Below, piece after piece: positions 1 through 64,000 of a DNA stretch of 64,000 bases. The notes below the pieces were generated by a model. The model searched no databases. It was not told the origin of the DNA and saw nothing but the letters and a program-made list of their open reading frames with translations. Numbering within the stretch: the stretch's first letter is position 1; each line of letters opens with the position of its first letter. Made by a program: the position numbers and the translations under genes. The stretch comes from Chloroflexaceae bacterium (GTDB lineage Bacteria; Chloroflexota; Chloroflexia; Chloroflexales; Chloroflexaceae): the NCBI GenBank assembly GCA_028282325.1, contig JANQID010000031.1, positions 62,001 through 126,000 on the forward strand, read 5' to 3'.

Positions 1-83
1 GCGGCAGGTTCGAAACTGGCCCATCCACGGCATGGCAGGGTATATCCATCAGCCGCCCCTTCCGGCAATACCATCCTGTAAAT
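1..83. other. Window edge, no assignable gene
   Basis: Frame 1 is open from base 1 to a TAA at 79-81, three bases before holA, so this could be the 3' end of an upstream gene cut by the window. Frame 3 is also open and runs into holA in frame. Twenty-six codons are too few to name a product. comEC often precedes holA in other bacteria, but nothing here proves it. Confidence 0.25.
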
Positions 84-1055
84 ATGCTCTATCTCCTCTA
101 CGGCCCCGATGAGTTCAGCCGCAGCGAAGCGCTCGCCACCCTCCGCTCCGCGCTTCCCGCCGATCTCGCCGATCTCAATACGACTATGCTTGATGGTCGC
201 AAGCTCAAGCTTGATGATCTGGCGAATGCCTATGAAGCCGTCCCATTCCTCGCCGATCGACGGCTGGTTATTGTTACGCATCTGCTCAAGCATACGAAGG
301 CCGGCAAAGAGCGTGACAGCCTTCGCGGCTATCTGGAACGCGTGCCTGCGACCTGTGACCTGGTATTGTTAGAGGACGATGTTGATCGCCGCAGCTCGGT
401 GTTTGCGTTCCTGAAAAAAGCCGGACAAGTGCAGGAGTTCCAACCGCGCCAGGGATCTGATCTGCTGCGTTGGCTCGGGGACCGCGCACAAGCATACGGC
501 GTGCGTCTCGATCCTCGGAATGCGCAACATCTGGTCGATTACGCTGGCGTCGATAGCCGCACGCTCGTCAATGAACTGCACAAGCTCGCCAGCTATGTTG
601 GCCAGGGAGGGACGATTACTGCCGACACCATCGAATTGCTGGTGCAAGATCGCCAGGAGCAGAGCCTATTCGCTTTTATTGATGATCTGAGCTTGCGACG
701 TCGTGCAGCGGCGCTGCGCGGTTTGCACGCTCTGTTGGACGAAGGTCAGGCGACCGCCTATATCCTGTTTATGCTAGCGCGTCAGGTGCGAGTTTTGCTC
801 AGCGTGAAGGAATTGGCAGCCCAGAAGCTGCGTGTGGACGACATAGCGGCGCGTTTAGGCCAGAAGCCGTTTGTTGTGCGTAAGGCGCTTGAGCAGTCCC
901 GTGGCTTCGAGATGGCCGAACTGGAAGCGTTTCACGACCGCTTGTTGGAGCTTGACCGAGCTGCCAAAACAGGGCGGATACAGGTGGAATCCGCGTTGGA
1001 TGTGCTGGTAGTAGAGGTATGCGGAGGACTAACAACAAATCGCCCGCGCGGATAA
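84..1055 (+). CDS. holA: DNA polymerase III subunit delta (HolA)
   Basis: Clamp-loader delta subunit, which opens the beta sliding clamp so it can be loaded onto primed DNA. The 323-aa length fits the family. The N-terminus (LYLLYGPDEF, residues 2-11) is the degenerate P-loop start of the AAA+-like domain and lacks the GKT of true ATPases, as expected for delta. The middle region with a helical lid (about 140-210) and the C-terminal collar domain (about 215-320) also fit. The convergent neighbour rpsT is a common companion of holA. The start is the ATG at 84; the next ATG lies well inside the conserved N-terminus. Confidence 0.93.
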   Translation: MLYLLYGPDEFSRSEALATLRSALPADLADLNTTMLDGRKLKLDDLANAYEAVPFLADRRLVIVTHLLKHTKAGKERDSLRGYLERVPATCDLVLLEDDVDRRSSVFAFLKKAGQVQEFQPRQGSDLLRWLGDRAQAYGVRLDPRNAQHLVDYAGVDSRTLVNELHKLASYVGQGGTITADTIELLVQDRQEQSLFAFIDDLSLRRRAAALRGLHALLDEGQATAYILFMLARQVRVLLSVKELAAQKLRVDDIAARLGQKPFVVRKALEQSRGFEMAELEAFHDRLLELDRAAKTGRIQVESALDVLVVEVCGGLTTNRPRG

Positions 1056-1066
1056 TTCACGCGGGC
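1042..1066. terminator. Hairpin between convergent holA and rpsT
   Basis: A 7-bp G+C stem (GCCCGCG at 1042-1048, CGCGGGC at 1060-1066) overlaps the holA stop codon and lies 24 bases before the rpsT stop on the other strand. There is no clear T tract on either side, so it may be a weak or bidirectional terminator. Confidence 0.4.
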
Positions 1067-1090
1067 AATGTGCGGGTGATATAAATTGTC

Positions 1091-1360
1091 CTATGCCGAA
1101 GCAGCCGACGCGGCGTTAAACTTCTTCATTAAACGTGACTTGCGACGTGCAGCATTGTTTTTGTGAATAACGCCTTTAACGGCTGCCTTGTCGAGAACGC
1201 GCATAGCCTCTTGCACGGCCTCTTGACTCGATTCGCCGCTTTGAATAGCCTGCTCCGCCTTGCGGATCAGCGTCTTGACCCGCGAGTTATACATCTGATT
1301 GCGCAGGCGTTTGCGCTCATTCGTGCGACTACGCTTTCTCGCCGACGGTGTATTTGCCAA
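1091..1360 (-). CDS. rpsT: 30S ribosomal protein S20
   Basis: Primary 16S rRNA-binding protein of the small subunit. The 89-aa, strongly basic, all-helical sequence starts with [10 protein letters not shown] and carries the S20 pattern ([11 protein letters not shown] near the C-terminus). The start codon is TTG, preceded by GGAGG eight bases upstream on the minus strand (about 1369-1373), which makes this start convincing. The gene is monocistronic and converges on holA. A TTG start may tune S20 translation, because S20 is autoregulated translationally in other bacteria; here that is inference. Confidence 0.95.
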
Positions 1361-1522
1361 AGTGCCAAACCTCCACTACACAGTTAATGAAACATAATGG
1401 TTTCAATGTATTCGTGACAACATAAAAGCGCCAAAGGTTTCTGGATCTACATTAGCAGATGCGTTGATGTGCTGCGTAGCGCCAACCAGATTCGGTTGAT
1501 TTTAGCCTTCTACGTTTGCCAT

Positions 1523-1528
1523 TATAAT
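1523..1528 (+). promoter_or_regulatory. Possible -10 box upstream of murJ
   Basis: A perfect TATAAT lies 39 bases before the murJ GTG. At 17-bp spacing the -35 is only TTTTAG, so this is an extended or weak promoter candidate. Confidence 0.45.
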
Positions 1529-1566
1529 ATCCACTAAACCCAAAGTATAGCATAGGGACGCCTTCT

Positions 1567-3195
1567 GTGCAACTCTCCGCTCTGCTGCGCCGTGAGCGCA
1601 TAAGTACATTGTTCAATAGCATGATCGTAATGGGCGGGTTTATTCTGAGCCGCGCGACCGGGTTGCTTCGTGATATTGTCATCTCGGCGCGTTTCGGCAC
1701 GAGCGCCGATTATGGCGCCTATGTCTCCGCTTTTCGCATCACCGACTTGCTCTATATGGTTATCATCGGCGGCGCGTTGGGCAGCAGTTTCATCCCGGTC
1801 TTTATCCAGATCTGGCAACGTGATGGCAGCGCACGTGCGTGGAAACTGGCCAGCGCCGTGCTTAACTGGGCATTGCTGGTTCTTACTGCGGCCAGCGCCA
1901 TCATCTGGATCGCAGCGCCGTATCTCACTGTCTGGTTATATGGAGGCCCTGGCTTCGATGATCGGCTGCTTGACCTGACCGCACAGCTCACGCGAATCTT
2001 TTTGCTTTCGCCCTTATTGCTGGGTCTGGGTGGTCTGGCAATGGCTGCGCTGAATGCCCGCGAGCGTTTTACTTACCCCGCGCTTGCCCCAACAATATAC
2101 AACCTGGGGATCATCGGCGGGGCATTATGGTTAACGCCGACAATGGGGATCTGGGGATTAGCCTGGGGGGTAGTCATCGGTGCGCTGTTCTATCTGCTGG
2201 TGCAAATACCTGCTCTCTGGCGCATCGGTATGCGTTTGAGTCTTACGCTGGGCCGCGAAATGGCCGAACTGCGCACAGTCGCCCGGCAGATGGCGCCGCG
2301 CGTTCTTGGTCAATCGGCAGCGCAGATCAGCATCATTGTCACCGCAGCGCTTACGGCACGACTTGCACTCGGCGCCGAGCGCATTACCGGTTTAAACTTT
2401 GCCTATCAGCTGATGTTACTTCCTTATGGTGTTTTCTCGCTTAGCCTGAGCACCGTTGCATTCCCGCGTCTGGCCCGTATCTTCGCCGAGGAACGCCACG
2501 ATGAACTGATGTTAAGCGTACGTCGCACGCTCGATACAATTCTCTTTCTAACGCTGCCCGCGACAGTCGGGTTGATGATGCTGGCGGTTCCTCTGGTGCG
2601 CATTCTCTTCCAACGTGGCGCATTCGATGAAGTGTCCTTGAACTATACGGTCGTTCCTTTGCTGGGATATGCCACGGCTCTTCCGGCCTTCGCAGCTTCT
2701 GAAATTCTCATCCGCACCTTCTACGCCCGCCAGCAGACCGCTATTCCCGTGCTGGTCGGCCTCGTGCAGGTAGGGTTGAACCTCGGAATGGGCGTGCTTG
2801 TCCTCGCCGTCGGCGGCGGCGTGGGGGCGATCGCGCTGGCGTTCAGTATCGCCAACAACATTGAGGCGCTGCTCCTGTTCATATTGTTGGGGCGTCAGAT
2901 GCCGATGATCTGGCGTGACCGATCACTGTGGCGTTCTCTACGAGCGGCAGTATTGGCGACCGGCGGGCTTGCCCTGATGTTGTGGGGAGTTATGGCGATC
3001 TCAGCGCCACATTTGCCCTTCCTACGCAGTCCCAGCATTTATGCGTGGCGATATGATCTGCTGCCGCTTTTGGGATGGCTGATTCTTACGGGTGCAGCGG
3101 GGACGGTATGTTACATCGTACTGGCCAGATGGTTGGGTGCCAATCCTGCCGGCATGATATGGGATCGACTGTTGCGACGGATGCGGCGCGGATAA
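1567..3195 (+). CDS. murJ: Lipid II flippase MurJ (MviN family)
   Basis: Polytopic inner-membrane flippase of the MOP superfamily that moves lipid-linked peptidoglycan precursor to the outer face of the membrane. The 542-aa sequence shows about 14 hydrophobic segments and the family landmarks SRATGLLRD near residues 27-35, FRITDLL near 56, RVLGQSAAQI near 243 and a LFQRGAFD motif near 350. The GTG start is used because AGGGA lies about 8 bases upstream; an internal ATG at 1621 would remove part of the first helix. It stands alone between rpsT (divergent) and folK (convergent). Confidence 0.92.
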   Translation: MQLSALLRRERISTLFNSMIVMGGFILSRATGLLRDIVISARFGTSADYGAYVSAFRITDLLYMVIIGGALGSSFIPVFIQIWQRDGSARAWKLASAVLNWALLVLTAASAIIWIAAPYLTVWLYGGPGFDDRLLDLTAQLTRIFLLSPLLLGLGGLAMAALNARERFTYPALAPTIYNLGIIGGALWLTPTMGIWGLAWGVVIGALFYLLVQIPALWRIGMRLSLTLGREMAELRTVARQMAPRVLGQSAAQISIIVTAALTARLALGAERITGLNFAYQLMLLPYGVFSLSLSTVAFPRLARIFAEERHDELMLSVRRTLDTILFLTLPATVGLMMLAVPLVRILFQRGAFDEVSLNYTVVPLLGYATALPAFAASEILIRTFYARQQTAIPVLVGLVQVGLNLGMGVLVLAVGGGVGAIALAFSIANNIEALLLFILLGRQMPMIWRDRSLWRSLRAAVLATGGLALMLWGVMAISAPHLPFLRSPSIYAWRYDLLPLLGWLILTGAAGTVCYIVLARWLGANPAGMIWDRLLRRMRRG

Positions 3196-3254
3196 TTGCC
3201 CGCCGAATCCGTCAATTATGGAATTATGGTTACGGCAACGATGTCGGTAGATGA

Positions 3255-3746
3255 TCAGGGACGATACTGCTGCACCAGATTCGCCTCAGGCACGTCCCCC
3301 AACATCTCGGCGATCGTGTAGTGGAGTACGGGATGCATCAAACGAGGCTCCAGCTCGAACAACGGCTTGAGGATCTCCGCTCGACATTGCATCCGCGGAT
3401 GCGGAACCGTGAGCCCCAGACTCTCGATCTGCATAGAGCCGTAGAACAGCAAGTCCAGGTCGATAATCGCCGATCCGTCTATTGCGTCAGCGGGTCGACC
3501 GAGATCGCGTTCAATAGCTTTCAACGCTTTGAGCAACGCCAGCGGTTGAAGGCTAGTCTGGGCTACCACAACGGCGCTCATTGTCGCATCCGGGTCTATT
3601 TTCCCCTCCAGTGTTGGGGCATAGAGATGTGAAACCCGTTCAATCGTTACAACCGTAGCCAGATGGCGGATCGCCGAACGCAACCGTGTAATCCGATCAC
3701 CCTGGCTGCTGGCCAGGCTCACATAAATACGGGTGGATTTCGCCAT
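3255..3746 (-). CDS. folK: HPPK-like pyrophosphokinase, divergent
   Basis: Probable 6-hydroxymethyl-7,8-dihydropterin pyrophosphokinase, which transfers pyrophosphate from ATP in folate synthesis. Starting at the ATG at 3746 gives 163 aa, the normal family length; the longer frame to 3824 would overlap the upstream gene. The metal-binding IDLDLLFYG and the C-terminal HPRM...R...L.PLFEL.P are present. Two landmarks are altered: the N-terminal SLGSN-type loop reads SLASSQGDR, and the Arg normally three residues before the DLD motif is Ala (DGSAIIDLDLL). It follows the rsbR-rsbT pair on the same strand. It could be a low-activity or repurposed HPPK. Confidence 0.72.
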   Translation of the reverse strand: MAKSTRIYVSLASSQGDRITRLRSAIRHLATVVTIERVSHLYAPTLEGKIDPDATMSAVVVAQTSLQPLALLKALKAIERDLGRPADAIDGSAIIDLDLLFYGSMQIESLGLTVPHPRMQCRAEILKPLFELEPRLMHPVLHYTIAEMLGDVPEANLVQQYRP

Positions 3747-3802
3747 AGTACAGATGCGCGTTTCCTGTATATATTGAGGATCGCCCGGCCTGACCTGATG
3801 CG

Positions 3803-4234
3803 TCATCGCAACCACTTTCGACATGTAATCCTGGTACCGATACCCATCCTGGTGTCAATGCTCATCTCGTCCATCAAACGCCGCGAGCCGGAAAGTCCAT
3901 AACCTGAAGGCCACGTCACCGTTGAATCCGTTTGCGTTATTTCGGCCAAAGCGGCAATACCAGGCCCCTGGTCTTCAAATACCATCTCTAATCCCGATTT
4001 AGCGCCGTAGACCACATGGCTTATCGTTAAGCATCCTTCACCGGCATGCAAAACAATATTGCGTGCTAATTCTGAAGCCGTTGTCGTGATGCGAGCCTGA
4101 TCAACCGCGCCGAATCCCATCCGTCTTGCCGCGCCGCGCGCAGCCATACTGGCAGCGATGATATCGGACTCTGAACAAATTGAGACGACGCTAGGCGCTT
4201 CCATGCGCAAGTCGCCAACCTTATCATCATACAA
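3803..4234 (-). CDS. rsbT: RsbT-like anti-sigma serine/threonine kinase
   Basis: GHKL-fold ATPase of 143 aa resembling the stressosome switch kinase RsbT. The N box reads ELARNIVLHAGEG and the G1 box DQGPGIA, followed by a glycine-rich ATP lid (GYGLSGSRRLMDE). In the known pathway RsbT is held by RsbR/RsbS complexes and, once free, activates a phosphatase cascade. The gene lies 28 bp after the RsbR-like gene, so the two are probably cotranscribed. An ATG ten codons inside (4204) is an alternative start; neither has a strong ribosome binding site. RsbW-type anti-sigma kinase is the other option, but the SGSRRLMD segment favours RsbT. Confidence 0.85.
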   Translation of the reverse strand: MYDDKVGDLRMEAPSVVSICSESDIIAASMAARGAARRMGFGAVDQARITTTASELARNIVLHAGEGCLTISHVVYGAKSGLEMVFEDQGPGIAALAEITQTDSTVTWPSGYGLSGSRRLMDEMSIDTRMGIGTRITCRKWLR

Positions 4235-4262
4235 TCTACGGACGAATCTGAGGATGCGCTGA

Positions 4263-5117
4263 TCATATATCTATGCGATCCACGGCGAGACCCTGCCGCC
4301 GCAGCGCATACTCGATACCGGCTTGCAGATCGCTGCGCGTCACCATCGTTGATATATCGACGCCCAGTCCTACCAGCGATTGCGCTACTTCCGGACGAAT
4401 GCCAACCAACACACAATCAGCGCCGAGAAGCATAGCAGCGTGAGCTGCTTGCACGAGATGGTTTGCCACAGCGGTATCGACAAACGGAACGCCGGTAATA
4501 TCTACGATGATGGTTTCAGCCTGATAATCGCCGATTGCCAGCAACATGCGTTCGAGAAATTGATTCGCACGTTGGGAATCGATGATGCCAACCAGTGGCA
4601 TCACCAGAATGCGATTATGTACGGGCAATACTGGTGTTGACAATTCAGAAATCAGACGATTTTGAATCTGGATCACGTGTTCGCGTTCAATGAGATCCTT
4701 TTGAGCGCGTGTGAAATACTCGGAAAATGCACGATTGGTCGCCAGGCTTGCCGCATGCAAGTTTTGCTCGATAGCGCGGTTATACGCGAGCAACTTTGTT
4801 GTATCCAGGTTTGGTGTCGCATCAAGCGTGTCCTGCAATGCACTGCGAAGATACTCTAACGTCTGCTGAATTTCATCCGGGCGCGCGCCCTCGCTGACTC
4901 GCAAGTGGACAATTTCCTCCATCGCATCGGCAAGTAGCTGTGCACCTTCGGTAAGGCTTTGTACAAAGACGGCAATGATCGTCCCAATACGCTCACGCCG
5001 TTCTTCTTGCGGCATTGACTCGTAGAAGGGATGATTGCCCTGCGACGCTTCGCGAATGAACGCATTAATAATCGTGTCGCGTTGAGATTGGAGGATATCG
5101 GCCAGCGGTTGGTTCAT
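4263..5117 (-). CDS. rsbR: RsbR-like stressosome protein with STAS domain
   Basis: 284-aa protein with an N-terminal helical sensor region (about 1-140) and a C-terminal STAS domain (about 160-275). The STAS core ITGVPFVDTAVANHL carries Thr215, equivalent to the phosphorylated Thr171 of Bacillus RsbRA. The second site, Thr205 in Bacillus, aligns with Ser247 (RPEVAQSLV). In known stressosomes RsbR sequesters the RsbT kinase, and the next gene is RsbT-like. No rsbS-type stand-alone STAS gene lies nearby. A TATAAT at 5155-5160 on the minus strand about 38 bases upstream is a plausible -10. Confidence 0.87.
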   Translation of the reverse strand: MNQPLADILQSQRDTIINAFIREASQGNHPFYESMPQEERRERIGTIIAVFVQSLTEGAQLLADAMEEIVHLRVSEGARPDEIQQTLEYLRSALQDTLDATPNLDTTKLLAYNRAIEQNLHAASLATNRAFSEYFTRAQKDLIEREHVIQIQNRLISELSTPVLPVHNRILVMPLVGIIDSQRANQFLERMLLAIGDYQAETIIVDITGVPFVDTAVANHLVQAAHAAMLLGADCVLVGIRPEVAQSLVGLGVDISTMVTRSDLQAGIEYALRRQGLAVDRIDI

Positions 5118-5154
5118 ATCGTAATATGCTAGTGATATCGATCAACAGTTAGCG

Positions 5155-5160
5155 ATTATA
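5155..5160 (-). promoter_or_regulatory. Possible -10 box of rsbR-rsbT-folK
   Basis: Minus-strand TATAAT about 38 bases before the rsbR ATG. The -35 at 17-bp spacing (TTTGCG) is poor. Confidence 0.4.
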
Positions 5161-5283
5161 CCCGATTCTGAGCATGGCGCAAAGCTCATTGACCACGGCC
5201 TGTTCATTCAGGAAGCGGTAGCATATCCGACGACTTTGCGCTCATATGCTGTGCGATAAATACATTACATTGATTGTCGAGTT

Positions 5284-6315
5284 TCATTGTAGTAATTGTA
5301 GATACAATGCTTTGAAGCCATTGCCGAGTTGATCATACCCGAATGCGCAGGCGACTTTCTCGCGACCGTGTTCGCCAAATTGCCTACGAAGTGCGGCATC
5401 CTCGCCCAGTTCGCGCACATACACGGCATAGCGCGCTACGTCATCGCGCGGCGCGAGAAAGCCATTTATGCCGTGATCGACGACTTCCGGCAGCGCGCTG
5501 GCGTTGGTTGTCACTACGGGACGACCGCAGGCGAGGGATTCGGCCGGCGCAATGCCAAATCCTTCCAGGCGCGAGGGAAATAGCAAGATGTCGCTGCTCT
5601 GGTAGGCGGCTACCAACTCGGCCCGATTCGGCGATCCGATCGGTATCATTCGCGGATGCGGCGGCGTTTCGTCGCGTCCCTGAAATCCGCTGGTGTAGTA
5701 GAGTGCGTAGTCGGCGGGCAGCAGGTCCATAATCGATGGCAGCAGGTCGAAACCTTTGCGGCGCGTGCGGTTGCCGACGAATAGAAGACGTATGCGCGCA
5801 TCGCTCGGCGGAAGCCCATCGTCACGGCGCACCATTCCCGGCGTTGGTGTGAACACATCGGTGTCGATACCATCGAAGATCAGTTCGGTATCGACGCGCC
5901 CGTAGGTTTGCACGACCTGTCGCTGGGTAAAGCGACTAACGCAGACGACCGCGTCGGCGTGCAGAATCGACCAGCCATCGTAGCGCGACTCGACCAGGCG
6001 ATAAAACAGACGTTGGGCGAACGAGCTGTAGGGTTGCAGATCCGGGTCGTTGGTCAGATGGTGGACGGTGGCGACGACGGGTAATCCGGTTGCGCGCAAG
6101 GCAAAGGCCACCCTGGAACGTCCCTGTACGACATCAAAGCCGCGCCACCAGCCATCCGGCATCGCGTGCGGGATCAAAAACGGCGCGAAGTTGTAAATCT
6201 CCGGCAGGCGCAGCAACTCGGCTGCCAGCCCTGCGGCGCGCACCGAACGAGTAATGTTCTGAATGCCGAAATCGACGCCGCCTCGGCCAACTGGTGAAAT
6301 GTAGAGTGGTCGCAT
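5284..6315 (-). CDS. GT4-family glycosyltransferase
   Basis: 343-aa GT-B fold glycosyltransferase. The N-terminal half opens with LYISPVGRGGVDFGIQNI, the usual glycine-rich acceptor-side loop. The C-terminal half holds LLFVGNRTRRKGFDLL (about 195-210) and the nucleotide-sugar-binding FPSRLEGFGIAPAESLACGRPVV (about 250-272), whose two Glu residues form the EX7E motif. It probably transfers a hexose to a glycan or lipid acceptor on the cytosolic face. It is the last gene of a minus-strand run, 4 bases after the acetyltransferase gene, so cotranscription is likely. Donor and acceptor cannot be told from the sequence. Confidence 0.88.
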   Translation of the reverse strand: MRPLYISPVGRGGVDFGIQNITRSVRAAGLAAELLRLPEIYNFAPFLIPHAMPDGWWRGFDVVQGRSRVAFALRATGLPVVATVHHLTNDPDLQPYSSFAQRLFYRLVESRYDGWSILHADAVVCVSRFTQRQVVQTYGRVDTELIFDGIDTDVFTPTPGMVRRDDGLPPSDARIRLLFVGNRTRRKGFDLLPSIMDLLPADYALYYTSGFQGRDETPPHPRMIPIGSPNRAELVAAYQSSDILLFPSRLEGFGIAPAESLACGRPVVTTNASALPEVVDHGINGFLAPRDDVARYAVYVRELGEDAALRRQFGEHGREKVACAFGYDQLGNGFKALYLQLLQ

Positions 6316-6319
6316 GGGT

Positions 6320-7507
6320 TTAGAAGAAGTCTGAATTAAAAGGCGCTAAGCCTGCGAATGCCTGATCAACGAGGGAAAGGGCCGTTCGATGCTTGACGGA
6401 AAGCAAGCCAAAAGCCGCCGCCGTGCGCGGACGCAGATATCGTGTTGCGATCTGGGTCATCACCCGTATGTTGCAGGTCAGATCTGCCGTACTACCATCG
6501 GGAAGGCATATGCAGCGGCATGCCCCATCGGCGAATTCAAGCGTAAAAACACCGTGATTATTGGGAAGCCAGTCGTCGTTCAGAGCGATGGCGATCCGCC
6601 CAGCTACTCTGGATGGATATGTCAACGCCTCTAGCGCACCGACCAGATCGATTATGCGCAGGGAAAAGTGCGGCTCAACTTCGCAGCGCAGCGGATCGGG
6701 CATCAGCAGGTTCACCGGCGCATCGGCAGGGGCGCGAAAGACCACTTCGGCGCATTGGGAGTCGTGGTTGGCCAGAAATGCAAAGAGCTGCGCCCGCGCT
6801 TCGGGATCGCGTGCGATGATCTCGCGGCAGATGAGGCGCTTGATATTGTCATTCCCCGTTTCAAAGTGATAGATCAGGTATGAACGCGCCTGACCGTCGG
6901 CGTCGCGCCAGATGTAGCCATGCAAAGGCTGCAAGCGTTTCCGAAGGACGCGCTGCTCCCACCAGTTCGCATCACGCACGATTGGGCCAAATCGCCCACA
7001 CAAAGCATCGGTGTAGATTGCGTTCAGGTCGGAGATACGACGCCCGTCGATACGCTCCATCACGCCGGTGCTATGCCGGAACGCGGCAAACAACTCCGGC
7101 GCGCCCCGGTACACCCGCCGCTCCATAAACGGCGCCCAACCAAAGCGCCCGTAGAATGATTGCTTGAAGGGGTGGAGAATGTTGAATGCCACGCCTTCGG
7201 TGCGCAACTCGTCGCATGCGTGGCGCAGCAGCGCCGCCACATACCCGCGTCGGCGTGCTTCAGGCGCTGTGGCCACCCCGGCGAACCCGACTGCGTTCGC
7301 TTTGCCGCCGCCGGTCATTACCCGGAGCGGAATGCATTGCAATTGGGCAACCAGGTGATCGGCGATGAACAGGCCGCGCAATTGGTTGATGTAATCGGTC
7401 GTCAACTGCGAGCGGTCGAAACTCAGCATATTGAACGCATACATCTCGTTCGCGATAAATTGATCGAGATCGGCTTCGGTCAATGGACGATACACGGCAT
7501 CGGTCAT
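6320..7507 (-). CDS. Eis-type GNAT N-acetyltransferase
   Basis: 395-aa protein with an N-terminal GNAT domain, acetyl-CoA-binding loop PEARRRGYVAALL (about 87-100), and LHPFKQSFYGRFGW typical of Eis-like (DUF4081/SCP2-tailed) acetyltransferases. The C-terminal third resembles the sterol-carrier-like domain of that family. The ATG at 7507 is preferred over a longer frame to 7579: GGAG lies about ten bases upstream and this start clears the upstream methyltransferase gene. Eis proteins acetylate amines such as aminoglycosides or protein lysines; the substrate here is unknown. It sits inside an apparent operon with a methyltransferase and a glycosyltransferase. Confidence 0.82.
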   Translation of the reverse strand: MTDAVYRPLTEADLDQFIANEMYAFNMLSFDRSQLTTDYINQLRGLFIADHLVAQLQCIPLRVMTGGGKANAVGFAGVATAPEARRRGYVAALLRHACDELRTEGVAFNILHPFKQSFYGRFGWAPFMERRVYRGAPELFAAFRHSTGVMERIDGRRISDLNAIYTDALCGRFGPIVRDANWWEQRVLRKRLQPLHGYIWRDADGQARSYLIYHFETGNDNIKRLICREIIARDPEARAQLFAFLANHDSQCAEVVFRAPADAPVNLLMPDPLRCEVEPHFSLRIIDLVGALEALTYPSRVAGRIAIALNDDWLPNNHGVFTLEFADGACRCICLPDGSTADLTCNIRVMTQIATRYLRPRTAAAFGLLSVKHRTALSLVDQAFAGLAPFNSDFF

Positions 7508-7523
7508 AGTCTTAGGCTCCGCT

Positions 7524-8609
7524 TTATCCCTTCGGCTTCTCGACCAGAATGAAGTAGCTGCCGCAGCGCATCCATCCAAACAATCGCAGATCCAATTCCA
7601 TCAGCAAGGTAATCGCCAGCAACGCGTAGTAGATCGGCCCTTTATGCGTCAACCAGCCTCGCATCCGCTGGCGGGCGCGAATCTCGCGTGCTGTACCTTC
7701 AGTAACCGCCGATGCGGAAGCATTCGACGCAGCGGCGGGCTTGCCCGCGCCGGATCGCTTGCGGCGACCCAATAATGCCTCGCCCAGCTTCATCACCACG
7801 TGCTCGACAAAGGTCGTAAACAGGCTGTTCCAGAACACGACCTGCACCGGACGAAGTCCCGCAACGCGCATCACGTCCAACACATCCTCCCAGGACTCCA
7901 GTGCTTTGAGATGGTCGGACTTGCGCAAGGCCTCGCGCTCGAAGTTGTACACGCCCATACGTACGAAGATGCGCCCCAACCGGCGGCTGACATCGATCAA
8001 CGGCTGGATCGGCGACATCTCCCGCGTATTGGAGAAGATCAGCATCCGACCGCCGGGGCGCAATACCCGCGCTGTTTCACGCAGGTAAGCATCGATCACG
8101 TCGCGAGGAAAATGTTCGAGAATATCGATCGAGAACGCCTTATCAAAGCTATTATCGGCGAACGGCAAGACGCGCGAGTCGGCCTTCGCCAACGCAACGC
8201 GCGTCAGCGCCTCGTCGGCGAAGAGCGTCGCCGGATCGCTGCCAACCATTAACCCGGCCTGTTCGGCGTTCCAGACGGCGTGCTTGGCCGTGCCGCACCC
8301 ATTGTCGAGCACGACATCGTCGGGCCGGAAGCGCAACAAGCGCCGCAACGTCCGGTCGCGTACGCCCGCGGCCAGCAGCGGCGGCGCCAGCTCACGATAA
8401 TCCAACTCTTCGGCGAGTTGCTCTTCATCAGAAACATACTTAGAAACGTACTCGAACTGTTGACCGCGTGGCATCAAGTCAATGTAACCGTCGCCAAATG
8501 GATAACACACCTCGCAATCCGCACAGTGTACGCCTGTGTTCGTGACGTACAATCGACGCGAACCGCACGACGGACACTGAAGGATCGAGAAAAACGCTCG
8601 CGGTATCAT
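7524..8609 (-). CDS. SAM methyltransferase with N-terminal zinc ribbon
   Basis: About 361 aa. The N-terminus has a Trm112-like zinc ribbon (CPSCG and CADC within the first 35 residues) ending in YIDLMP. A class I SAM methyltransferase follows: motif I reads VVLDNGCGTAKHAVW and the post-motif region IDILEHFPRD...RETARVLRPGG. A C-terminal hydrophobic stretch (YYALLAITLLMELDLRLF) suggests membrane association. The ATG at 8609 has AGAGG close upstream; an ATG at 8633 is possible. Context suggests a polysaccharide or lipid-linked sugar substrate, but that is inference. Confidence 0.83.
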   Translation of the reverse strand: MIPRAFFSILQCPSCGSRRLYVTNTGVHCADCEVCYPFGDGYIDLMPRGQQFEYVSKYVSDEEQLAEELDYRELAPPLLAAGVRDRTLRRLLRFRPDDVVLDNGCGTAKHAVWNAEQAGLMVGSDPATLFADEALTRVALAKADSRVLPFADNSFDKAFSIDILEHFPRDVIDAYLRETARVLRPGGRMLIFSNTREMSPIQPLIDVSRRLGRIFVRMGVYNFEREALRKSDHLKALESWEDVLDVMRVAGLRPVQVVFWNSLFTTFVEHVVMKLGEALLGRRKRSGAGKPAAASNASASAVTEGTAREIRARQRMRGWLTHKGPIYYALLAITLLMELDLRLFGWMRCGSYFILVEKPKG

Positions 8610-8794
8610 GTACCTCTGCCAATCTGCTATCATCGGTTCCAGGATGGTACCGGCGCTGCCGGTGCGTCAGCGCTCCTTGGCTGGCTGCATTGGCGCTGCG
8701 CCGGTCGGTGAATTTTTCACATGCACGTTTCAATCATCGAATTGATTATAGCGAATAATACAGATGTATATGCGGGCCAGCCTCCGTGGATATA

Positions 8795-10834
8795 TTAACG
8801 ACCGAACCGGCGCATTGCGCCAGGAAATATTGACGGCCCGACGATGCGTGCCGTCGCCCAGGCTAGAGCCGCATACATGCGTATGCGCAGAATCAGACGT
8901 TGCCAGGGCCAGAACAACCGTCGATCACGCAACGAGGCGAGGTGCAACTGAAATAATAGGCGCATCAATCGATAGTGGGAACGTGCGAGCGCCGTTGGCA
9001 AGTTTGCATCGCCCCATCTCATCAGTGCATCGAGCGCCGCCTGCGCGTCGTTCAAAGCCGCATTCACCCGTTCACGCGGCGCCGCGCGACCTTCCAGTAC
9101 ATAGGTTCGCTGACGCAGTGTTAGAAAGTGTACGGCAAGCGCGCTCAATTCCCACTCGGTGTGCTCGGTTTCCAGGGCCGGAGCGTCGGCGTAAGCATGG
9201 GCGATAATCTCTTCCCAGGCTGGTTGCCCTTCATTCAGCAGCGACATTCCCCGATCAAGCCGTTCGAGACGTCGCTCGCGCAACGATTGCGGCGCGGCCA
9301 TATAGTCCAGCACATCGGCGGGCGGCGCGTAGATCAGATCGCGCAATGCCGGCAATTCCGCCTGCGATGAGGCTTCACCGGGAGCAATGTCCAGCACGTG
9401 ACGCCACGCCGCTTCCAGCGCCGTATACACACGGGTAAGCGCACTAGGCGACCGTGGCGCACGCACCGCAGCATATTGCGCGAGTACTGCACGCGGGTCT
9501 TGATCGAGATTCCACGCCAGCCGGGCGAATAGATAGGCATTGATCGGCGCGGTCAGCCAGGGACGATCTCCGGTCATCAGCGCCTGAACCGTATGCACCC
9601 CGGCGTCGCGATACCAGCGTAGATCGGCGTGAATCACATCGGGTAATGGCGGCAGCGCCGATTTGAACAAGATCCCGTCGAGATAGTATTCAAATAAGCG
9701 ATGTTCAGAAGCGCTTGTCCCATCGCGGTGATCAAAAGCATCGAGGTTGTGATGCAACTGCGCAGCGAAATACGAATTGATCACGCTCTCCGTATCGCCG
9801 ATGCCATAGGCATAGGAACGAGGACGCGGCGCATAGGTCAAGACGACATTCGGATGCGGCTTTACTCGCGTGGGCGGGGACTCGGTATCGTGGTAGGCAA
9901 GGTAGGCCAGACGCGCCGTCGGGTTGATTTCCGCCAGCGCCGCCGCCAGCTCATTCGCTGCCAGCAACGCTTGATCTGATGGCAACAGGTTAACACAATC
10001 TGGGCAATGACACCAGCCGCCCGCACGTAAATCGTCGGGCCATAGGTGATAGACCTGAGCTTCCGGGTAGGCGCGAAAAAATGCCGCACCATAGCGCCGC
10101 AACAGGTCGCGTGTCGTTGCGCCGCTGGGACACAGATTGTGGTCAGGCGTACGACGCACGCCATCGTGGCGAAATGCCTGCGGCGTCGAGCGAAACGCAG
10201 CGCGCGGAATCAGCGTGCTCAGACCGTGGCCGCCCAGTTCGAGCAGCATTCCTCGTTCGCGCAGCAGCGGCAACAACGTCTTGCGCCGCGCTCGCCAGCG
10301 CCGAAGATGACACGCGCCCAGCGCCAGCCTGCGGTCAATTGTATGAATAAAGATGGTATTCAGACGATTGCGCGCCGCCCACAAGATCCACTCCTCGGCA
10401 GTTTCGAGGAAAAAATCGTGACCAATGATCAGGCAGCGTCCTGGTAGCGCCGGTTGGCGGGCTATCGACTCGGTTGGCAGCGTCACCCGATCATAGCGTG
10501 GCAAGCGTTCACCGGCGGGGCCAGGCGCGACCCAGGCGCACCCCAACGCTTCGAGCAGATCGTAGACTGCGTAGAGCAAACCGCGCGGCCCATCGCCGCG
10601 TAGCGTCATCCCTTGCGCGTGCGCTGTCCGCACAAATCCATCTCCGGCGGGGCCGTGGCGCAACGCGATGCGCGGCCCGTCGGCCTGTGCGACGATCGAC
10701 AACGGCGGTGTGCCGATACGTTGCAGGGTCCGCCGCAACTCCTGCGCCGCGAAACGCGCAACCGGATCGTCGCTGATCAATTCGATCAACCATTCAGCAG
10801 AGATCGTATTGTAGTCAGGATATGAAGCGGGCAT
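8795..10834 (-). CDS. DUF4838 (GH67-like) domain protein
   Basis: 679-aa protein. The first 130 residues look like the beta-sandwich found before GH67/GH84-type barrels (RGLLYAVYDLLEALGC). A TIM-barrel-like region follows (WAARNRLNTIFIH, ELGGHGLSTLIP), with a cysteine pair at CHCPDCVNLLP and then LAYLAYHDTESPP typical of DUF4838. The last 200 residues are helical. DUF4838 proteins are assumed to be glycoside hydrolases, but the activity is not settled. No signal peptide is visible, so it may be cytosolic. It is the first intact gene of the minus-strand glycan cluster; 160 bp separate it from the methyltransferase. Confidence 0.72.
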   Translation of the reverse strand: MPASYPDYNTISAEWLIELISDDPVARFAAQELRRTLQRIGTPPLSIVAQADGPRIALRHGPAGDGFVRTAHAQGMTLRGDGPRGLLYAVYDLLEALGCAWVAPGPAGERLPRYDRVTLPTESIARQPALPGRCLIIGHDFFLETAEEWILWAARNRLNTIFIHTIDRRLALGACHLRRWRARRKTLLPLLRERGMLLELGGHGLSTLIPRAAFRSTPQAFRHDGVRRTPDHNLCPSGATTRDLLRRYGAAFFRAYPEAQVYHLWPDDLRAGGWCHCPDCVNLLPSDQALLAANELAAALAEINPTARLAYLAYHDTESPPTRVKPHPNVVLTYAPRPRSYAYGIGDTESVINSYFAAQLHHNLDAFDHRDGTSASEHRLFEYYLDGILFKSALPPLPDVIHADLRWYRDAGVHTVQALMTGDRPWLTAPINAYLFARLAWNLDQDPRAVLAQYAAVRAPRSPSALTRVYTALEAAWRHVLDIAPGEASSQAELPALRDLIYAPPADVLDYMAAPQSLRERRLERLDRGMSLLNEGQPAWEEIIAHAYADAPALETEHTEWELSALAVHFLTLRQRTYVLEGRAAPRERVNAALNDAQAALDALMRWGDANLPTALARSHYRLMRLLFQLHLASLRDRRLFWPWQRLILRIRMYAALAWATARIVGPSIFPGAMRRFGR

Positions 10835-10877
10835 ATGATAATGCTACGTCTACTCGCGCAGCTCTACACATCATTGA

Positions 10878-11180
10878 TTAAGGTCGCCGCTGTTCCAATG
10901 TCACCGATACGAAGCCGAGCGCGATCTGTCGATTATCGTTCGCCAGACCCACATCGCCAGGAGCGACCGCATTGGCAAACTCAAACCAGAGGGATTGAAC
11001 ATCTCCCGTCACAACGTCTGCCGGAATATCGACGTGAACCTCATTATTCATTCATTGTTCTGCCGCCAGAACGGCCATCTGTTGAAATGCAGCGAGCAGA
11101 TCCGTGAATGCTCCTTCCGGCGCGCGTATGCCATCGCGCATTATAGCATCACAACACGCGCGATTATCTGGCGCCATCAT
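10878..11180 (-). pseudogene. Decayed small ORF interrupted by one TGA
   Basis: On the minus strand one frame runs from ATG 11180 for 42 codons, hits TGA at 11052-11054, and continues at once with ATG 11051 for 57 codons to a TAA at 10878. The second half (...SLWFEFANAVAPGDVGL.. then RQIALGFVSVTLEQ) has the composition of a folded beta-rich domain. It reminds me of C-terminal sandwich domains of Chloroflexota sugar-handling membrane proteins. Either half may be a real small protein; a fragment of a larger lost gene is more likely. It precedes the DUF4838 gene on the same strand. Confidence 0.4.
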
Positions 11181-11214
11181 ACAACGTCGCCATGCAAAAA
11201 AACGCCAAATTGTT

Positions 11215-11220
11215 TATAAT
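11215..11220 (+). promoter_or_regulatory. Possible -10 box of uvrB
   Basis: TATAAT about 84 bases before the uvrB start. The -35 candidate at 17-bp spacing (ATGCAA) matches the consensus in only three places. Confidence 0.4.
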
Positions 11221-11303
11221 GGGAAAGATGGAACTTAGTGCTGCTCCGTGCTTAATAATCGTCACAGTGCTTGAGGCATTCCACACAGAGAACCGCACAT
11301 ACT

Positions 11304-13310
11304 ATGTCATTCCACGTTGAAGCGCCCTACAAACCCACCGGTGATCAACCGGAGGCTATCGCTCGCTTAGTAGATGGTCTGGGCAAGAATCACCGTCATC
11401 AGACATTGCTCGGCGCCACGGGCACGGGCAAGACCGCCGTGATGGCCTGGATCTTCGAGCAGGCGCAGCGCCCGACGCTCGTGCTGGCGCACAATAAGAC
11501 GCTGGTCTCGCAACTCTGGGCCGAGTTCCACGATTTCCTCCCCGATGCCGCCGTCGAGATGTTCATCTCGTACTATGACGAGTATACGCCCGAAGCTTAT
11601 GTGCCCAGCAAAGACCTCTACATCGAAAAAGAGGCGTCGATCAACGAAGAGATCGACCGGCTGCGCCACGCCGCTACGCAATCGCTGCTGAACCGCCGCG
11701 ATGTCCTGATCGTAGCGTCAGTGTCGGCGATCTTTGGTCTTGGCTCACCCCATGACTACGGTCAGGTGGTTGTCTCGCTGCGAACCGGCGAGGTGCGCAA
11801 TCGTGACAAATTGCTGCGCCAATTGATCGACCTCCAATTCGAGCGCAATGATATCGACTTCCATCGTGGCACGTTCCGTGTGCGTGGCGACACGCTGGAC
11901 ATTATGCCCGCCAACAGCGAGATCGGGCTGCGCATCGAGTTTTGGGGCGATGAGATTGATCGCATCACTGAGTTTGATCCATTGACCGGTGAAATCTTGC
12001 TAGCGCGCACCAGCGTGGATATTTATCCGGCCAAGCACTTCGTGACGACGAAGGACAAACTCACGCTAGCGATCTGCGACATTCAAGATGAATTGGGCGA
12101 GCGCCTGCAAAAACTGGAAATGCAAGACAAAGCCTTGGAGGCGGCCCGACTGAAGCAGCGCACGATGTATGACATCGAGATGCTCGGCGAAATCGGCTAT
12201 TGCAGCGGCATCGAAAACTACTCGCGCCATATGGATCGGCGAGCGGCGGGGCAGACGCCCTGGACCTTGCTCGACTATTTTTCCGACGATTTCCTGCTGT
12301 TTATCGACGAGAGCCATATCACCATCCCCCAGGTGCGCGGCATGTACAACGGCGACCGCTCACGCAAGGAGACCCTGGTCGATTACGGCTTTCGGCTGCC
12401 GTCTGCGCTGGACAATCGACCGCTGCGTTTCGATGAATTCGAACAACACATCTACCAGGCGATCTACGTTTCAGCGACGCCGGGTCCTTATGAGCGCACC
12501 AACAGCGAACAAATCGTCGAGCAGATTATCCGACCTACCGGGTTGATCGACCCAGTCATCGACGTACGCCCTACGCGTGGTCAGATTGATGACCTGCTCG
12601 GCGAGATCCGCAAGCGCGTTGATGTGAAGCAGCGAGTATTGGTGACAACGCTGACTAAGCGTATGGCCGAGGATCTGGCCGATTACTTGAAAGAGATGGG
12701 TGTACGCACACACTACCTACACGCCGACATTGATACCATTGAGCGGGTGGAAATTCTGCGCGATTTGCGTCTGGGTGTGTACGATGTGGTGGTTGGCATT
12801 AACCTGCTGCGCGAGGGTCTTGACCTCCCCGAAGTGTCGCTGGTCGCCATTCTGGATGCGGACAAAGAAGGCTATTTGCGCTCGGAAACGTCGCTGATTC
12901 AGATCATCGGGCGAGCGGCGCGCCATATCGAAGGCTCCGTGATTATGTATGCCGACAACCGCACCGCCTCGATGCATGCGGCGATCCGGGAAACCCAACG
13001 CCGCCGCGATATCCAGACAGCCTACAACCGGCAGTACAATATCACTCCCGTAGGCATCAACAAACAGGTGCGCGACTTGACCGATCGCCTCCGCAAGGTC
13101 GCCGAAGAACGCAGCGAGTATGTGGTCAACGGCCAGAACGTGGCTCAGAGCAGCCTCGCCGCCGATGTGTCGCACGATGAACTGGTCAAGACTATCAAAG
13201 ATCTCGAAAAGCAGATGAAACAGGCGGCGAAACAGCTTGAGTTCGAGAAAGCCGCCGCCTTGCGCGATCAAATTGTGGAATTGCGCAAAACACTGGCTCT
13301 AGAAGAGTAG
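11304..13310 (+). CDS. uvrB: Excinuclease ABC subunit B (UvrB)
   Basis: DNA-damage-recognition helicase of nucleotide excision repair; it takes damaged DNA from UvrA and recruits UvrC. The 668-aa length is standard. Visible motifs are PTGDQPEAI, Walker [11 protein letters not shown], the beta-hairpin region [19 protein letters not shown] ([11 protein letters not shown]), motif [15 protein letters not shown], motif [11 protein letters not shown], and the C-terminal UVR motif ([22 protein letters not shown]) that binds UvrC. ATG 11304 gives the usual N-terminus; a TTG at 11271 would add 11 unsupported residues. Confidence 0.97.
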
Positions 13311-13319
13311 GACGAAAAC

Positions 13320-13350
13320 CCAGGAATGCACCTCCCGATTCCTGGTTTTT
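13320..13350 (+). terminator. Rho-independent terminator of uvrB
   Basis: Perfect 8-bp stem CCAGGAAT/ATTCCTGG with a 10-base loop, followed directly by TTTTT (13346-13350), ten bases after the uvrB stop. Confidence 0.85.
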
Positions 13351-13362
13351 GGTTCAAACGTT

Positions 13363-14724
13363 ATGGCAGTACAAGTCTGGATTGGCGAAAAACCCGAGCA
13401 TCCCAATGAGCGTCGCGCTATCGTGGCTCTGGCCAACGGGCTGGATCGGCTTGATGGGCTGTATGTGATTCTGGCCAATTTTAGCGTTGGCGGACATAGT
13501 ATCGACCTAGTCATCATCAAACGTCGGGCCATCTTCATCATCGAGCTAAAGCATTGCGACGGCAAGGTCATCGGCGGTGTCAACGGTCATTGGATTGTTG
13601 AAAGCTCGAATGGTCAACGCAAACGGCTGAACCCTGGCCGCAAAAATCCCTATAACCAGGTGATCGCCTATTTCTACGGTCTCACCAATTTTCTCAATGA
13701 ACACCGCCGCGATTTTATCTCGGCGCATAAAGCCGCCACCATTGATTTTCGCACGTGCAAGCGTGTGGTAGTGATTGCGCCCTCGATCCATCCCGATTCA
13801 CAACTCGATCTCGATTGGAAAGTTGAATTGAAGGGGTTGGATGAACTACCGGCCTATCTCGTCACAGAACTCTCATCCGAGATTGACTTGACCGAAGAGG
13901 AGATGCTGGCTATTCCGCGCTTGTTGAATTGCACACGCTGGAGTGAGGTCAATGCCCTGCTCGAAGGCGTGCTGCCGCATTGGCAGAGCGACGAATCCAT
14001 GCTCGCCGATCTGCGCCAACGCCAACCCGCAGCGGAGACGCCTACTCCAACGCCCGCAACGCCAACCGAGCAGCGCTCTGCGCGATCACTATCGTTGTTG
14101 GAGCGTTTTCGCGCGGCGCTGCGCACAACGACTGGTCGTGCGGCCGCCGTATTGGGAGGCGTCGCCCTGGCTCTTGCGATCCTCCTGATAGTACGCCCAA
14201 CCCAGGTCGTTATTCCTGCACCCGATCAGCCGGCAATGGTCAACACGTCGGCGGCGCCTTCCAACGGCATGTTCTTGAGTGCCAGCACAACGGGCGACAC
14301 ATGCGTCTGGTCGGGATTTCAACCCATCGGCAAACATTGGGATGAACGCTCACAGGATTGGATCAACGTCGCAGTTGACGGCGCTACCGCCGATTCCGGT
14401 CCGGATGTTGTTGTGACGCTCGAACAGGTGGTGTATTGTAATGAGCAAGCCATGCTGACATGGAATGTGTACAATTACAGCTCTCAGACGGTTGAACTAC
14501 CATTGCATAGCAAGAATATCAGTATTCACGATATGCTGGGCAATGAATATGGCATCGCCGACGACGAATCTCAGCCCGCAAAAGTACGGGTTACGCCCGG
14601 TGAGCAGGGACGAGGAACTGTGGTAGTGTCCCGTCCGATCAACCGCAATGCCCAGTCGCTAGTTGTCAGCCTCAAAGAGCAACCCTTCGGCGCCGCAAGC
14701 TGGCTCGTGTCTTTGGAGAACTAA
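13363..14724 (+). CDS. NERD nuclease-domain membrane protein
   Basis: 453 aa. Residues 1-120 form a NERD domain, a PD-(D/E)XK-type fold, with Asp48 (GHSIDLVII), Glu61 and Lys63 (FIIELKH) in catalytic spacing and NPYNQ at 95-99. Residues 130-215 are a helical extension, 221-240 a Pro/Thr linker, and 260-277 one membrane helix. The C-terminal 170 residues look like an exported Ig-like or DUF4352-type domain with two cysteines. The putative nuclease would face the cytosol and the sandwich the outside. No clear Shine-Dalgarno sequence precedes the ATG and no partner gene is adjacent. The role is unknown. Confidence 0.75.
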   Translation: MAVQVWIGEKPEHPNERRAIVALANGLDRLDGLYVILANFSVGGHSIDLVIIKRRAIFIIELKHCDGKVIGGVNGHWIVESSNGQRKRLNPGRKNPYNQVIAYFYGLTNFLNEHRRDFISAHKAATIDFRTCKRVVVIAPSIHPDSQLDLDWKVELKGLDELPAYLVTELSSEIDLTEEEMLAIPRLLNCTRWSEVNALLEGVLPHWQSDESMLADLRQRQPAAETPTPTPATPTEQRSARSLSLLERFRAALRTTTGRAAAVLGGVALALAILLIVRPTQVVIPAPDQPAMVNTSAAPSNGMFLSASTTGDTCVWSGFQPIGKHWDERSQDWINVAVDGATADSGPDVVVTLEQVVYCNEQAMLTWNVYNYSSQTVELPLHSKNISIHDMLGNEYGIADDESQPAKVRVTPGEQGRGTVVVSRPINRNAQSLVVSLKEQPFGAASWLVSLEN

Positions 14725-14782
14725 TCCTGGAGCCAAAGGCCCGGTCGTGAGGTTTGTCCCCGACGCCATCCAGATGTGCATA

Positions 14783-15241
14783 TCACGACGGCGGATTGCT
14801 ATCGAATGACCCCTGACGTTCGACGACGATGGCGCGGAAGCGATCAGTTACCGGTGTTGTACGACCAGTCGCATAATCGTAGGCTACTAGCACACTCCGC
14901 GCGCTCGCGATCAACTTATCATCACTTTCACGCACTGCCTTGTACTCCATTGTAAAGCTCTTATTGCCGATCGATGCGACACGCGCTCCGATTGCCAATC
15001 TATCGTTGTAAAAGGCAGGCGCATGATACTTCACAGTAATTTCGGCCAGAATGATGTCGATTTTCTCTAGCGGCACATCCATCAGTTCGGTATAGTAGGC
15101 CAGCCGCGTGGACTCGAAATAGTTTAGATAGACGGAATTGTTGACATGGCCTAGCACATCGAGATCGCGAAAGCGTACCTCTGTCCGGTAGATAAACGGA
15201 ACGCCCTTCAGCGAGGGTGGAACAGCGGGGCTGTTCTCCAT
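14783..15241 (-). CDS. YbgC/FadM-type acyl-CoA thioesterase
   Basis: 152-aa single hotdog-fold thioesterase. The active-site segment RFRDLDVLGHVNNSVYLNYFES (about 22-43) carries the catalytic Asp and the HVNN signature of the 4-hydroxybenzoyl-CoA thioesterase family. These enzymes hydrolyse acyl-CoA, often of medium or long chain. ATG 15241 is preferred over GTG 15250 because GAGG lies 8 bases upstream. It is transcribed alone, divergent from the response regulator. The substrate cannot be read from the sequence. Confidence 0.86.
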   Translation of the reverse strand: MENSPAVPPSLKGVPFIYRTEVRFRDLDVLGHVNNSVYLNYFESTRLAYYTELMDVPLEKIDIILAEITVKYHAPAFYNDRLAIGARVASIGNKSFTMEYKAVRESDDKLIASARSVLVAYDYATGRTTPVTDRFRAIVVERQGSFDSNPPS

Positions 15242-15292
15242 AGAATACACCTCATGTGATATCGTTACAGCAGCGTTTAGCTCATACTCTGG

Positions 15293-15298
15293 TATAAT
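15293..15298 (+). promoter_or_regulatory. Possible -10 box of the response regulator
   Basis: TATAAT 163 bases before the regulator ATG, leaving a long untranslated leader. No good -35 is seen. Confidence 0.35.
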
Positions 15299-15460
15299 AT
15301 CGAGCCGACAGTTGGTGAATAATACGATCCAGAACTACGTATCGATATACTGTCTCGCCAGTATGGGCGTAGTATGTTTATTGCCATCGCATTGAGCCTT
15401 AATGGAGTAAGTACTGGGACAATCCTTGAGATTGCAAGCGAATATGAAGGGAACCATCCT

Positions 15461-15832
15461 ATGGTGCAATCAAGAGGCACAATTTTTATCATTGATGATG
15501 ACCTGGGATTGCAGACCGTGCTTGAATATGCGCTGCGCAACGCCGGATACGATGTCGTGCTGGCGAATGATGGCGCAGACGGACTGGAGCGCCTGAAGAC
15601 GCTGCGGCCGGATCTGGTGATCAGCGATATTATGATGCCGAATATGGACGGAGTTGAAGCATTCCAACATCTGAAAGACCGGCTTCAGGACGATGGCATA
15701 CCAATTATTATTATGACTGCACTTAACCGCAAGCCCTGGTTCGCCGATCTTGAAGCTGAGGGAGCAGTCATTTTGCACAAGCCGTTTGAAGTGGATCAGT
15801 TGATCGATTTGATCAACATCTCATTGAGCTAG
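15461..15832 (+). CDS. Single-domain response regulator
   Basis: 124-aa CheY-like receiver domain without an output domain. The acidic pocket is IIDDD (about 11-14), the phospho-acceptor is Asp56 in LVISDIMMP, the switch Thr sits in IIMTAL, and the conserved Lys is in LHKPFEV. ATG 15461 has AAGGGA nine bases upstream; a longer frame to 15374 adds 29 residues that do not fit a receiver. No histidine kinase is adjacent, so its partner is elsewhere. It probably acts by protein-protein contact. Confidence 0.9.
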   Translation: MVQSRGTIFIIDDDLGLQTVLEYALRNAGYDVVLANDGADGLERLKTLRPDLVISDIMMPNMDGVEAFQHLKDRLQDDGIPIIIMTALNRKPWFADLEAEGAVILHKPFEVDQLIDLINISLS

Positions 15833-15836
15833 AGCG

Positions 15837-16343
15837 TCATTCCTCTCGAAGTGCGTCAAACCAGGGGCGCAATCGGGCATATGTTTTTTCCAACGCCTCT
15901 GGCACCAATTTCGTCCCTCCGATAATCGGCATAAAGTTCATATCGCCATTCCAGCGTGGGACGATGTGCATATGTAAATGCGCATCGATCCCCGCGCCTG
16001 CGGTGCGGCCCAGGTTCATCCCTACATTGAAACCGTGCGCCTGGTATTCTGCACCCAGTATGCGTACGGCCTGGCGCGTTAGCGTGAACAACTCCGCGGC
16101 GATGGTCGCATCCAGTTCGGGCAGATCGGCGGTGTGAATGTAAGGTACGACCATCAAATGACCGGTGTTATAGGGATAGAGGTTCATCACCACATAGCAG
16201 GTGCATCCGCGATACAACAATAGATTTTTCGGCTCCCCATCCGTATCCGTCTGTGGAAGATGACACAGCACACACCCGTCAGGATGCGGTTTATCGCTGT
16301 TGGTTATATACGCCATCCGCCAGGGAGTGAATTTGACTTCCAT
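15837..16343 (-). CDS. HIT-family nucleotide hydrolase/phosphorylase
   Basis: 168 aa with the histidine triad AHLHMHIVPRW near residue 125. Cys pairs (CVLCHL near 24 and CTC near 48) match the zinc-containing Ap4A phosphorylase/hydrolase branch of HIT proteins. GHLMVVPYIH is the conserved strand before the active site. These enzymes cleave dinucleoside polyphosphates or AMP adducts. It lies 14 bp downstream of a peptidase-MA-like gene on the same strand and probably ends the prfB-peptidase-HIT operon. Confidence 0.9.
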   Translation of the reverse strand: MEVKFTPWRMAYITNSDKPHPDGCVLCHLPQTDTDGEPKNLLLYRGCTCYVVMNLYPYNTGHLMVVPYIHTADLPELDATIAAELFTLTRQAVRILGAEYQAHGFNVGMNLGRTAGAGIDAHLHMHIVPRWNGDMNFMPIIGGTKLVPEALEKTYARLRPWFDALREE

Positions 16344-16357
16344 TGCTATGCGCTCCG

Positions 16358-17743
16358 TTAGTTTGTGCGCTTATCAACCCCGATCAGACGCAGCGCCACC
16401 AGCACAATGACGCTGATAATCACTATTGTCGCCACGCAAGAGAAGGTTGCCAGACCAAGCAGCCAGGTGTTCGGTATATTCGCCAACCATGAACTGGACG
16501 CTTCTGGTGTATCGGGATCTGACGGAAGCAGTGGCGGGGCCGGAAGCGCATCAACATTCTCCGGCAGTACTGGTTCGCCCATCAGCCGATCCGCTGGTGC
16601 GACTGCCGTTGTCGGCTGCGGCATCGGCGCTGCAACCAGCGGTTCGGGAAGAGTCGCTCGCCACTCTGCGTCTAACTCATCGATAGAGCGATCAAAGACA
16701 TTTTGCAACGCACTTTCGATTGGCGTCGCCTGGCTAAATGTCTCGACCAACTCTTGCATCTTCTCCTCGCCATAGGCCTTGATCAAGTAATCAACGACGC
16801 TCCGGCTTTGCGCATAAGACTGCACCGCCAGGTCGGGATCGGCGGGAAAACTGGAGGTGAGCGCCTCCAGAGGAATGAGCGCATTCTCGCGGGCCGCATC
16901 AGCAACGAGATCGGTGAAGCCGACATCAAGCACTTCCTGGTTGTAGACAGCCAGCCCTTCGTCAAACCAGACCGGCATGCCGCCATAAGGATTGTCGGTT
17001 GCTTGATGCAGCACCTGATGGGACAATTCGTGAGGTAAGAGGCGACCGACTTCGGTGTCGTTGTCTGGGGCGATCGCACCGATAATAATGCCCAGATCCG
17101 TGTACGCTACGCCGCCGATCCACTCTGCCGAATTGGCACGGAGCGCCGCGCGCATATCCCACGTGTCGGCATAAATGTAGATATTGACGTTCTGCTCAAG
17201 TGTTGCGCCAATCTCACGTTCTAAGCGGTCAAGCGTACGTGTAGCCGTTTCAAGCAATTGACGGCCGAAGGCCGTGCCGCCGTCGTACCAATAGACCGTC
17301 ACGCCGCGATCACTGAGCGATTGCCATGCGAAACGCTGGTCTACCAGGATCAGTGTTTGCATTGGCGTCTCCAGTTCGTTTCCGTCCTCATCGCGAACCA
17401 GCCAACGATAGGCAATTTCCGTACCCGGCGGAAAATAATTGACCTGCGTATCGAGGATGTGACGCAGCTCAATGCGTTGATCGGGCGTGATGTCTACATT
17501 GGTGATTGTCAACGCTTCGCGCCGCACCGCGCCGTATAGCAGTTTGACCTCGGTAATCGGCGCGGCTTCGCTGGTCGCCGCCAGATCGAAGCTTATCTGA
17601 TCAGGAAACGAGACTTGCACATCACCCGGCGTCGCCGTAATCACGCTCTGCGATCTCGCAACGGGCGGAACCGCCCAGAACGCGATCGCCAGCATTGCCA
17701 GCAACAATCCCAACCATACGCGAGAAAATCGAAGCGGGTTCAT
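16358..17743 (-). CDS. Exported zinc protease, peptidase MA-like
   Basis: 461 aa with a signal peptide or anchor at 10-30. A beta-rich domain (about 35-135) precedes a gluzincin catalytic region with HELSH at 238-242 and the third zinc ligand Glu262 in WFDEGLAVYN. A Pro/Ala-rich stretch leads to a second membrane helix near the C-terminus (about 430-455). The catalytic domain should face outside. Substrates are unknown; the family is common in Chloroflexota. It follows prfB by 9 bp. Confidence 0.8.
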   Translation of the reverse strand: MNPLRFSRVWLGLLLAMLAIAFWAVPPVARSQSVITATPGDVQVSFPDQISFDLAATSEAAPITEVKLLYGAVRREALTITNVDITPDQRIELRHILDTQVNYFPPGTEIAYRWLVRDEDGNELETPMQTLILVDQRFAWQSLSDRGVTVYWYDGGTAFGRQLLETATRTLDRLEREIGATLEQNVNIYIYADTWDMRAALRANSAEWIGGVAYTDLGIIIGAIAPDNDTEVGRLLPHELSHQVLHQATDNPYGGMPVWFDEGLAVYNQEVLDVGFTDLVADAARENALIPLEALTSSFPADPDLAVQSYAQSRSVVDYLIKAYGEEKMQELVETFSQATPIESALQNVFDRSIDELDAEWRATLPEPLVAAPMPQPTTAVAPADRLMGEPVLPENVDALPAPPLLPSDPDTPEASSSWLANIPNTWLLGLATFSCVATIVIISVIVLVALRLIGVDKRTN

Positions 17744-17752
17744 ACTATTCCT

Positions 17753-18857
17753 TTACGATCCGTTCATATCCCAGCGCAGATAGGCTTCGATGAACGGATC
17801 GATCTGGCCATTGAGCACCGCCTGTACATTGCTCGTTTCTACATTGGTGCGATGATCTTTGACCAGGGTAGACGGATGCAGGTAGTAGGTTCGCATCTGG
17901 CTGCCAAAATCCGCCTTGCGGTACTCGCCGCGCAAGCGTAGGCGTTCTTCGTGCTGGCGTTCCAATTCACGTTCGAGCAGCCTGCCGCGCAATACGCGCA
18001 TCGCGGTTTCGCGGTTTTGGAGTTGCGAGCGTTCATTCTGACATACCACGACGATCCCGGTCGGCAAATGCGTCAGACGCACCGCCGAGTCCGTCGTATT
18101 CACCCCCTGACCACCATGACCGCCGCTGCGAAACACATCGACGCGCACATCCTCAGCTGCAATCTCAACCTCGGGTGCATCGTCCACTTCGGGCATCACC
18201 TCAATGCGAGCAAACGATGTCTGACGGGTATGTGCTGAGTTGAACGGCGAGAGGCGAATCAGGCGATGTACGCCGGCTTCGGCGCGTGCATAGCCATAGG
18301 CATAGGGACCGCGCAGCTCGATCGTCGCGCTCTTGATGCCAGCTTCTTCGCCAGGGCTTTCATCAACAATGTTGGATTTATATCCTCGTGCTTCAGCCCA
18401 GCGCAGATACATGCGCATCAGCATCTCCGCCCAATCCTGGGCGTCGGTACCGCCCATACCCGCCTGGATCGAGACAAACGCGTCGCGGTCATCGTATTTG
18501 CCGCTCAGCAGCAACGCAAGCTCGCGCTGCTCTAGTTCGGCACGTATCGCATTGGACTCTGCGTTGATCTCATCGCGCAATGAATCGTCTTCTTCGGCGA
18601 TCGCAATGTCAACGAACTCTGCCAGATGAGCGATGCGTGCATCCAGATTCCGCCACATTTCCAGATCCTGCTTCAGATGCGTGAGGCGCTGCATCACGCT
18701 CTGGGCTTCGCGCTGGTCATTCCACAACTGCGGATCGGCGGAACGCTGCTCAAGCGCTTCTATCTCCTGCTGCCTGGTCTGGAGGTCAAAGATGCCCCCG
18801 TATCGCGTCAAAACGCACTCGCAAGGCTTCTAGATCGCCATAAAGATCGCGCATCAT
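17753..18857 (-). CDS. prfB: Peptide chain release factor 2, programmed +1 frameshift
   Basis: RF2 releases peptides at UGA and UAA. The gene is in two frames. Translation starts at ATG 18857 (GAGGAG nine bases upstream) and runs 23 codons to CTT followed by in-frame TGA (18786-18788). Shifting +1 at CTT TGA C continues at GAC (18787) for 344 codons to 17753, giving 367 aa against 365 in E. coli. The G-rich Shine-Dalgarno-like stretch sits just before the slip codon as in the classic site. The body has the SPF motif (RLSPFNSAH) and GGQ (SGGHGGQGVN). Low RF2 favours the shift, so the gene is autoregulated. A simple caller would start it wrongly at TTG 18811. Confidence 0.95.
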
Positions 18858-18935
18858 AGTATATATCTCCTCTAGTGTGTTTTTCCAGGAGGTCATAGTA
18901 CCATAACTGGTGAGTGCGTGCCAATAAAAATATGA

Positions 18936-18963
18936 TTGACAAAACCCGTGTCCAGGCTATAAT
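18936..18963 (+). promoter_or_regulatory. Near-consensus sigma70-type promoter
   Basis: TTGACA at 18936-18941, 16-bp spacer, TATAAT at 18958-18963. It faces the L,D-transpeptidase gene and predicts a leader of roughly 110 bases. It is the best housekeeping promoter in the window. Confidence 0.85.
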
Positions 18964-19082
18964 GAAAATAGCGGTTTTAAAGCCCCAACAAGGCATAAAA
19001 CGACAAGACATCGTCCGTAATAGTGTCGGAGAAATCACTTGGTGTAAAGCATGCTGTCGATGTGGCGTAAGGGAGTAGGATC

Positions 19083-20222
19083 ATGGTGCGACAAGGTAAG
19101 ACGGGACTGGTTCAAATAGGCGCTATCAGCTTATTATTAGGGATTTTGTTGGGCATTTGGCTTATTCCCTATGTATTGCACGCCGATGAAGAGGCGCTTT
19201 ACTTCGATGCAACCGGACACAATCTTACGAATGCGCAGGGTTTTCTGAATTTCTGGCGTGCGCATGACGGCGAGCGCCTTTTAGGCGCACCCGTTACCGA
19301 AGTAGTGACTGAAAACGGCATGTTGGTGCAATATTTCGAGCGGGGGCGCCTCGAACTCCATGCCGAGGTTGATGGTATGCCGATTATGCGCGGGCGGGTT
19401 GGCGCCGAATATGCGGAAGCCTTGTGGCGCACCTTTAAAGCTCCCGCGCTGCACATTGTCGGATCATCAGCCCGAACGTTCGAAATCACCGGGCATACCC
19501 TGAATGAGCCGTTTCTCGATTTCTGGGAACAAAACGGCGGCGTCGAGGCGTTGGGCTATCCGGTCAGCGAACCTCTGTGGGAATACATTGGCAACCGGGT
19601 GTTGCTGGTGCAATACTTTGAACGTGTGCGCCTTGAATACCAACCGCTGGGTAACGACACGCTCGGCGAGATTCATATTAGCGACTTGGGTCGTGACCTG
19701 GCGCTGATGCGCGGCTTCGACACCACCCCTGTCGAACCAATTGAATATATGACTGCTGAGTATGAATCCGCTGCTGCAACTGACGATGATGTGCGCCGAG
19801 TCATCATTCCCGCTGAACAAAAAACGGCTGCTGTTGCTGTAGCATCAACCGGCGGCAAACATATTGTCGTCGATCTGAGCGATCAATGGCTATATGCCTT
19901 CGTCAGCGATACGCTCGTGTTTGATGCTCCGGTAGCAACCGGAAAAGATGGCTTCAATACCCCAACCGGCAACTTCGCTGTCTATGCCAAGCTGCGTTCT
20001 CAGACGATGAGTGGGACGTTGGGCGGTGAGTCCTACTATGTCCCGGATGTACCCCATGTGATGTACATCAACGGCGGCGTCGCTCTCCACGGCGCCTACT
20101 GGCATAACCAATTCGGCACCGGCGTGCGCCTGAGCCACGGCTGCATCAATCTTCCGCTTGACTCTGCATCCTGGTTGTACGAATGGGCGTCGATGGGCAC
20201 TCCGGTGAGCGTTCAGCATTGA
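19083..20222 (+). CDS. YkuD L,D-transpeptidase with FW-repeat region
   Basis: 379 aa. Residues 11-34 are a signal peptide or membrane anchor. Two copies of a ~45-residue repeat follow (about 48-92 and 139-185), both reading FL.FW...GG..LG.PV.E with VQYFER.RLE. The YkuD domain is at 258-379, with His336 and catalytic Cys354 in SHGCINL. It probably makes 3-3 crosslinks or attaches proteins to peptidoglycan outside the membrane. The repeats may bind glycan; that is inference. It stands alone behind a strong promoter, so it is likely well expressed. Confidence 0.88.
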   Translation: MVRQGKTGLVQIGAISLLLGILLGIWLIPYVLHADEEALYFDATGHNLTNAQGFLNFWRAHDGERLLGAPVTEVVTENGMLVQYFERGRLELHAEVDGMPIMRGRVGAEYAEALWRTFKAPALHIVGSSARTFEITGHTLNEPFLDFWEQNGGVEALGYPVSEPLWEYIGNRVLLVQYFERVRLEYQPLGNDTLGEIHISDLGRDLALMRGFDTTPVEPIEYMTAEYESAAATDDDVRRVIIPAEQKTAAVAVASTGGKHIVVDLSDQWLYAFVSDTLVFDAPVATGKDGFNTPTGNFAVYAKLRSQTMSGTLGGESYYVPDVPHVMYINGGVALHGAYWHNQFGTGVRLSHGCINLPLDSASWLYEWASMGTPVSVQH

Positions 20223-20242
20223 CGGTGCGCATATTTGCCAGA

Positions 20243-22303
20243 TCAGCCCATAAGCGCGAAAATGCCGAAAATCACAACGAGGATTGTCAGAAAGGCTGTG
20301 ATCAGCAGAAAGATTACCCGTTCCCAATTGAGGAAACGCCAGTCGGGGGGGATAACATTCTCAAATCCATAGATTGAGAGACGATACAGCCCTCGTTCAT
20401 CGGCTTCGGCTTCATCATAGTCGCCCAAATCGAACACGATATCCGACAGTGGGATAAAGCTGATCGTGACTTCGCTCAGCGCAACGCGACTGGTTTCGCT
20501 GGTCGCCGATTGGGCTTCGGCGACGAGATCACCGAGGATGGGTATGAGCAGCCATTCGGTGCGAAAGCCATTATCTGCACGCTCGCAATAGATCTGTTCG
20601 GCTTTGCAAGTACGCTGCAACCAGGCTTCATCCAGGTTCGGCAAATCATCGCGAGCCTCCCGCACTTGCGCCGTGCGTCGCCAATGAAACGCCTTCCGCT
20701 GGGTCAACCTGCCAACGCCATCGCAGCGTTCGCAGACAAACCCGCCCCGACCATCGCAATCAGGACACGGGACAAGCACCTTTTCGGTGCGGCGCTTCTT
20801 GGGCTTGCCGGAGCCTTCAACGCTGTCGTTGGCGTCAAGCTGCTGCGCCGTTTGCGGCATAGAGCTCCGTTGCTGACCTTGCTGCGATGGATCGCGCTTA
20901 GCCTGTGCATATGCGCTGCTTGCTTCAATCTCACGAACCACGGTAATGCGTTGGCGGCCTTGGCAGCGCGGACATACCGTTAGCCCTTTGCCATCACACT
21001 TCGGGCACGCAATAACACGCGTTGATCCCGGTATGTTGACCTCTTCGCCCGGCTCATCATTGAACTCATCTGCTTGCGGCAACGTAACTTGCCAACGGTC
21101 CATCTCTGGTCGCGGTGTGAATGCCGCGGCTTTATAATCAGGCGTCTCGCGCAATTCTGGAAGTTCGCGCTGCTCGTAGAGGACCTTGAGGTGATAGAAG
21201 TAGACGTTCCGGCTCTGCACTTTGTGCAAGCGCGCCAGACGCCCCAGCATCCGACGGCGCAGCCACACCTGGCTGGACCACTCGTCAAGCAAGCGTGTTA
21301 TGGTTGTCTCCTGACGCAACTCTTCGGCCCGTTGGCGGGCGCGTTCGATCGGCTCGCGCACGAGGTCGGCGCCCAGCGCCGGCTCGACCATATCGCTAAC
21401 CAGACCATGCGATTCGTACGTCGAATGGCCTGTAATAGTCAATGGCGTCGCCTGCTGCGACGCCATCTGGGTTTGTAGCTGGTGCCGTTCAAGAATGTGT
21501 TCCAATTCGTCTACAGCCGATCGAGCCGAAGAATAGCGCTTCGCCGGATCCACCGCGAGCATAGTCTGAATAACTCGGTCGACATCAATAGGCAGACCTT
21601 TGATCCCGCGTTGGCGCAGCGGTATTGGGGGTTGCGCCTTAAATGAGCGATCCGCAAGATCGGGAGGTTCGTCCCAGGGAAGTTCGCCGCTGAGCATATT
21701 GTAGAGCACAATGCCGAGGCTGTAGATGTCTGAGAGATGGGTCACTGCCGTCGCCGATTTGATATGCTCAGGCGAGAGAAAGCCGGGCGTTCCCATAATC
21801 GCGCTCGTCACGGTAATCGACTGAGCCGGATCGCGCGCGATGCCAAAATCTGTCAGCAGCGCGCGTCGTCGGCTCGATTGCTCGATCAAGATGTTGCCTG
21901 GCGACACGTCCCGATGAATGACGCCAACACGGTGTGCATAGTCAAGCGCATCGGCGATCTGGCGGAAAATATTGATAGCATCGGCCAGCGACAAATTTTG
22001 CTGGCGCTCCAGGAGTTGGCGCAAAGACACGCCGGGAATGTATTCGAGAATTGTGCAGGATAAGCGGTCGTACTGGCCATAGTCGTAGACTTGAACGATG
22101 CAGGGGTGGGTTAAGCGGCTTGCCAGGTTAGCTTCGCGCATGAACCGCTGGATAGTTTCATTGTCATGCGACATCAATATTTTGATTGCGACCTGGCGCT
22201 TTTCCAGGTGGATATGGCGAGCAAGCCAGACTTCGCTGGCGCCGCCGCGTCCAATTTCGCGTTCGAGGGCGTAATTGCCGATACGCTGCGGTAGATTCTG
22301 CAT
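20243..22303 (-). CDS. Ser/Thr kinase with DnaJ-type zinc fingers and C-terminal anchor
   Basis: 686 aa from ATG 22303 (an upstream ATG at 22402 would add 33 weak residues). The kinase domain (10-275) looks active: glycine loop GRGGASEV, Lys41 in VAIK, HRD at 130-132 (HRDVSPGN, the usual Lys replaced by Ser), DFG at 152-154. A linker with RLL.EWS...RNVYFYHL...YE.RE (about 335-390) follows. Four CxxC knuckles (433/436, 444/447, 513/516, 524/527) then follow, each in a CxxC.G-like context as in DnaJ. A conserved domain ending GFENVIPPDW...ERV leads into a membrane helix at 664-684. The kinase should face the cytosol. A degenerate paralogue with the same order lies at 57481. The role is unknown. 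Confidence 0.85.
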   Translation of the reverse strand: MQNLPQRIGNYALEREIGRGGASEVWLARHIHLEKRQVAIKILMSHDNETIQRFMREANLASRLTHPCIVQVYDYGQYDRLSCTILEYIPGVSLRQLLERQQNLSLADAINIFRQIADALDYAHRVGVIHRDVSPGNILIEQSSRRRALLTDFGIARDPAQSITVTSAIMGTPGFLSPEHIKSATAVTHLSDIYSLGIVLYNMLSGELPWDEPPDLADRSFKAQPPIPLRQRGIKGLPIDVDRVIQTMLAVDPAKRYSSARSAVDELEHILERHQLQTQMASQQATPLTITGHSTYESHGLVSDMVEPALGADLVREPIERARQRAEELRQETTITRLLDEWSSQVWLRRRMLGRLARLHKVQSRNVYFYHLKVLYEQRELPELRETPDYKAAAFTPRPEMDRWQVTLPQADEFNDEPGEEVNIPGSTRVIACPKCDGKGLTVCPRCQGRQRITVVREIEASSAYAQAKRDPSQQGQQRSSMPQTAQQLDANDSVEGSGKPKKRRTEKVLVPCPDCDGRGGFVCERCDGVGRLTQRKAFHWRRTAQVREARDDLPNLDEAWLQRTCKAEQIYCERADNGFRTEWLLIPILGDLVAEAQSATSETSRVALSEVTISFIPLSDIVFDLGDYDEAEADERGLYRLSIYGFENVIPPDWRFLNWERVIFLLITAFLTILVVIFGIFALMG

Positions 22304-22445
22304 CTTGCATGCCGCTTGAAACAAGCCGATATCCAGTGGTGAGCGTTGTTCCAACGCTATATATGTTTTCCTGCGCCTAGAATGAGAATTATACCACGCC
22401 AATGTCAGTTTGGGTTGTTGGTTGGTTGGGTGCTTCCAAATGGCG

Positions 22446-22488
22446 GAGACGTAAAAATCGTCGCGTTGGGCGACGATTTTTACGTCTC
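22446..22488. repeat. Perfect 19-bp inverted repeat between galE and kinase gene
   Basis: Left arm 22446-22464, five-base loop, right arm 22470-22488, with no mismatch. It lies 42 bp after the galE stop (both genes read on the minus strand) and may terminate galE, although no T run follows the stem. The A/T run is inside the stem. Confidence 0.75.
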
Positions 22489-22530
22489 TTTGGCGCTCTG
22501 AGAGACAGATCTTGCTTCCGGTCTTTCAAA

Positions 22531-23514
22531 CTACGCTTTATAGCCATGCGGATGGCTTTGATGCCATTCCCAGGCGCTGCGCATAATATCCTCGATATTC
22601 GCAAAACGCGGCTGCCAGCCGAGTTCTCGGCGGATCGTTTCTGATGAGGCAATCAGTGTGGCCGGGTCTCCAGGGCGCCGCGGGCCGATCACGGAAGGGA
22701 TAGGATGGCCGGTCACGCGCCGCGCCGTTTCAATGACTTCCAGCACCGAGAAGCCTCGTCCGTTGCCCAGATTGTACTTGCGACTGCCCAGGCGATCCAG
22801 CGCCTCCATAGCCAGAATGTGCGCCCGCGCCAGATCGATGACGTGAATATAATCGCGCACGCATGTGCCGTCGGGGGTTGGATAATCATTCCCGTAGATC
22901 GTGATATGCGGGCGCTGTTCCAGCGCAACCTGCAACACAAGCGGGATCAAATGCGTCTCCGGGTCGTGATCCTCGCCACGATCCGGCGTATTGCCGCAGG
23001 CATTGAAATAGCGCAAGCACGCATAGCGCAAACCATACAGCCGCTCAAACCAATGCAGCATACGTTCAATGAAAAATTTTGATTCGCCGTAGGGAGAACC
23101 CGGCACAATGCGCTCATTCTCATCAATCGGCATCCGCTCAGGATCATCAAATAGGTTGGCTGTAGATGAGAGAATGAAGCGCTTGACGCCATGGGCTATG
23201 GCTTGCTCTAGCAGATTGGCTGCGTTGGTCAGGTTGTCGCGCAAATAGAGCAGTGGCTTTTGCATACTCTCGCCCACCAGCGTATACGACGCAAAGTGCA
23301 TAATACCGTCGATGTACGGATGTTCGTCGAACAGGCGCTTCACCGCGTCGCGATCGGCGAGATCGCCCTCAACGAAGATCGCCTGTGGATGCACAGCCTC
23401 CGCGTGGCCTTGATAGAGATTGTCGAAGACAATTACCTCATGCCCGGCCTGGATCAATTCCGCCGTCGTAATGCTGCCGATGTAGCCAGCGCCGCCGGTG
23501 ACTAGAATGTTCAC
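22531..23514 (-). CDS. galE: UDP-glucose 4-epimerase
   Basis: 327-aa extended SDR enzyme interconverting UDP-glucose and UDP-galactose with bound NAD. The N-terminal NAD site is GGAGYIGS (about 7-14). The catalytic YGESK motif sits near residue 140 with the active-site Ser/Thr in LSSTAN. RYFNACG and the [17 protein letters not shown] segment are typical of GalE. Its product probably feeds the glycan genes elsewhere in the window. It is a single-gene unit, about 130 bp downstream of the unknown gene at 23646. Confidence 0.93.
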
Positions 23515-23645
23515 AATGCAGATCTCCTGGTTGGATCATACGTCGAAATCGTTGTTATTCGGGCGGACGATGCATGACACGCCCATTGCACCACAAGCAG
23601 CATATGTCAGTTGATTGACGTTAGGGTGAATGCGCAGATAACAGA

Positions 23646-24305
23646 TTATTCAGCGTTCTCAGGATGCTCATCAGAGTCGATTTGCTCTGGCGCTCCATCG
23701 GCTTCGCTGGCTTCATCCGACGTTGTCTGTTCGTCAGATGTCATTTGCTCATCAGCAAGCGTTTCCGCCGGCGCAGGTTGGGCTGCCGGCGCAAGTTTTG
23801 GCGTCGCAGCGGCATCCAACGTGTACATAGCCTGGATCTGATCGCGATGTAAGCACACAAAACGTCGCGTCACCGGTTGTCCGCCAACCAGCGGGAAAAT
23901 CTGCGCGTCGCTGAGTGGAATAAAGTCATCCGTCAATTGATCTAACATCTGCCCAAGATCAAGGTCAGGACGTTTGTGGAGGCTAGCGCGCAATGCAAAC
24001 GCCAGCGTAAAAAACATCATCGACTGGCTATTGCGTGCCAGCGTAGCGTTGGGTTGATAGTCTTCGGGCGGCTCAGGCTCTTCCAGCGTGGCCACCAGTA
24101 ATGCTCGTCCCCAATCAACCAGCATCTGCGGCACGCGTTGTATCTGGTTTGGGCGACTCTGCGGTGCGATCGTGGTGTCGTAGAGGGTGATGTAGCGATG
24201 CAACCGGCTGTTGAGCGCATCGCTGACCCTACGATAAAGCGGCAGGTCATAGCTGCCGATAATCAGCAGTCCATCGGTGTAAATTTCGACCCGAAAAGTA
24301 TACAT
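23646..24305 (-). CDS. Conserved-looking protein of unknown function
   Basis: 219 aa from the ATG at 24305, one base after the aroA stop, so it is translationally linked to aroA. The longer frame to 24482 lies inside aroA and is rejected. The first 85 residues look like a small beta-alpha domain (YTFRVEIYTDGLLIIGSYD, YITLYDTTI). A second strand cluster near 165-185 (RRFVCLHRDQIQAMY) suggests a paired fold. The last 45 residues are an Ala/Pro and then Glu/Asp/Ser-rich acidic tail. There is no signal peptide and no recognisable catalytic motif. I do not recognise the family. Confidence 0.7.
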   Translation of the reverse strand: MYTFRVEIYTDGLLIIGSYDLPLYRRVSDALNSRLHRYITLYDTTIAPQSRPNQIQRVPQMLVDWGRALLVATLEEPEPPEDYQPNATLARNSQSMMFFTLAFALRASLHKRPDLDLGQMLDQLTDDFIPLSDAQIFPLVGGQPVTRRFVCLHRDQIQAMYTLDAAATPKLAPAAQPAPAETLADEQMTSDEQTTSDEASEADGAPEQIDSDEHPENAE

Positions 24306-24306
24306 A

Positions 24307-25608
24307 CTATAACCCAAGCGAATGGAGCGTTTCCCAGAAATCAGGATAGCTAACTGCAACTGCATCAGCTTCCTGTATGGCGGTTTCACCGCGCGCAACC
24401 AGCGATGCAACTGCCCATGCCATCGCCAATCGATGATCGCCGTAGCTGTGAACGACGGCGCCCCGCAGACCTGAATCGGCATTCCCGGTCAACGTCATCC
24501 CATCAGCAGTTGGTTCAATGCGTACGCCCAATGCGCGCAAACTTTCAACGACGGTGGCGATACGGTCGGTCTCCTTGGCCCGCAACTCTTGCGCGTCTCG
24601 GATAACGGTCTCGCCCTCGGCGCAGGCTGCCGCCACGGCCAGTACGGGAAGTTCATCGATGAGGCGCGGTATGAGCGCACCACCGATCTCGCTGCCGCGC
24701 AACTGTGACGAGCGGACGATCACGTCGCCCACCGGCTCGTTTCCCTCCACTCGCTCGTTGGCAACCTCGATGCGCGCCCCCATCGCGCGCAAAACATCCA
24801 GCGCGCCGGTACGCGTCGGGTTGAGGCACACGCCTGGCGTGACCATCTCGGCATCGGGATGAATAGCCGCTGCGACCCACCAAAAGGCGGCCGAGGAGGG
24901 ATCGCCAGGAACGCGCAGCGACAAAGCCTGAGGTGTTCTCAGCTCCGATAGCGGATTGAGCATAATCGTAGTTTCGGACGTTTGCACATCAATCCCCATC
25001 GCGCGCATCATACGTTCGGTATGATCGCGCGAGTCGATGCGACCTGTAAGATTCAGCGGACTGGCGCCGTTCAGCGCGGCCAGCAACAGCGCCGATTTTA
25101 CCTGAGCGCTCGCAATCGGCAATTCATATGATCCGCCTTGAAGATCGACCCCGCGAACAGCCAGCGGCGCTCGATCACCGTTGGCGCATCCATCGATCCA
25201 GGCTCCCAGCGCGCGCAACGGTTCGGTAATCCGTCGTTGCGGACGCGATCGTAGTGATGCATCGCCGCTCAAAACGGTAAAGAACGGCTGACCGGACAAC
25301 AAACCGGCCAGTAAGCGCAGCGTTGTGCCGCTATTGCCACAGTCAAGCACTTCGGACGGCTCACATAAGCCTTTCCGACCGGCTCCAACCACCCGCACTG
25401 TCGTACCTTGACGCTCGATATTGACGCCCAGAGCGCGAACACAGCTTATGGTGCTGAGACAATCGGCGCCGATCAGGAAATTGGTTATCTCGGCGACGCC
25501 ATGAGCAACGGCATTCAGAATGATTGAACGATGTGAAATCGATTTATCGCCTGGGAGGGTGACGATGCCGCGCAGGCGACGTGGCGGCATCAATGTAATA
25601 GTGGTCAT
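24307..25608 (-). CDS. aroA: EPSP synthase (shikimate pathway)
   Basis: 3-phosphoshikimate 1-carboxyvinyltransferase joins PEP to shikimate-3-phosphate. 433 aa. Landmarks: GDKSISHRSIILNAVA (18-33), the phosphate-binding GNSGTTLRLLAG (about 91-102), SAQVKSALLLAAL (about 167-179), and DELPVLAVAA...ELRAKETDRI with catalytic Asp and Glu-Lys. The DGMTL and GDHRLAMAWA motifs close the C-terminal domain. It lies 11 bp after the FHA regulator gene and just before the unknown gene at 23646, suggesting a three-gene unit. Confidence 0.95.
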   Translation of the reverse strand: MTTITLMPPRRLRGIVTLPGDKSISHRSIILNAVAHGVAEITNFLIGADCLSTISCVRALGVNIERQGTTVRVVGAGRKGLCEPSEVLDCGNSGTTLRLLAGLLSGQPFFTVLSGDASLRSRPQRRITEPLRALGAWIDGCANGDRAPLAVRGVDLQGGSYELPIASAQVKSALLLAALNGASPLNLTGRIDSRDHTERMMRAMGIDVQTSETTIMLNPLSELRTPQALSLRVPGDPSSAAFWWVAAAIHPDAEMVTPGVCLNPTRTGALDVLRAMGARIEVANERVEGNEPVGDVIVRSSQLRGSEIGGALIPRLIDELPVLAVAAACAEGETVIRDAQELRAKETDRIATVVESLRALGVRIEPTADGMTLTGNADSGLRGAVVHSYGDHRLAMAWAVASLVARGETAIQEADAVAVSYPDFWETLHSLGL

Positions 25609-25619
25609 AGCTTCGGCTA

Positions 25620-26297
25620 TTATTCTTTCGGAGAAGTGATCAACCGATATCCAAAGCCGCGTTGCGTGATCAGATAACGTGGATTGGTCGGTTCCGGCTC
25701 GATACGTTGGCGAAGCCGGTATATCAGGGCGTCAATGGCGTTGTAATCAAAGACTTCATAATCCCAAACCACTTCGGCAATATCGTTTTTGCTCACGATC
25801 TGACCGGTACGTTGATACAACAGTTCGAGCAGTTGAAACTCCTTAACCGTCAACGGCGGTTGGAGCAACTCTCCTTTGATGTATACAGCTTTTGCATAAC
25901 TGTCAACAACCAGTTCTTCGCGCTCGCGGGCTTGTTCTTGTTCACGCACCGCGCGTAATACCTCTGGCGGCAGTGCTCCCTTGACAGTGGCTTCCGGATC
26001 TTGGAATGTGATTACTGTGTCTGCGATAATGATTTGATCCTGATGATGCAGCAAACAGCCGTCTTGTATCCGTTCGCCGTTGACGTAGGTTCCATTCGTG
26101 CTTTCTAGGTCGTAAATGGAGAAGCCGTTTTCATCGTGATCGAGGCGCGCATGGCGTCGCGACGCCAGCGAATGAGCGATGATAATGTCATTCGCTCCAT
26201 CGCGTCCGATAGAAATGGCGTCTTTATCCCACTCCATCTCATAAACGGAGCCGTCTGATCGCCGAATTACCAATTTCGGAGCAATTGCGGGCCGCAT
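25620..26297 (-). CDS. FHA domain plus OmpR-type winged helix
   Basis: 225 aa. An FHA domain (about 10-110) has the phosphothreonine-binding pattern ISIGRDGANDI...SLASRRHARL...LESTNGTYVNG. A C-terminal winged helix (about 130-222; LTVKEFQLLELLYQRTGQIVSK, LRQRIEPEP, RGFGYRL) matches the Trans_reg_C DNA-binding domain. It should read a Ser/Thr kinase signal and act on DNA. ATG 26297 is chosen because GGAGGG lies nine bases upstream; ATG 26357 has no such site. The PknB-like kinase gene is divergent across about 160 bp and is the obvious partner. Confidence 0.88.
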   Translation of the reverse strand: MRPAIAPKLVIRRSDGSVYEMEWDKDAISIGRDGANDIIIAHSLASRRHARLDHDENGFSIYDLESTNGTYVNGERIQDGCLLHHQDQIIIADTVITFQDPEATVKGALPPEVLRAVREQEQAREREELVVDSYAKAVYIKGELLQPPLTVKEFQLLELLYQRTGQIVSKNDIAEVVWDYEVFDYNAIDALIYRLRQRIEPEPTNPRYLITQRGFGYRLITSPKE

Positions 26298-26384
26298 ATC
26301 AATAAGCCCTCCGAGCTGCCTTCCAACCGAGCGAGGCTTTGAAACGAAGCGTACCATGTGGTAAAATCGCTGTAGTTTCCCTCG

Positions 26385-26390
26385 ATTATA
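26385..26390 (-). promoter_or_regulatory. Possible -10 box of the FHA regulator gene
   Basis: Minus-strand TATAAT in the divergent region between the FHA regulator and the kinase at 26456. The -35 is poor. Confidence 0.4.
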
Positions 26391-26455
26391 CCATCAGGGC
26401 AGTAAAAATACCACTACAGTATGCCCTGTTTCGCACTGTCTTTAGGAGCTAGATC

Positions 26456-28144
26456 TTGACACAGCTCGTTGGACGTCGGCTTGGTCGCTACGAGATCCAG
26501 CAAGAGGTTGGGCGTGGCGGGATGGCTCGAGTCTATCGCGCTATTGATCCGCGCCTTCAACGTCCTGTCGCAGTAAAGGTGCTTGCCCCGCAACTTAGCC
26601 TTGATCCTGAATATCTCCAACGCTTCGAGCGGGAAGCTCGCATGGCGGCGAGTCTGGATCATCCGGCTATTATGACGATTTATGATATTGGCGAGCAAGA
26701 CGGGTTGCATTATATTGCGATGGAATTCATCAGCGGGCGTTCGCTGCATCTCATTCTGGAGGAACGAGGCGCACTCGGATTGAGCTATGCGATCGGCATT
26801 CTGGATCCGCTGGGCAAGGCGCTGGATTACGCCCATTCTCAGGGAGCGGTGCATCGCGATGTGAAACCGCACAATGTTATGATCGATGTCGGCGGTCGGG
26901 TGCTGCTCACCGATTTTGGCATCGCGCAGCCAACTGATGCCGATAGCGAGCGGCTGACGCGTACCGGCATTTTTATGGGAACGCCGGAGTATATCTCGCC
27001 TGAGCAAGCCGAGGGAAAACGGTTGGACGGGCGCAGCGATCTCTATTCGTTGGGCATCGTCGCCTACGAAATCATTACCGGGCAAGTGCCGTTCTCAGGC
27101 GCAACGCCGCAGTTGATCGTCGCGCACGCTCAGAATGTGCCGCCGCCGCCTAGCCACATTGATCCGAGTCTTCCAGCCGAACTCGATGTTGTGTTGGAAC
27201 GCGCGTTGGCGAAATTTCCTCTGGAACGCTTCCGCGACGGCAGCGCGCTTGTTGAGGCATTGCGTAGCATAGCCAGGCGTTATGGTATTGCGTCCGCAAC
27301 CCCTTCAAGCATTGCGGAGCTTGCCACGCCACAGCAATCTTCGGCTGGTCAGGCTACCCGGCTGATCAATCGGGGGCGCACTCCTGTGGCGTCTCATCCG
27401 CTCAAAAGCCCTTCTGCGCCGCCTTCCGCGCCGTCGCGCCCGGGCGCGGTGGCGCCTCCCGCCGCACCGCCGCGCCCGCCCGCGGTGTCGTCGCCAGCAA
27501 TGCAATCACCACAACCGGCGCCGGTTGCACCGCAAGCTGGCGGCAACTCCAGCAATCAATCGTTCCTGGGCAAGTTGTGGCTGCCATTGATGGGAGCGTT
27601 GTTTGTGGCGCTGGCGTTGATTGTATTTCAGACGATGGCCAGCGGCCCTGACAATCAATCAGACAGACCTCCATTGCCGCCGCTTCCCACGCCGGGATTG
27701 CCTACGCCAGGCTTTGCCGCCACGTTACCCTTGCCTGCGGCGTCGCCGACAACAGCGGCCACAATGTCACCTTTGCCGATTGCGACGACCGCAACTGGTA
27801 TGCCGGTCCCTACCGAGTCGACGCTTACAAGAACCATCATTAATACGCCCTCGGCGACGCAGATGCCAGCGCTCAGCCCGACATCTGCGCCCTTGCCGCC
27901 AACCATTGCGGCAACTGCAACGCCTGCGGATATTGCAACTTCGCCGCCGGAGTTGCCCACGCCCACGGCGACGCCATCGCTTGCTCCTCCTAAACCGACC
28001 GCAACCGCAACGGTTGAACCTTCTCCGACTGCACTTTTAGGACCGCCAACTATTGTGACCCCACTGATTCCTGAGTCGACCAACAGCAACGATGAGCCGG
28101 GAGCGCCCGAGTCGCCGACCGACACAGCCGATCTGCAACAATGA
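26456..28144 (+). CDS. PknB-like membrane Ser/Thr protein kinase
   Basis: 562 aa. The N-terminal kinase (11-275) is complete: GRGGMARV loop, Lys41 in VAVK, HRDVKPHN, DFG in LLTDFGIAQ, and a GTPEYISPEQA activation segment end. A Pro/Ala-rich juxtamembrane stretch (about 290-370) leads to one membrane helix (about 372-394). A Pro/Thr-rich extracytoplasmic tail of about 165 residues follows, without PASTA repeats. The TTG start at 26456 is supported by AGGAG about 8 bases upstream. It is divergent from the FHA regulator and upstream of the GH57 gene. The tail could be a cell-wall-spanning spacer. Confidence 0.92.
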   Translation: MTQLVGRRLGRYEIQQEVGRGGMARVYRAIDPRLQRPVAVKVLAPQLSLDPEYLQRFEREARMAASLDHPAIMTIYDIGEQDGLHYIAMEFISGRSLHLILEERGALGLSYAIGILDPLGKALDYAHSQGAVHRDVKPHNVMIDVGGRVLLTDFGIAQPTDADSERLTRTGIFMGTPEYISPEQAEGKRLDGRSDLYSLGIVAYEIITGQVPFSGATPQLIVAHAQNVPPPPSHIDPSLPAELDVVLERALAKFPLERFRDGSALVEALRSIARRYGIASATPSSIAELATPQQSSAGQATRLINRGRTPVASHPLKSPSAPPSAPSRPGAVAPPAAPPRPPAVSSPAMQSPQPAPVAPQAGGNSSNQSFLGKLWLPLMGALFVALALIVFQTMASGPDNQSDRPPLPPLPTPGLPTPGFAATLPLPAASPTTAATMSPLPIATTATGMPVPTESTLTRTIINTPSATQMPALSPTSAPLPPTIAATATPADIATSPPELPTPTATPSLAPPKPTATATVEPSPTALLGPPTIVTPLIPESTNSNDEPGAPESPTDTADLQQ

Positions 28145-28217
28145 AATGTAAAGCTATACGCGAATATTGCTCCAAACGCGAAAAATTTTTCAGTGTACGG
28201 ACGCATCTCAACGCACT

Positions 28218-29696
28218 ATGCAGCTCGCATTTGTAATTACAGCCCATTTGCCATATCTGCGCCGCGTTGGGCCTTCGCCATTCGGCGAGGATATGCTTCA
28301 TACCATGATCGCTCAGTCACTGACGCCCCTTCTCAACGTGCTGAGCGATCTGGCTGCCGCGCGGATCAAGCCACGGCTCGCTCTGGCGATTTCGCCGATT
28401 TTGATCGAGCAACTGGCTGATCCGACTGTGCAGAAGCATTTCGTTATCTGGATGGAAGAATGGCTGGCTTCGTATGAACGCGACCTGGATCGCGCCATTG
28501 TGCAGAAGGATGATCACCGCGCATATCTTGCTCGTTTTTACATCGAATGGGGTCAAGGCATTCTGCGGAGCTTTGTCGAGCGCTATGATCGCAATATACC
28601 GGCGGCGTTGCGTGATCTCTGCACACGCGGTATCGTGGAACCATTGGCCGGAACTGCCACCCATGCCTATCTCCCGCTCCTGGGGCGCGAGGAATCGGTC
28701 AGAGCGCAAATTGAACACGGCACATTGCATATTATGCGCCAGTTGGGGCGGCCTCAAGGCTTGTGGCTGCCTGGCTGCGGCTGGCGTCCCGGACTTGAGC
28801 AAATCATCGCTGACACCGATCTGCGCTATGCAATCGTCGACCCAAGCAGCCTGCCGCCGGGCGAATCAGCATCAGCGCGCTGGCTCATCCCGTACCGTCT
28901 GACCGGTTTGTTCTGCGCTGAAGATATCAGTCATTATATCTGGTCGTCTCGGCTTGGTTATGCGGGCGATCCGATCTATCGCGATTCGGCGGTATCGGAC
29001 GGGTATCACGCAATTGGTATTGACGGCCCGACGTCGTACGATCCCTATCACGCATTTCGGCGAGCGCAAGAACATACCGTGCATTTTGTCACGTTGCTTG
29101 TCGCCCAGTCTGAACAACGTTCTGACCAGACGTTAGCATTAATACCGCTGGACGCGCACATTCTTGGTCAACGTTGGTTCGAGGGCGTCGCCTGGATGCA
29201 GGGGGTATTGACGCTTGGTGCCACTCACCCGAAGTTAACGCTGACTACTCCGGGCGAATATCTACGTCACAATAGCCCAAAAGCCCAGGCTTCGCTGCAA
29301 CCGAGTTCGTGGGGAGATGGCGGCGATCATCGAGCCTGGCAAGGATATCGCGCAAAGGAGTATTGGCAGGCGCTCCATCTGGCCGAGGAGCGTTTGATTA
29401 CCGCAGTACGCCAGCGCCCGAATGCACGCGGTGAATTGGAGCGATTGCTGAATCAAGCCGCCCGCGAGCTGCTTCTTGCGCAGAGCAGCGATTGGCCCGA
29501 GCTTCTAAGCGCCGAGACGAATAGCGAGGCTGTTCACGCTTATTGGGCTACCTATCTGGATCGTTGCCACCAGTTGTGTGATCATGCATTTCGACCCGCA
29601 CTCGATAACGCTACGCTGATATTGCTGGAGGAATTGGAAGAGTTGGATGGGCCGTTTCCGCATCTGAACTATCGTGTGTTTCAAAGCGATGCGTAA
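28218..29696 (+). CDS. GH57 branching-enzyme-like protein lacking its nucleophile
   Basis: 492 aa resembling bacterial/archaeal GH57 1,4-alpha-glucan branching enzymes. Motif 1 is HLPY (10-13), motif 2 TATHAYLPLL (147-155), and motif 4 LDAHILGQRWFEG holds the acid Asp312. The C-terminal SSWGDGGDHRAWQG and QSSDWPELL segments are also typical. Motif 3, usually WLPEC, reads WLPGCGW: Gly186 (codon GGC at 28773-28775) replaces the catalytic Glu. The enzyme is therefore probably inactive, or it uses another residue. It follows the PknB-like gene by 73 bp and may be cotranscribed. ATG 28218 gives the family N-terminus. Confidence 0.82.
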   Translation: MQLAFVITAHLPYLRRVGPSPFGEDMLHTMIAQSLTPLLNVLSDLAAARIKPRLALAISPILIEQLADPTVQKHFVIWMEEWLASYERDLDRAIVQKDDHRAYLARFYIEWGQGILRSFVERYDRNIPAALRDLCTRGIVEPLAGTATHAYLPLLGREESVRAQIEHGTLHIMRQLGRPQGLWLPGCGWRPGLEQIIADTDLRYAIVDPSSLPPGESASARWLIPYRLTGLFCAEDISHYIWSSRLGYAGDPIYRDSAVSDGYHAIGIDGPTSYDPYHAFRRAQEHTVHFVTLLVAQSEQRSDQTLALIPLDAHILGQRWFEGVAWMQGVLTLGATHPKLTLTTPGEYLRHNSPKAQASLQPSSWGDGGDHRAWQGYRAKEYWQALHLAEERLITAVRQRPNARGELERLLNQAARELLLAQSSDWPELLSAETNSEAVHAYWATYLDRCHQLCDHAFRPALDNATLILLEELEELDGPFPHLNYRVFQSDA

Positions 29697-29697
29697 A

Positions 29698-30468
29698 TTA
29701 CAATGCTGCGGCCAGCTCATCGACAATACGGCGAGCCGCGACGGCAGAGCCGCCGTCAACGGGAGAAGCCGCCGCAATGGGTCGCCCAATAACGAGGTAA
29801 TCCGCTCCGGCGCGCACTGCCTCGGCAGGTGTCATAACACGTTGCTGATCGCCTGCTGTCGCCCAGGATGGGCGTATGCCCGGAGTTACGACCAGAAAGT
29901 CTCTGCCACAGGCACGCTTGATCGCGGCAACCTCATAGGGCGAGGCGACCACGCCATCAAGACCGGCGGCTTGCGCCATACGGGCCAGACGTATCACCTG
30001 TGATTCAAGCGAATCAACAACTCCCAATTCCGCGGCTAACATATCCGCATTGATGCTGGTCAACACGGTTACGCCGAGCAACAACGGCGATCGGGAAGCT
30101 GCTGTGCGCGCGGCATCAACGGCGGCGCGCAGCATTGTGCTTCCGCCGTCGCAATGCAGAGTCAGCATACGCACATTGTCGCCAAATTGCTGCGCGATCA
30201 CACGTACTGCACCTGCCACGGTGTTGGGAATATCCTTGAGCTTCAGATCGAGAAACAGTCCGCTGCCTAGGGCGCCGATCGCCTCAACCACTGCTGGCGC
30301 GCCAACCGCTGTACAAAGTTCAAGACCAACCTTGAAGCCGCCTACCTGATCGCGAACTTCCATCGCTATTGACAACGCCTCTGGCAGCGTCGGCGCATCC
30401 AATGCAAGCAGCACGCGCTGCCGCATATCAGTGGGGGGGACATTTGGTGCGCCATAGTCGCTTGTCAT
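29698..30468 (-). CDS. pyrF: Orotidine 5'-phosphate decarboxylase
   Basis: Last step of UMP synthesis. 256-aa TIM barrel. The charged active-site network [10 protein letters not shown] (about 94-103) supplies the Asp-Lys-Asp residues. [23 protein letters not shown] near residue 200 and YLVIGRPI form the phosphate-binding end. Its ATG overlaps the pyrD stop by four bases (ATGA), so the two are translationally coupled. It converges on the GH57 gene with one base between stops. Confidence 0.93.
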
Positions 30469-31571
30469 AACGGTTCCTTCGACAATCGATGCTTGTTACT
30501 CGCCTCCGTCCGAGAATTGCTATGCAGCCGGTGATTGATCTCGCGAACTAGCGCGGGACCTTGATAGACCAGCCCGGTATAAACCTGGATGAGGCTGGCC
30601 CCGGCGTCAAGCATCGCCTGAGCATCATCGGCGCTGAAAATTCCGCCTACGCCGATGATCGGCATCTGCCCGCCGGTTTCCTGGCTGATGAAGCGCACGA
30701 TCCGGCGCGATTCTGCAAACAATGGGCGCCCGCTCAAACCACCCGACTCGCGGAGTATTGCAGATGACGTATGATGTAGACCATCACGACTCAGAGTTGT
30801 ATTAACCGCAATGATACCGCTTACGCCAGTTCTGTCGCACACATCTAGCACTTCCAGAATGGCGTCATTGCTCAAATCCGGTGCAATTTTGACCAGCAGC
30901 GGTTTGGCCGGTCCGTCGTACAACTGATTCTGCGCCCAATTTTCTCGTTGTAATTCCCCAAGCAAGAGAGCTAGCTGATCACGATCTTGAAGCGAGCGTA
31001 GCCCCGGCGTGTTTGGCGAACTGACATTGATCGCAAAGTAATTGGCGTAGTCGTACAACGCCCGCAATGAGGCGCGATAATCGTCAACCGATTCTTCAAG
31101 CGGCGTATTGCGCGATTTGCCCAGACTCACGCCGATGGGGATGGGCAGGCGCGGCAATTCGCTTAGCCGCGCTGCCAGGGCCGATGCTCCGCGGTTGTTG
31201 AAGCCCATCCGATTGATCAGCGCATGATCGTCGGTCAGACGGAACAAACGGGGGCGTGGATTGCCCGGCTGCGTATACCATGTGATCGTGCCGATTTCGA
31301 CAAATCCAAACCCAAGCGCTGCCCATATAGGCAATGCCGCGCCGTCTTTGTCCATTCCCGCTGCCAGCCCCACCGGTCCGGGGAAACGCAATCCAAAGAC
31401 TGTTCGCGCAAGCGATGGATCATGGGTTGCCCAATATCGGCGCAGCAGCCGCATTATTCCCGGTATGCGTCCTGCCAGCGCCAGCAGCGCTAGCGTCCCC
31501 TCATGCGCACGTTCCGGATCATTTTGCAATACTCTAAATAGTATGGGACGAATGAGATATTTGTAGAGCAC
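30465..31571 (-). CDS. pyrD: Dihydroorotate dehydrogenase, quinone class 2
   Basis: Membrane-associated FMN enzyme that oxidises dihydroorotate and passes electrons to quinone. 368 aa. The N-terminal amphipathic part ([18 protein letters not shown]) is the quinone tunnel helix region typical of class 2. FMN-binding and catalytic parts include [19 protein letters not shown], the catalytic Ser in [19 protein letters not shown] and [11 protein letters not shown]. It heads the pyrD-pyrF pair. A quinone-linked enzyme fits the respiratory context. Confidence 0.93.
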
Positions 31572-31828
31572 ATGCCTATTCTTTCTGGAACAAGACGTTA
31601 CTGGAAGGAAGGAGTGCGTTATTGCGTATAGACATTGGGTGCAACATACCCAATGATCACAGTAACGTACACGCCAACGGCATTGGAGGAAATTATACCA
31701 TTGACACGGCGCAGCGATGTTTGGAAAAATGGATGAATAACGTTGCCGTGATTATGCAAATAATCTCATGTTCTTGACAGACACGGCAAGGCCGGTTTGA
31801 TCACGCGGGATAATCCGAAACTTGAATC
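31572..31828. promoter_or_regulatory. pyrD leader with palindrome, no gene seen
   Basis: Reading on the minus strand, a TATAAT (31692-31697) is followed by a leader of about 115 bases. The leader holds a perfect 8-bp inverted repeat CATTGGGT/ACCCAATG (31633-31655, 7-base loop). It could be an operator or RNA hairpin controlling pyrDF. No ORF is supported here. Confidence 0.4.
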
Positions 31829-32179
31829 CTAGAACGGCTCCAGTCCCCACTCTGGCAACTCGTCGGCGAAACGCACCAGATCACGGGTACTGCGCAAGCG
31901 CTCAACCTTTGCAAGCAGTTGTTTGCGATCAGCATCGCCGGACAACACGGCGCGTTCAAGATATTGGCGCAAGTAGATACGGATCAGCTCAAGATGTTGA
32001 GGGGTAAGCGTATCGCCATTAATATGCGCTTCTACAGCTTCCGCCAACGCGCCGGTTTGTTCTTCCATCCAGAATCGCGGCGGTTGGGCGACATCAAACG
32101 GGTATGGGTAATCGGCATTGGATACAAAAATCAACGGCCCGATCCGCTCGCCTTGCTGATCTTCCGATCCTATGCTCAT
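31829..32179 (-). CDS. Small protein of unknown function
   Basis: 116 aa from ATG 32179, with GAGG eight bases upstream; TTG 32212 is an alternative that would touch the preceding stop. It is mainly acidic and helical, with a central PYPFDVAQPPRFWMEEQTG segment and a C-terminal helix ending EWGLEPF. It has no membrane segment or known motif. It follows the DRTGG/AAA gene by 36 bp and is probably in that operon. I do not recognise the family. Confidence 0.65.
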   Translation of the reverse strand: MSIGSEDQQGERIGPLIFVSNADYPYPFDVAQPPRFWMEEQTGALAEAVEAHINGDTLTPQHLELIRIYLRQYLERAVLSGDADRKQLLAKVERLRSTRDLVRFADELPEWGLEPF

Positions 32180-32215
32180 ATGGGCATCCTCATCAAGACC
32201 GTTGGCGCACAAGGT

Positions 32216-33286
32216 CTAGCTCGTTGTTAATCCAAGCATGTTGTAGAGGCGATCATAGTTAAAATGGCGATCCATCAGTTCGATAAATCGTTGGAGTTTG
32301 GTTTCATAGTGCAGCCGCACACGGCCAAACAAACGCTCAGATCGTTCGACCGCCGACAACGTATCGTCGGAGACGAGAATGATCGGCACCTCGCGTTCCT
32401 CCGCCAGGTCGAGAATGCGCGTTGTCGGGCGGATGTTGCCTGTCAGTATCAAAACGCTCGTGCTTGTCTCCAATGCCATCAACTGCAAATCGGTGCGATC
32501 TCCGCCGGTGATAACAGCCTTGTTTGCGCGCCGCCGGAAGAACGACAGACCGGCTTCTGCCCCCATCGCCCCAACCATCAGCGAGTCGACGATCTTGTTG
32601 CACCATTCGCTTTGCCCGATCAATTGACCGCCAAGGTGCTCTTGAAACTCAGTGACGCTGACCCCGCCCAGCATTCGGTCGAAGGGCAGCACGCCGATGA
32701 CCGGGATGCCACGCTCTTCGAGGAATGGGATCACACGGCTCTCAACAAACTCCAGGTGCGGCTCTTCCACCTGATTTAGCATCACGCCAAGCAGCCGATC
32801 TCCGACGTATCGCTGCACCGAGAGGATTGTGTCGATACTCAATATGGAGCGGTAGCGGCTGATTAGAAGCCCCGGCGCTTCGAGTATATCCGTAACTTGA
32901 TCGGCGGTAAGAGCGACAAGTGCGCCCTCAGCCCAGGTATTTGTGCCTTCTAAAACAACGACATCGCGACCGTGTGCGATGATTTCGTAAGCTTCCTTGA
33001 CCTTGCGCTCGAATGATGAAGCCTGGCCTCGCAAGATTGACTCGGCGACGCTCGGTGTGATCAACACCGGCGAGATGTGCTCCAGCGCCGCTTCCAGGCC
33101 CAGCGTCTCGCGAATAAACGCCGAGTCTTCGTCAATCGTGGCGTCGGGAGTGTGCTTTACCGAAACGCTCACCGGTTTCATATACCCAATATTAAAGCCA
33201 TCGCGGCGCATCCGGTTGAGGACGCCCAAGCAGACGGCGCTTTTTCCAACGAATGTTTCGGTTGATGCGACGTATAATGTAGCCAC
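32216..33286 (-). CDS. AAA (BioD-like) plus DRTGG domain protein
   Basis: 356 aa with an N-terminal P-loop ATPase of dethiobiotin-synthetase type (VASTETFVGKSAV, YMKPVS, VVLEGTNTW) over residues 1-200. A DRTGG-domain region follows (about 205-315), with VITGGDRTDLQ near 265. This is the N-terminal half of long phosphotransacetylases (PtaA/PtaB type) without the catalytic PTA domain. The start is GTG 33286, with GGGAGG five bases upstream. The neighbouring ADP-forming acyl-CoA synthetase suggests a regulatory role in acetyl-CoA/acetate metabolism; that is inference. Confidence 0.8.
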   Translation of the reverse strand: MATLYVASTETFVGKSAVCLGVLNRMRRDGFNIGYMKPVSVSVKHTPDATIDEDSAFIRETLGLEAALEHISPVLITPSVAESILRGQASSFERKVKEAYEIIAHGRDVVVLEGTNTWAEGALVALTADQVTDILEAPGLLISRYRSILSIDTILSVQRYVGDRLLGVMLNQVEEPHLEFVESRVIPFLEERGIPVIGVLPFDRMLGGVSVTEFQEHLGGQLIGQSEWCNKIVDSLMVGAMGAEAGLSFFRRRANKAVITGGDRTDLQLMALETSTSVLILTGNIRPTTRILDLAEEREVPIILVSDDTLSAVERSERLFGRVRLHYETKLQRFIELMDRHFNYDRLYNMLGLTTS

Positions 33287-33483
33287 GGTAGCCTCCCTAC
33301 AATGCAAGAACTTCCTTGTTGAGCAATAGGGCTCCCCGATAGAATGCTCCAGTGGCCTCCACTATCAGCATGCCCATCGCATCACGTATGCTATGTCGCT
33401 GTGGTTGACCACCAGTATGTGCAGTATGTGCGACGAATCCTTGCGGAACCGGCGCGAAAACCGATACGCGATTATTATCTATA

Positions 33484-35577
33484 CTATGCCAGAATGATCC
33501 GTGCATCCAACACTATAGCACCTTCACCCTGATTATGCACGACCAGCGGGTTGATATCCATCTCGACAATCTCGGGGAAGTCAGTCACAAGCTGGCTGAC
33601 GCGCAGAACGACTTCTTCGGCGGCGGCAATGTCAGCTGGCTGTTCGCCGCGCACGCCGCGCAAAAGCGGGAAGGTTTTGATCGAACGAATTTGCTCGGCG
33701 ACCTCTTGCCGGCTCACCGGTGCCAGGCGAAATGCGACATCGCGCAGCACCTCAACGTAGATGCCGCCCATACCTACAGCGATCAATGGGCCGAACTGCG
33801 GATCTCGCTTGATGCCAACCAGCATTTCGCGGCCCTTGCGGACCATCTCTTGCACCAGCACGCCCCAGATGCTTGCATCAGGGCTATATTTTCGGGCGCG
33901 GTATTCGATCAGCTCGAAGATGTCGCGCGCGGCGGTTGTATCAGACACGCCGACTTTCACGCCACCGATGTCGCTCTTGTGCAAAATGTCAGGACTGCTG
34001 ATCTTCATCACCACCGGGAAGCCGATCTCGGCGGCGATCTGCGCGGCTTCGTCGGGTGTGCGCGCCAGGCGACTCTGTGGCAACCGCATACCATATGCCT
34101 CGATAACCTCGCGCGCTTCCAACTCGCCCAATTCAACTCGGCGTGATTCGCGCACCTTCTCAAAGAGCTTGCGCACCCGATCACGATCGACATCGAATGT
34201 TGCATACTCAGGCGTCGGTTGCTGGCGCCAGTCTCGGTGGTGGGCCATCGCGGCCAACGCCTGTACTGCACGCTCCGGGAATTGATAATTGGGAATACGA
34301 CGCTGGTTCAGCAGTTCCAGCGCTGAGCCGATGCTGTATGCGCCCATAAAGCTGGTGACAACGGGTTTGTTATGTTTCGCAGCCAGATCGCTGATCACCA
34401 GCGCGGTCTGTTCGGTGTCGCTAATTGCCTGCGGAGTGAACAGCACCACCGCGCCGTCAACGCCGGGATCGGCCAGCGCCGCCTCGATCGCCGCCTCGTA
34501 GCGATCGCTGCGCGCATCGCCGATCACGTCGATTGGGTTGTAGAAATTCGCACTGGCCGGCAAATGTTTCTTCAAGCATTCAATCGTCTGGGGCGAAAAT
34601 TCGGCCATTTTCAGCGCACCGCTGCGCTCAATGGCATCGGTTGCGATAATACCCGGTCCGCCGGCGTTCGTTACAATCGCTACCCGATTGCCGGTAATCA
34701 GCGGCTGATACGAAAAGGCCATCGCCAGATCGAACAACTCGCCCATCGTGCGAGCGCGTAAGATTCCGCTCTGGGCAAAAGCGGCTTCGTAGGCGCTTTC
34801 GCTGCCGGCCAGCGAGCCTGTATGCGAGGAGGCGGCGCGGGTGCCAGCAACAGTGGTGCCGCTTTTCAGCGCCACTACCGGCGTATTCTTCGTCACCTCG
34901 CGCGCGGCGGCGATAAACGCCGGGCCATTGCTGATGCCCTCCAGGTAGGCGAGGATGACTTTGCTATGCGGATCGGCGTTCCAGGCACGCAAGAGCGCCA
35001 CCTCATCAACATCGGACTTGTTGCCCAGACTCACGAAGCGTGAGAACCCGATTCCCTGGGTTTTGCTCCAATCCAGGGTTGCGGTGCAGAGGGCTCCCGA
35101 TTGCGACATAAAGGCAATCTCGCCATCGTCGGGCATCAATGCAGCAAATGATGCGTTGAGGCGACTGATTGTGTCAATGACGCCAAGGCAATTGGGGCCA
35201 ACCATCCGCATTCCATAATGTTGCACCTTGGCCAGCAACTGGCGCTCAAGTTCTTTGCCGTGTCCACCAACCTCTTTGAAGCCGGCGGAGATCACGATCA
35301 GCCCTCGTATGCCCTTCTGCCCGCACTGGTCAATGACGTCCAATACATATTTCGCCGGAATAACGATCACAGCGAGATCAACCGAATCGGGAACATCGAG
35401 GACGCTGGCATATGCAGAAAGATCAAGCACTTCCTGCGCACTTGGGTGGATCGGATAGATGCGGCCTTGGAAGCCGTGTTGAACAATGTTTTTCAGTACC
35501 GAATGCCCAAGTCGCGTCGGTTCGGGCGATGCGCCAACGATCGCGACTGATTGGGGAGCAAAGATTTCCTCCAGCAT
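33484..35577 (-). CDS. ADP-forming acyl-CoA synthetase, fused alpha/beta
   Basis: 697 aa. The CoA-binding Rossmann domain (1-130; SVAIVGASPEPTRLG) precedes two ligase-CoA domains with the phosphohistidine region SSHTGSLAG near residue 250. An ATP-grasp domain forms the last 230 residues (GFPVVMKISSPDILHKSDIGGV, GPLIAVGMGGI, MDINPLVV). It makes acetyl-CoA or another acyl-CoA from acid and ATP, or the reverse to yield ATP. Its strong ribosome binding site (AAGGAGGAGGT) lies directly before the ATG. It is upstream of the DRTGG gene with about 200 bp between. Confidence 0.93.
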   Translation of the reverse strand: MLEEIFAPQSVAIVGASPEPTRLGHSVLKNIVQHGFQGRIYPIHPSAQEVLDLSAYASVLDVPDSVDLAVIVIPAKYVLDVIDQCGQKGIRGLIVISAGFKEVGGHGKELERQLLAKVQHYGMRMVGPNCLGVIDTISRLNASFAALMPDDGEIAFMSQSGALCTATLDWSKTQGIGFSRFVSLGNKSDVDEVALLRAWNADPHSKVILAYLEGISNGPAFIAAAREVTKNTPVVALKSGTTVAGTRAASSHTGSLAGSESAYEAAFAQSGILRARTMGELFDLAMAFSYQPLITGNRVAIVTNAGGPGIIATDAIERSGALKMAEFSPQTIECLKKHLPASANFYNPIDVIGDARSDRYEAAIEAALADPGVDGAVVLFTPQAISDTEQTALVISDLAAKHNKPVVTSFMGAYSIGSALELLNQRRIPNYQFPERAVQALAAMAHHRDWRQQPTPEYATFDVDRDRVRKLFEKVRESRRVELGELEAREVIEAYGMRLPQSRLARTPDEAAQIAAEIGFPVVMKISSPDILHKSDIGGVKVGVSDTTAARDIFELIEYRARKYSPDASIWGVLVQEMVRKGREMLVGIKRDPQFGPLIAVGMGGIYVEVLRDVAFRLAPVSRQEVAEQIRSIKTFPLLRGVRGEQPADIAAAEEVVLRVSQLVTDFPEIVEMDINPLVVHNQGEGAIVLDARIILA

Positions 35578-35706
35578 ACCTCCTCCTTACGGTCTCTCGC
35601 ACTATGATACCTGATGCATCGGGGAGATCAACAGGCTATTCCGGATCTGTTCGCAATCATTCCGTGTTTTCAAGCAACATAAGACAGCGGAACGATGTGT
35701 TGCGCA

Positions 35707-36549
35707 TTAATCCGACAGAGACCGTCGAACGATCGAATTGGAACGTAGCCGCGAGGAAGACTGAGCATTGAACATTGACATATGCAAGCGCGGCGGCAGT
35801 GCCAGCAGCCAATGCTCAAGCGCGCCCAGCGTCGCCAAGACGGCTAGCAATGTCACGCCCACCGTAAATCCGTAGGGAGGCAGGCTTGCCGACCAGAACC
35901 AGAGCATAAGAGCGATCAATGTGATGCTGAGAGTCGAAGGCAGAAAAAATGGGTTGGAACGCCGCGGCGTCCAGAATGTTCCCAGGAAGCGGAGATGCCC
36001 GGGCAGCCAGTCAAGCGGAAGACTACGTACACCTAGCAGTACGTTAATCTTTGCGCTGTGCAACAACCCCCAAAGCATCACGAAAGTCAGCGGGCCAAAG
36101 ACATTGCTTGCACCGTGATGCACCACGGCGAGGATCACGATTTCGAGACCGATCGCCAGCTCGTGGTAGAAATGCGTTGCCAGCGCATAACCGAGCCGCG
36201 TCCAACCGTACGAATCCGGAGGGCATGCCGAGCGCCAGGGCCCGGCTAGCACTCCGCTGTAGAATGCCAACTCGTGCCAGGCCCAAATCAATATCGCTGC
36301 GATGAAAGCACGGTAGACGCCGTCAATGCTGAGGTCGTCGCGCACGGCCCAGAGTTGATAATGCGCGGCCAACACCATTCCTAGGAGCAGTGCCAGCGCT
36401 ATGCGGCTAGCCCATACGCCCAGTCGATTTAGCCAGAGTAATCCCAGTGTTAGACCACCCCAGAGCGCCAGTGTGACAATCAGCGGGTAGAGATATAACT
36501 GCGCCCAGGTGAGGGGGAAAACGGACATAGACAGACCGTTCCAGGCCAT
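35707..36549 (-). CDS. PuhE/DUF3623-like photosynthetic complex assembly membrane protein
   Basis: 280-aa protein with about 7-8 membrane helices. The pattern matches what I recall for PuhE (DUF3623): AWHELAFYSGVLAGPWR.ACP (about 89-110), HFYHELAI (about 126-133), LLHSAKINVLLGV (about 166-178), LP.HL.FLG.F....NPFF (about 183-205). In purple bacteria PuhE assists reaction-centre or light-harvesting assembly. Here it stands apart from any visible photosynthesis gene, between the acyl-CoA synthetase and an efflux pump. An ATG at 36528 is possible. The match is from memory and no search was made. Confidence 0.68.
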   Translation of the reverse strand: MAWNGLSMSVFPLTWAQLYLYPLIVTLALWGGLTLGLLWLNRLGVWASRIALALLLGMVLAAHYQLWAVRDDLSIDGVYRAFIAAILIWAWHELAFYSGVLAGPWRSACPPDSYGWTRLGYALATHFYHELAIGLEIVILAVVHHGASNVFGPLTFVMLWGLLHSAKINVLLGVRSLPLDWLPGHLRFLGTFWTPRRSNPFFLPSTLSITLIALMLWFWSASLPPYGFTVGVTLLAVLATLGALEHWLLALPPRLHMSMFNAQSSSRLRSNSIVRRSLSD

Positions 36550-36586
36550 GAAAGATTATGACATTCTATACAAAGATACAAGATGG

Positions 36587-36615
36587 ATGGTAACACGCAG
36601 GCGCAGGGCTGTCAA
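36587..36615 (-). promoter_or_regulatory. Candidate promoter of the PuhE-like gene
   Basis: Minus-strand TTGACA (36610-36615), 17-bp spacer, TACCAT (36587-36592). It predicts a leader of about 30 bases. Confidence 0.55.
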
Positions 36616-36629
36616 CACCATCGCAGTAT

Positions 36630-38177
36630 TTAAACGCGCCGGTGCATCAACCAGGCGGCAAGCAGAGCAAGGGCGCAGGCTGCCGCACCGATCAAAAAGG
36701 TTTCGCCGATGACTTGCGCAGCCACGTTCGCTAGGAACGATGCCGGATCGCCGCTGGCCAGCGGATCGGACGCGCCCGCCCGACGTAGCGCATCCTGGCG
36801 CTGCATTCCCCACAACGTCAACACCGAGACGCCCAGAGTCATACCTATCAGCCGTAAAATGATCACCAGCGCCGATGCGCTTCCGCGTCGTTCTGCATCG
36901 ACAGCGTTGATTACCGCTGTTGCAACCGGCGCGATCACGAGTCCCAGCCCTATGCCGCTCAATATCAATTCGGCGGTCATCAGTAGATAGCCGCTATCGG
37001 CTTGCCATCCGCTCATCAACAGGTAGCCCGCCAACGCCAACAGCAAGCCTCCAATGGTCGGCCAACGCTCGCCGAAGCGGCTGGTCAGCCACCCGCCGGG
37101 CAACGCGGCCAGCGCCATCGTCAAGGTAAGCGCTGAGAGCGTCCAGCCGGCCTCCCACGCCGCGCGGCGCAGGATGTCGGGATCGCTCGCGTTAAAGAGC
37201 GACAGGCGTGTATTGATGAACAGGGGAACGTTGACGATCGCCAGGGCCAACGCAAAACCGACCAGTGTATTCACGACGCACGCAGCGGCGGCGGCGCGGT
37301 CGCGGAACAATGTCAGATCGAGCAGAGGTGCGCGCGAACGTTGCTCGACACGCACGAACGCAGCCAGAGTCGCCAGCGCGGCAATAACCAGCGGTACAGC
37401 GTAGGGCGGCGGCCCGATGCGCTCGCCATAGAAGTCAGTCGCGCCGAGTTCTGCGCCTGCCGCCAACCCGACGTTGAGCGCGGTCAGGCTGGCACTGATG
37501 AGCAGTGCGCCGGGCCAATCGAACGGGCCGGCGGCGCGCGCCTGGGGCGTCCCGCGCAACGCTCGCCAGGTCAGCGCCAGGGCGATCAGACCGAGCGGGA
37601 CGTTGATCCAGAATAGCAGCCGCCAGTCATCGAATGCCCGCATTAATACGCCGCCATAGAGATGACCGGTCATCCAGCCCGCCGTATCCACCGCGCCGAT
37701 AACGCCCAATGCTGGCGCGCGCCGTTCCGGCGGAAAGAGATCACCAACCAGCGCCATCGAAATTGGCACCATCGCCCCCGCGCCAAATGCCTGAACCAGC
37801 CGACCAACAATGACAATGTTCAACCCGGATAGTAGCGTTCCGCCGCTGCTCGGTGCAACGGCGACAATGATCGAGCCGGCGATGAAGACGACGAGACAGA
37901 CGAGATACACCAGCCGCCGTCCGATCAGATCCGACAGGCGGCCCATAAAAGTCATACTCACGGTGTAGGCGAGCAGATAGCCGCTGACCACCCATGCGGC
38001 GCGATTCAACTCGGCGTCGATTGATACTCGTAGATCGACCATCATCTTCGGAAGCACCGCCGAGACAATCGTGAGATCGACTGCGCCGAGAAAGATCGCC
38101 AGGCAGATCAAGGCCAGCGTGACATTGGGGTTGGTGCGAGGGCCATTGGCGGGGTGAGTTTGGGCGAAGAACAGCAT
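36630..38177 (-). CDS. MFS drug transporter, DHA2/EmrB type
   Basis: 515 aa from ATG 38177. There are about 14 hydrophobic segments, the motif-A loop GRLSDLIGRRLVY after helix 2, and FLGAVDLTIVSAVLPKM in helix 1, typical of 14-TM proton antiporters that export drugs or other amphiphiles. The frame stays open to 38399, but that extension is hydrophilic, unlike family N-termini, and covers an inverted repeat element, so the shorter start is preferred. It is divergent from the ACIII operon. No adaptor or outer-membrane partner is adjacent. Confidence 0.85.
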   Translation of the reverse strand: MLFFAQTHPANGPRTNPNVTLALICLAIFLGAVDLTIVSAVLPKMMVDLRVSIDAELNRAAWVVSGYLLAYTVSMTFMGRLSDLIGRRLVYLVCLVVFIAGSIIVAVAPSSGGTLLSGLNIVIVGRLVQAFGAGAMVPISMALVGDLFPPERRAPALGVIGAVDTAGWMTGHLYGGVLMRAFDDWRLLFWINVPLGLIALALTWRALRGTPQARAAGPFDWPGALLISASLTALNVGLAAGAELGATDFYGERIGPPPYAVPLVIAALATLAAFVRVEQRSRAPLLDLTLFRDRAAAAACVVNTLVGFALALAIVNVPLFINTRLSLFNASDPDILRRAAWEAGWTLSALTLTMALAALPGGWLTSRFGERWPTIGGLLLALAGYLLMSGWQADSGYLLMTAELILSGIGLGLVIAPVATAVINAVDAERRGSASALVIILRLIGMTLGVSVLTLWGMQRQDALRRAGASDPLASGDPASFLANVAAQVIGETFLIGAAACALALLAAWLMHRRV

Positions 38178-38224
38178 AGTAAAGGTGATGTAACTTTTGC
38201 CAAGCGCATGTGCGGACTCAGCGG

Positions 38225-38355
38225 CTGTCTGAAAATACTGGGCTAGTCTCACAACCGGCGTACCAGTGAACGTCTGAGCGCAATTTCCGGCGAAGCCTTC
38301 GACAAGCGTTTTCTGGAAGACTGGCCCAGTCTGCTTTCTGCCCCTTTTCAGACAG
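38225..38355. repeat. Imperfect inverted repeat, possible MITE or IS remnant
   Basis: Ends CTGTCTGAAAA (38225-38235) and TTTTCAGACAG (38345-38355) are perfect inverted copies. An inner pair ACTGGGCTAGTC / GACTGGCCCAGT matches 11 of 12. The element of about 131 bp codes for nothing clear and interrupts the region before the transporter gene. Confidence 0.5.
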
Positions 38356-38522
38356 GTTCTCAGCGCACTGCGAACGGAGTCGAAAAACGACAGTGGCATA
38401 CTAGCATAATTTCGGCGGGTTGATAAGCGGAATTGCGCCAGAAATGTCCTGGCCCATTGTGAAGCGCTGCTCGCCAGTCGGCTTCGTTTTTATTTCTTGT
38501 GCCAAAAACTACAAAGAGCCGC

Positions 38523-38550
38523 TTCACATTCTCGAAAAGTCTGCTATAAT
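38523..38550 (+). promoter_or_regulatory. Promoter of the ACIII-oxidase operon
   Basis: TTCACA (38523-38528), 16-bp spacer, TATAAT (38545-38550). The predicted leader to actB is about 200 bases and contains no supported ORF. Confidence 0.7.
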
Positions 38551-38756
38551 GACCATAACTTATAGTTCCGTAATTCACAAAGAACTCTATAGCACGTGGC
38601 ATCGCACTATATCGCAACCACAGCGTAACGTTTTCTTCTGGTTCCGTAGGTTATCACTCAATGTCTTTTCCGGTTTTTTTCGGCAGTTGTTCGGCGACCT
38701 AACTGGATTGATCCGCAATCAGGCGGCAGACGCCTGATCTAGTTCGGCTATGACTG

Positions 38757-41700
38757 ATGATGCAATCAGAAACTCCGAAATCTGACCTCGACATCGCGGC
38801 ACTTCGCGAGCAACTGCAATCGATGCGCGGGCAGCTTTACTGGCGCAGTCTTGACTCGATTGCTGATACCGATACCTTCCGTGCGTTCGTTGACCGCGAG
38901 TTCCCGCATGGCGCGTCGGAACTGAACGACCCCGTCAGTCGGCGCACTTTCCTCAAACTGATGGGCGCTTCCATAGCGCTGGCGGGATTGACCGGCTGCA
39001 TTCGCCAGCCCCAGGAGCGTATCGCGCCGTATACCCAGGCGCCGCCGGAAATGGCCCCCGGCGTGCCGTTGTTCTACGCCACTGCGCTGAATTTTGGCGG
39101 GTTTGCGTCGGGCGTGCTGGTGCGCAGCAACGATGGTCGGCCCACAAAAGTGGAAGGCAATCCAAACCATCCGGCGAGTCTGGGCGCCACCGATATCTTC
39201 GCCCAAGCTGAGATTCTGTCGCTCTACGACCCGGATCGCTCGCAAGTGGTTCTGGATAACGGGACGATCAGCACCTGGGATCTCTTCTTGCAGGCGCTCA
39301 CTCCTGTGCTTGGCGTTCAACGAACGATCAATGGCGCGGGGCTGCGCATCCTGAGCCAGACTGTTACCTCACCGACGCTGGCAAGTCAGATTCAAGCAGT
39401 GCTGGAGGCATATCCGGAAGCGAAATGGTATCAGTATGAGCCGGTCAGCCGTGACCATAGCCGCGCCGGGGCCAGACTGGCGTTCGGTGAGGTTGTGGAG
39501 ACGCGCTATGCTTTTGACAAAGCTAAGGTCATCCTCGCACTCGACGCCGATTTCCTGGCCGACGGGCCTGGTCATGTACGCTATGAGCGCGAATTTGCCG
39601 ATGGTCGCCGGGTGCGCGCCAACCGGAGGGAAATGAACCGGCTGTATGTGATCGAGCCGGCGCCGACGATTACCGGCATAACGGCCGATCATCGACTGCC
39701 GTTGCAATCCAGCCGGATCGAGGCGGCAGTGCGTTTCATCGCTCGTGAACTGGGCGTACCGGACGTGGCTGAATCTGCCGAGACGCCGCACGAGGAATGG
39801 CTGGCCGCATTGGCGCGCGATCTACGCGCTAATCCGGGTGCGAGCCTGGTTGTTGCGGGCGAAAGCCAGCCGCCAATTGTGCATGCTCTGGTGCACGCGA
39901 TCAACGCCGAGCTTGACAACATTGGGGTAACGGTCGAATACACCGACCCGGTTGAGGCAAATCCGGTTGACCAGATGGTACGCTTTGCCGATCTAATCGC
40001 CGAAATGCGCTCCGGCCAGATCGACGTGCTGGTCGTTCTCGGCGGCAATCCGGTCTATGACGCCCCCGCCAATCTCAACTTCGCCGAGGCGTTTGCGCAA
40101 GTCAAGTTGCGCATTGTGTGGGGCGCCTATGATGACGAGACCGCCGCGCGGGCCAACTGGCACATCCCGGCGGCGCATGACCTGGAGTCCTGGAGCGACC
40201 TGCGCTCCTACGACGGCACAGTCAGCATTGTGCAACCATTGATACTGCCGTTGTACGAAGGCAAATCGGCCCACGAGGTTGTCGCCGCCTTGCAGGGACG
40301 TACAACAGTTACGGGTTACGATCTGGTGTTGGAACACTGGCGCGACCGTAGTTCGACCGACGATTTCGATACGTTCTGGCGCAAGGCCTTGCACGACGGC
40401 GTCGTCCCGGACACGCGCTTCGAACCAAAGCCGGTGAAGCTGCAAACCGGCTTTGGCGCTCAGCTGCCGACAGCGCCGCCGACTGGTTTGGAAATCGTGT
40501 TCCAGACTGATCCCACGATCTGGGATGGTCGCTATACGAACAACGGCTGGCTGCAAGAACTGCCCAAGCCGATCACCAAACTTACATGGGACAATGCTGC
40601 TCTGGTTGGCCCGTCCACCGCCGAACGATTGGGACTGCGCAACGAGGATGTCGTCGAGCTACGCCTGGATGGGCGCTCGGTGCTGGCTCCGATCTGGATT
40701 ACGCCGGGCGTTGCGCCGGATACGGTCGCCGTACAGTTCGGCTACGGCCGTTCACACACGGGGCGCGTTGGTGAAGGCGCAGGATTTAATGCCTATGCAT
40801 TGCGCACCAGCACGCAACCCTGGTTTGCCGGCAATCTGGAAGTTGTATCGACAGGCAATCGCTATCAACTAGTCTCGACGCAGGATCACGGCTCGATGGA
40901 AGGGCGCGATATTGTGCGCGTCGGCGAGTTCGCGGAGTTCCGCGAAGATCCGAGCTACCTGTTCAAAGAGATCTACCTTGAAGAATACGGCGCCGAGAAA
41001 AAAGAATACGACTCGTTGATGTCCGACTTCACCTATACGGAAAACGCCTGGGGTATGACCATCGATTTGAATGTCTGCACCGGGTGTAATGCCTGCACCG
41101 TTGCATGTCAGGCCGAGAACAACATCCCGATCGTAGGCAAAAGCGAAGTTGGCGTCGGGCGCGAAATGCACTGGATCAGAATCGACCGCTATTTCGCGGG
41201 TGACAATCTCGACAATCCGGCGACTTACGTGCAGCCGATGGCCTGTGTGCACTGCGAAAAGGCGCCGTGTGAACTTGTATGCCCGGTTGCGGCGACTAAC
41301 CATGACCACGAGGGCATCAACAATATGGTCTACAACCGTTGCGTCGGGACCAAATATTGTTCGAACAACTGCCCATACAAAGTGCGTCGGTTCAATTTCT
41401 TGCAATACGTCGATACGACTACGGAAAGCTTGAAACTGATGCGCAATCCTGAAGTTACCGTGCGCAACCGCGGCGTGATGGAAAAGTGTACATACTGCAT
41501 CCAGCGAATCAGCGCTGTGCGGATCGCGTCGAAAAAGGAAGGCAACCGACCGATACGCGACGGTGAGGTGGTGACGGCGTGTCAACAGGTTTGCCCGACT
41601 CAGGCGATTGCTTTTGGTGACACGAAAAACCCGGAGAGTCAGGTCGCGAAGATCAAGACCGAGCCGCTGAACTACACGCTGCTTGATGAGCTAAACACCA

Positions 41701-41768
41701 TTCCGCGCACGAGCTACCTGGCGCGGCTGCGCAATCCAAACCCGGAGCTTGAGGGACAGGGTGAATGA
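38757..41768 (+). CDS. actB: Alternative complex III subunit ActB (molybdopterin-like plus Fe-S)
   Basis: 1003-aa fusion. After a ~60-residue leader comes a Tat-type signal (SRRTFLKLMG at 61-70, Cys81 near its end). Residues about 90-730 follow the molybdopterin-oxidoreductase fold, which in ActB is thought to lack the cofactor. A four-cluster ferredoxin domain of NrfC/PsrB type closes it, with CTGCNACTVAC, CVHCEKAPCELVCP, CVGTKYCSNNCP and CTYC...CQQVCP. In ACIII it takes electrons towards the c-haem subunits at the outer membrane face. It is the first gene of the operon; actC, which normally follows actB, is absent. Confidence 0.93.
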   Translation: MMQSETPKSDLDIAALREQLQSMRGQLYWRSLDSIADTDTFRAFVDREFPHGASELNDPVSRRTFLKLMGASIALAGLTGCIRQPQERIAPYTQAPPEMAPGVPLFYATALNFGGFASGVLVRSNDGRPTKVEGNPNHPASLGATDIFAQAEILSLYDPDRSQVVLDNGTISTWDLFLQALTPVLGVQRTINGAGLRILSQTVTSPTLASQIQAVLEAYPEAKWYQYEPVSRDHSRAGARLAFGEVVETRYAFDKAKVILALDADFLADGPGHVRYEREFADGRRVRANRREMNRLYVIEPAPTITGITADHRLPLQSSRIEAAVRFIARELGVPDVAESAETPHEEWLAALARDLRANPGASLVVAGESQPPIVHALVHAINAELDNIGVTVEYTDPVEANPVDQMVRFADLIAEMRSGQIDVLVVLGGNPVYDAPANLNFAEAFAQVKLRIVWGAYDDETAARANWHIPAAHDLESWSDLRSYDGTVSIVQPLILPLYEGKSAHEVVAALQGRTTVTGYDLVLEHWRDRSSTDDFDTFWRKALHDGVVPDTRFEPKPVKLQTGFGAQLPTAPPTGLEIVFQTDPTIWDGRYTNNGWLQELPKPITKLTWDNAALVGPSTAERLGLRNEDVVELRLDGRSVLAPIWITPGVAPDTVAVQFGYGRSHTGRVGEGAGFNAYALRTSTQPWFAGNLEVVSTGNRYQLVSTQDHGSMEGRDIVRVGEFAEFREDPSYLFKEIYLEEYGAEKKEYDSLMSDFTYTENAWGMTIDLNVCTGCNACTVACQAENNIPIVGKSEVGVGREMHWIRIDRYFAGDNLDNPATYVQPMACVHCEKAPCELVCPVAATNHDHEGINNMVYNRCVGTKYCSNNCPYKVRRFNFLQYVDTTTESLKLMRNPEVTVRNRGVMEKCTYCIQRISAVRIASKKEGNRPIRDGEVVTACQQVCPTQAIAFGDTKNPESQVAKIKTEPLNYTLLDELNTIPRTSYLARLRNPNPELEGQGE

Positions 41769-41769
41769 G

Positions 41770-42396
41770 ATGGCAAAGATGCAGGAACCGCGGCACCATC
41801 GATCATTCAGCATAACGCGCTTGATTCGCTACGGCTGGGTCGCGTTGAGTTTGCTCTTGGTGGCGTGCCATGTTGATATGTACGATCAGCCGCGCTATGA
41901 ACCCTACGAATACAGCGCTTTCTTCGCCGACGGGCGGTCGTCGCGTCCGCCAATCCCCAACACCGTCGCGGTTGGCCAGTTTCAGGATGATCCGCACTTT
42001 CTCACCGGCATGATCGATGATCAATTCGCTACAACGCTGCCGTTTCCGCTCACCGCCGACGTGATGGAACGTGGTCGCCAGCAATACAACGCATTTTGCA
42101 TGTCCTGCCATGGTCTGGTCGGCGACGGCGATGGTCTGATCGCCCAGCGTGGCCCGCTTGTCGTCACCAGTTTTCACAGTGAGCGTCTGCGTAATGTCGA
42201 GGTCGGCTACATATTTGATGTGATTACCAATGGCCTTGGGCGTATGTATAGCCATGCTGCGCGCATTCCGCCTGAAGATCGCTGGGCGATTACGGCCTAT
42301 GTGCGGGCGCTTCAGTTGAGCCAGGATGCCACGCTTGATGACCTGTCGCCTGAAGAACGCGAACGGCTTGTCGGCACGGAATCAGAGGAGCAATAA
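41770..42396 (+). CDS. actE: ACIII monohaem cytochrome c ActE
   Basis: 208-aa lipoprotein cytochrome. The start is ATG 41770, two bases past the actB stop, with GAGGG upstream inside actB. The signal ends in a lipobox (LLLVAC). One CMSCH haem site lies in a cytochrome c domain, and a late Met (RMYSHAARIPPEDRW) probably gives the axial ligand. In known ACIII, ActE passes electrons from the multihaem subunit to soluble carriers. The order actB-actE-actA departs from the seven-gene ACIII operons. Confidence 0.88.
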   Translation: MAKMQEPRHHRSFSITRLIRYGWVALSLLLVACHVDMYDQPRYEPYEYSAFFADGRSSRPPIPNTVAVGQFQDDPHFLTGMIDDQFATTLPFPLTADVMERGRQQYNAFCMSCHGLVGDGDGLIAQRGPLVVTSFHSERLRNVEVGYIFDVITNGLGRMYSHAARIPPEDRWAITAYVRALQLSQDATLDDLSPEERERLVGTESEEQ

Positions 42397-42438
42397 CGTA
42401 GATGTCACGCGTTCAATGCGCGGAGCGGAGTTCTTCGT

Positions 42439-43095
42439 ATGGCGCAGATATTTAAGCCGAATGCCAATGCCATTATACGGGTCAGCATTATCACCGGGAT
42501 TCTGCTGATCATCGGGATCATCCTGACTATGGTCGCGATATATCGTTCGACGTATTACACCGAGGTTGGAGTGGCAAAGGCGCAATCCGTGCCCTTCAGT
42601 CACAAACACCACGTCAGTGAGTTGAAGATCGACTGCCGTTATTGCCATGCCACGGTCGAACGTGCGGCGTTCGCCGGCATCCCAACAACCGACACGTGTA
42701 TGTCCTGCCACTCGCAAATCTGGCTCAACAGCCCATTGCTTGAGACCGTGCGCGAGAGCTATCGAACTGGCGAGCCAGTGCAATGGAGCCGCATCTATGA
42801 TTTGCCCGACTTCGTCTATTTTAACCATAGCATTCATGTCAACAAAGGCGTCGGTTGCAACGTCTGTCACGGTCAGGTCGATCAAATGCAGCTTGTCTCG
42901 CAAGCGCAGCCGCTCTATATGGGCTGGTGTCTGGATTGCCATCGCAACCCGGAGCAGTACGTTCGCCCTCGCGAAGAAGTATTCAATATGGAATGGGCGC
43001 CGCCCGAAAATCAGTTGGAAATGGGACGCCGGCTGGTGCAAGAGTATGAGATCAAGGTGGAGAATCTGTCCGATTGCTACATCTGCCATCGCTAA
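42439..43095 (+). CDS. actA: ACIII pentahaem cytochrome c ActA
   Basis: 218 aa with one N-terminal membrane anchor (about 13-34) and five CxxCH sites at residues 66-70, 87-91, 140-144, 164-168 and 213-217. The anchor holds the haem chain on the periplasmic face, where it should connect quinol oxidation to ActE. The 42-bp gap from actE and the same strand indicate cotranscription. Spare His residues (FSHKHH near 53-58, FNHSIH near 128-133) are likely distal ligands. Confidence 0.92.
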   Translation: MAQIFKPNANAIIRVSIITGILLIIGIILTMVAIYRSTYYTEVGVAKAQSVPFSHKHHVSELKIDCRYCHATVERAAFAGIPTTDTCMSCHSQIWLNSPLLETVRESYRTGEPVQWSRIYDLPDFVYFNHSIHVNKGVGCNVCHGQVDQMQLVSQAQPLYMGWCLDCHRNPEQYVRPREEVFNMEWAPPENQLEMGRRLVQEYEIKVENLSDCYICHR

Positions 43096-43188
43096 TAGAA
43101 GCACAATATGACGATTGATCCGGCTGAAACATGATTTTCGTCGATGAGGCTGACGCTCGTCACAGCTTGTGGAAAAGCAGTACACGCT

Positions 43189-43629
43189 ATGCAAACCGTA
43201 AACGAAAACGATCAACACGAACAAAGCGCACACGACGACGAGATACATCACGAGACACAAGATGCTAAAGTCACACCGTTGATCTGGTCCGGCGTAACTC
43301 TGGTCTTGGTCAGCGTCTTTGCATTTGCGTTCATCGCAGGGATTATGATCTTTCTGGGTCGTGGTGATGCCGCCCCCAGCGCGCTGACCGGCGCACCGCC
43401 CGTTGCAGCGCCGACCCGCCTGCCGCCCGAACCATTGCTGCAGCAGGAGCCAGTGGCTGATGGCGACCGGATTATCGCCGAACAACAGGCCGTGCTGAAC
43501 AGCTACGGCTGGGTCGATCAGTTTGCCGGGAAGGTGCATATACCTATCGAACGGGCGATGGAGCTTGTCGTTGAACAAGGCGTAGAAGCTTCGCAAGCGA
43601 CCGACGCTACGCCGAGGCCGCAACCATAA
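43189..43629 (+). CDS. actG: ActG-like small membrane protein
   Basis: 146 aa from ATG 43189. A His/Asp/Glu-rich N-terminus (about 1-30) precedes one membrane helix (about 34-57), a Pro-rich stretch, and a C-terminal block NSYGWVDQFAGKVHIPIERAMELV. That block is the conserved part of small proteins next to SCO/oxidase genes and of ActG. Its place between actA and SCO1 matches my memory of the Chloroflexus respiratory cluster. ATG 43144 would add 15 poorly fitting residues. It may link ACIII to the oxidase or aid assembly. Confidence 0.7.
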   Translation: MQTVNENDQHEQSAHDDEIHHETQDAKVTPLIWSGVTLVLVSVFAFAFIAGIMIFLGRGDAAPSALTGAPPVAAPTRLPPEPLLQQEPVADGDRIIAEQQAVLNSYGWVDQFAGKVHIPIERAMELVVEQGVEASQATDATPRPQP

Positions 43630-43668
43630 GATTGCCTGACTGGCCCCGGCCAATTACGAGATTGACGT

Positions 43669-44523
43669 ATGAAGCCAATGCCGCCCATCACAATACGAAT
43701 ATGGCGCCGCCTCAGCCTGATGGCTTTGCTTGCACTGTGCGTGATCGCATTGACGCCCGCGGCGCCAATTCGAGCGCAGGATGAGCAACCCGACCCCGTA
43801 CGCGACGTTGGGTTTGACCAGTTGCTTGATCAGTCCGTTCCGTTGGATGCGCTATTCACGGATGAAGAAGGGCGAACCATTCCGCTGCGCGACTTCTTTG
43901 GCGAGAAGCCGGTCGTTCTGGCGCTTGGATACTACGAATGCCCGATGCTCTGCTCCCTTGTGCGCGAGGGTATGCTTCAGAGCTTCAGCCAGCTCGATTT
44001 CACCGTTGGCGATGAGTTTGAAGTCGTCAATGTGAGCATCGATCCGGGAGAGACGCCGATGATCGCCGCTGCGCAGAAAGCGATCTACGTCGAGCGCTAT
44101 GGACGACCCGGCGGAGGAGACGGCTGGCATTTCCTGACCGGCGACCAGGAAGCGATTGACCGGTTGGCGAGCGCGGTCGGCTTCCGCTATGTGTATGACG
44201 CTGAGATTGACCAGTACGCCCATCCCAGCGGCATCATCGTGCTGACGCCGCTGGGCAAGATCGCACGCTATTTTTATGGCATAGAGTTTGATCTGAAAGA
44301 CTTGCGCCTGGGTCTGGTAGAGGCTTCGGAAAACAAGATTGGTACGCCGGTCGATCAATTTCTGCTGTTGTGCTATCACTACGACCCGGCGACAGGAACC
44401 TATACTGGCCTTATTATGACGATCACCCGTGTGGTCGGCGCGCTTACCATTCTGATTTTAGGCGGCGCGCTGTTTATGCTGAATCGCCGTCATCGCCGGG
44501 GGATTGCGGGAACTGCTGGTTAA
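43669..44523 (+). CDS. SCO1/SenC copper chaperone
   Basis: 284 aa. A signal anchor (about 13-36) precedes a thioredoxin-fold domain with the copper-binding CPMLC (about 92-96) and the distant His in YAHPSG. A C-terminal membrane helix (about 248-268) is an addition to the usual SCO plan. SCO proteins load or reduce the CuA centre of cytochrome oxidase subunit II, the next gene (coxB, 37 bp on). Confidence 0.92.
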   Translation: MKPMPPITIRIWRRLSLMALLALCVIALTPAAPIRAQDEQPDPVRDVGFDQLLDQSVPLDALFTDEEGRTIPLRDFFGEKPVVLALGYYECPMLCSLVREGMLQSFSQLDFTVGDEFEVVNVSIDPGETPMIAAAQKAIYVERYGRPGGGDGWHFLTGDQEAIDRLASAVGFRYVYDAEIDQYAHPSGIIVLTPLGKIARYFYGIEFDLKDLRLGLVEASENKIGTPVDQFLLLCYHYDPATGTYTGLIMTITRVVGALTILILGGALFMLNRRHRRGIAGTAG

Positions 44524-44560
44524 CGAATTCCATACTTCCAGATACGTATAGGAAACGCCT

Positions 44561-45562
44561 ATGTGGGGATTTCCATTATTTCCCGAACAAGCCTCAACCG
44601 TTGCCGGACAGATTGACCTGCTCTATTTTGCGCTGGTTGGATTAAGCCTGATTTTTGCCGGCATACTGCCGTTTGTTGTGCTCTACCTGATTGTTCGGTA
44701 TCACCGCAGTATGAAGGCCGATCGCTCCAACCCAATCAACAGTAGCTTGAAACTGGAACTGACCTGGTCGATCATTCCGTTCATCCTGTCGATGGGCGTC
44801 TTTTTCTGGTCTACATTTCTCTTTTTTCAGATAAACGCAGACCCAGACGATCCTCTCGAAATTTATGTGATCGGCAAACAATGGATGTGGCATTTGCAGC
44901 ATCCCAACGGCAAGCGTGAGAACAACGAATTGCACGTGCCCGTAGGTCAGCCGATCAAGCTGATTATGACATCGCAAGACGTGATCCACAGCTTCTACAT
45001 TCCGGCGTTTCGGCTCAAGAAGGACGTTGTGCCCGGTCGTTACACCACAATGTGGTTCGAGCCGACCAAAACCGGCGAGTATCACCTGTTCTGCGCCGAG
45101 TATTGCGGCACTGAGCACTCGGCGATGATCGGGCGTGTGGTGGTGCTGCCGCTGCCCGACTATCAACGCTGGCTGACGACCGAAGAACCGGCTATCTTGC
45201 CGGATGGCTCGACGATCTCCACAGGCGTAAGCAGCGACTCCGGCGGGTCGATGGCCGAAATCGGGGCGCAAGTCTTCCAGCAGCAGGGCTGTGTCAGTTG
45301 TCACCGTACCGATTCGGCGGCGCGCGCGCCTGTACTCAACAACATCTTTGGCAAACCGACTTCGCTTGCCAGCGGCGAGACGCTAACGGTTGATGAGGAG
45401 TATCTGCGCGAGTCGATCCTACGACCGCAAGCCAAAATTACCGTGGGCTACGGTCCGATTATGCCAACATTTGAGGGTCAACTCACCGAGGATCAGGTTT
45501 TGCAACTGATTGCCTATATCAAATCGCTCAGCGATGTTGATGCCAACGAGGAAAATCAATGA
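44561..45562 (+). CDS. coxB: Cytochrome c oxidase subunit II, caa3 type
   Basis: 333 aa. Two N-terminal membrane helices (about 25-50 and 70-92) lead to the cupredoxin domain with CuA ligands in HSFYIPAF and [15 protein letters not shown] fused C-terminal cytochrome c carries CVSCH with a late Met in PIMPTFEG. The fusion lets the oxidase take electrons straight from ActE or a small carrier. The start ATG of coxA overlaps its stop (ATGA). Confidence 0.95.
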
Positions 45563-47214
45563 GCACAACTTCTCCTGTTGCATCTTTTTACAATGATCAT
45601 AGCAGGACAATGATCGACTGGCTGAAGTCCTGGTTTCTGACCATTGATCATAAGCGAATCGCTATCCTGTATTTGATCACCATCAACATATTCTTCCTGC
45701 TCGGCGGCGCTGCGGCGACGGTATTGCGCGCCGAATTGGTTACGCCCCAGGCTGATCTCGTGCAATCCGACACCTACAATAAGCTGTTCACATTGCATGG
45801 CGTCATTATGATTTTCTTCTTCCTGGTTCCATCCATTCCCGCGGTGCTAGGAAACTTTCTGCTTCCGCTGATGCTTGGCGCGAAAGACCTCGCCTTCCCA
45901 CGCCTGAATCTGCTGAGTTGGTATGTCTTCTTTATCGGCGGCCTGTTCGCGCTGGCGGCGACCTCGCTGGGCGGCGTCGATACAGGCTGGACGTTTTACA
46001 CGCCGTATAGCAGCACCTATGCCAACTCGAATGTCATTCTTACGGCGACGGGCATCTTCATTATGGGCTTTTCGTCGATTTTGACCGGCATCAATTTCAT
46101 TGTGACGATCCACAAAATGCGCGCACCTGGTCTAACCTGGTTTCGTCTGCCGCTGTTTGTCTGGGCCAACTATGCTACCAGCATCATCCAGGTGCTGGCG
46201 ACGCCCGTACTGGGCGTGTCGATCGCATTGGTAGCCGTTGAGCGGTTGCTCGGCGTGGGTATCTTCGATCCGGCGTTGGGCGGCGATCCGCTGTTGTTTC
46301 AGCATCTCTTCTGGTTCTATTCTCATCCGGCGGTCTATATCATGATTCTGCCTGCGATGGGAGTGATCAGCGAGCTCATTTCGTGTTATTCACGCAAACG
46401 CGTTTTTGGCTACGAATTCATCGCCCTCTCCAGCATCGCCATCGCAGTGATCGGCTTCTTTGTGTGGGGCCATCATATGTTCGTCAGCAGCCAGTCGGTC
46501 TATTCCGGGCTGGTCTTCTCATTCTTAAGCTACCTGGTCGCTATTCCGTCGGCGATCAAGGTCTTCAACTGGACGGCCACGCTCTACAAAGGTTCGATTT
46601 CCTACAGCACGCCGATGCTCTATGCGATGGGCTTTATGGGCGTGTTTGTCATCGGCGGCTTGACCGGGCTGTTCCTGGCGGCTTCGGCGCTTGATGTGCA
46701 TGTTCACGATACCTATTTTGTCGTCGCTCACTTCCACTACATTATGGTCGGCGGCGCGATTATGGCCTACCTGGGCGGTCTTCATTACTGGTGGCCCAAA
46801 ATCACCGGTCGTCTCTATTCGGAAATCTGGGGGCGTCTCTCGGCGTTGATTATCTTCGTCGGCTTCAATCTGACATTCTTTCCCCAATTCTTCCTTGGCT
46901 ATCTGGGGATGCCGCGTCGTTACCATGTGTATCCCGAAGAATTCCAGGTGCTCCATGTTCTGTCGAGCGCCGGTTCGACGATCCTGGGCATTGGGTATAT
47001 GATCCCGATCATCTATCTGCTGGTTTCGCTCCGCTATGGCGAAATCGCCAAATCGAATCCGTGGCGCGCGAAAGGGTTGGAATGGCAGACGACCTCGCCG
47101 CCGCCGACCGAGAACTTTGAGCACACGCCGATCGTGACCGAAGAGGCCTACGCTTATCCACCGGAGGAACCCGAACGTGACGCAGCATCATACCGCCCTG
47201 GCTCACCACTTTGA
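45559..47214 (+). CDS. coxA: Cytochrome c oxidase subunit I
   Basis: 551-aa haem-copper oxidase core with 12 helices. Haem a ligand: [10 protein letters not shown]. CuB and crosslinked Tyr: [14 protein letters not shown]. Other CuB His: WGHHMFV. Haem a/a3 His pair: [13 protein letters not shown]. The Glu of classic A1 oxidases (HPEVY) is replaced (HPAVY) with YS just before, marking the A2 subfamily that uses a Tyr-Ser pair in the D channel. It pumps protons while reducing oxygen to water. Confidence 0.96.
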
Positions 47215-47908
47215 CACGCCTGAGCAGCAGAAAGAGGCTGCGACGCTGGGAATGTGGCTGTTCCTGGCAACCGAAATTATGCTTTTCGGTGGTATTTTTA
47301 TGGGCTACATCGTCTATCGTTGGGCCTATCCGGAGGTGTTTTCCGCAGGCAGCCATCACCTGAATCTGGCGCTCGGCACTGTGAATACTCTGATTCTGCT
47401 GTGCAGCAGCCTGACGGTTGCGCTAGCTGTACATGCTGCCGAAGAAGGCAAGCGTCGCGTCATAGTGAATCTGCTGCTGGCGACGATTGTGCTGGGGGCA
47501 GTTTTCCTCGGCATCAAAGGCGTCGAATATTACCAGAAGTTTGCCGAGTGTTGGGCGCCGGCGTCTGAAGAGTGTTTGGTTCCAGGGCGATCATTCTTCT
47601 ACCCGACCGAGACCACTCATACCGAGGGCGCTGCATCCGCAGAAAGCCCGGTTTCGGAAGCGGCTGTACACTCCGAAACTGCGTCCCGGCCATACCAGAT
47701 CTTTTTCCTGCTCTACTTTATTGCCACCGGTTTACATGCCTTTCATATGGTTGTTGGCATCAGCCTGATGGGAGTGATCGTATGGATGGCGAACCGCGGT
47801 CGTTTTTCAGCCGAGTATTACACGCCGGTTGAGATGTCGGGTTTGTACTGGCACTTGATTGATATTATCTGGGTATTTCTCTTCCCGTTATTTTATCTTA
47901 TCCACTAA
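47177..47908 (+). CDS. coxC: Cytochrome c oxidase subunit III
   Basis: 243 aa with about five membrane helices ([18 protein letters not shown] first). The Glu in the LFLATEIM helix and [10 protein letters not shown] are family marks. The GTG start overlaps coxA by 38 bases and has GGAGG nine bases upstream. A hydrophilic insert of about 35 residues (TETTHTEG...HSETASRP) lies between helices near 145-175. Confidence 0.92.
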
Positions 47909-48222
47909 TGATGAAACAACATCACAGTATTTCGAAAACCGTCTACTATCAGGTCTTCGCGGCGCTGATGGTTTTGTTGGCAGCCACTGTCGGCGTGCGC
48001 TTTATTGATCTCGGTGGGTTTTTAAACGTTGTCGCTGCATTGGTCATCGCCATCGCCAAGACGCTGTTGATCATCCTCTACTTTATGCATGTGCGCATTA
48101 ACAGTCGTTTGACCCAGATCTTCGTCGGCGCGTCGTTCTTCTGGCTGCTCATCCTGATCGCCTTCACGATGAGCGATTACCTCGCGCGCGACTGGCCGCC
48201 CGCGTCGGGGCCGCTGCCCTAG
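47908..48222 (+). CDS. coxD: Cytochrome c oxidase subunit IV (COX4 prokaryotic type)
   Basis: 104 aa with three membrane helices and the family segment AKTLLIILYFMHVRIN (about 51-66). Its ATG shares one base with the coxC stop. Small subunit, probably structural. Last gene of the ACIII-oxidase operon. Confidence 0.9.
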   Translation: MMKQHHSISKTVYYQVFAALMVLLAATVGVRFIDLGGFLNVVAALVIAIAKTLLIILYFMHVRINSRLTQIFVGASFFWLLILIAFTMSDYLARDWPPASGPLP

Positions 48223-48278
48223 CTTGGGATATGAATACACAGCTTATATAGAGATCGGATAGAAGATAGGCAACAGAG

Positions 48279-48307
48279 GACTGGCAATCCTCGAAGGACT
48301 GCCAGTC
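48279..48307. terminator. Hairpin after coxD
   Basis: GACTGGCA/TGCCAGTC 8-bp stem with an inner TCCT/AGGA stem and a CGA loop, between convergent coxD and the permease gene. Only a short GTTTTG follows, so strength is uncertain. Confidence 0.6.
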
Positions 48308-48344
48308 TACAGTCGTTTTGTGCAACCTATACTTGATCTATCTG

Positions 48345-49130
48345 TTAGATTATTCCGGCAGCCAATCCACCGCCTAACACAATCAACATTAAACCAACAA
48401 TAATTTGAACAGTTCTTAACGTCGCCTTTTTGAGCAATCGCTTGCCAATAACTGCTCCGGCAAAAGCAGCCAGTGTTGCGGCTAACACCAATCCGGCGAT
48501 GTCAGAACCAAGCAGCATAAAACGGTTTGTATAGAAAGTGATGCCATACACTAACAAACGGGCAACATCCACCATAACTGCCGCAACGACGCCTGTGGCA
48601 ATAAAGGCTTCTTTGTTCAGCCCAGCCTTAATTAGAAAAGCTGAACGCAGCGCACCTTGATTACCTGATAGCCCGCCAAAGAATCCCGATAAGGCCCCAC
48701 CAAGTGGTAAATATTTTGGGTTAAAGGTTAAATTGCTGAGTTGTGGAAGCAGATCGAACGCAGCAAAGACGATAATGATGGTGCCAATCACCAAATTGAC
48801 AACTGTGATCTGATGAGCTTGCCCTCCCAATTCATAAGTGGTTAAGGGAGGCAAAGAGTCAACAAGGGCCAATAAGGCTGCTCCAATCATTGCGGTCACT
48901 ACAGCAGGAGCAGCAAATCGCCACACGACCGGCCAATTTGCTTGGCGGCCAATCAACCCCGCCTTGAAAACATTGTTTGCAAGATGCACGACAGCCGTTG
49001 AAGCTACTGCTACAGAGATAGGAAAGAAAAGCGCAAAAGCAGGCATCAGCATTGTTCCCAAGCCAAAACCGGAGAAAAAGGTAAGTGCAGAGACCACAAT
49101 TGCCACCGCACAGATAATTAGGTATTCCAT
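48345..49130 (-). CDS. TauE/SafE family permease
   Basis: 261-aa polytopic protein with about eight helices in two related halves (DUF81). GLGTMLMP in the first helix and GALSGFFGGLSGNQGALRSAFLIKAG in the middle are typical of sulfite, sulfonate or other organic anion exporters. The gene overlaps the PadR stop by 13 bp, so the two form one unit. Base composition here is visibly richer in A+T than in the flanks. Substrate unknown. Confidence 0.88.
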   Translation of the reverse strand: MEYLIICAVAIVVSALTFFSGFGLGTMLMPAFALFFPISVAVASTAVVHLANNVFKAGLIGRQANWPVVWRFAAPAVVTAMIGAALLALVDSLPPLTTYELGGQAHQITVVNLVIGTIIIVFAAFDLLPQLSNLTFNPKYLPLGGALSGFFGGLSGNQGALRSAFLIKAGLNKEAFIATGVVAAVMVDVARLLVYGITFYTNRFMLLGSDIAGLVLAATLAAFAGAVIGKRLLKKATLRTVQIIVGLMLIVLGGGLAAGII

Positions 49131-49477
49131 TCGTTATCTTCCTTCCGGTCAGTTTGCGTAATCTCACCTTGACTGATTTCATCAAGTAGCTCACGTGCTT
49201 TTGTATATGCCTCAGCTAGAGCCGCTTTACCTTGGCGGGTAGCGATGTAGTATTTTCGCACCTTGCCCCCCACAACTTGTCTTTGGGCTTGAAGGTAGCC
49301 TTGCTTTTCAAGCTTATGCAAAATAGGATAAAGCGTCCCCGGACTAAGCTTATAGCTATGCGTTTCCAGTTCACGCATAAGGTCAAGACCATAGATAGGT
49401 TCCTGAGACGCGTGGTACAGAATATGGATTTTAATGAAGCCAAGGAAAAAATCACGTATCATAATATCGCGCACCAT
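49118..49477 (-). CDS. PadR-family transcriptional regulator
   Basis: 119 aa. The N-terminal winged helix holds the PadR pattern YGLDLMRELETHSYKLSPGTLYPILHKLEKQGYL, and a C-terminal helix follows for dimerisation. It probably represses its own operon, including the TauE-like permease, until a ligand binds. An inverted repeat directly before the ATG and a good promoter support autoregulation. The ligand is unknown. Confidence 0.92.
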   Translation of the reverse strand: MVRDIMIRDFFLGFIKIHILYHASQEPIYGLDLMRELETHSYKLSPGTLYPILHKLEKQGYLQAQRQVVGGKVRKYYIATRQGKAALAEAYTKARELLDEISQGEITQTDRKEDNEWNT

Positions 49478-49498
49478 TATCGAAAATCGTTATCGATA
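49478..49498 (-). promoter_or_regulatory. Putative PadR operator
   Basis: TATCGA (49478-49483) and TCGATA (49493-49498) form an inverted repeat spaced by nine bases, just downstream of the -10 box and abutting the PadR ATG. The position fits a self-repression site. Confidence 0.5.
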
Positions 49499-49501
49499 TA
49501 C

Positions 49502-49530
49502 AATATAGCATATATCCATATGAAAATCAA
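49502..49530 (-). promoter_or_regulatory. Promoter of the PadR-permease unit
   Basis: Minus-strand TTGATT (49525-49530), 17-bp spacer, TATATT (49502-49507). Confidence 0.6.
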
Positions 49531-49652
49531 GGCTCATTAGAAAAAGTGTCTCCTAGCAGTAAGTTGCTCGATAAGATGGAGATCGCTTTTTATTTAATCT
49601 CCGCTATCTTTCCTGGCGTCGCCGTTACCAAACGATGATGCGTATGCTGCAT

Positions 49653-49734
49653 GTCACCCTGAACGGAGCCGCAGGCGGAGGGAAGGGTCTCGATGGCCTG
49701 GGAATCCGAGATTCTTCGCTGCGCTCAGAATGAC
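49653..49734. repeat. HSERSEESR-type dispersed palindromic repeat
   Basis: 82-bp element with near-inverted ends (GTCACCCTGA and TCAGAATGAC) and the familiar GAGATTCTTCGCTGCGCTCAG core. It translates spuriously as HSERSEESR. I know this repeat from many bacterial genomes; its function is unsettled. The rest of 49540-49980 shows no supported gene. Confidence 0.75.
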
Positions 49735-49981
49735 CGCATGCGGCGTCTCCAATATTGTTTGGTAGTGTCGAGTTGCACTGCTCTGCGGGGGCATAGATTC
49801 GCTTGCGCCTTTTAAGGAAAACACGACGCAATAGCTGCCCAATATGTGTCATAAGCTAACGAAGATCTAATGGTGCGCATATTGCACAGCTTTCGCAAAT
49901 GATGTAGAATATGTTCCGGATAAAGGCATTGGATAAAAATGATGTTGCAAAAAATATTCACCCGAGGAGGAATATAAAGGC

Positions 49982-50287
49982 ATGCCGACCTACGTGTATA
50001 AATGTGACGCTTGTGGCCAACAATTTGAAAAATTCCAGAGCTTCAAAGACGAGCCTCTCACGACATGTATTTGCGGCCAGGAAGGTCAGGTTCGACGCGT
50101 ATTCCAACCGGCTGGCATTGTCTTCAAAGGTTCCGGGTGGTATATTACCGATAGTCGTGGCAGCAACTCCGCGAGAGGCGGCAAGAGCGAAGACGCCGCC
50201 TCCGACAAGAGCGAAAACGCCGCTGATAACAGTTCGAGTGATAAAGGCGAGCAGAGTGATACGGCAAGCTCCACTCCTTCTGAATAG
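49982..50287 (+). CDS. FmdB-family zinc ribbon protein
   Basis: 101 aa. The N-terminus MPTYVYKCDACGQQFEKFQS is the first half of the FmdB zinc ribbon. The second knuckle is CIC (28-30) rather than the usual CPxC. KGSGWYITDSR is the conserved end. The last 45 residues are a Ser/Asp/Glu/Lys-rich disordered tail. Function unknown; the family was linked to formamidase gene regulation. Ribosome binding site GAGGAGGAA is strong. Confidence 0.88.
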   Translation: MPTYVYKCDACGQQFEKFQSFKDEPLTTCICGQEGQVRRVFQPAGIVFKGSGWYITDSRGSNSARGGKSEDAASDKSENAADNSSSDKGEQSDTASSTPSE

Positions 50288-50425
50288 CCCTGCTCCGTTG
50301 AGCAGCGTGATCTGGCGTTGGTCGGACAATACGTCTCGACGATTTTCATATGTATTAACAATCTCCCCATCCTCCCGGCCTGTGTGTTGTGGCGGATACA
50401 CTTCTGTCAACTGCGTCTGTTGCTA

Positions 50426-50450
50426 GGGGTGTTGTCATTGATGACACCCC
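50426..50450 (+). promoter_or_regulatory. Hairpin in the cysE leader
   Basis: GGGGTGT/ACACCCC stem extended by wobble pairs, 60 bases before the cysE ATG. No T run. Could be an RNA control element; no known riboswitch or T-box was recognised. Confidence 0.35.
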
Positions 50451-50510
50451 GTATGCAGATTCTTTCCTGACAGGTGACGCCGATACGAGCACAATGACGG
50501 GAGGTTTTTT

Positions 50511-51284
50511 ATGTCTCTGGTTTCAGCTCTCACAACCTTACGCGATGATATTCGCGCGATTTTTAAAAACGACCCAGCAGCATGCAATCTGGCCGAAGTG
50601 CTATTGTATCCCGGTCTCCATGCGATTATCCTTCATCGCCTGTCCAACGCCCTCTGGCGAGCGCGCATTCCGTTCGTTCCCCGCCTGATTTCGCAGTTTA
50701 CCCGCTTTATCACCGGTATTGAGATTCATCCCGGCGCGAAGATCGGTCGCGGCTTCTTCATCGATCATGGTATGGGGGTGGTGGTCGGTGAAACGTCCGA
50801 GATCGGCGACTGGGTGACGTTGTACCAGGGGGTGACGCTGGGCGGCACCGGCAAGCAACGCGGCAAACGCCACCCCACATTGATGAACCACACGGTTGTT
50901 GGTGTGGGCGCGATTGTCCTTGGTGCAATAACGATTGGCGAAGGCGCGCGGGTCGGCGGCGGCGCCGTGGTTGTGCGCGATGTGCCGGCTTATTCAACCG
51001 CAGTGGGCGTGCCCGCACGCATTGTCGCAACGCGCGATCCGGCCACGGGCGCAACACGTCGCGTCGAACGTCTGCCCGACCCTGAGGGCGAGATGTTGCG
51101 AGGTCTGCACAATAAAGTGCTTGAACTGGAAACGCGTCTGGCTGAGATCGAGACATTCACTAATTATCATACACACCCCATCGATACGGATATGCTTCCA
51201 GAGAGCCTGTGGGCCATTTTGGAAGAAACGAAAAGCTCCGGAACGAACGTCGACGAAGAATTTGTGTTAGGATCAGGAATCTAG
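50511..51284 (+). CDS. cysE: Serine O-acetyltransferase
   Basis: Makes O-acetylserine from serine and acetyl-CoA for cysteine synthesis. 257 aa: helical N-terminal domain (1-65), then left-handed beta-helix hexapeptide repeats (about 68-175) with catalytic [17 protein letters not shown] and [15 protein letters not shown]. The last 80 residues are longer than in short EpsC forms and end in an unusual helical tail. GGGAGG seven bases upstream supports the start. cysS follows by 29 bp, a known pairing. Confidence 0.94.
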
Positions 51285-51313
51285 CGCATCAACCCATCAG
51301 GAGCGCAACAGCG

Positions 51314-52729
51314 ATGACTATTCAACTGTACAACACCTTGACTCGCCGTGTCGAGCCGCTGGAAACATTAGAGACCGGCGTTGTTCGGATGTACGTTTGC
51401 GGCGTTACCGTCTATGATGATGCGCATATCGGCCATGCGATGTCGGCGATTGTGTTTGATATTGTGCGGCGCTATCTGGAATGGCGTGGCTACACAGTTC
51501 AACACATCGTCAATTTCACCGACGTCGACGACAAAATCATCGCTCGCGCCAACGAGCAGAGGCGCGAACCGATCGCTCTAGCCGAGCAGTACATCAACGA
51601 CTTTATGCGCCAACTGGATGCACTCAATGTGCTTCCTGCCACGCTCTATCCGCGGGCGACGCAGACGATTCCACAGATTGTTGAGTTTATTCAGGGTTTG
51701 GTCGATACCGGATATGCATATGTAGCCGATGGCGATGTCTACTTCCGCGTCGAACGCGACAGCGATTATGGAAAGCTTTCCGGGCGATCACGCGACGATA
51801 TGCTTAGTGGAACGCGCTTTGACGTTGATGAGCGCAAAGAATCGCCCGCCGACTTCGCCCTGTGGAAAGCCGCCAAACCCGGTGAGCCGGCTTGGCACAG
51901 CCCGTGGAGCGAGGGTCGCCCTGGCTGGCATATCGAGTGCAGCGCGATGAACCTTGTCCACCTGGGTGAGCAAATCGATATCCACGGCGGCGGTAATGAC
52001 CTGGTCTTTCCCCATCACGAAAACGAAATCGCCCAGACGGAAAGCTTGACCGGCAAACAATTTGCACGCTTCTGGATGCACAACGGGATGCTTCAGCTTG
52101 TTAACCCGCAAACGCGCCAGGTTGAAAAAATGTCGAAGTCGCTCGGCAATGTCGTCACTATCGACAAATTTTTAAGCCAGTATGACGCCGATGTGTTTCG
52201 TTTGATCGTGTTGAGCAGCTATTATCGCAGTCCGCTCACCTACAACTCTGAAGTCGCTGCCGACAACGCTCGCAAACTCGAACGTCTGCGCAGCGCATTG
52301 GCGCCGGCGATTGGCGACATAACCGCCGGTTCGTCCATCGCTGAACTTGGCGAAGCCGCCGAGACGACCCGCACGCGCTTTATCGAAGTGATGGACAATG
52401 ATTTGAACACCGCTGGCGCATTGGCCGCCCTGTTCGATCTGGTGCGCGCGATCAACGTGGCGCGTGACGCCGGCGTTGGCGGCAAGCCGTTCCAGGCTGC
52501 CCAGGCGACGCTTCGTGAACTGGCCGCGGTGTTGGGGCTGCGTTTGCACGAACAGTTCACCCGTCTGGATGACGCCGCGCCGTTTATCGATCTGCTCATT
52601 GAGACCCGCAACGCGTTACGCAAAGCAAAGCAATTTCAGCTTGCCGACGCCATCCGTGATCGTCTGGCCGATCTGGGGATAACACTAGAGGATAGCTCGC
52701 AAGGAACGCGCTGGAAAGCGCAGCAATAA
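51314..52729 (+). CDS. cysS: Cysteinyl-tRNA synthetase
   Basis: Class I aminoacyl-tRNA synthetase, 471 aa. Cys29 ([10 protein letters not shown]) is the first zinc ligand, AHIGHA holds the HIGH motif at 38-41, further ligands are in WHIECS and [15 protein letters not shown], and KMSKSLGN is the KMSKS loop. The C-terminal DALR helical domain is present. ATG 51314 is the family start; the open frame to 51209 overlaps cysE and is rejected. The cysE-cysS link ties cysteine supply to its use. Confidence 0.96.
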
Positions 52730-52755
52730 CTTATAACAATGTCAGGAAATCAATT

Positions 52756-53766
52756 GTGAAATGGCTTGAAGTCAGCGTGCCAGTTGACCAGGAAGCAGTT
52801 GAGTCGGCATCAGAGATTCTGGCTCATTTTGGGTATGCGGGCGGCGTTGTCATCGAGCCGGCGTGGACGTCTGGTTCAGAAGGACCAGAGTTTCGCTATG
52901 ATCCGATCCGTCCGGTGACGTTGCGCACCTACTTGCTCCTTGACGAGCAGGTTGAAGCCCAACGGCGGCGCATTGAAGAGGCGCTCTGGCATCTGGGGCA
53001 AATGCGTCCGGTCGGCGAGTTGCAGACATGCGAGGTCGAGGAAGAGGATTGGGCTAATGCTTGGAAGCAACACTATCATGTGCAGCACATCGGCGAACAT
53101 ATCAAGATTGTGCCTTCCTGGCTTGAATACAATGCCCAGCCCGGCGACATCGTGTTGCAGTTGGATCCGGGCATGGCTTTTGGCACCGGTCTTCACCCAA
53201 CCACACAATTGTGTCTGCAACTAGTAGAATATTATGTACGTCCCGGGTTGCGAACCCTGGATCTTGGCACGGGCAGCGGAATCCTGGCGATTGCAGCAGC
53301 AAAACTCGGAGCGCTTCCCGTGCTTGCGCTCGACAACGATCCAGTCGCTGTAGAGGCGGCGCGCGCGAATGCTGCACACAACCACACGCCAGTCCAGGTG
53401 GCGTTGGGCAGCCTTGGCTCAGGTCAGCATATGGGTCACTGGCTCAGCGGCGACTTCAGAACCGAGGATCACAAGAAAGGCAGCACTAGGGATGCCGATG
53501 CTGGTGTAGTGGAAACAGAACCCTTTGGTCTGATCGTCGCCAACCTGATAGCCAAAGTTCTGACCATCCTGGCCAAAGATCTGACGGCATCACTTGCACC
53601 GGGGGGAATTCTGATCGGCAGCGGTATCATTATTGAACGAGAGTCTGAAGTTGTGAATGCGTTGGAAGCAACCGAACTACAGCTGATCGAACGTCGCTGC
53701 GAAGGCGAGTGGGTCGCTCTCGTGTACCGGAAAGATGACAGAGAAGACAGATCAGGTGTCAGGTGA
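52756..53766 (+). CDS. prmA: Ribosomal protein L11 methyltransferase
   Basis: 336 aa. The N-terminal substrate domain (1-100) precedes a class I SAM domain with [14 protein letters not shown] (about 136-149) and motif [20 protein letters not shown] (about 172-190). [10 protein letters not shown] is the NPPF-like region. An insert of about 40 residues (SGQHMGHW...VVETEPF, about 222-257) separates strands 4 and 5 and is absent from typical PrmA. It follows cysS by 26 bp. Confidence 0.9.
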
Positions 53767-54074
53767 TCTCACAGCCTGTTCACCGAGGTTCGCTAGATTA
53801 GAAAGCGATCATGACAGGTGAAATTCTAGATATAGCAATCCTACCGCAGTCGTAAAGATTGCGTAGTGCCGTCTTCAGGCGGTTCCCTTCGCCGCCTGAA
53901 GGCGGCACTACAGTGACTTCACAACCTGAGTAGGATTGCTATATGTCCTCTTCTCGTCACGCTAAACTGTTTCGGATCAGGAGAGATTGCTCATATCCAC
54001 TATACGTTGAGGGGAGGTTTGAAGAGAGATATGGCTCTTCGCGCCCCCCTCAAACTCTTTAACCGTACTGAGAA
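53767..54074. other. Gap holding a MITE-like element, no gene
   Basis: Between prmA and manA no ORF is supported. The centre is filled by the palindromic element at 53830-53944, which may also stop transcription out of prmA. Confidence 0.6.
53830..53944. mobile_element. 115-bp MITE-like palindromic element
   Basis: Perfect 15-bp terminal inverted repeats beginning ATATAGCAATCC (53830-53844 and 53930-53944). Inside is a 20-bp stem with one mismatch (53863-53882 and 53892-53911) around a nine-base loop. It has no coding capacity. The ends resemble those of small elements mobilised by IS630/Tc1-type transposases, but no transposase is nearby. Confidence 0.75.
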
Positions 54075-55157
54075 ATGCATATGACGAAGAATGCACTCTA
54101 CCCTTTGCTAACCTCGCCTCGAATTATCGAACCCATCTGGGGCGGTACGCGCCTGGCAAGGTGGTTAGATTTGCCAAAATCTCATCCATCTCGGCTGGGA
54201 GAGATCTGGCAAGCATATGATGCTAATCCGATCATCAATGGCGCATTGGAGGGGCAAACGCTTGCCCAGGTTGCCCGAAACTACGGCGCTGATCTCGTGG
54301 GAACTCGCACCATCGCGCGGTACGGCGCCGATTTTCCTCTGCTAGCCAAGTTTATTGACGCCGGCGACCGCCTGTCTATTCAAGTGCATCCCGATGATGC
54401 TTACGCCCACGCTTACGAGGCCCACACCGGTTTTCATGGCAAGACGGAAGCCTGGTATGTGCTGGATGCCGAACCCGGTGCTAACATTGTTTGCGGCTTG
54501 TCGCAAACGACCAGTCGCGAAGAGTTCGAAGCCGCCATACATACCGGCGAGTTGGAAACGCTGCTGCATTATGTGCCGGTCAGTCCAGGCGATGTTATTC
54601 TGGTTCCGGCTGGAACAGTACATGCCATTAATGCCGGTATTATGTTATTTGAGATCCAGGAGAAATCCGATCTGACTTATCGGGTGTACGACTATGGTCG
54701 GCGCGATTCGCGAACCGGCAAACCGCGCGAACTCCATCTGGAAAAGGCGCTCAACGTCATCAAATACGACTATGTGACATGCCCTAAGATTACATCGTTG
54801 CCGTTGGAATCCGATGGAACTAGGGCGCTGCTGGTCGCTTGTCCATATTTCGCTCTCGAGCGGCTGATGTTGCACGCTGACTACCGTGCCGAAACCGATC
54901 CCGGCAGCTTTGAAATTTTGACGGTTATCTCAGGAACCGGCACGCTGGTCTGGTCTGATGGCGACATCGCGCTCAGTCGCGGCGTTTCGCTGGTGCTGCC
55001 GGCAGCCCTGGGCGAGTATACGATTCAAAACCACGACGCGCCGCTGCAAGTTCTGCGCGCATATGTGCCCGATCTGAACCACGGTTTGATCGAACCGCTC
55101 CGCAACCGGGGAATCTCTGATAGTGTGATCGATCAAGCCATCGCGCAAGACATATAG
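54075..55157 (+). CDS. manA: Mannose-6-phosphate isomerase, class I
   Basis: Zinc cupin enzyme interconverting fructose-6-P and mannose-6-P. 360 aa. N-terminal PRIIEPIWGGTRLA, zinc ligands in SIQVHPDDAYA and GKTEAWYVLD, and VPAGTVHAINAG with YRVYDYGRRD. It supplies mannose for glycans. The 9-bp gap to rsmE suggests a shared transcript. Reads after the MITE-like element. Confidence 0.92.
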   Translation: MHMTKNALYPLLTSPRIIEPIWGGTRLARWLDLPKSHPSRLGEIWQAYDANPIINGALEGQTLAQVARNYGADLVGTRTIARYGADFPLLAKFIDAGDRLSIQVHPDDAYAHAYEAHTGFHGKTEAWYVLDAEPGANIVCGLSQTTSREEFEAAIHTGELETLLHYVPVSPGDVILVPAGTVHAINAGIMLFEIQEKSDLTYRVYDYGRRDSRTGKPRELHLEKALNVIKYDYVTCPKITSLPLESDGTRALLVACPYFALERLMLHADYRAETDPGSFEILTVISGTGTLVWSDGDIALSRGVSLVLPAALGEYTIQNHDAPLQVLRAYVPDLNHGLIEPLRNRGISDSVIDQAIAQDI

Positions 55158-55166
55158 GCTCTACAT

Positions 55167-55919
55167 GTGGTGAAGATTGCGAATACGTATCGCTTCTTTG
55201 TCGATCCTGCGGCGATTGATGGCACAGTCGCACGCATAGACGACCCTGAGCTGGCCCGCCAGATCGGGCGCGTCTTGCGCTTGCAGCCGGGCGACCACAT
55301 CCTCCTTCTTGATGGACAAGGCAACGCCTACACTGTTGCACTCACCGAGATTGGACGCGCTGGCGTGCAAGGGCGCGTCGAGCAATGCGCCCGTATCGCC
55401 GAACCATTGACGCAGCTGATCTTATATGCCGCACTGTTACGCGCCGAGCGTTTTGAGTGGGTATTGCAAAAGGGAACCGAACTGGGCATTTCGGCTTTTG
55501 TGCCGCTTCAGTGTGAACGTTCGTTCAATCGCGATCGCGTTGACGAACGTAAAATGACTCGCTGGAGCCGCATCGTACGTGAAGCGGCGGAACAATCTTG
55601 TCGCGGACGACTGCCGATCGTCGCCGAGCCGATGCCATTCGAAGCTGCGTGCGTACAAGCGACGCATGCCGACGCCGCACTCCTCTTGTGGGAAGGCGAA
55701 GCCGCCCATTTGCGCACGATCCTGCGCTCCGAAACTCCATTCCGTATTCCATCATCGATAAGCATATTGAGCGGGCCGGAAGGCGGTCTGACGTATGCTG
55801 AACTGACAACCGCCAGCGAACGTGGTATCATACCCGTATCACTTGGATCGCGTATTTTACGCGCAGAAACTGCCCCAATCGCCGCTGTTGCAGCCATTTT
55901 CTACGAACTGGAAGACTAA
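55167..55919 (+). CDS. rsmE: 16S rRNA m3U1498 methyltransferase
   Basis: SPOUT methyltransferase, 250 aa. An N-terminal PUA-like domain (1-70) with LLLDGQG precedes the knot: LQKGTELGISAFVPL, LSGPEGGLTYAE and LGSRILRAETAPIAAVA. GTG 55167 or GTG 55170 is the start. It modifies the decoding region of the small subunit. Confidence 0.93.
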   Translation: MVKIANTYRFFVDPAAIDGTVARIDDPELARQIGRVLRLQPGDHILLLDGQGNAYTVALTEIGRAGVQGRVEQCARIAEPLTQLILYAALLRAERFEWVLQKGTELGISAFVPLQCERSFNRDRVDERKMTRWSRIVREAAEQSCRGRLPIVAEPMPFEAACVQATHADAALLLWEGEAAHLRTILRSETPFRIPSSISILSGPEGGLTYAELTTASERGIIPVSLGSRILRAETAPIAAVAAIFYELED

Positions 55920-55961
55920 TCATCTGTCGCGCATAATGGCGCTTCAGCATAGGGAATTGTC

Positions 55962-57314
55962 ATGGTGCGAACTTCGCAAGCCTTTATTATTGGCTCGATC
56001 CTAGCGCTGATCATTGCTATCCTATCGTTTATCGGCGGATGGACAATGTCGGTTACAGTGGGATACATCCCACTTGATACATTCGTGCGTTCACTGATGA
56101 ACCCGGCGGCGGGAAATAATGCGTTGTCTGAAGAACGCGAGAATTTTGCAATCTTCTGGGATGTATGGGATCTCGTAGACAGCGAATTCTACCGCAAGGA
56201 GCCGCTCGATAAACAACAGATGGTGTATGGCGCTATTCGAGGCATGTTAATGTCGCTTGGTGATAATTACACCACCTTTCAGGAGCCGGATATCGCCGCG
56301 CATAGTCGTGAGTCGATGCAGGGCAAGTTTGAAGGCATTGGAGCGTATCTGCGCGTCACCGAAGGCTTGGCGTTTATTGATCGCCCAATCCACGGATCGC
56401 CCGCCGAGCAAGCTGGACTACAGAGCGGCGACCAGATCGTGAAGGTGGATGGCCAGGAAATTGCGCCGCTGATCGAAGGCTTGAGCGATGATGAAGCATC
56501 CGCGCAGGTCGCAACATTGATACGCGGCCCAAAAGGCTCGACAGTTGTGCTGACGATACAACGTTCGCCTGACGCCGAGGCGTTCGATGTTCCGATCGTA
56601 CGTGATGAGATACCCCTGATCAGCGTCCGGGCCGAAATGCTCGATGATGGCGTTGCCTACATCCAGATCACCGAATTCAAAGCGCCCACGGTTGACGAGT
56701 TGGATGCGGCGCTACGGGAATTGCTCCCGCAACAGCCGTCGAGCATTGTGCTTGATCTGCGCAGTAATCCGGGCGGATTCTTGAAATCGGCGCGCGAGAT
56801 TCTGGGACGTTTTTATGAAGGCATCGCCCTGTATGAGGAGAATAGCGCAGGCGAAGTTTTGGAGCTAACAACCATCAGCGCACCGAGCGAGGTGCAGGCG
56901 TTCGATCTGCCAATGGTGGTGTTGATCGACGGAAATTCGGCCAGCGCTGCCGAGATCGTGGCTGGTGCGCTGCGTGACCAGCGTCCCCGCACGACGTTGC
57001 TTGGTGAACAGTCGTTTGGCAAAGGTTCGGTGCAAAATATTCATCAATTGCGCGACGGCAGCAGCGTGCGAATCACCATTGCGCGCTGGTTCACTCCCAA
57101 CCAGGACGAGATCCACCAGATCGGCATTACCCCGCAGTTTGTGGTACCGCCATCCGACGCAGATGAATTTGCTGTACCTTGCGTCGCTGAACGTCAGCCT
57201 GCTGAAGGACTGGACGAGTGCCGCGATGCCCAACTTGCGTGGAGCCTGCGCTTTTTGACGCAGCAAGCCACGCCTCCGCCGCCAGATTCGACGCCGGCCG
57301 GCTACGCACGCTGA
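55962..57314 (+). CDS. S41 C-terminal processing protease (CtpA type)
   Basis: 450 aa with a membrane anchor (about 9-30), a PDZ domain (about 110-195; GSPAEQAGLQSGDQIVKVDG) and a tail-specific protease core. Catalytic Ser is in DGNSASAAEIVAG, Lys in GEQSFGKGSVQ, and LDLRSNPGGFL precedes them. It cleaves C-terminal tails of exported proteins. It follows rsmE by 42 bp. Confidence 0.93.
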   Translation: MVRTSQAFIIGSILALIIAILSFIGGWTMSVTVGYIPLDTFVRSLMNPAAGNNALSEERENFAIFWDVWDLVDSEFYRKEPLDKQQMVYGAIRGMLMSLGDNYTTFQEPDIAAHSRESMQGKFEGIGAYLRVTEGLAFIDRPIHGSPAEQAGLQSGDQIVKVDGQEIAPLIEGLSDDEASAQVATLIRGPKGSTVVLTIQRSPDAEAFDVPIVRDEIPLISVRAEMLDDGVAYIQITEFKAPTVDELDAALRELLPQQPSSIVLDLRSNPGGFLKSAREILGRFYEGIALYEENSAGEVLELTTISAPSEVQAFDLPMVVLIDGNSASAAEIVAGALRDQRPRTTLLGEQSFGKGSVQNIHQLRDGSSVRITIARWFTPNQDEIHQIGITPQFVVPPSDADEFAVPCVAERQPAEGLDECRDAQLAWSLRFLTQQATPPPPDSTPAGYAR

Positions 57315-57350
57315 TAATGAGAGAGTGTGTGAATCGAGCGCTGCCGCTCA

Positions 57351-57379
57351 TTGTAGCTATAGCTTGTTTGTGCTAGAAT
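57351..57379 (+). promoter_or_regulatory. Promoter candidate of the pseudokinase gene
   Basis: TTGTAG (57351-57356), 17-bp spacer, TAGAAT (57374-57379), about 100 bases before the ATG at 57481. Confidence 0.55.
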
Positions 57380-57480
57380 GGGGTTCTGCCACGGTGATTT
57401 TGCCACGCCGCGTCCCCGCCATCATCATGGTATACTGACCGCGATTAGCCGAGGATGGCCGCTTACGGCTGACAGATCCT

Positions 57481-59382
57481 ATGCCCGCATCAAATGCTCA
57501 GACGCGCGCCAGCTCTGCAACAAAGGCTGGCCACGCCACAACCGAAATTAGCAATTATCGACTGGAGCGGCGCCTCGGTCAGGAGGAGTTGACGACAGTC
57601 TTCCGCGCTACGCACCTGACGCTCGATCGCCCAGTGCATCTGCACATCCTGCGACGGACGGATTGGGTTTCAGTGAGCCGCTTCCAGCTTGCCGCACGTC
57701 TCTCGGCCAGACTTAACCATCCGAATCTCCTCCCGGTAATCGATGCCGGTCACGATTCCCGCCACGGCGATTATTTTGTCACGCCGGCGATGGAGGCACA
57801 ACCGCTGAGCGATGCATTACAAGAAGGATCGCTTGACGCGTTGTTTGCCCTACGCGTGGCGTCGCAAATTGCGGCGGCGCTTGACTACCTTCATCAGGAA
57901 AAGGTTATTCATCGTGATGTACAGCCCGCCAACATAACGGTTACTCCTCAAGGGCTGGCATATTTGACCGGCATGGGGCTTGCCTCCAGCCCGGATGCTC
58001 CTGATCTGAGCAGTGTTGATGAAACTGATTATCTGACGCCCTATTCAGCGCCTGAACAGCGTTTTGAACAGAGTGACGCTTCACCCGCACTAGATATTTA
58101 TGGATTAGGCGCAACGCTCTATGCAATGCTGACCGGCGAGACGCCGCCTGCACCGGGCACAGCGCTTTCCTCGCTTGCCCATCACGATCCGGCGCTCAGC
58201 GGAGTAGATCGGGTGCTCCAGCGTATGATGGCTATGCAGCCGGATTCGCGTTTCCCCAGCGCCGGTATGGCAATTACGGCATTGCGCCAATCGTTGCGCA
58301 CGCAGATCGATCTGGCCACCGATGATATGGAGGAATCGCGCTGGGAAGCATCGGCTGAATGGCTTGAAAACCCGCTGGAGAAAGTACTTGGCGATACGCT
58401 TGAGCAAGAATTTCAAGACTTCGTGGCGCGAAGCCGCAAGCGGGCTGACGATTTGCATCGCCGCGACGCTATCCGGCGTTTAGTGAATCGTTGGAGCCGC
58501 AATGGAATATTTCGGCGTGCATCACTGGGTCAGATCATTCAACCCGAGCAGATCGTGAGCTACAACGTCTATTTTTTTGAATTGCGCACCCAATACGAGA
58601 CGCGCACAGCCCCTCAAATTCGCGAACGCCCTCAGAAATCACCGGATGAGAATGGTTCCTATCAAGACCCGCCTTCTGTATGGGAGATGCCAATACCGGA
58701 AGATTTGCTTCAGAGTGATGGGAAATCCCGTGAACTTGTATTACCCTACTCTGTTCAGGTACGAACTTGTCCGGGATGCAGCGGTATTTCGAAGATTACA
58801 TGCAAAACGTGTAAAGGTAAGGGCGTAATCGAACGCGTCCGCAAAGTAAGCAATCCGGACAGCACCTCTGGGGAAGAGGTTATTAATCAAACTTGCCCGC
58901 ATTGCCACGGGTATGGCAAGCAAAATTGTTCTCGTTGTGCAGGCATGGGCAATATTGTGGAAGAACAGGTCTTTACCTGCTCCCGCCGGGCGCGCCTCTG
59001 GGAAAATACCGATGATCTGGAAGGATTGCCTATACTGGCGCTCCAAAAACGTAAAGAACAAGTCTACAGCGTAGCGGTCAATCCGTACGAAGGATATTGG
59101 CACAGTATTGCGCCGCTGGCCGAACTGTTGCGCGCCGCAATCGCCGATGTCGCCAATGACACGCGCCTGATAGCGGCGGATCTGCGCATTAAGGGAACGC
59201 CGATAACCGAATTGGAATACAAGTTGAATGATAAGTCCCATCGGCTCTATTTTGTCGGTTTCGACAATGAGCTAATCGGCGACTGGTCCTTGATTAACCC
59301 CGAACGTGTCGCGCTCGTGACGATATTTAGCGTGTTGGCGCTGGTTATTGTGATGATCGTTGTCGTATGGATTGCATTCTAG
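57481..59382 (+). CDS. Pseudokinase with DnaJ-type zinc fingers and C-terminal anchor
   Basis: 633 aa, paralogue of the kinase at 20243. The kinase fold (26-273) is degraded: the glycine loop reads LGQEELTT, the beta-3 Lys is His55 (VHLHIL), and DFG is GMG (164-166). HRD (144-146) and Asn151 remain, with APEQR. The shared linker (RLVNRWS at 333-339, YNVYFFELRTQYE at 361-373) follows. Four CxxC knuckles lie at 430/433, 441/444, 472/475 and 483/486. The domain ending GFDNELIGDWSLINPERV and the membrane helix 611-630 match the paralogue. Catalysis is unlikely; a scaffold or allosteric partner role is inferred. Confidence 0.85.
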   Translation: MPASNAQTRASSATKAGHATTEISNYRLERRLGQEELTTVFRATHLTLDRPVHLHILRRTDWVSVSRFQLAARLSARLNHPNLLPVIDAGHDSRHGDYFVTPAMEAQPLSDALQEGSLDALFALRVASQIAAALDYLHQEKVIHRDVQPANITVTPQGLAYLTGMGLASSPDAPDLSSVDETDYLTPYSAPEQRFEQSDASPALDIYGLGATLYAMLTGETPPAPGTALSSLAHHDPALSGVDRVLQRMMAMQPDSRFPSAGMAITALRQSLRTQIDLATDDMEESRWEASAEWLENPLEKVLGDTLEQEFQDFVARSRKRADDLHRRDAIRRLVNRWSRNGIFRRASLGQIIQPEQIVSYNVYFFELRTQYETRTAPQIRERPQKSPDENGSYQDPPSVWEMPIPEDLLQSDGKSRELVLPYSVQVRTCPGCSGISKITCKTCKGKGVIERVRKVSNPDSTSGEEVINQTCPHCHGYGKQNCSRCAGMGNIVEEQVFTCSRRARLWENTDDLEGLPILALQKRKEQVYSVAVNPYEGYWHSIAPLAELLRAAIADVANDTRLIAADLRIKGTPITELEYKLNDKSHRLYFVGFDNELIGDWSLINPERVALVTIFSVLALVIVMIVVVWIAF

Positions 59383-59564
59383 CCCTGGCTTTATTTGCAC
59401 ATGCGCGTTGAGCGCTTTCTTCTTCAGACCCGCCATTTCCTTCGCATATCAGTTGGCTCTCATCTGATCACCTGAGAATACTAGCGATATTCGTCGTTTG
59501 ATACGATGACAATATCGGCGCTATCTATGCGACATATAACGATTTATTCTATGCGAGGCTTGCC

Positions 59565-60917
59565 ATGAAAGTTTCTCGTTATCTAATATTCCGGTCTCTT
59601 GTGATCATATGTGGGATATTGTTGACCGCCTGTAGCGGAACAGCATCCACCGCAACCCCTCAGCCGATCAGCGTGCCAACTGCTCAGATTGCCGCATCCC
59701 CGGTCGGGCAATCTGTCGTTTGGCCAACGGCTACGCCAACGCTTCCAACTCCAACGCCGCAGCAAACTACGCCAGAGACCGGTGCTCCCGTCGCTGTACA
59801 AGCCATCCGTGAAGGGCCGGGCGGATTGCCCTACCCCTTACGGTTGTCACAGTTAAACTTTGGCGTGGTCGGGCATCTCTACTACACCGATCGTCCAACC
59901 ACATTAGCCAAGGCCAGGGAAGCCAACTTCGGCTGGTTCCGGCAACAAATTCACTGGCGCAACATTGAAGATCGCAGCGGGCAGTACTTCTGGGAAGAGC
60001 TTGACTATATTGTTGCCGATGTCTATGCCCAAGGTCTCCTCTTGCTAATTAGCATTGTGCGTTCGCCGACATGGCATACCGCCGATGGCAGTGATGGCTT
60101 GTCGCAGGACCCGGAGGCGCTGGCGCGCTTCGTTGGCGCGCTTGCCGAGCGTTACAAAGGTCGCGTGCATGCAATCGAGATCTGGAACGAGCAAAACCTG
60201 GCGCATGAGAATGGCGGGCGGGTGGCGCTTGAAGACTCTGGTCGCTATGTCGAATTGCTCGCGGCGGCGTATGAGCGCATCAAAGCTGTTGATCCGCAAA
60301 TTATCGTGGTGGCAGGCGCGCCGTCGTCAACGGCGACCGACATCCCGGATATCGCAGTACCTGACATCGACTATCTTCACGCGATGTATGCCTACCGGGA
60401 CGGCATGATTCGTGATTACTTCGATGTACAGGCGATCCATCCCGGCGGATCGGCCAACCCGCCGGATACGCTTTGGCCCGATAATCCGAGCCCGGCCCAG
60501 GGTTGGACGGAAGATCCAACGTTTTATTTTCGCCATGTTGAAAATGCGCGCCGCGTTATGGAGGAACACGGACTGAGCGAACATCAGATCTGGATTACCG
60601 AATTCGGCTGGGCCACAGCGAACAGCACGCCTGGCTTCGAGTTTGGCAATCAAGTGTCTTTCGAGGCTCAGCGCGATTATATCGTCGGGGCATTGTGGCG
60701 CGCTTATGAGCAGTATCCCTGGGTGAGCAATATGTTTCTGTGGAATCTGAATTTTACTGTCCTGCAGCGGGAGAACGGCGTTGATCCGATGCACGAGCAA
60801 GGCTCATTCAGCATCGTCAACGCCGATTGGAGTCCGCGCCCGGCATTTTACGGCGTTCAACAAGCAATCGCCGAGATCCAGCAAGCCCAAGAGAATGCGC
60901 TGGCCATACAACCGTAG
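59565..60917 (+). CDS. Lipoprotein with GH-A type glycosidase domain
   Basis: 450 aa. The signal ends in a lipobox (LLTAC, Cys near residue 23), then a Thr/Pro-rich spacer (about 25-70). The TIM barrel (about 85-430) has the clan GH-A pair: acid/base Glu209 in EIWNEQN and nucleophile Glu346 in WITEFGW. It resembles GH5/GH39-like cellulase-fold proteins. It should act on an external polysaccharide; the sugar is unknown. It stands alone after the pseudokinase gene, 180 bp apart. Confidence 0.82.
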   Translation: MKVSRYLIFRSLVIICGILLTACSGTASTATPQPISVPTAQIAASPVGQSVVWPTATPTLPTPTPQQTTPETGAPVAVQAIREGPGGLPYPLRLSQLNFGVVGHLYYTDRPTTLAKAREANFGWFRQQIHWRNIEDRSGQYFWEELDYIVADVYAQGLLLLISIVRSPTWHTADGSDGLSQDPEALARFVGALAERYKGRVHAIEIWNEQNLAHENGGRVALEDSGRYVELLAAAYERIKAVDPQIIVVAGAPSSTATDIPDIAVPDIDYLHAMYAYRDGMIRDYFDVQAIHPGGSANPPDTLWPDNPSPAQGWTEDPTFYFRHVENARRVMEEHGLSEHQIWITEFGWATANSTPGFEFGNQVSFEAQRDYIVGALWRAYEQYPWVSNMFLWNLNFTVLQRENGVDPMHEQGSFSIVNADWSPRPAFYGVQQAIAEIQQAQENALAIQP

Positions 60918-60944
60918 CCTGTTACCATTCACGCATATATACAA

Positions 60945-60982
60945 ACAACGCCGGTGATATAAATGCATATCACGGGCGTTGT
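60945..60982. terminator. Hairpin between convergent genes
   Basis: 15-bp inverted repeat with one mismatch (60945-60959 and 60968-60982), eight-base loop, between the stops of the GH-A lipoprotein gene and the small membrane protein gene. Likely a bidirectional terminator. Confidence 0.75.
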
Positions 60983-61014
60983 TGCAAATCAAGAACCTTA
61001 ATTTGGGTAAACAG

Positions 61015-61368
61015 TTAGCGCATTACCAATACCACGATCGGCACAACGATCAACGCGGCGATCACAAGCACGCCAACCAGGAGCTTCAGTTGCTCGACAG
61101 TACGTCGATTGGCCAGCTCCTGTCGCGCCTCCGGGGCATAAGGAACATTCGGCTGTTCGCTAAAGAGCACCTGACCGAGATTGCTCGGCGTGCGCAGCAA
61201 CGTCATCACAACTGTGCTGACAAGCTGTTGCGTAGTGATAAGCGGAGGCGACCAATAGGCCTCCTCAGGCGTAAGTGTCCGACCAGTCAGGGCGCAGTGC
61301 AGTTCCCCGTTGATTTTTGTCGGTGTGCGGTTTCCCGTCGATGCTGTGTTGTTGGCTGACTCAGACAT
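61015..61368 (-). CDS. Small tail-anchored protein of unknown function
   Basis: 117 aa. The first 50 residues carry GELHCALTGRTLTPEEAYWSPPLITTQQL, which looks like a conserved motif block around one Cys. A hydrophilic middle follows, then one strong membrane helix at the C-terminus (about 94-116). It may be tail-anchored, with the N-terminus in the cytosol. Family not recognised. Single gene, convergent with the lipoprotein gene. Confidence 0.7.
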   Translation of the reverse strand: MSESANNTASTGNRTPTKINGELHCALTGRTLTPEEAYWSPPLITTQQLVSTVVMTLLRTPSNLGQVLFSEQPNVPYAPEARQELANRRTVEQLKLLVGVLVIAALIVVPIVVLVMR

Positions 61369-61457
61369 CTTAATGCCTCCCTCTGTTAGTGCTAGTATGA
61401 TGGGGTAAAAAAGAACCTGGTCAGCAATTCATTGTCAGAGAATTTGATTGATAATGA

Positions 61458-62627
61458 TCAGTGTCCAGCTTTGATTCTGCTTACGAGATTCTGCGTGCGC
61501 TCAAGCGCCGTCTCAATGTGATCCATTGATGTTGCATAGCACGCGCGCACATAACCCGCGCCGCTGGGCCCGAAAGCGTCGCCCGGTACGACAGCCACTT
61601 GTTCCTCAGTCAGCAAGCGTTCTGCAAACGCTTCGCTGCTTAAACCGAGGTCGCTCACTTTGGGAAACGCATAAAACGCCCCAAGCGGCTCAAATGTCGG
61701 CAGCCCGATAGAGTTAAAACCATCGATAATTACCCGTCGACGGCGATCATACTCTGCGACCATTTCCTGAACGGCGGCTTCGCCCGACTGAAGCGCTTCC
61801 AGACCGGCATGTTGGCTCATTGTTGGCGCCGACATAATGGCATACTGGTGTACTTTGCGGATTGCACCGGCTAAATCTTCTGGCGCTGCCACCCATCCCA
61901 ATCGCCAACCTGTCATCGCATACGATTTTGAGAATCCGCCCATCAACACGGTACGCTCCCACATATTGGGCAGAGCAGCAAAACAGGTATGCTCAATCCC
62001 ATAAACGAGCCGATCGTAAATTTCATCTGAGATTACGATCAAATCGTGCTTCTCAGCGAACTGAGCGACTTCGAGCAGATGCTCGCGGCTCATCACCGCG
62101 CCAGTGGGGTTGTTGGGATAGCCGATCAACAACGCTTTGGTGCGCGGCGTCACGGCTTTTTCTAGATCCTCGACGCGAACCTGGAAATTCTCTTCAACCA
62201 TAGTCGGCACATACACCGGGACGGCATTCGCGAGCAGAATGGCTGCCGGGTATGCGACAAAGCATGGTTCTGGTATCAGCACTTCGTCGCCGGGATCGAA
62301 GAGCGCCAATGCAGCGGATTGCAAGCCTTCGCTCACACCGACAGTGATCAACACTTCGTTTTCATAATCGTACTGAATGTGGTATATCCGCTGGAGGTGG
62401 GCCGCAACAGCTTCGCGCAACTCCAACATACCGGCGTTCGACGTATAACCGGTGGTCTTATCAATCGAACGTTTGCCCACTTCTCGAATATGGGCCGGGG
62501 TAATGAAATCAGGTTCGCCTACGCCGAGAGAGATAATATCCTTCATTGTTGCTGCGATGTCGAAAAATCGACGAATGCCCGACGGTGGAATCGATCGTAC
62601 GCGATGGGAGATACGGTTACGAGGCAT
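61458..62627 (-). CDS. Class I/II PLP aminotransferase
   Basis: 389 aa of the aspartate aminotransferase fold type I, subgroup of PatA/AspC-like enzymes. N-terminal PPSGIRRFFDIA and ISLGVGEPDF, the YPNNPTGAVMS loop (about 170-180), DEIYDRLVYG (201-210), and PLP Lys234 in GGFSKSYAM. Probably transfers amino groups between amino acids and 2-oxoglutarate; the precise substrate is not readable. About 90 bp lie between its stop and the small membrane protein gene. Confidence 0.9.
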   Translation of the reverse strand: MPRNRISHRVRSIPPSGIRRFFDIAATMKDIISLGVGEPDFITPAHIREVGKRSIDKTTGYTSNAGMLELREAVAAHLQRIYHIQYDYENEVLITVGVSEGLQSAALALFDPGDEVLIPEPCFVAYPAAILLANAVPVYVPTMVEENFQVRVEDLEKAVTPRTKALLIGYPNNPTGAVMSREHLLEVAQFAEKHDLIVISDEIYDRLVYGIEHTCFAALPNMWERTVLMGGFSKSYAMTGWRLGWVAAPEDLAGAIRKVHQYAIMSAPTMSQHAGLEALQSGEAAVQEMVAEYDRRRRVIIDGFNSIGLPTFEPLGAFYAFPKVSDLGLSSEAFAERLLTEEQVAVVPGDAFGPSGAGYVRACYATSMDHIETALERTQNLVSRIKAGH

Positions 62628-62924
62628 AGTGTAAACAGTCCATTAAACTAAGGATTTTTCAATACGCAATGACCGCCTGGATCATATGAAGTCCAGAGTG
62701 TACCACAAATTGTTGAGTTGCAAGAAAGTCCTTTAATCTTACCAGACTTGGTAACAGGTTCACCGAAGCCCAAAGATATTGGTGCAACCTTGCATTGGGC
62801 GAGTGTAGCAGAGAATCTTGTGGATGTCTATGATACCTATCTGGTATGTGGTCGACATAATCAGAATCTTGCATGCGGTTTCGAGTACAATGTCTATGAT
62901 CGTAATCTTCCGGGAAGGATATGT
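62628..62924. other. Divergent intergenic region, no gene seen
   Basis: Between the aminotransferase and the histidine kinase. Small palindromes such as ACCAGACTTGGT occur, but no convincing promoter pair or ORF. A TACAAT about 40 bases before the kinase is a weak -10. Confidence 0.35.
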
Positions 62925-64000
62925 ATGGCTGTGATTAGAGGACGGGGACAGGTGTCGGCAAGCCTGAGCGGGTTAATCATCATTGCGCTGGTTTTGATGC
63001 TGGCGATTGGCTGGATTGGCGCCCCCGGCCAGCAACTGACCGAGCTGGTGATGTATCTGTTGACGGCGGGCGTGCTCTCGTTAGGCGTCGGCGCGGCAGG
63101 TGTGTTCTGGTTGCGACGCGGCAGCGGGCGGCTCTGGCTTCAGATGACTGTAACCTACGCGTTGGGTATCGGCATTGCGTTGTTCAACGTTTTTCTGACC
63201 GTCCAGTTGATGTTTATTTCCAGCCGCGAATTTCCCCTCTTGGTTTTATTGCTGCTATTTGCTGGCGTGGTATCACTTGGTCTGGGGATGAGCCTCGCCC
63301 GCACCATTGGACAGCGGGTGACGGCATTGCACGTCGGCGCGCGGGCGCTGGCCGCGGGCGACCTCTCGGCGCGCGTGCCAGTGACCGGGCGCGATGAGTT
63401 GTCGGATCTGGCGCGCGAGTTTAACCAGATGGCCGAGCAGCTTGCCGCCAGCGCAACCGAGCGCAACCGCCAGGAGGCCGCTCGCCGCGATCTTATCACC
63501 GCCGTCTCGCACGATCTGCGTACGCCGCTGTCCGCCCTGCGTGCTATGGTCGAAGCCCTGGTCGATGGTATAGTTGATGATCCGGCGACGGTGGTGCGCT
63601 ATGTAGCAACGATGCGCAGTCAAATCGATCACCTCGGCGTCTTGATCGACGATTTGTTTGAGTTATCGCAGATCAATGCTGGTGCGCTCGATCTGGAATT
63701 GCAGCGGGTCGCGATCGGCGATCTGTTGAGCGATGTGGTGATTGGCCTGCAAGCGCAGGCAACCGCAAAATCAATCGCGCTCGAGGCGGCGATTATGCCG
63801 GATATCGCCCCCGTACCGGTGGCTCCGCGCAAGATCGAACGCGTTGTGTACAACTTGATCGCCAACGCGATTCGCCACACGCCTGGCGGCGGTGCGGTGA
63901 CTATTTCTGCTCAGGAGGTCGGTGATGGTGTGCCCACTGAGTCGGCGGCTACTGCCAACGACTGGGTGTTAATCGAGGTCGCCGACACGGGAGAAGGCAT
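62925..64000 (+). CDS. Sensor histidine kinase, cut by window end
   Basis: 358 codons visible without a stop. About four membrane helices lie in the first 125 residues, with little extracytoplasmic loop. A HAMP domain (about 125-178) and HisKA with the phosphorylated His in VSHDLRTPLSAL (about 195) follow. The ATPase N box NLIANAIRHTP and the start of G1 (EVADTGEG) come last. ATG 62925 has GGAAGG seven bases upstream. The rest of the catalytic domain and any response regulator lie beyond the window. Confidence 0.92.
   Translation, partial: MAVIRGRGQVSASLSGLIIIALVLMLAIGWIGAPGQQLTELVMYLLTAGVLSLGVGAAGVFWLRRGSGRLWLQMTVTYALGIGIALFNVFLTVQLMFISSREFPLLVLLLLFAGVVSLGLGMSLARTIGQRVTALHVGARALAAGDLSARVPVTGRDELSDLAREFNQMAEQLAASATERNRQEAARRDLITAVSHDLRTPLSALRAMVEALVDGIVDDPATVVRYVATMRSQIDHLGVLIDDLFELSQINAGALDLELQRVAIGDLLSDVVIGLQAQATAKSIALEAAIMPDIAPVPVAPRKIERVVYNLIANAIRHTPGGGAVTISAQEVGDGVPTESAATANDWVLIEVADTGEG

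Follow-up and report, generated by a model that had tools for sequence, protein, structure and literature searches.

A 64,000-nucleotide stretch of a Chloroflexaceae bacterium genome (the window) encodes a GH57 branching-enzyme-like protein, here termed GH57L, that carries glycine in place of the catalytic glutamate nucleophile. As the nucleophile and several supporting residues have gone, loss of catalysis is very likely, and we consider it highly probable that GH57L is non-catalytic as a GH57 transferase. Purifying selection and an intact fold argue that the protein probably persists in a binding or regulatory capacity; a specific part in Ser/Thr phospho-signalling is a more tentative proposal, which we put at somewhat under an even chance. 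An initial annotation had proposed a pseudoenzyme, and this is now strongly supported by clade-wide loss of the nucleophile in the window’s own family, loss of other catalytic features, purifying selection and the presence of an intact GH13 GlgB in the same genome. Features of the locus are listed in Table 1.

Table 1. Features of the GH57L locus, numbered from the first nucleotide of the window.
Feature	Position	Strand	Remarks
FHA + winged-helix (Trans_reg_C) regulator	25620..26357	-	Divergent, beside kinase; conserved neighbour
PknB-like Ser/Thr protein kinase	26456..28144	+	Pro/Thr-rich C-terminal tail; 73 nt upstream of GH57L; Pfam Pkinase 5.7e-44
GH57L, GH57 branching-enzyme-like pseudoenzyme	28218..29696	+	492 aa; Pfam, PDB relatives; start agrees with orthologues
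CSR-3 motif WLPGCGW, residues 183-189	28764..28784	+	Aligned to WLPECAY of TK1436
Codon GGC, Gly186	28773..28775	+	Position of nucleophile Glu183 (TK1436), by alignment
Shortened catalytic loop, residues ~209-221	28842..28880	+	~5 residues against 20 in TK1436 (226-245); no Tyr233 equivalent
Trp242 (TK1436 W270), retained cleft aromatic	28941..28943	+	24/27 orthologues
Asp312, acid/base Asp354 position	29151..29153	+	Of 27 orthologues, 24 have Asp, two Asn and one His
His314, replacing motif-4 Glu (TK1436 E356)	29157..29159	+	By alignment
Trp365 (TK1436 W407), retained cleft aromatic	29310..29312	+	20/27 orthologues
Trp374 (TK1436 W416), retained cleft aromatic	29337..29339	+	25/27 orthologues

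Fold and active site of GH57L

Translation of the GH57L reading frame revealed no internal stops. Pfam and Foldseek together place the protein within GH57 by homology and fold: matches to Glyco_hydro_57 (PF03065; 69 bits, cut-off 21.2) and BE_C (79 bits) both exceeded their cut-offs, and phmmer searches of the PDB returned GH57 branching enzymes with E-values of ~1e-62 to 1e-45. Scores against the NCBIfam branching-enzyme equivalogs were 248 and 236 bits, under cut-offs of 920 and 1000 that a canonical relative (L054) also fails to reach, so that this comparison says little. The AlphaFold2 model, built with 58 homologues, had a mean pLDDT of 94.6 and a pTM of 0.93, and its best PDB matches according to Foldseek—1ufa, 3p0b, 5wu7, 3n8t and 2b5d, with query TM-scores of 0.87–0.92—were all GH57 branching enzymes; the model shows no disruption of either the barrel or the helical domain.

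The initial annotation had reported a WLPGCGW version of motif 3, with a GGC glycine codon two bases away from a glutamate codon at the nucleophile position, and both motif and coordinates proved correct. When GH57L was aligned with characterised GH57 enzymes, Gly186 fell exactly on nucleophile Glu183 of TK1436 (3n8t) and Asp312 on Asp354. Motif 3 aligned without gaps, ruling out a nucleophile displaced elsewhere through misalignment. GH57 glycogen branching enzymes (EC 2.4.1.18) require a CSR-3 nucleophile glutamate that GH57L lacks; a retaining GH57 enzyme without its nucleophile cannot form the glycosyl-enzyme intermediate, so that double displacement would be blocked.

The remaining motifs had been described as kept. 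This holds for the acid/base aspartate of CSR-4, which is itself gone from three of the 27 orthologues (L015, L025 and L027), but not for the motif-4 glutamate, the polarizing histidine, the active-site arginine or the tyrosine-bearing catalytic loop. Comparison with a published list of active-site residues, in TK1436 numbering (PMC6616209), showed that the polarizer H10 is replaced by T8, R261 by C233 and E356 by H314, while H12 (H10 in GH57L), D354 (D312) and S466/D467 (S424/D425) are retained. A catalytic loop with a tip tyrosine, missing from GH57L, is not a universal trait, as AmyC has no such loop. Several cleft aromatics have also been lost (W361 to R319, W22 to S20, W28 to M26, F285 to S257 and F470 to E428), which counts against glucan binding, although three cleft tryptophans are mostly kept; within the family, W407 and even W270 erode in genus g4.

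Distribution, phylogeny and selection

Homologues were compared across families, with f1 denoting the window’s own family and f4 its sister family in the same order. We take genomes G007, G006, G064 and G042 to be Chloroflexus aurantiacus, C. aggregans, Roseiflexus RS-1 and Herpetosiphon aurantiacus, respectively, and f1 then to be Chloroflexaceae; the chromosome bearing L077 and L036 is presumably that of Roseiflexus sp. RS-1. Named records matching f1 loci were Chloroflexi bacterium OHK40 and another Chloroflexota MAG.

GH57L orthologues occur in 27 of 41 f1 genomes, one apiece (in one genome, a contig end carries an additional incomplete copy), and were not detectable in the other 14. The nucleophile position holds glycine in 25 orthologues, alanine in one and asparagine in one; because glutamate is absent from all 27, Gly186 can be attributed neither to sequencing error nor to a recent mutation. 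Every full-length f1 orthologue has an open frame, and around 90 positions—some of them family-specific—are invariant across the 27 proteins, over a family depth of 44–57% identity.

By contrast, f4 homologues at 46–53% identity keep the glutamate (WLPECGF, WLPECGY or WLAECAY), and among them L074–L078 have the same trimmed loop as GH57L, with no insert after motif 3. Other short homologues carry WLPSGG or WLPGGG in f3, WSAED or WAADD in f2 and WPPSG or WPPAQ in part of f4, and canonical enzymes of 570–700 residues with WLPECAY or WLPECGY were found in f2, f3, f5, f6, f12 and f14. Short paralogues without the GH57 nucleophile include L043, L045, L046 and L048 from f3 and L041 and L042 from f4, with the motifs WLPSGG, WLPAGG, WLPGGG, WPPSGA and WPPAQD.

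A phylogeny was inferred using IQ-TREE, with an outgroup of 16 distant canonical enzymes, all bearing the glutamate, drawn from a contig scan limited to conserved peptide patterns. The f1 proteins formed a single clade (support 100/100), joined by f4 (100/99); the short f2 and f3 proteins lay beside this pair (99/95), and the canonical enzymes were separated from all of these by a branch with 100/99 support. At least four changes are needed to explain the glutamate state on this tree. The persistence of glutamate in a sister family at 46–53% identity places the loss of catalysis in the f1 ancestor; a similar loss appears to have occurred elsewhere in the short lineage too, where the nucleophile losses in the f3 and f4 short paralogues are apparently independent of that in f1.

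Pairwise dN/dS for GH57L ranged from 0.04 to 0.18 in the 15 close orthologue pairs with computable dS, much like the 0.07–0.14 of glutamate-bearing f4 homologues and modestly higher than the 0.01–0.14 of the neighbouring AroA, GalE and kinase genes. Identities of 75–87% were recorded for GH57L where the kinase showed 89–93%. GH57L is evidently under purifying selection, yet evolves faster than its neighbours.

Gene context and possible function

The PknB-like kinase claimed to lie upstream of GH57L is indeed there, on the same strand, scoring 336 bits against the NCBIfam PknB_PASTA_kin model (under the cut-off of 450). The order AroA, FHA regulator, kinase, GH57L recurs as a block in f1: in ten of 11 testable loci the kinase and GH57L show an operon-like adjacency (no more than 90 nt), with the kinase stop falling between -87 and +13 nt relative to the GH57L start, and in the remaining locus a gap of 769 nt separates them. 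Scans for promoters and terminators found nothing exceeding shuffled sequences. The suggested functional link to the kinase stands only in part: the operon-like order is conserved in f1, but the two genes are not lost together, the kinase being retained without GH57L in L175, L176, L178 and L182 (at least four of the 14 genomes without GH57L), and the glutamate-bearing f4 homologues sit in other contexts, with no adjoining kinase. Because the kinase persists where GH57L is absent, it can do without GH57L and has roles beyond it, and because it belongs to a wider syntenic block with AroA and the FHA regulator, adjacency to it is by itself weak evidence.

A second association was seen in f2 (Herpetosiphon-type), where all three fetched loci (L050, L051 and L052), with WSAED or WAADD in the nucleophile region, contain an apparent operon of a DUF2270 membrane protein, a short GH57 protein and a PP2C phosphatase, the PP2C start codon in L051 lying 3 nt past the GH57 stop. 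As two f2 genomes hold just 7 and 8 PP2C genes, this adjacency is unlikely to be a chance outcome, albeit for a pattern spotted post hoc. DUF2270 also accompanies the short paralogue in part of f4; it was not found in the window’s own genome or in 40 of 41 f1 genomes, which rules it out as an ancestral neighbour explaining the f1 context.

Elsewhere in the window, a protein-kinase-like gene (57481-59382, + strand) also encodes a zinc finger of the DnaJ type (CxxCxGxG) and ends in a hydrophobic segment, all in one fusion; its kinase part looks inactive, with histidine for the VAIK lysine and GMG for DFG, although HRD is kept. The motifs are intact in a paralogue at 20243-22402 (- strand). Translations (and Pfam, for the first gene only) suggest that 38757-47908 (+ strand) resembles an alternative complex III and cytochrome c oxidase set, comprising a fused Mo/Fe-S protein, c-type cytochromes, a SCO-like protein and oxidase subunits I–III. 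A DUF4838 protein at 8795-10834 (- strand) is possibly glycoside-hydrolase-like.

A second intact GH57 branching enzyme was sought in the genome and not found: the only other candidates were a DUF3536-type GH57 protein with WLPETAV (contig C51, from 61840) and GH13 GlgB. The latter is intact on the same contig (TIGR01515, 888 bits; NF003811, 969 bits), so glucan branching need not rely on GH57L, and the GlgB model was matched in all 41 f1 genomes, above cut-off in 38. Locus L079 (4622-19499, contig C51) holds a GlgE-type glycogen/trehalose cluster encoding a GlgX-like debranching enzyme, an esterase-like protein, GlgE, a TreS-like protein, GlgB, a TreZ-like protein and GH57-DUF3536. Searches for GlgA glycogen synthase in this genome gave weak GT5-domain matches only, compatible with a GlgE route. 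GH57L lies apart from this cluster, on contig C56.

Since these genes adjoin a kinase in f1 and a phosphatase in f2, Ser/Thr phospho-signalling would be the leading setting for GH57L, and a phospho-regulated, glucan-binding role is a plausible proposal. Glucan binding itself is putative, with only the retained tryptophans pointing to it. The comparisons show that a short, loop-trimmed, branching-enzyme-like GH57 lineage arose in the Chloroflexales and that, in the f1 ancestor, the nucleophile changed from glutamate to glycine and other catalytic features deteriorated, while purifying selection held the fold. Lacking its nucleophile, GH57L would have no branching or amylase activity; it would be kept for binding, with alpha-glucan or an enzyme of glycogen metabolism as the likeliest partner, via the remaining cleft tryptophans and the helical C-domain, and might act as an adaptor or regulator, phosphorylated on Ser/Thr by the co-encoded PknB-like kinase. 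Taken as a whole, this picture of a cytoplasmic GH57-derived pseudoenzyme serving as a binding adaptor or regulator under the co-encoded kinase seems to us about evenly balanced between right and wrong. A broader generalisation—that in the Chloroflexales the GH57 branching-enzyme fold has given up catalysis to serve a Ser/Thr phospho-signalling module as its alpha-glucan sensor or adaptor, linked to a kinase in one family and PP2C in another and coupling glycogen state to regulation—is doubtful.

Three alternatives were weighed against this reading. GH57L might be an allosteric or structural subunit of intact GlgB, GlgE or the DUF3536-type GH57, with kinase adjacency incidental: possible partners are encoded in the genome, the retained tryptophans could bind glucan and the plant protein ISA2, which acts with ISA1, provides a precedent for a non-catalytic alpha-glucan enzyme (PMC12510319). 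However, GH57L is not co-located with the glycogen cluster and GlgB also occurs in relatives without GH57L, and we regard this as unlikely. It is quite unlikely that GH57L is simply a branching-enzyme relic decaying under relaxed constraint, with no present function; absence from 14 f1 genomes, including losses beside a retained kinase, its faster divergence than the kinase and the additional loss of the aspartate in three members would fit such decay, but dN/dS values far under 1, open frames in all full-length orthologues, the many invariant positions and retention across the depth of the family do not. Least probable by far is a still-active enzyme of altered chemistry—a weak hydrolase, lyase or transferase using Asp312 with another group (candidates include His314 and, in WFEG, the invariant Glu322) or an exogenous or substrate-assisted nucleophile—for, despite a fully folded barrel in the model, an aspartate kept in most orthologues and a glycine at position 186 so well conserved, while the adjacent residue drifts, as to hint at constraint, His314 is variable (G, R, A or D elsewhere), the acid aspartate is gone in three members, the polarizing histidine and active-site arginine are absent and no new f1-invariant carboxylate occurs near motifs 3 or 4.

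Comparison with known systems

Regarded as a probable binding or regulatory pseudoenzyme, GH57L resembles the branching enzymes TK1436 and TT1467 (3n8t, 1ufa, 3p0b) in fold (TM 0.87–0.90), BE_C domain, acid aspartate and the cleft tryptophans W270, W407 and W416, but differs in lacking the nucleophile glutamate, polarizing His10, E356, R261 and the tyrosine-bearing catalytic loop. It shares the same fold, with a short catalytic loop and no tip tyrosine, with AmyC from Thermotoga maritima (2b5d), which nevertheless has both glutamate and aspartate and shows branching activity with a tendency to hydrolysis (PMC6616209). Alpha-1,4-transglycosylation has likewise been reported for loop-less GH57 branching enzymes (PMC10346327); as loss of the loop alone leaves activity, the missing glutamate is the key point. 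Plant ISA2 offers a functional analogy only: it too is a paralogue of an alpha-glucan enzyme that has lost its nucleophile and is still under selection, but it is a eukaryotic GH13 protein that binds an active paralogue (PMC12510319).

Close counterparts are the short f4 homologues L074–L078, which, for all their similarity to GH57L in sequence and loop architecture, have WLPECGF and do not lie beside the kinase. The phylogenetically placed loss in f1, together with glutamate-bearing sisters at ~50% identity, provides a clean before-and-after pair for the ‘like’ proteins of amylolytic families.

A full-text literature search combining Chloroflexus, GH57 and branching enzyme returned one unrelated survey. 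Inactive branching-enzyme lookalikes are already known: 60 bacterial ‘GBE-like’ GH57 sequences without catalytic residues, with a listed length of 520 aa, have been described (Martinovicova & Janecek, 2018; PMC6037648), and GH57L can be likened to them by description. For that set, neither a function nor the genomic neighbourhood nor a history at family level was given; the gene-context clue for GH57L is new, and its kinase and phosphatase neighbours represent the first concrete functional lead found for GBE-like proteins.
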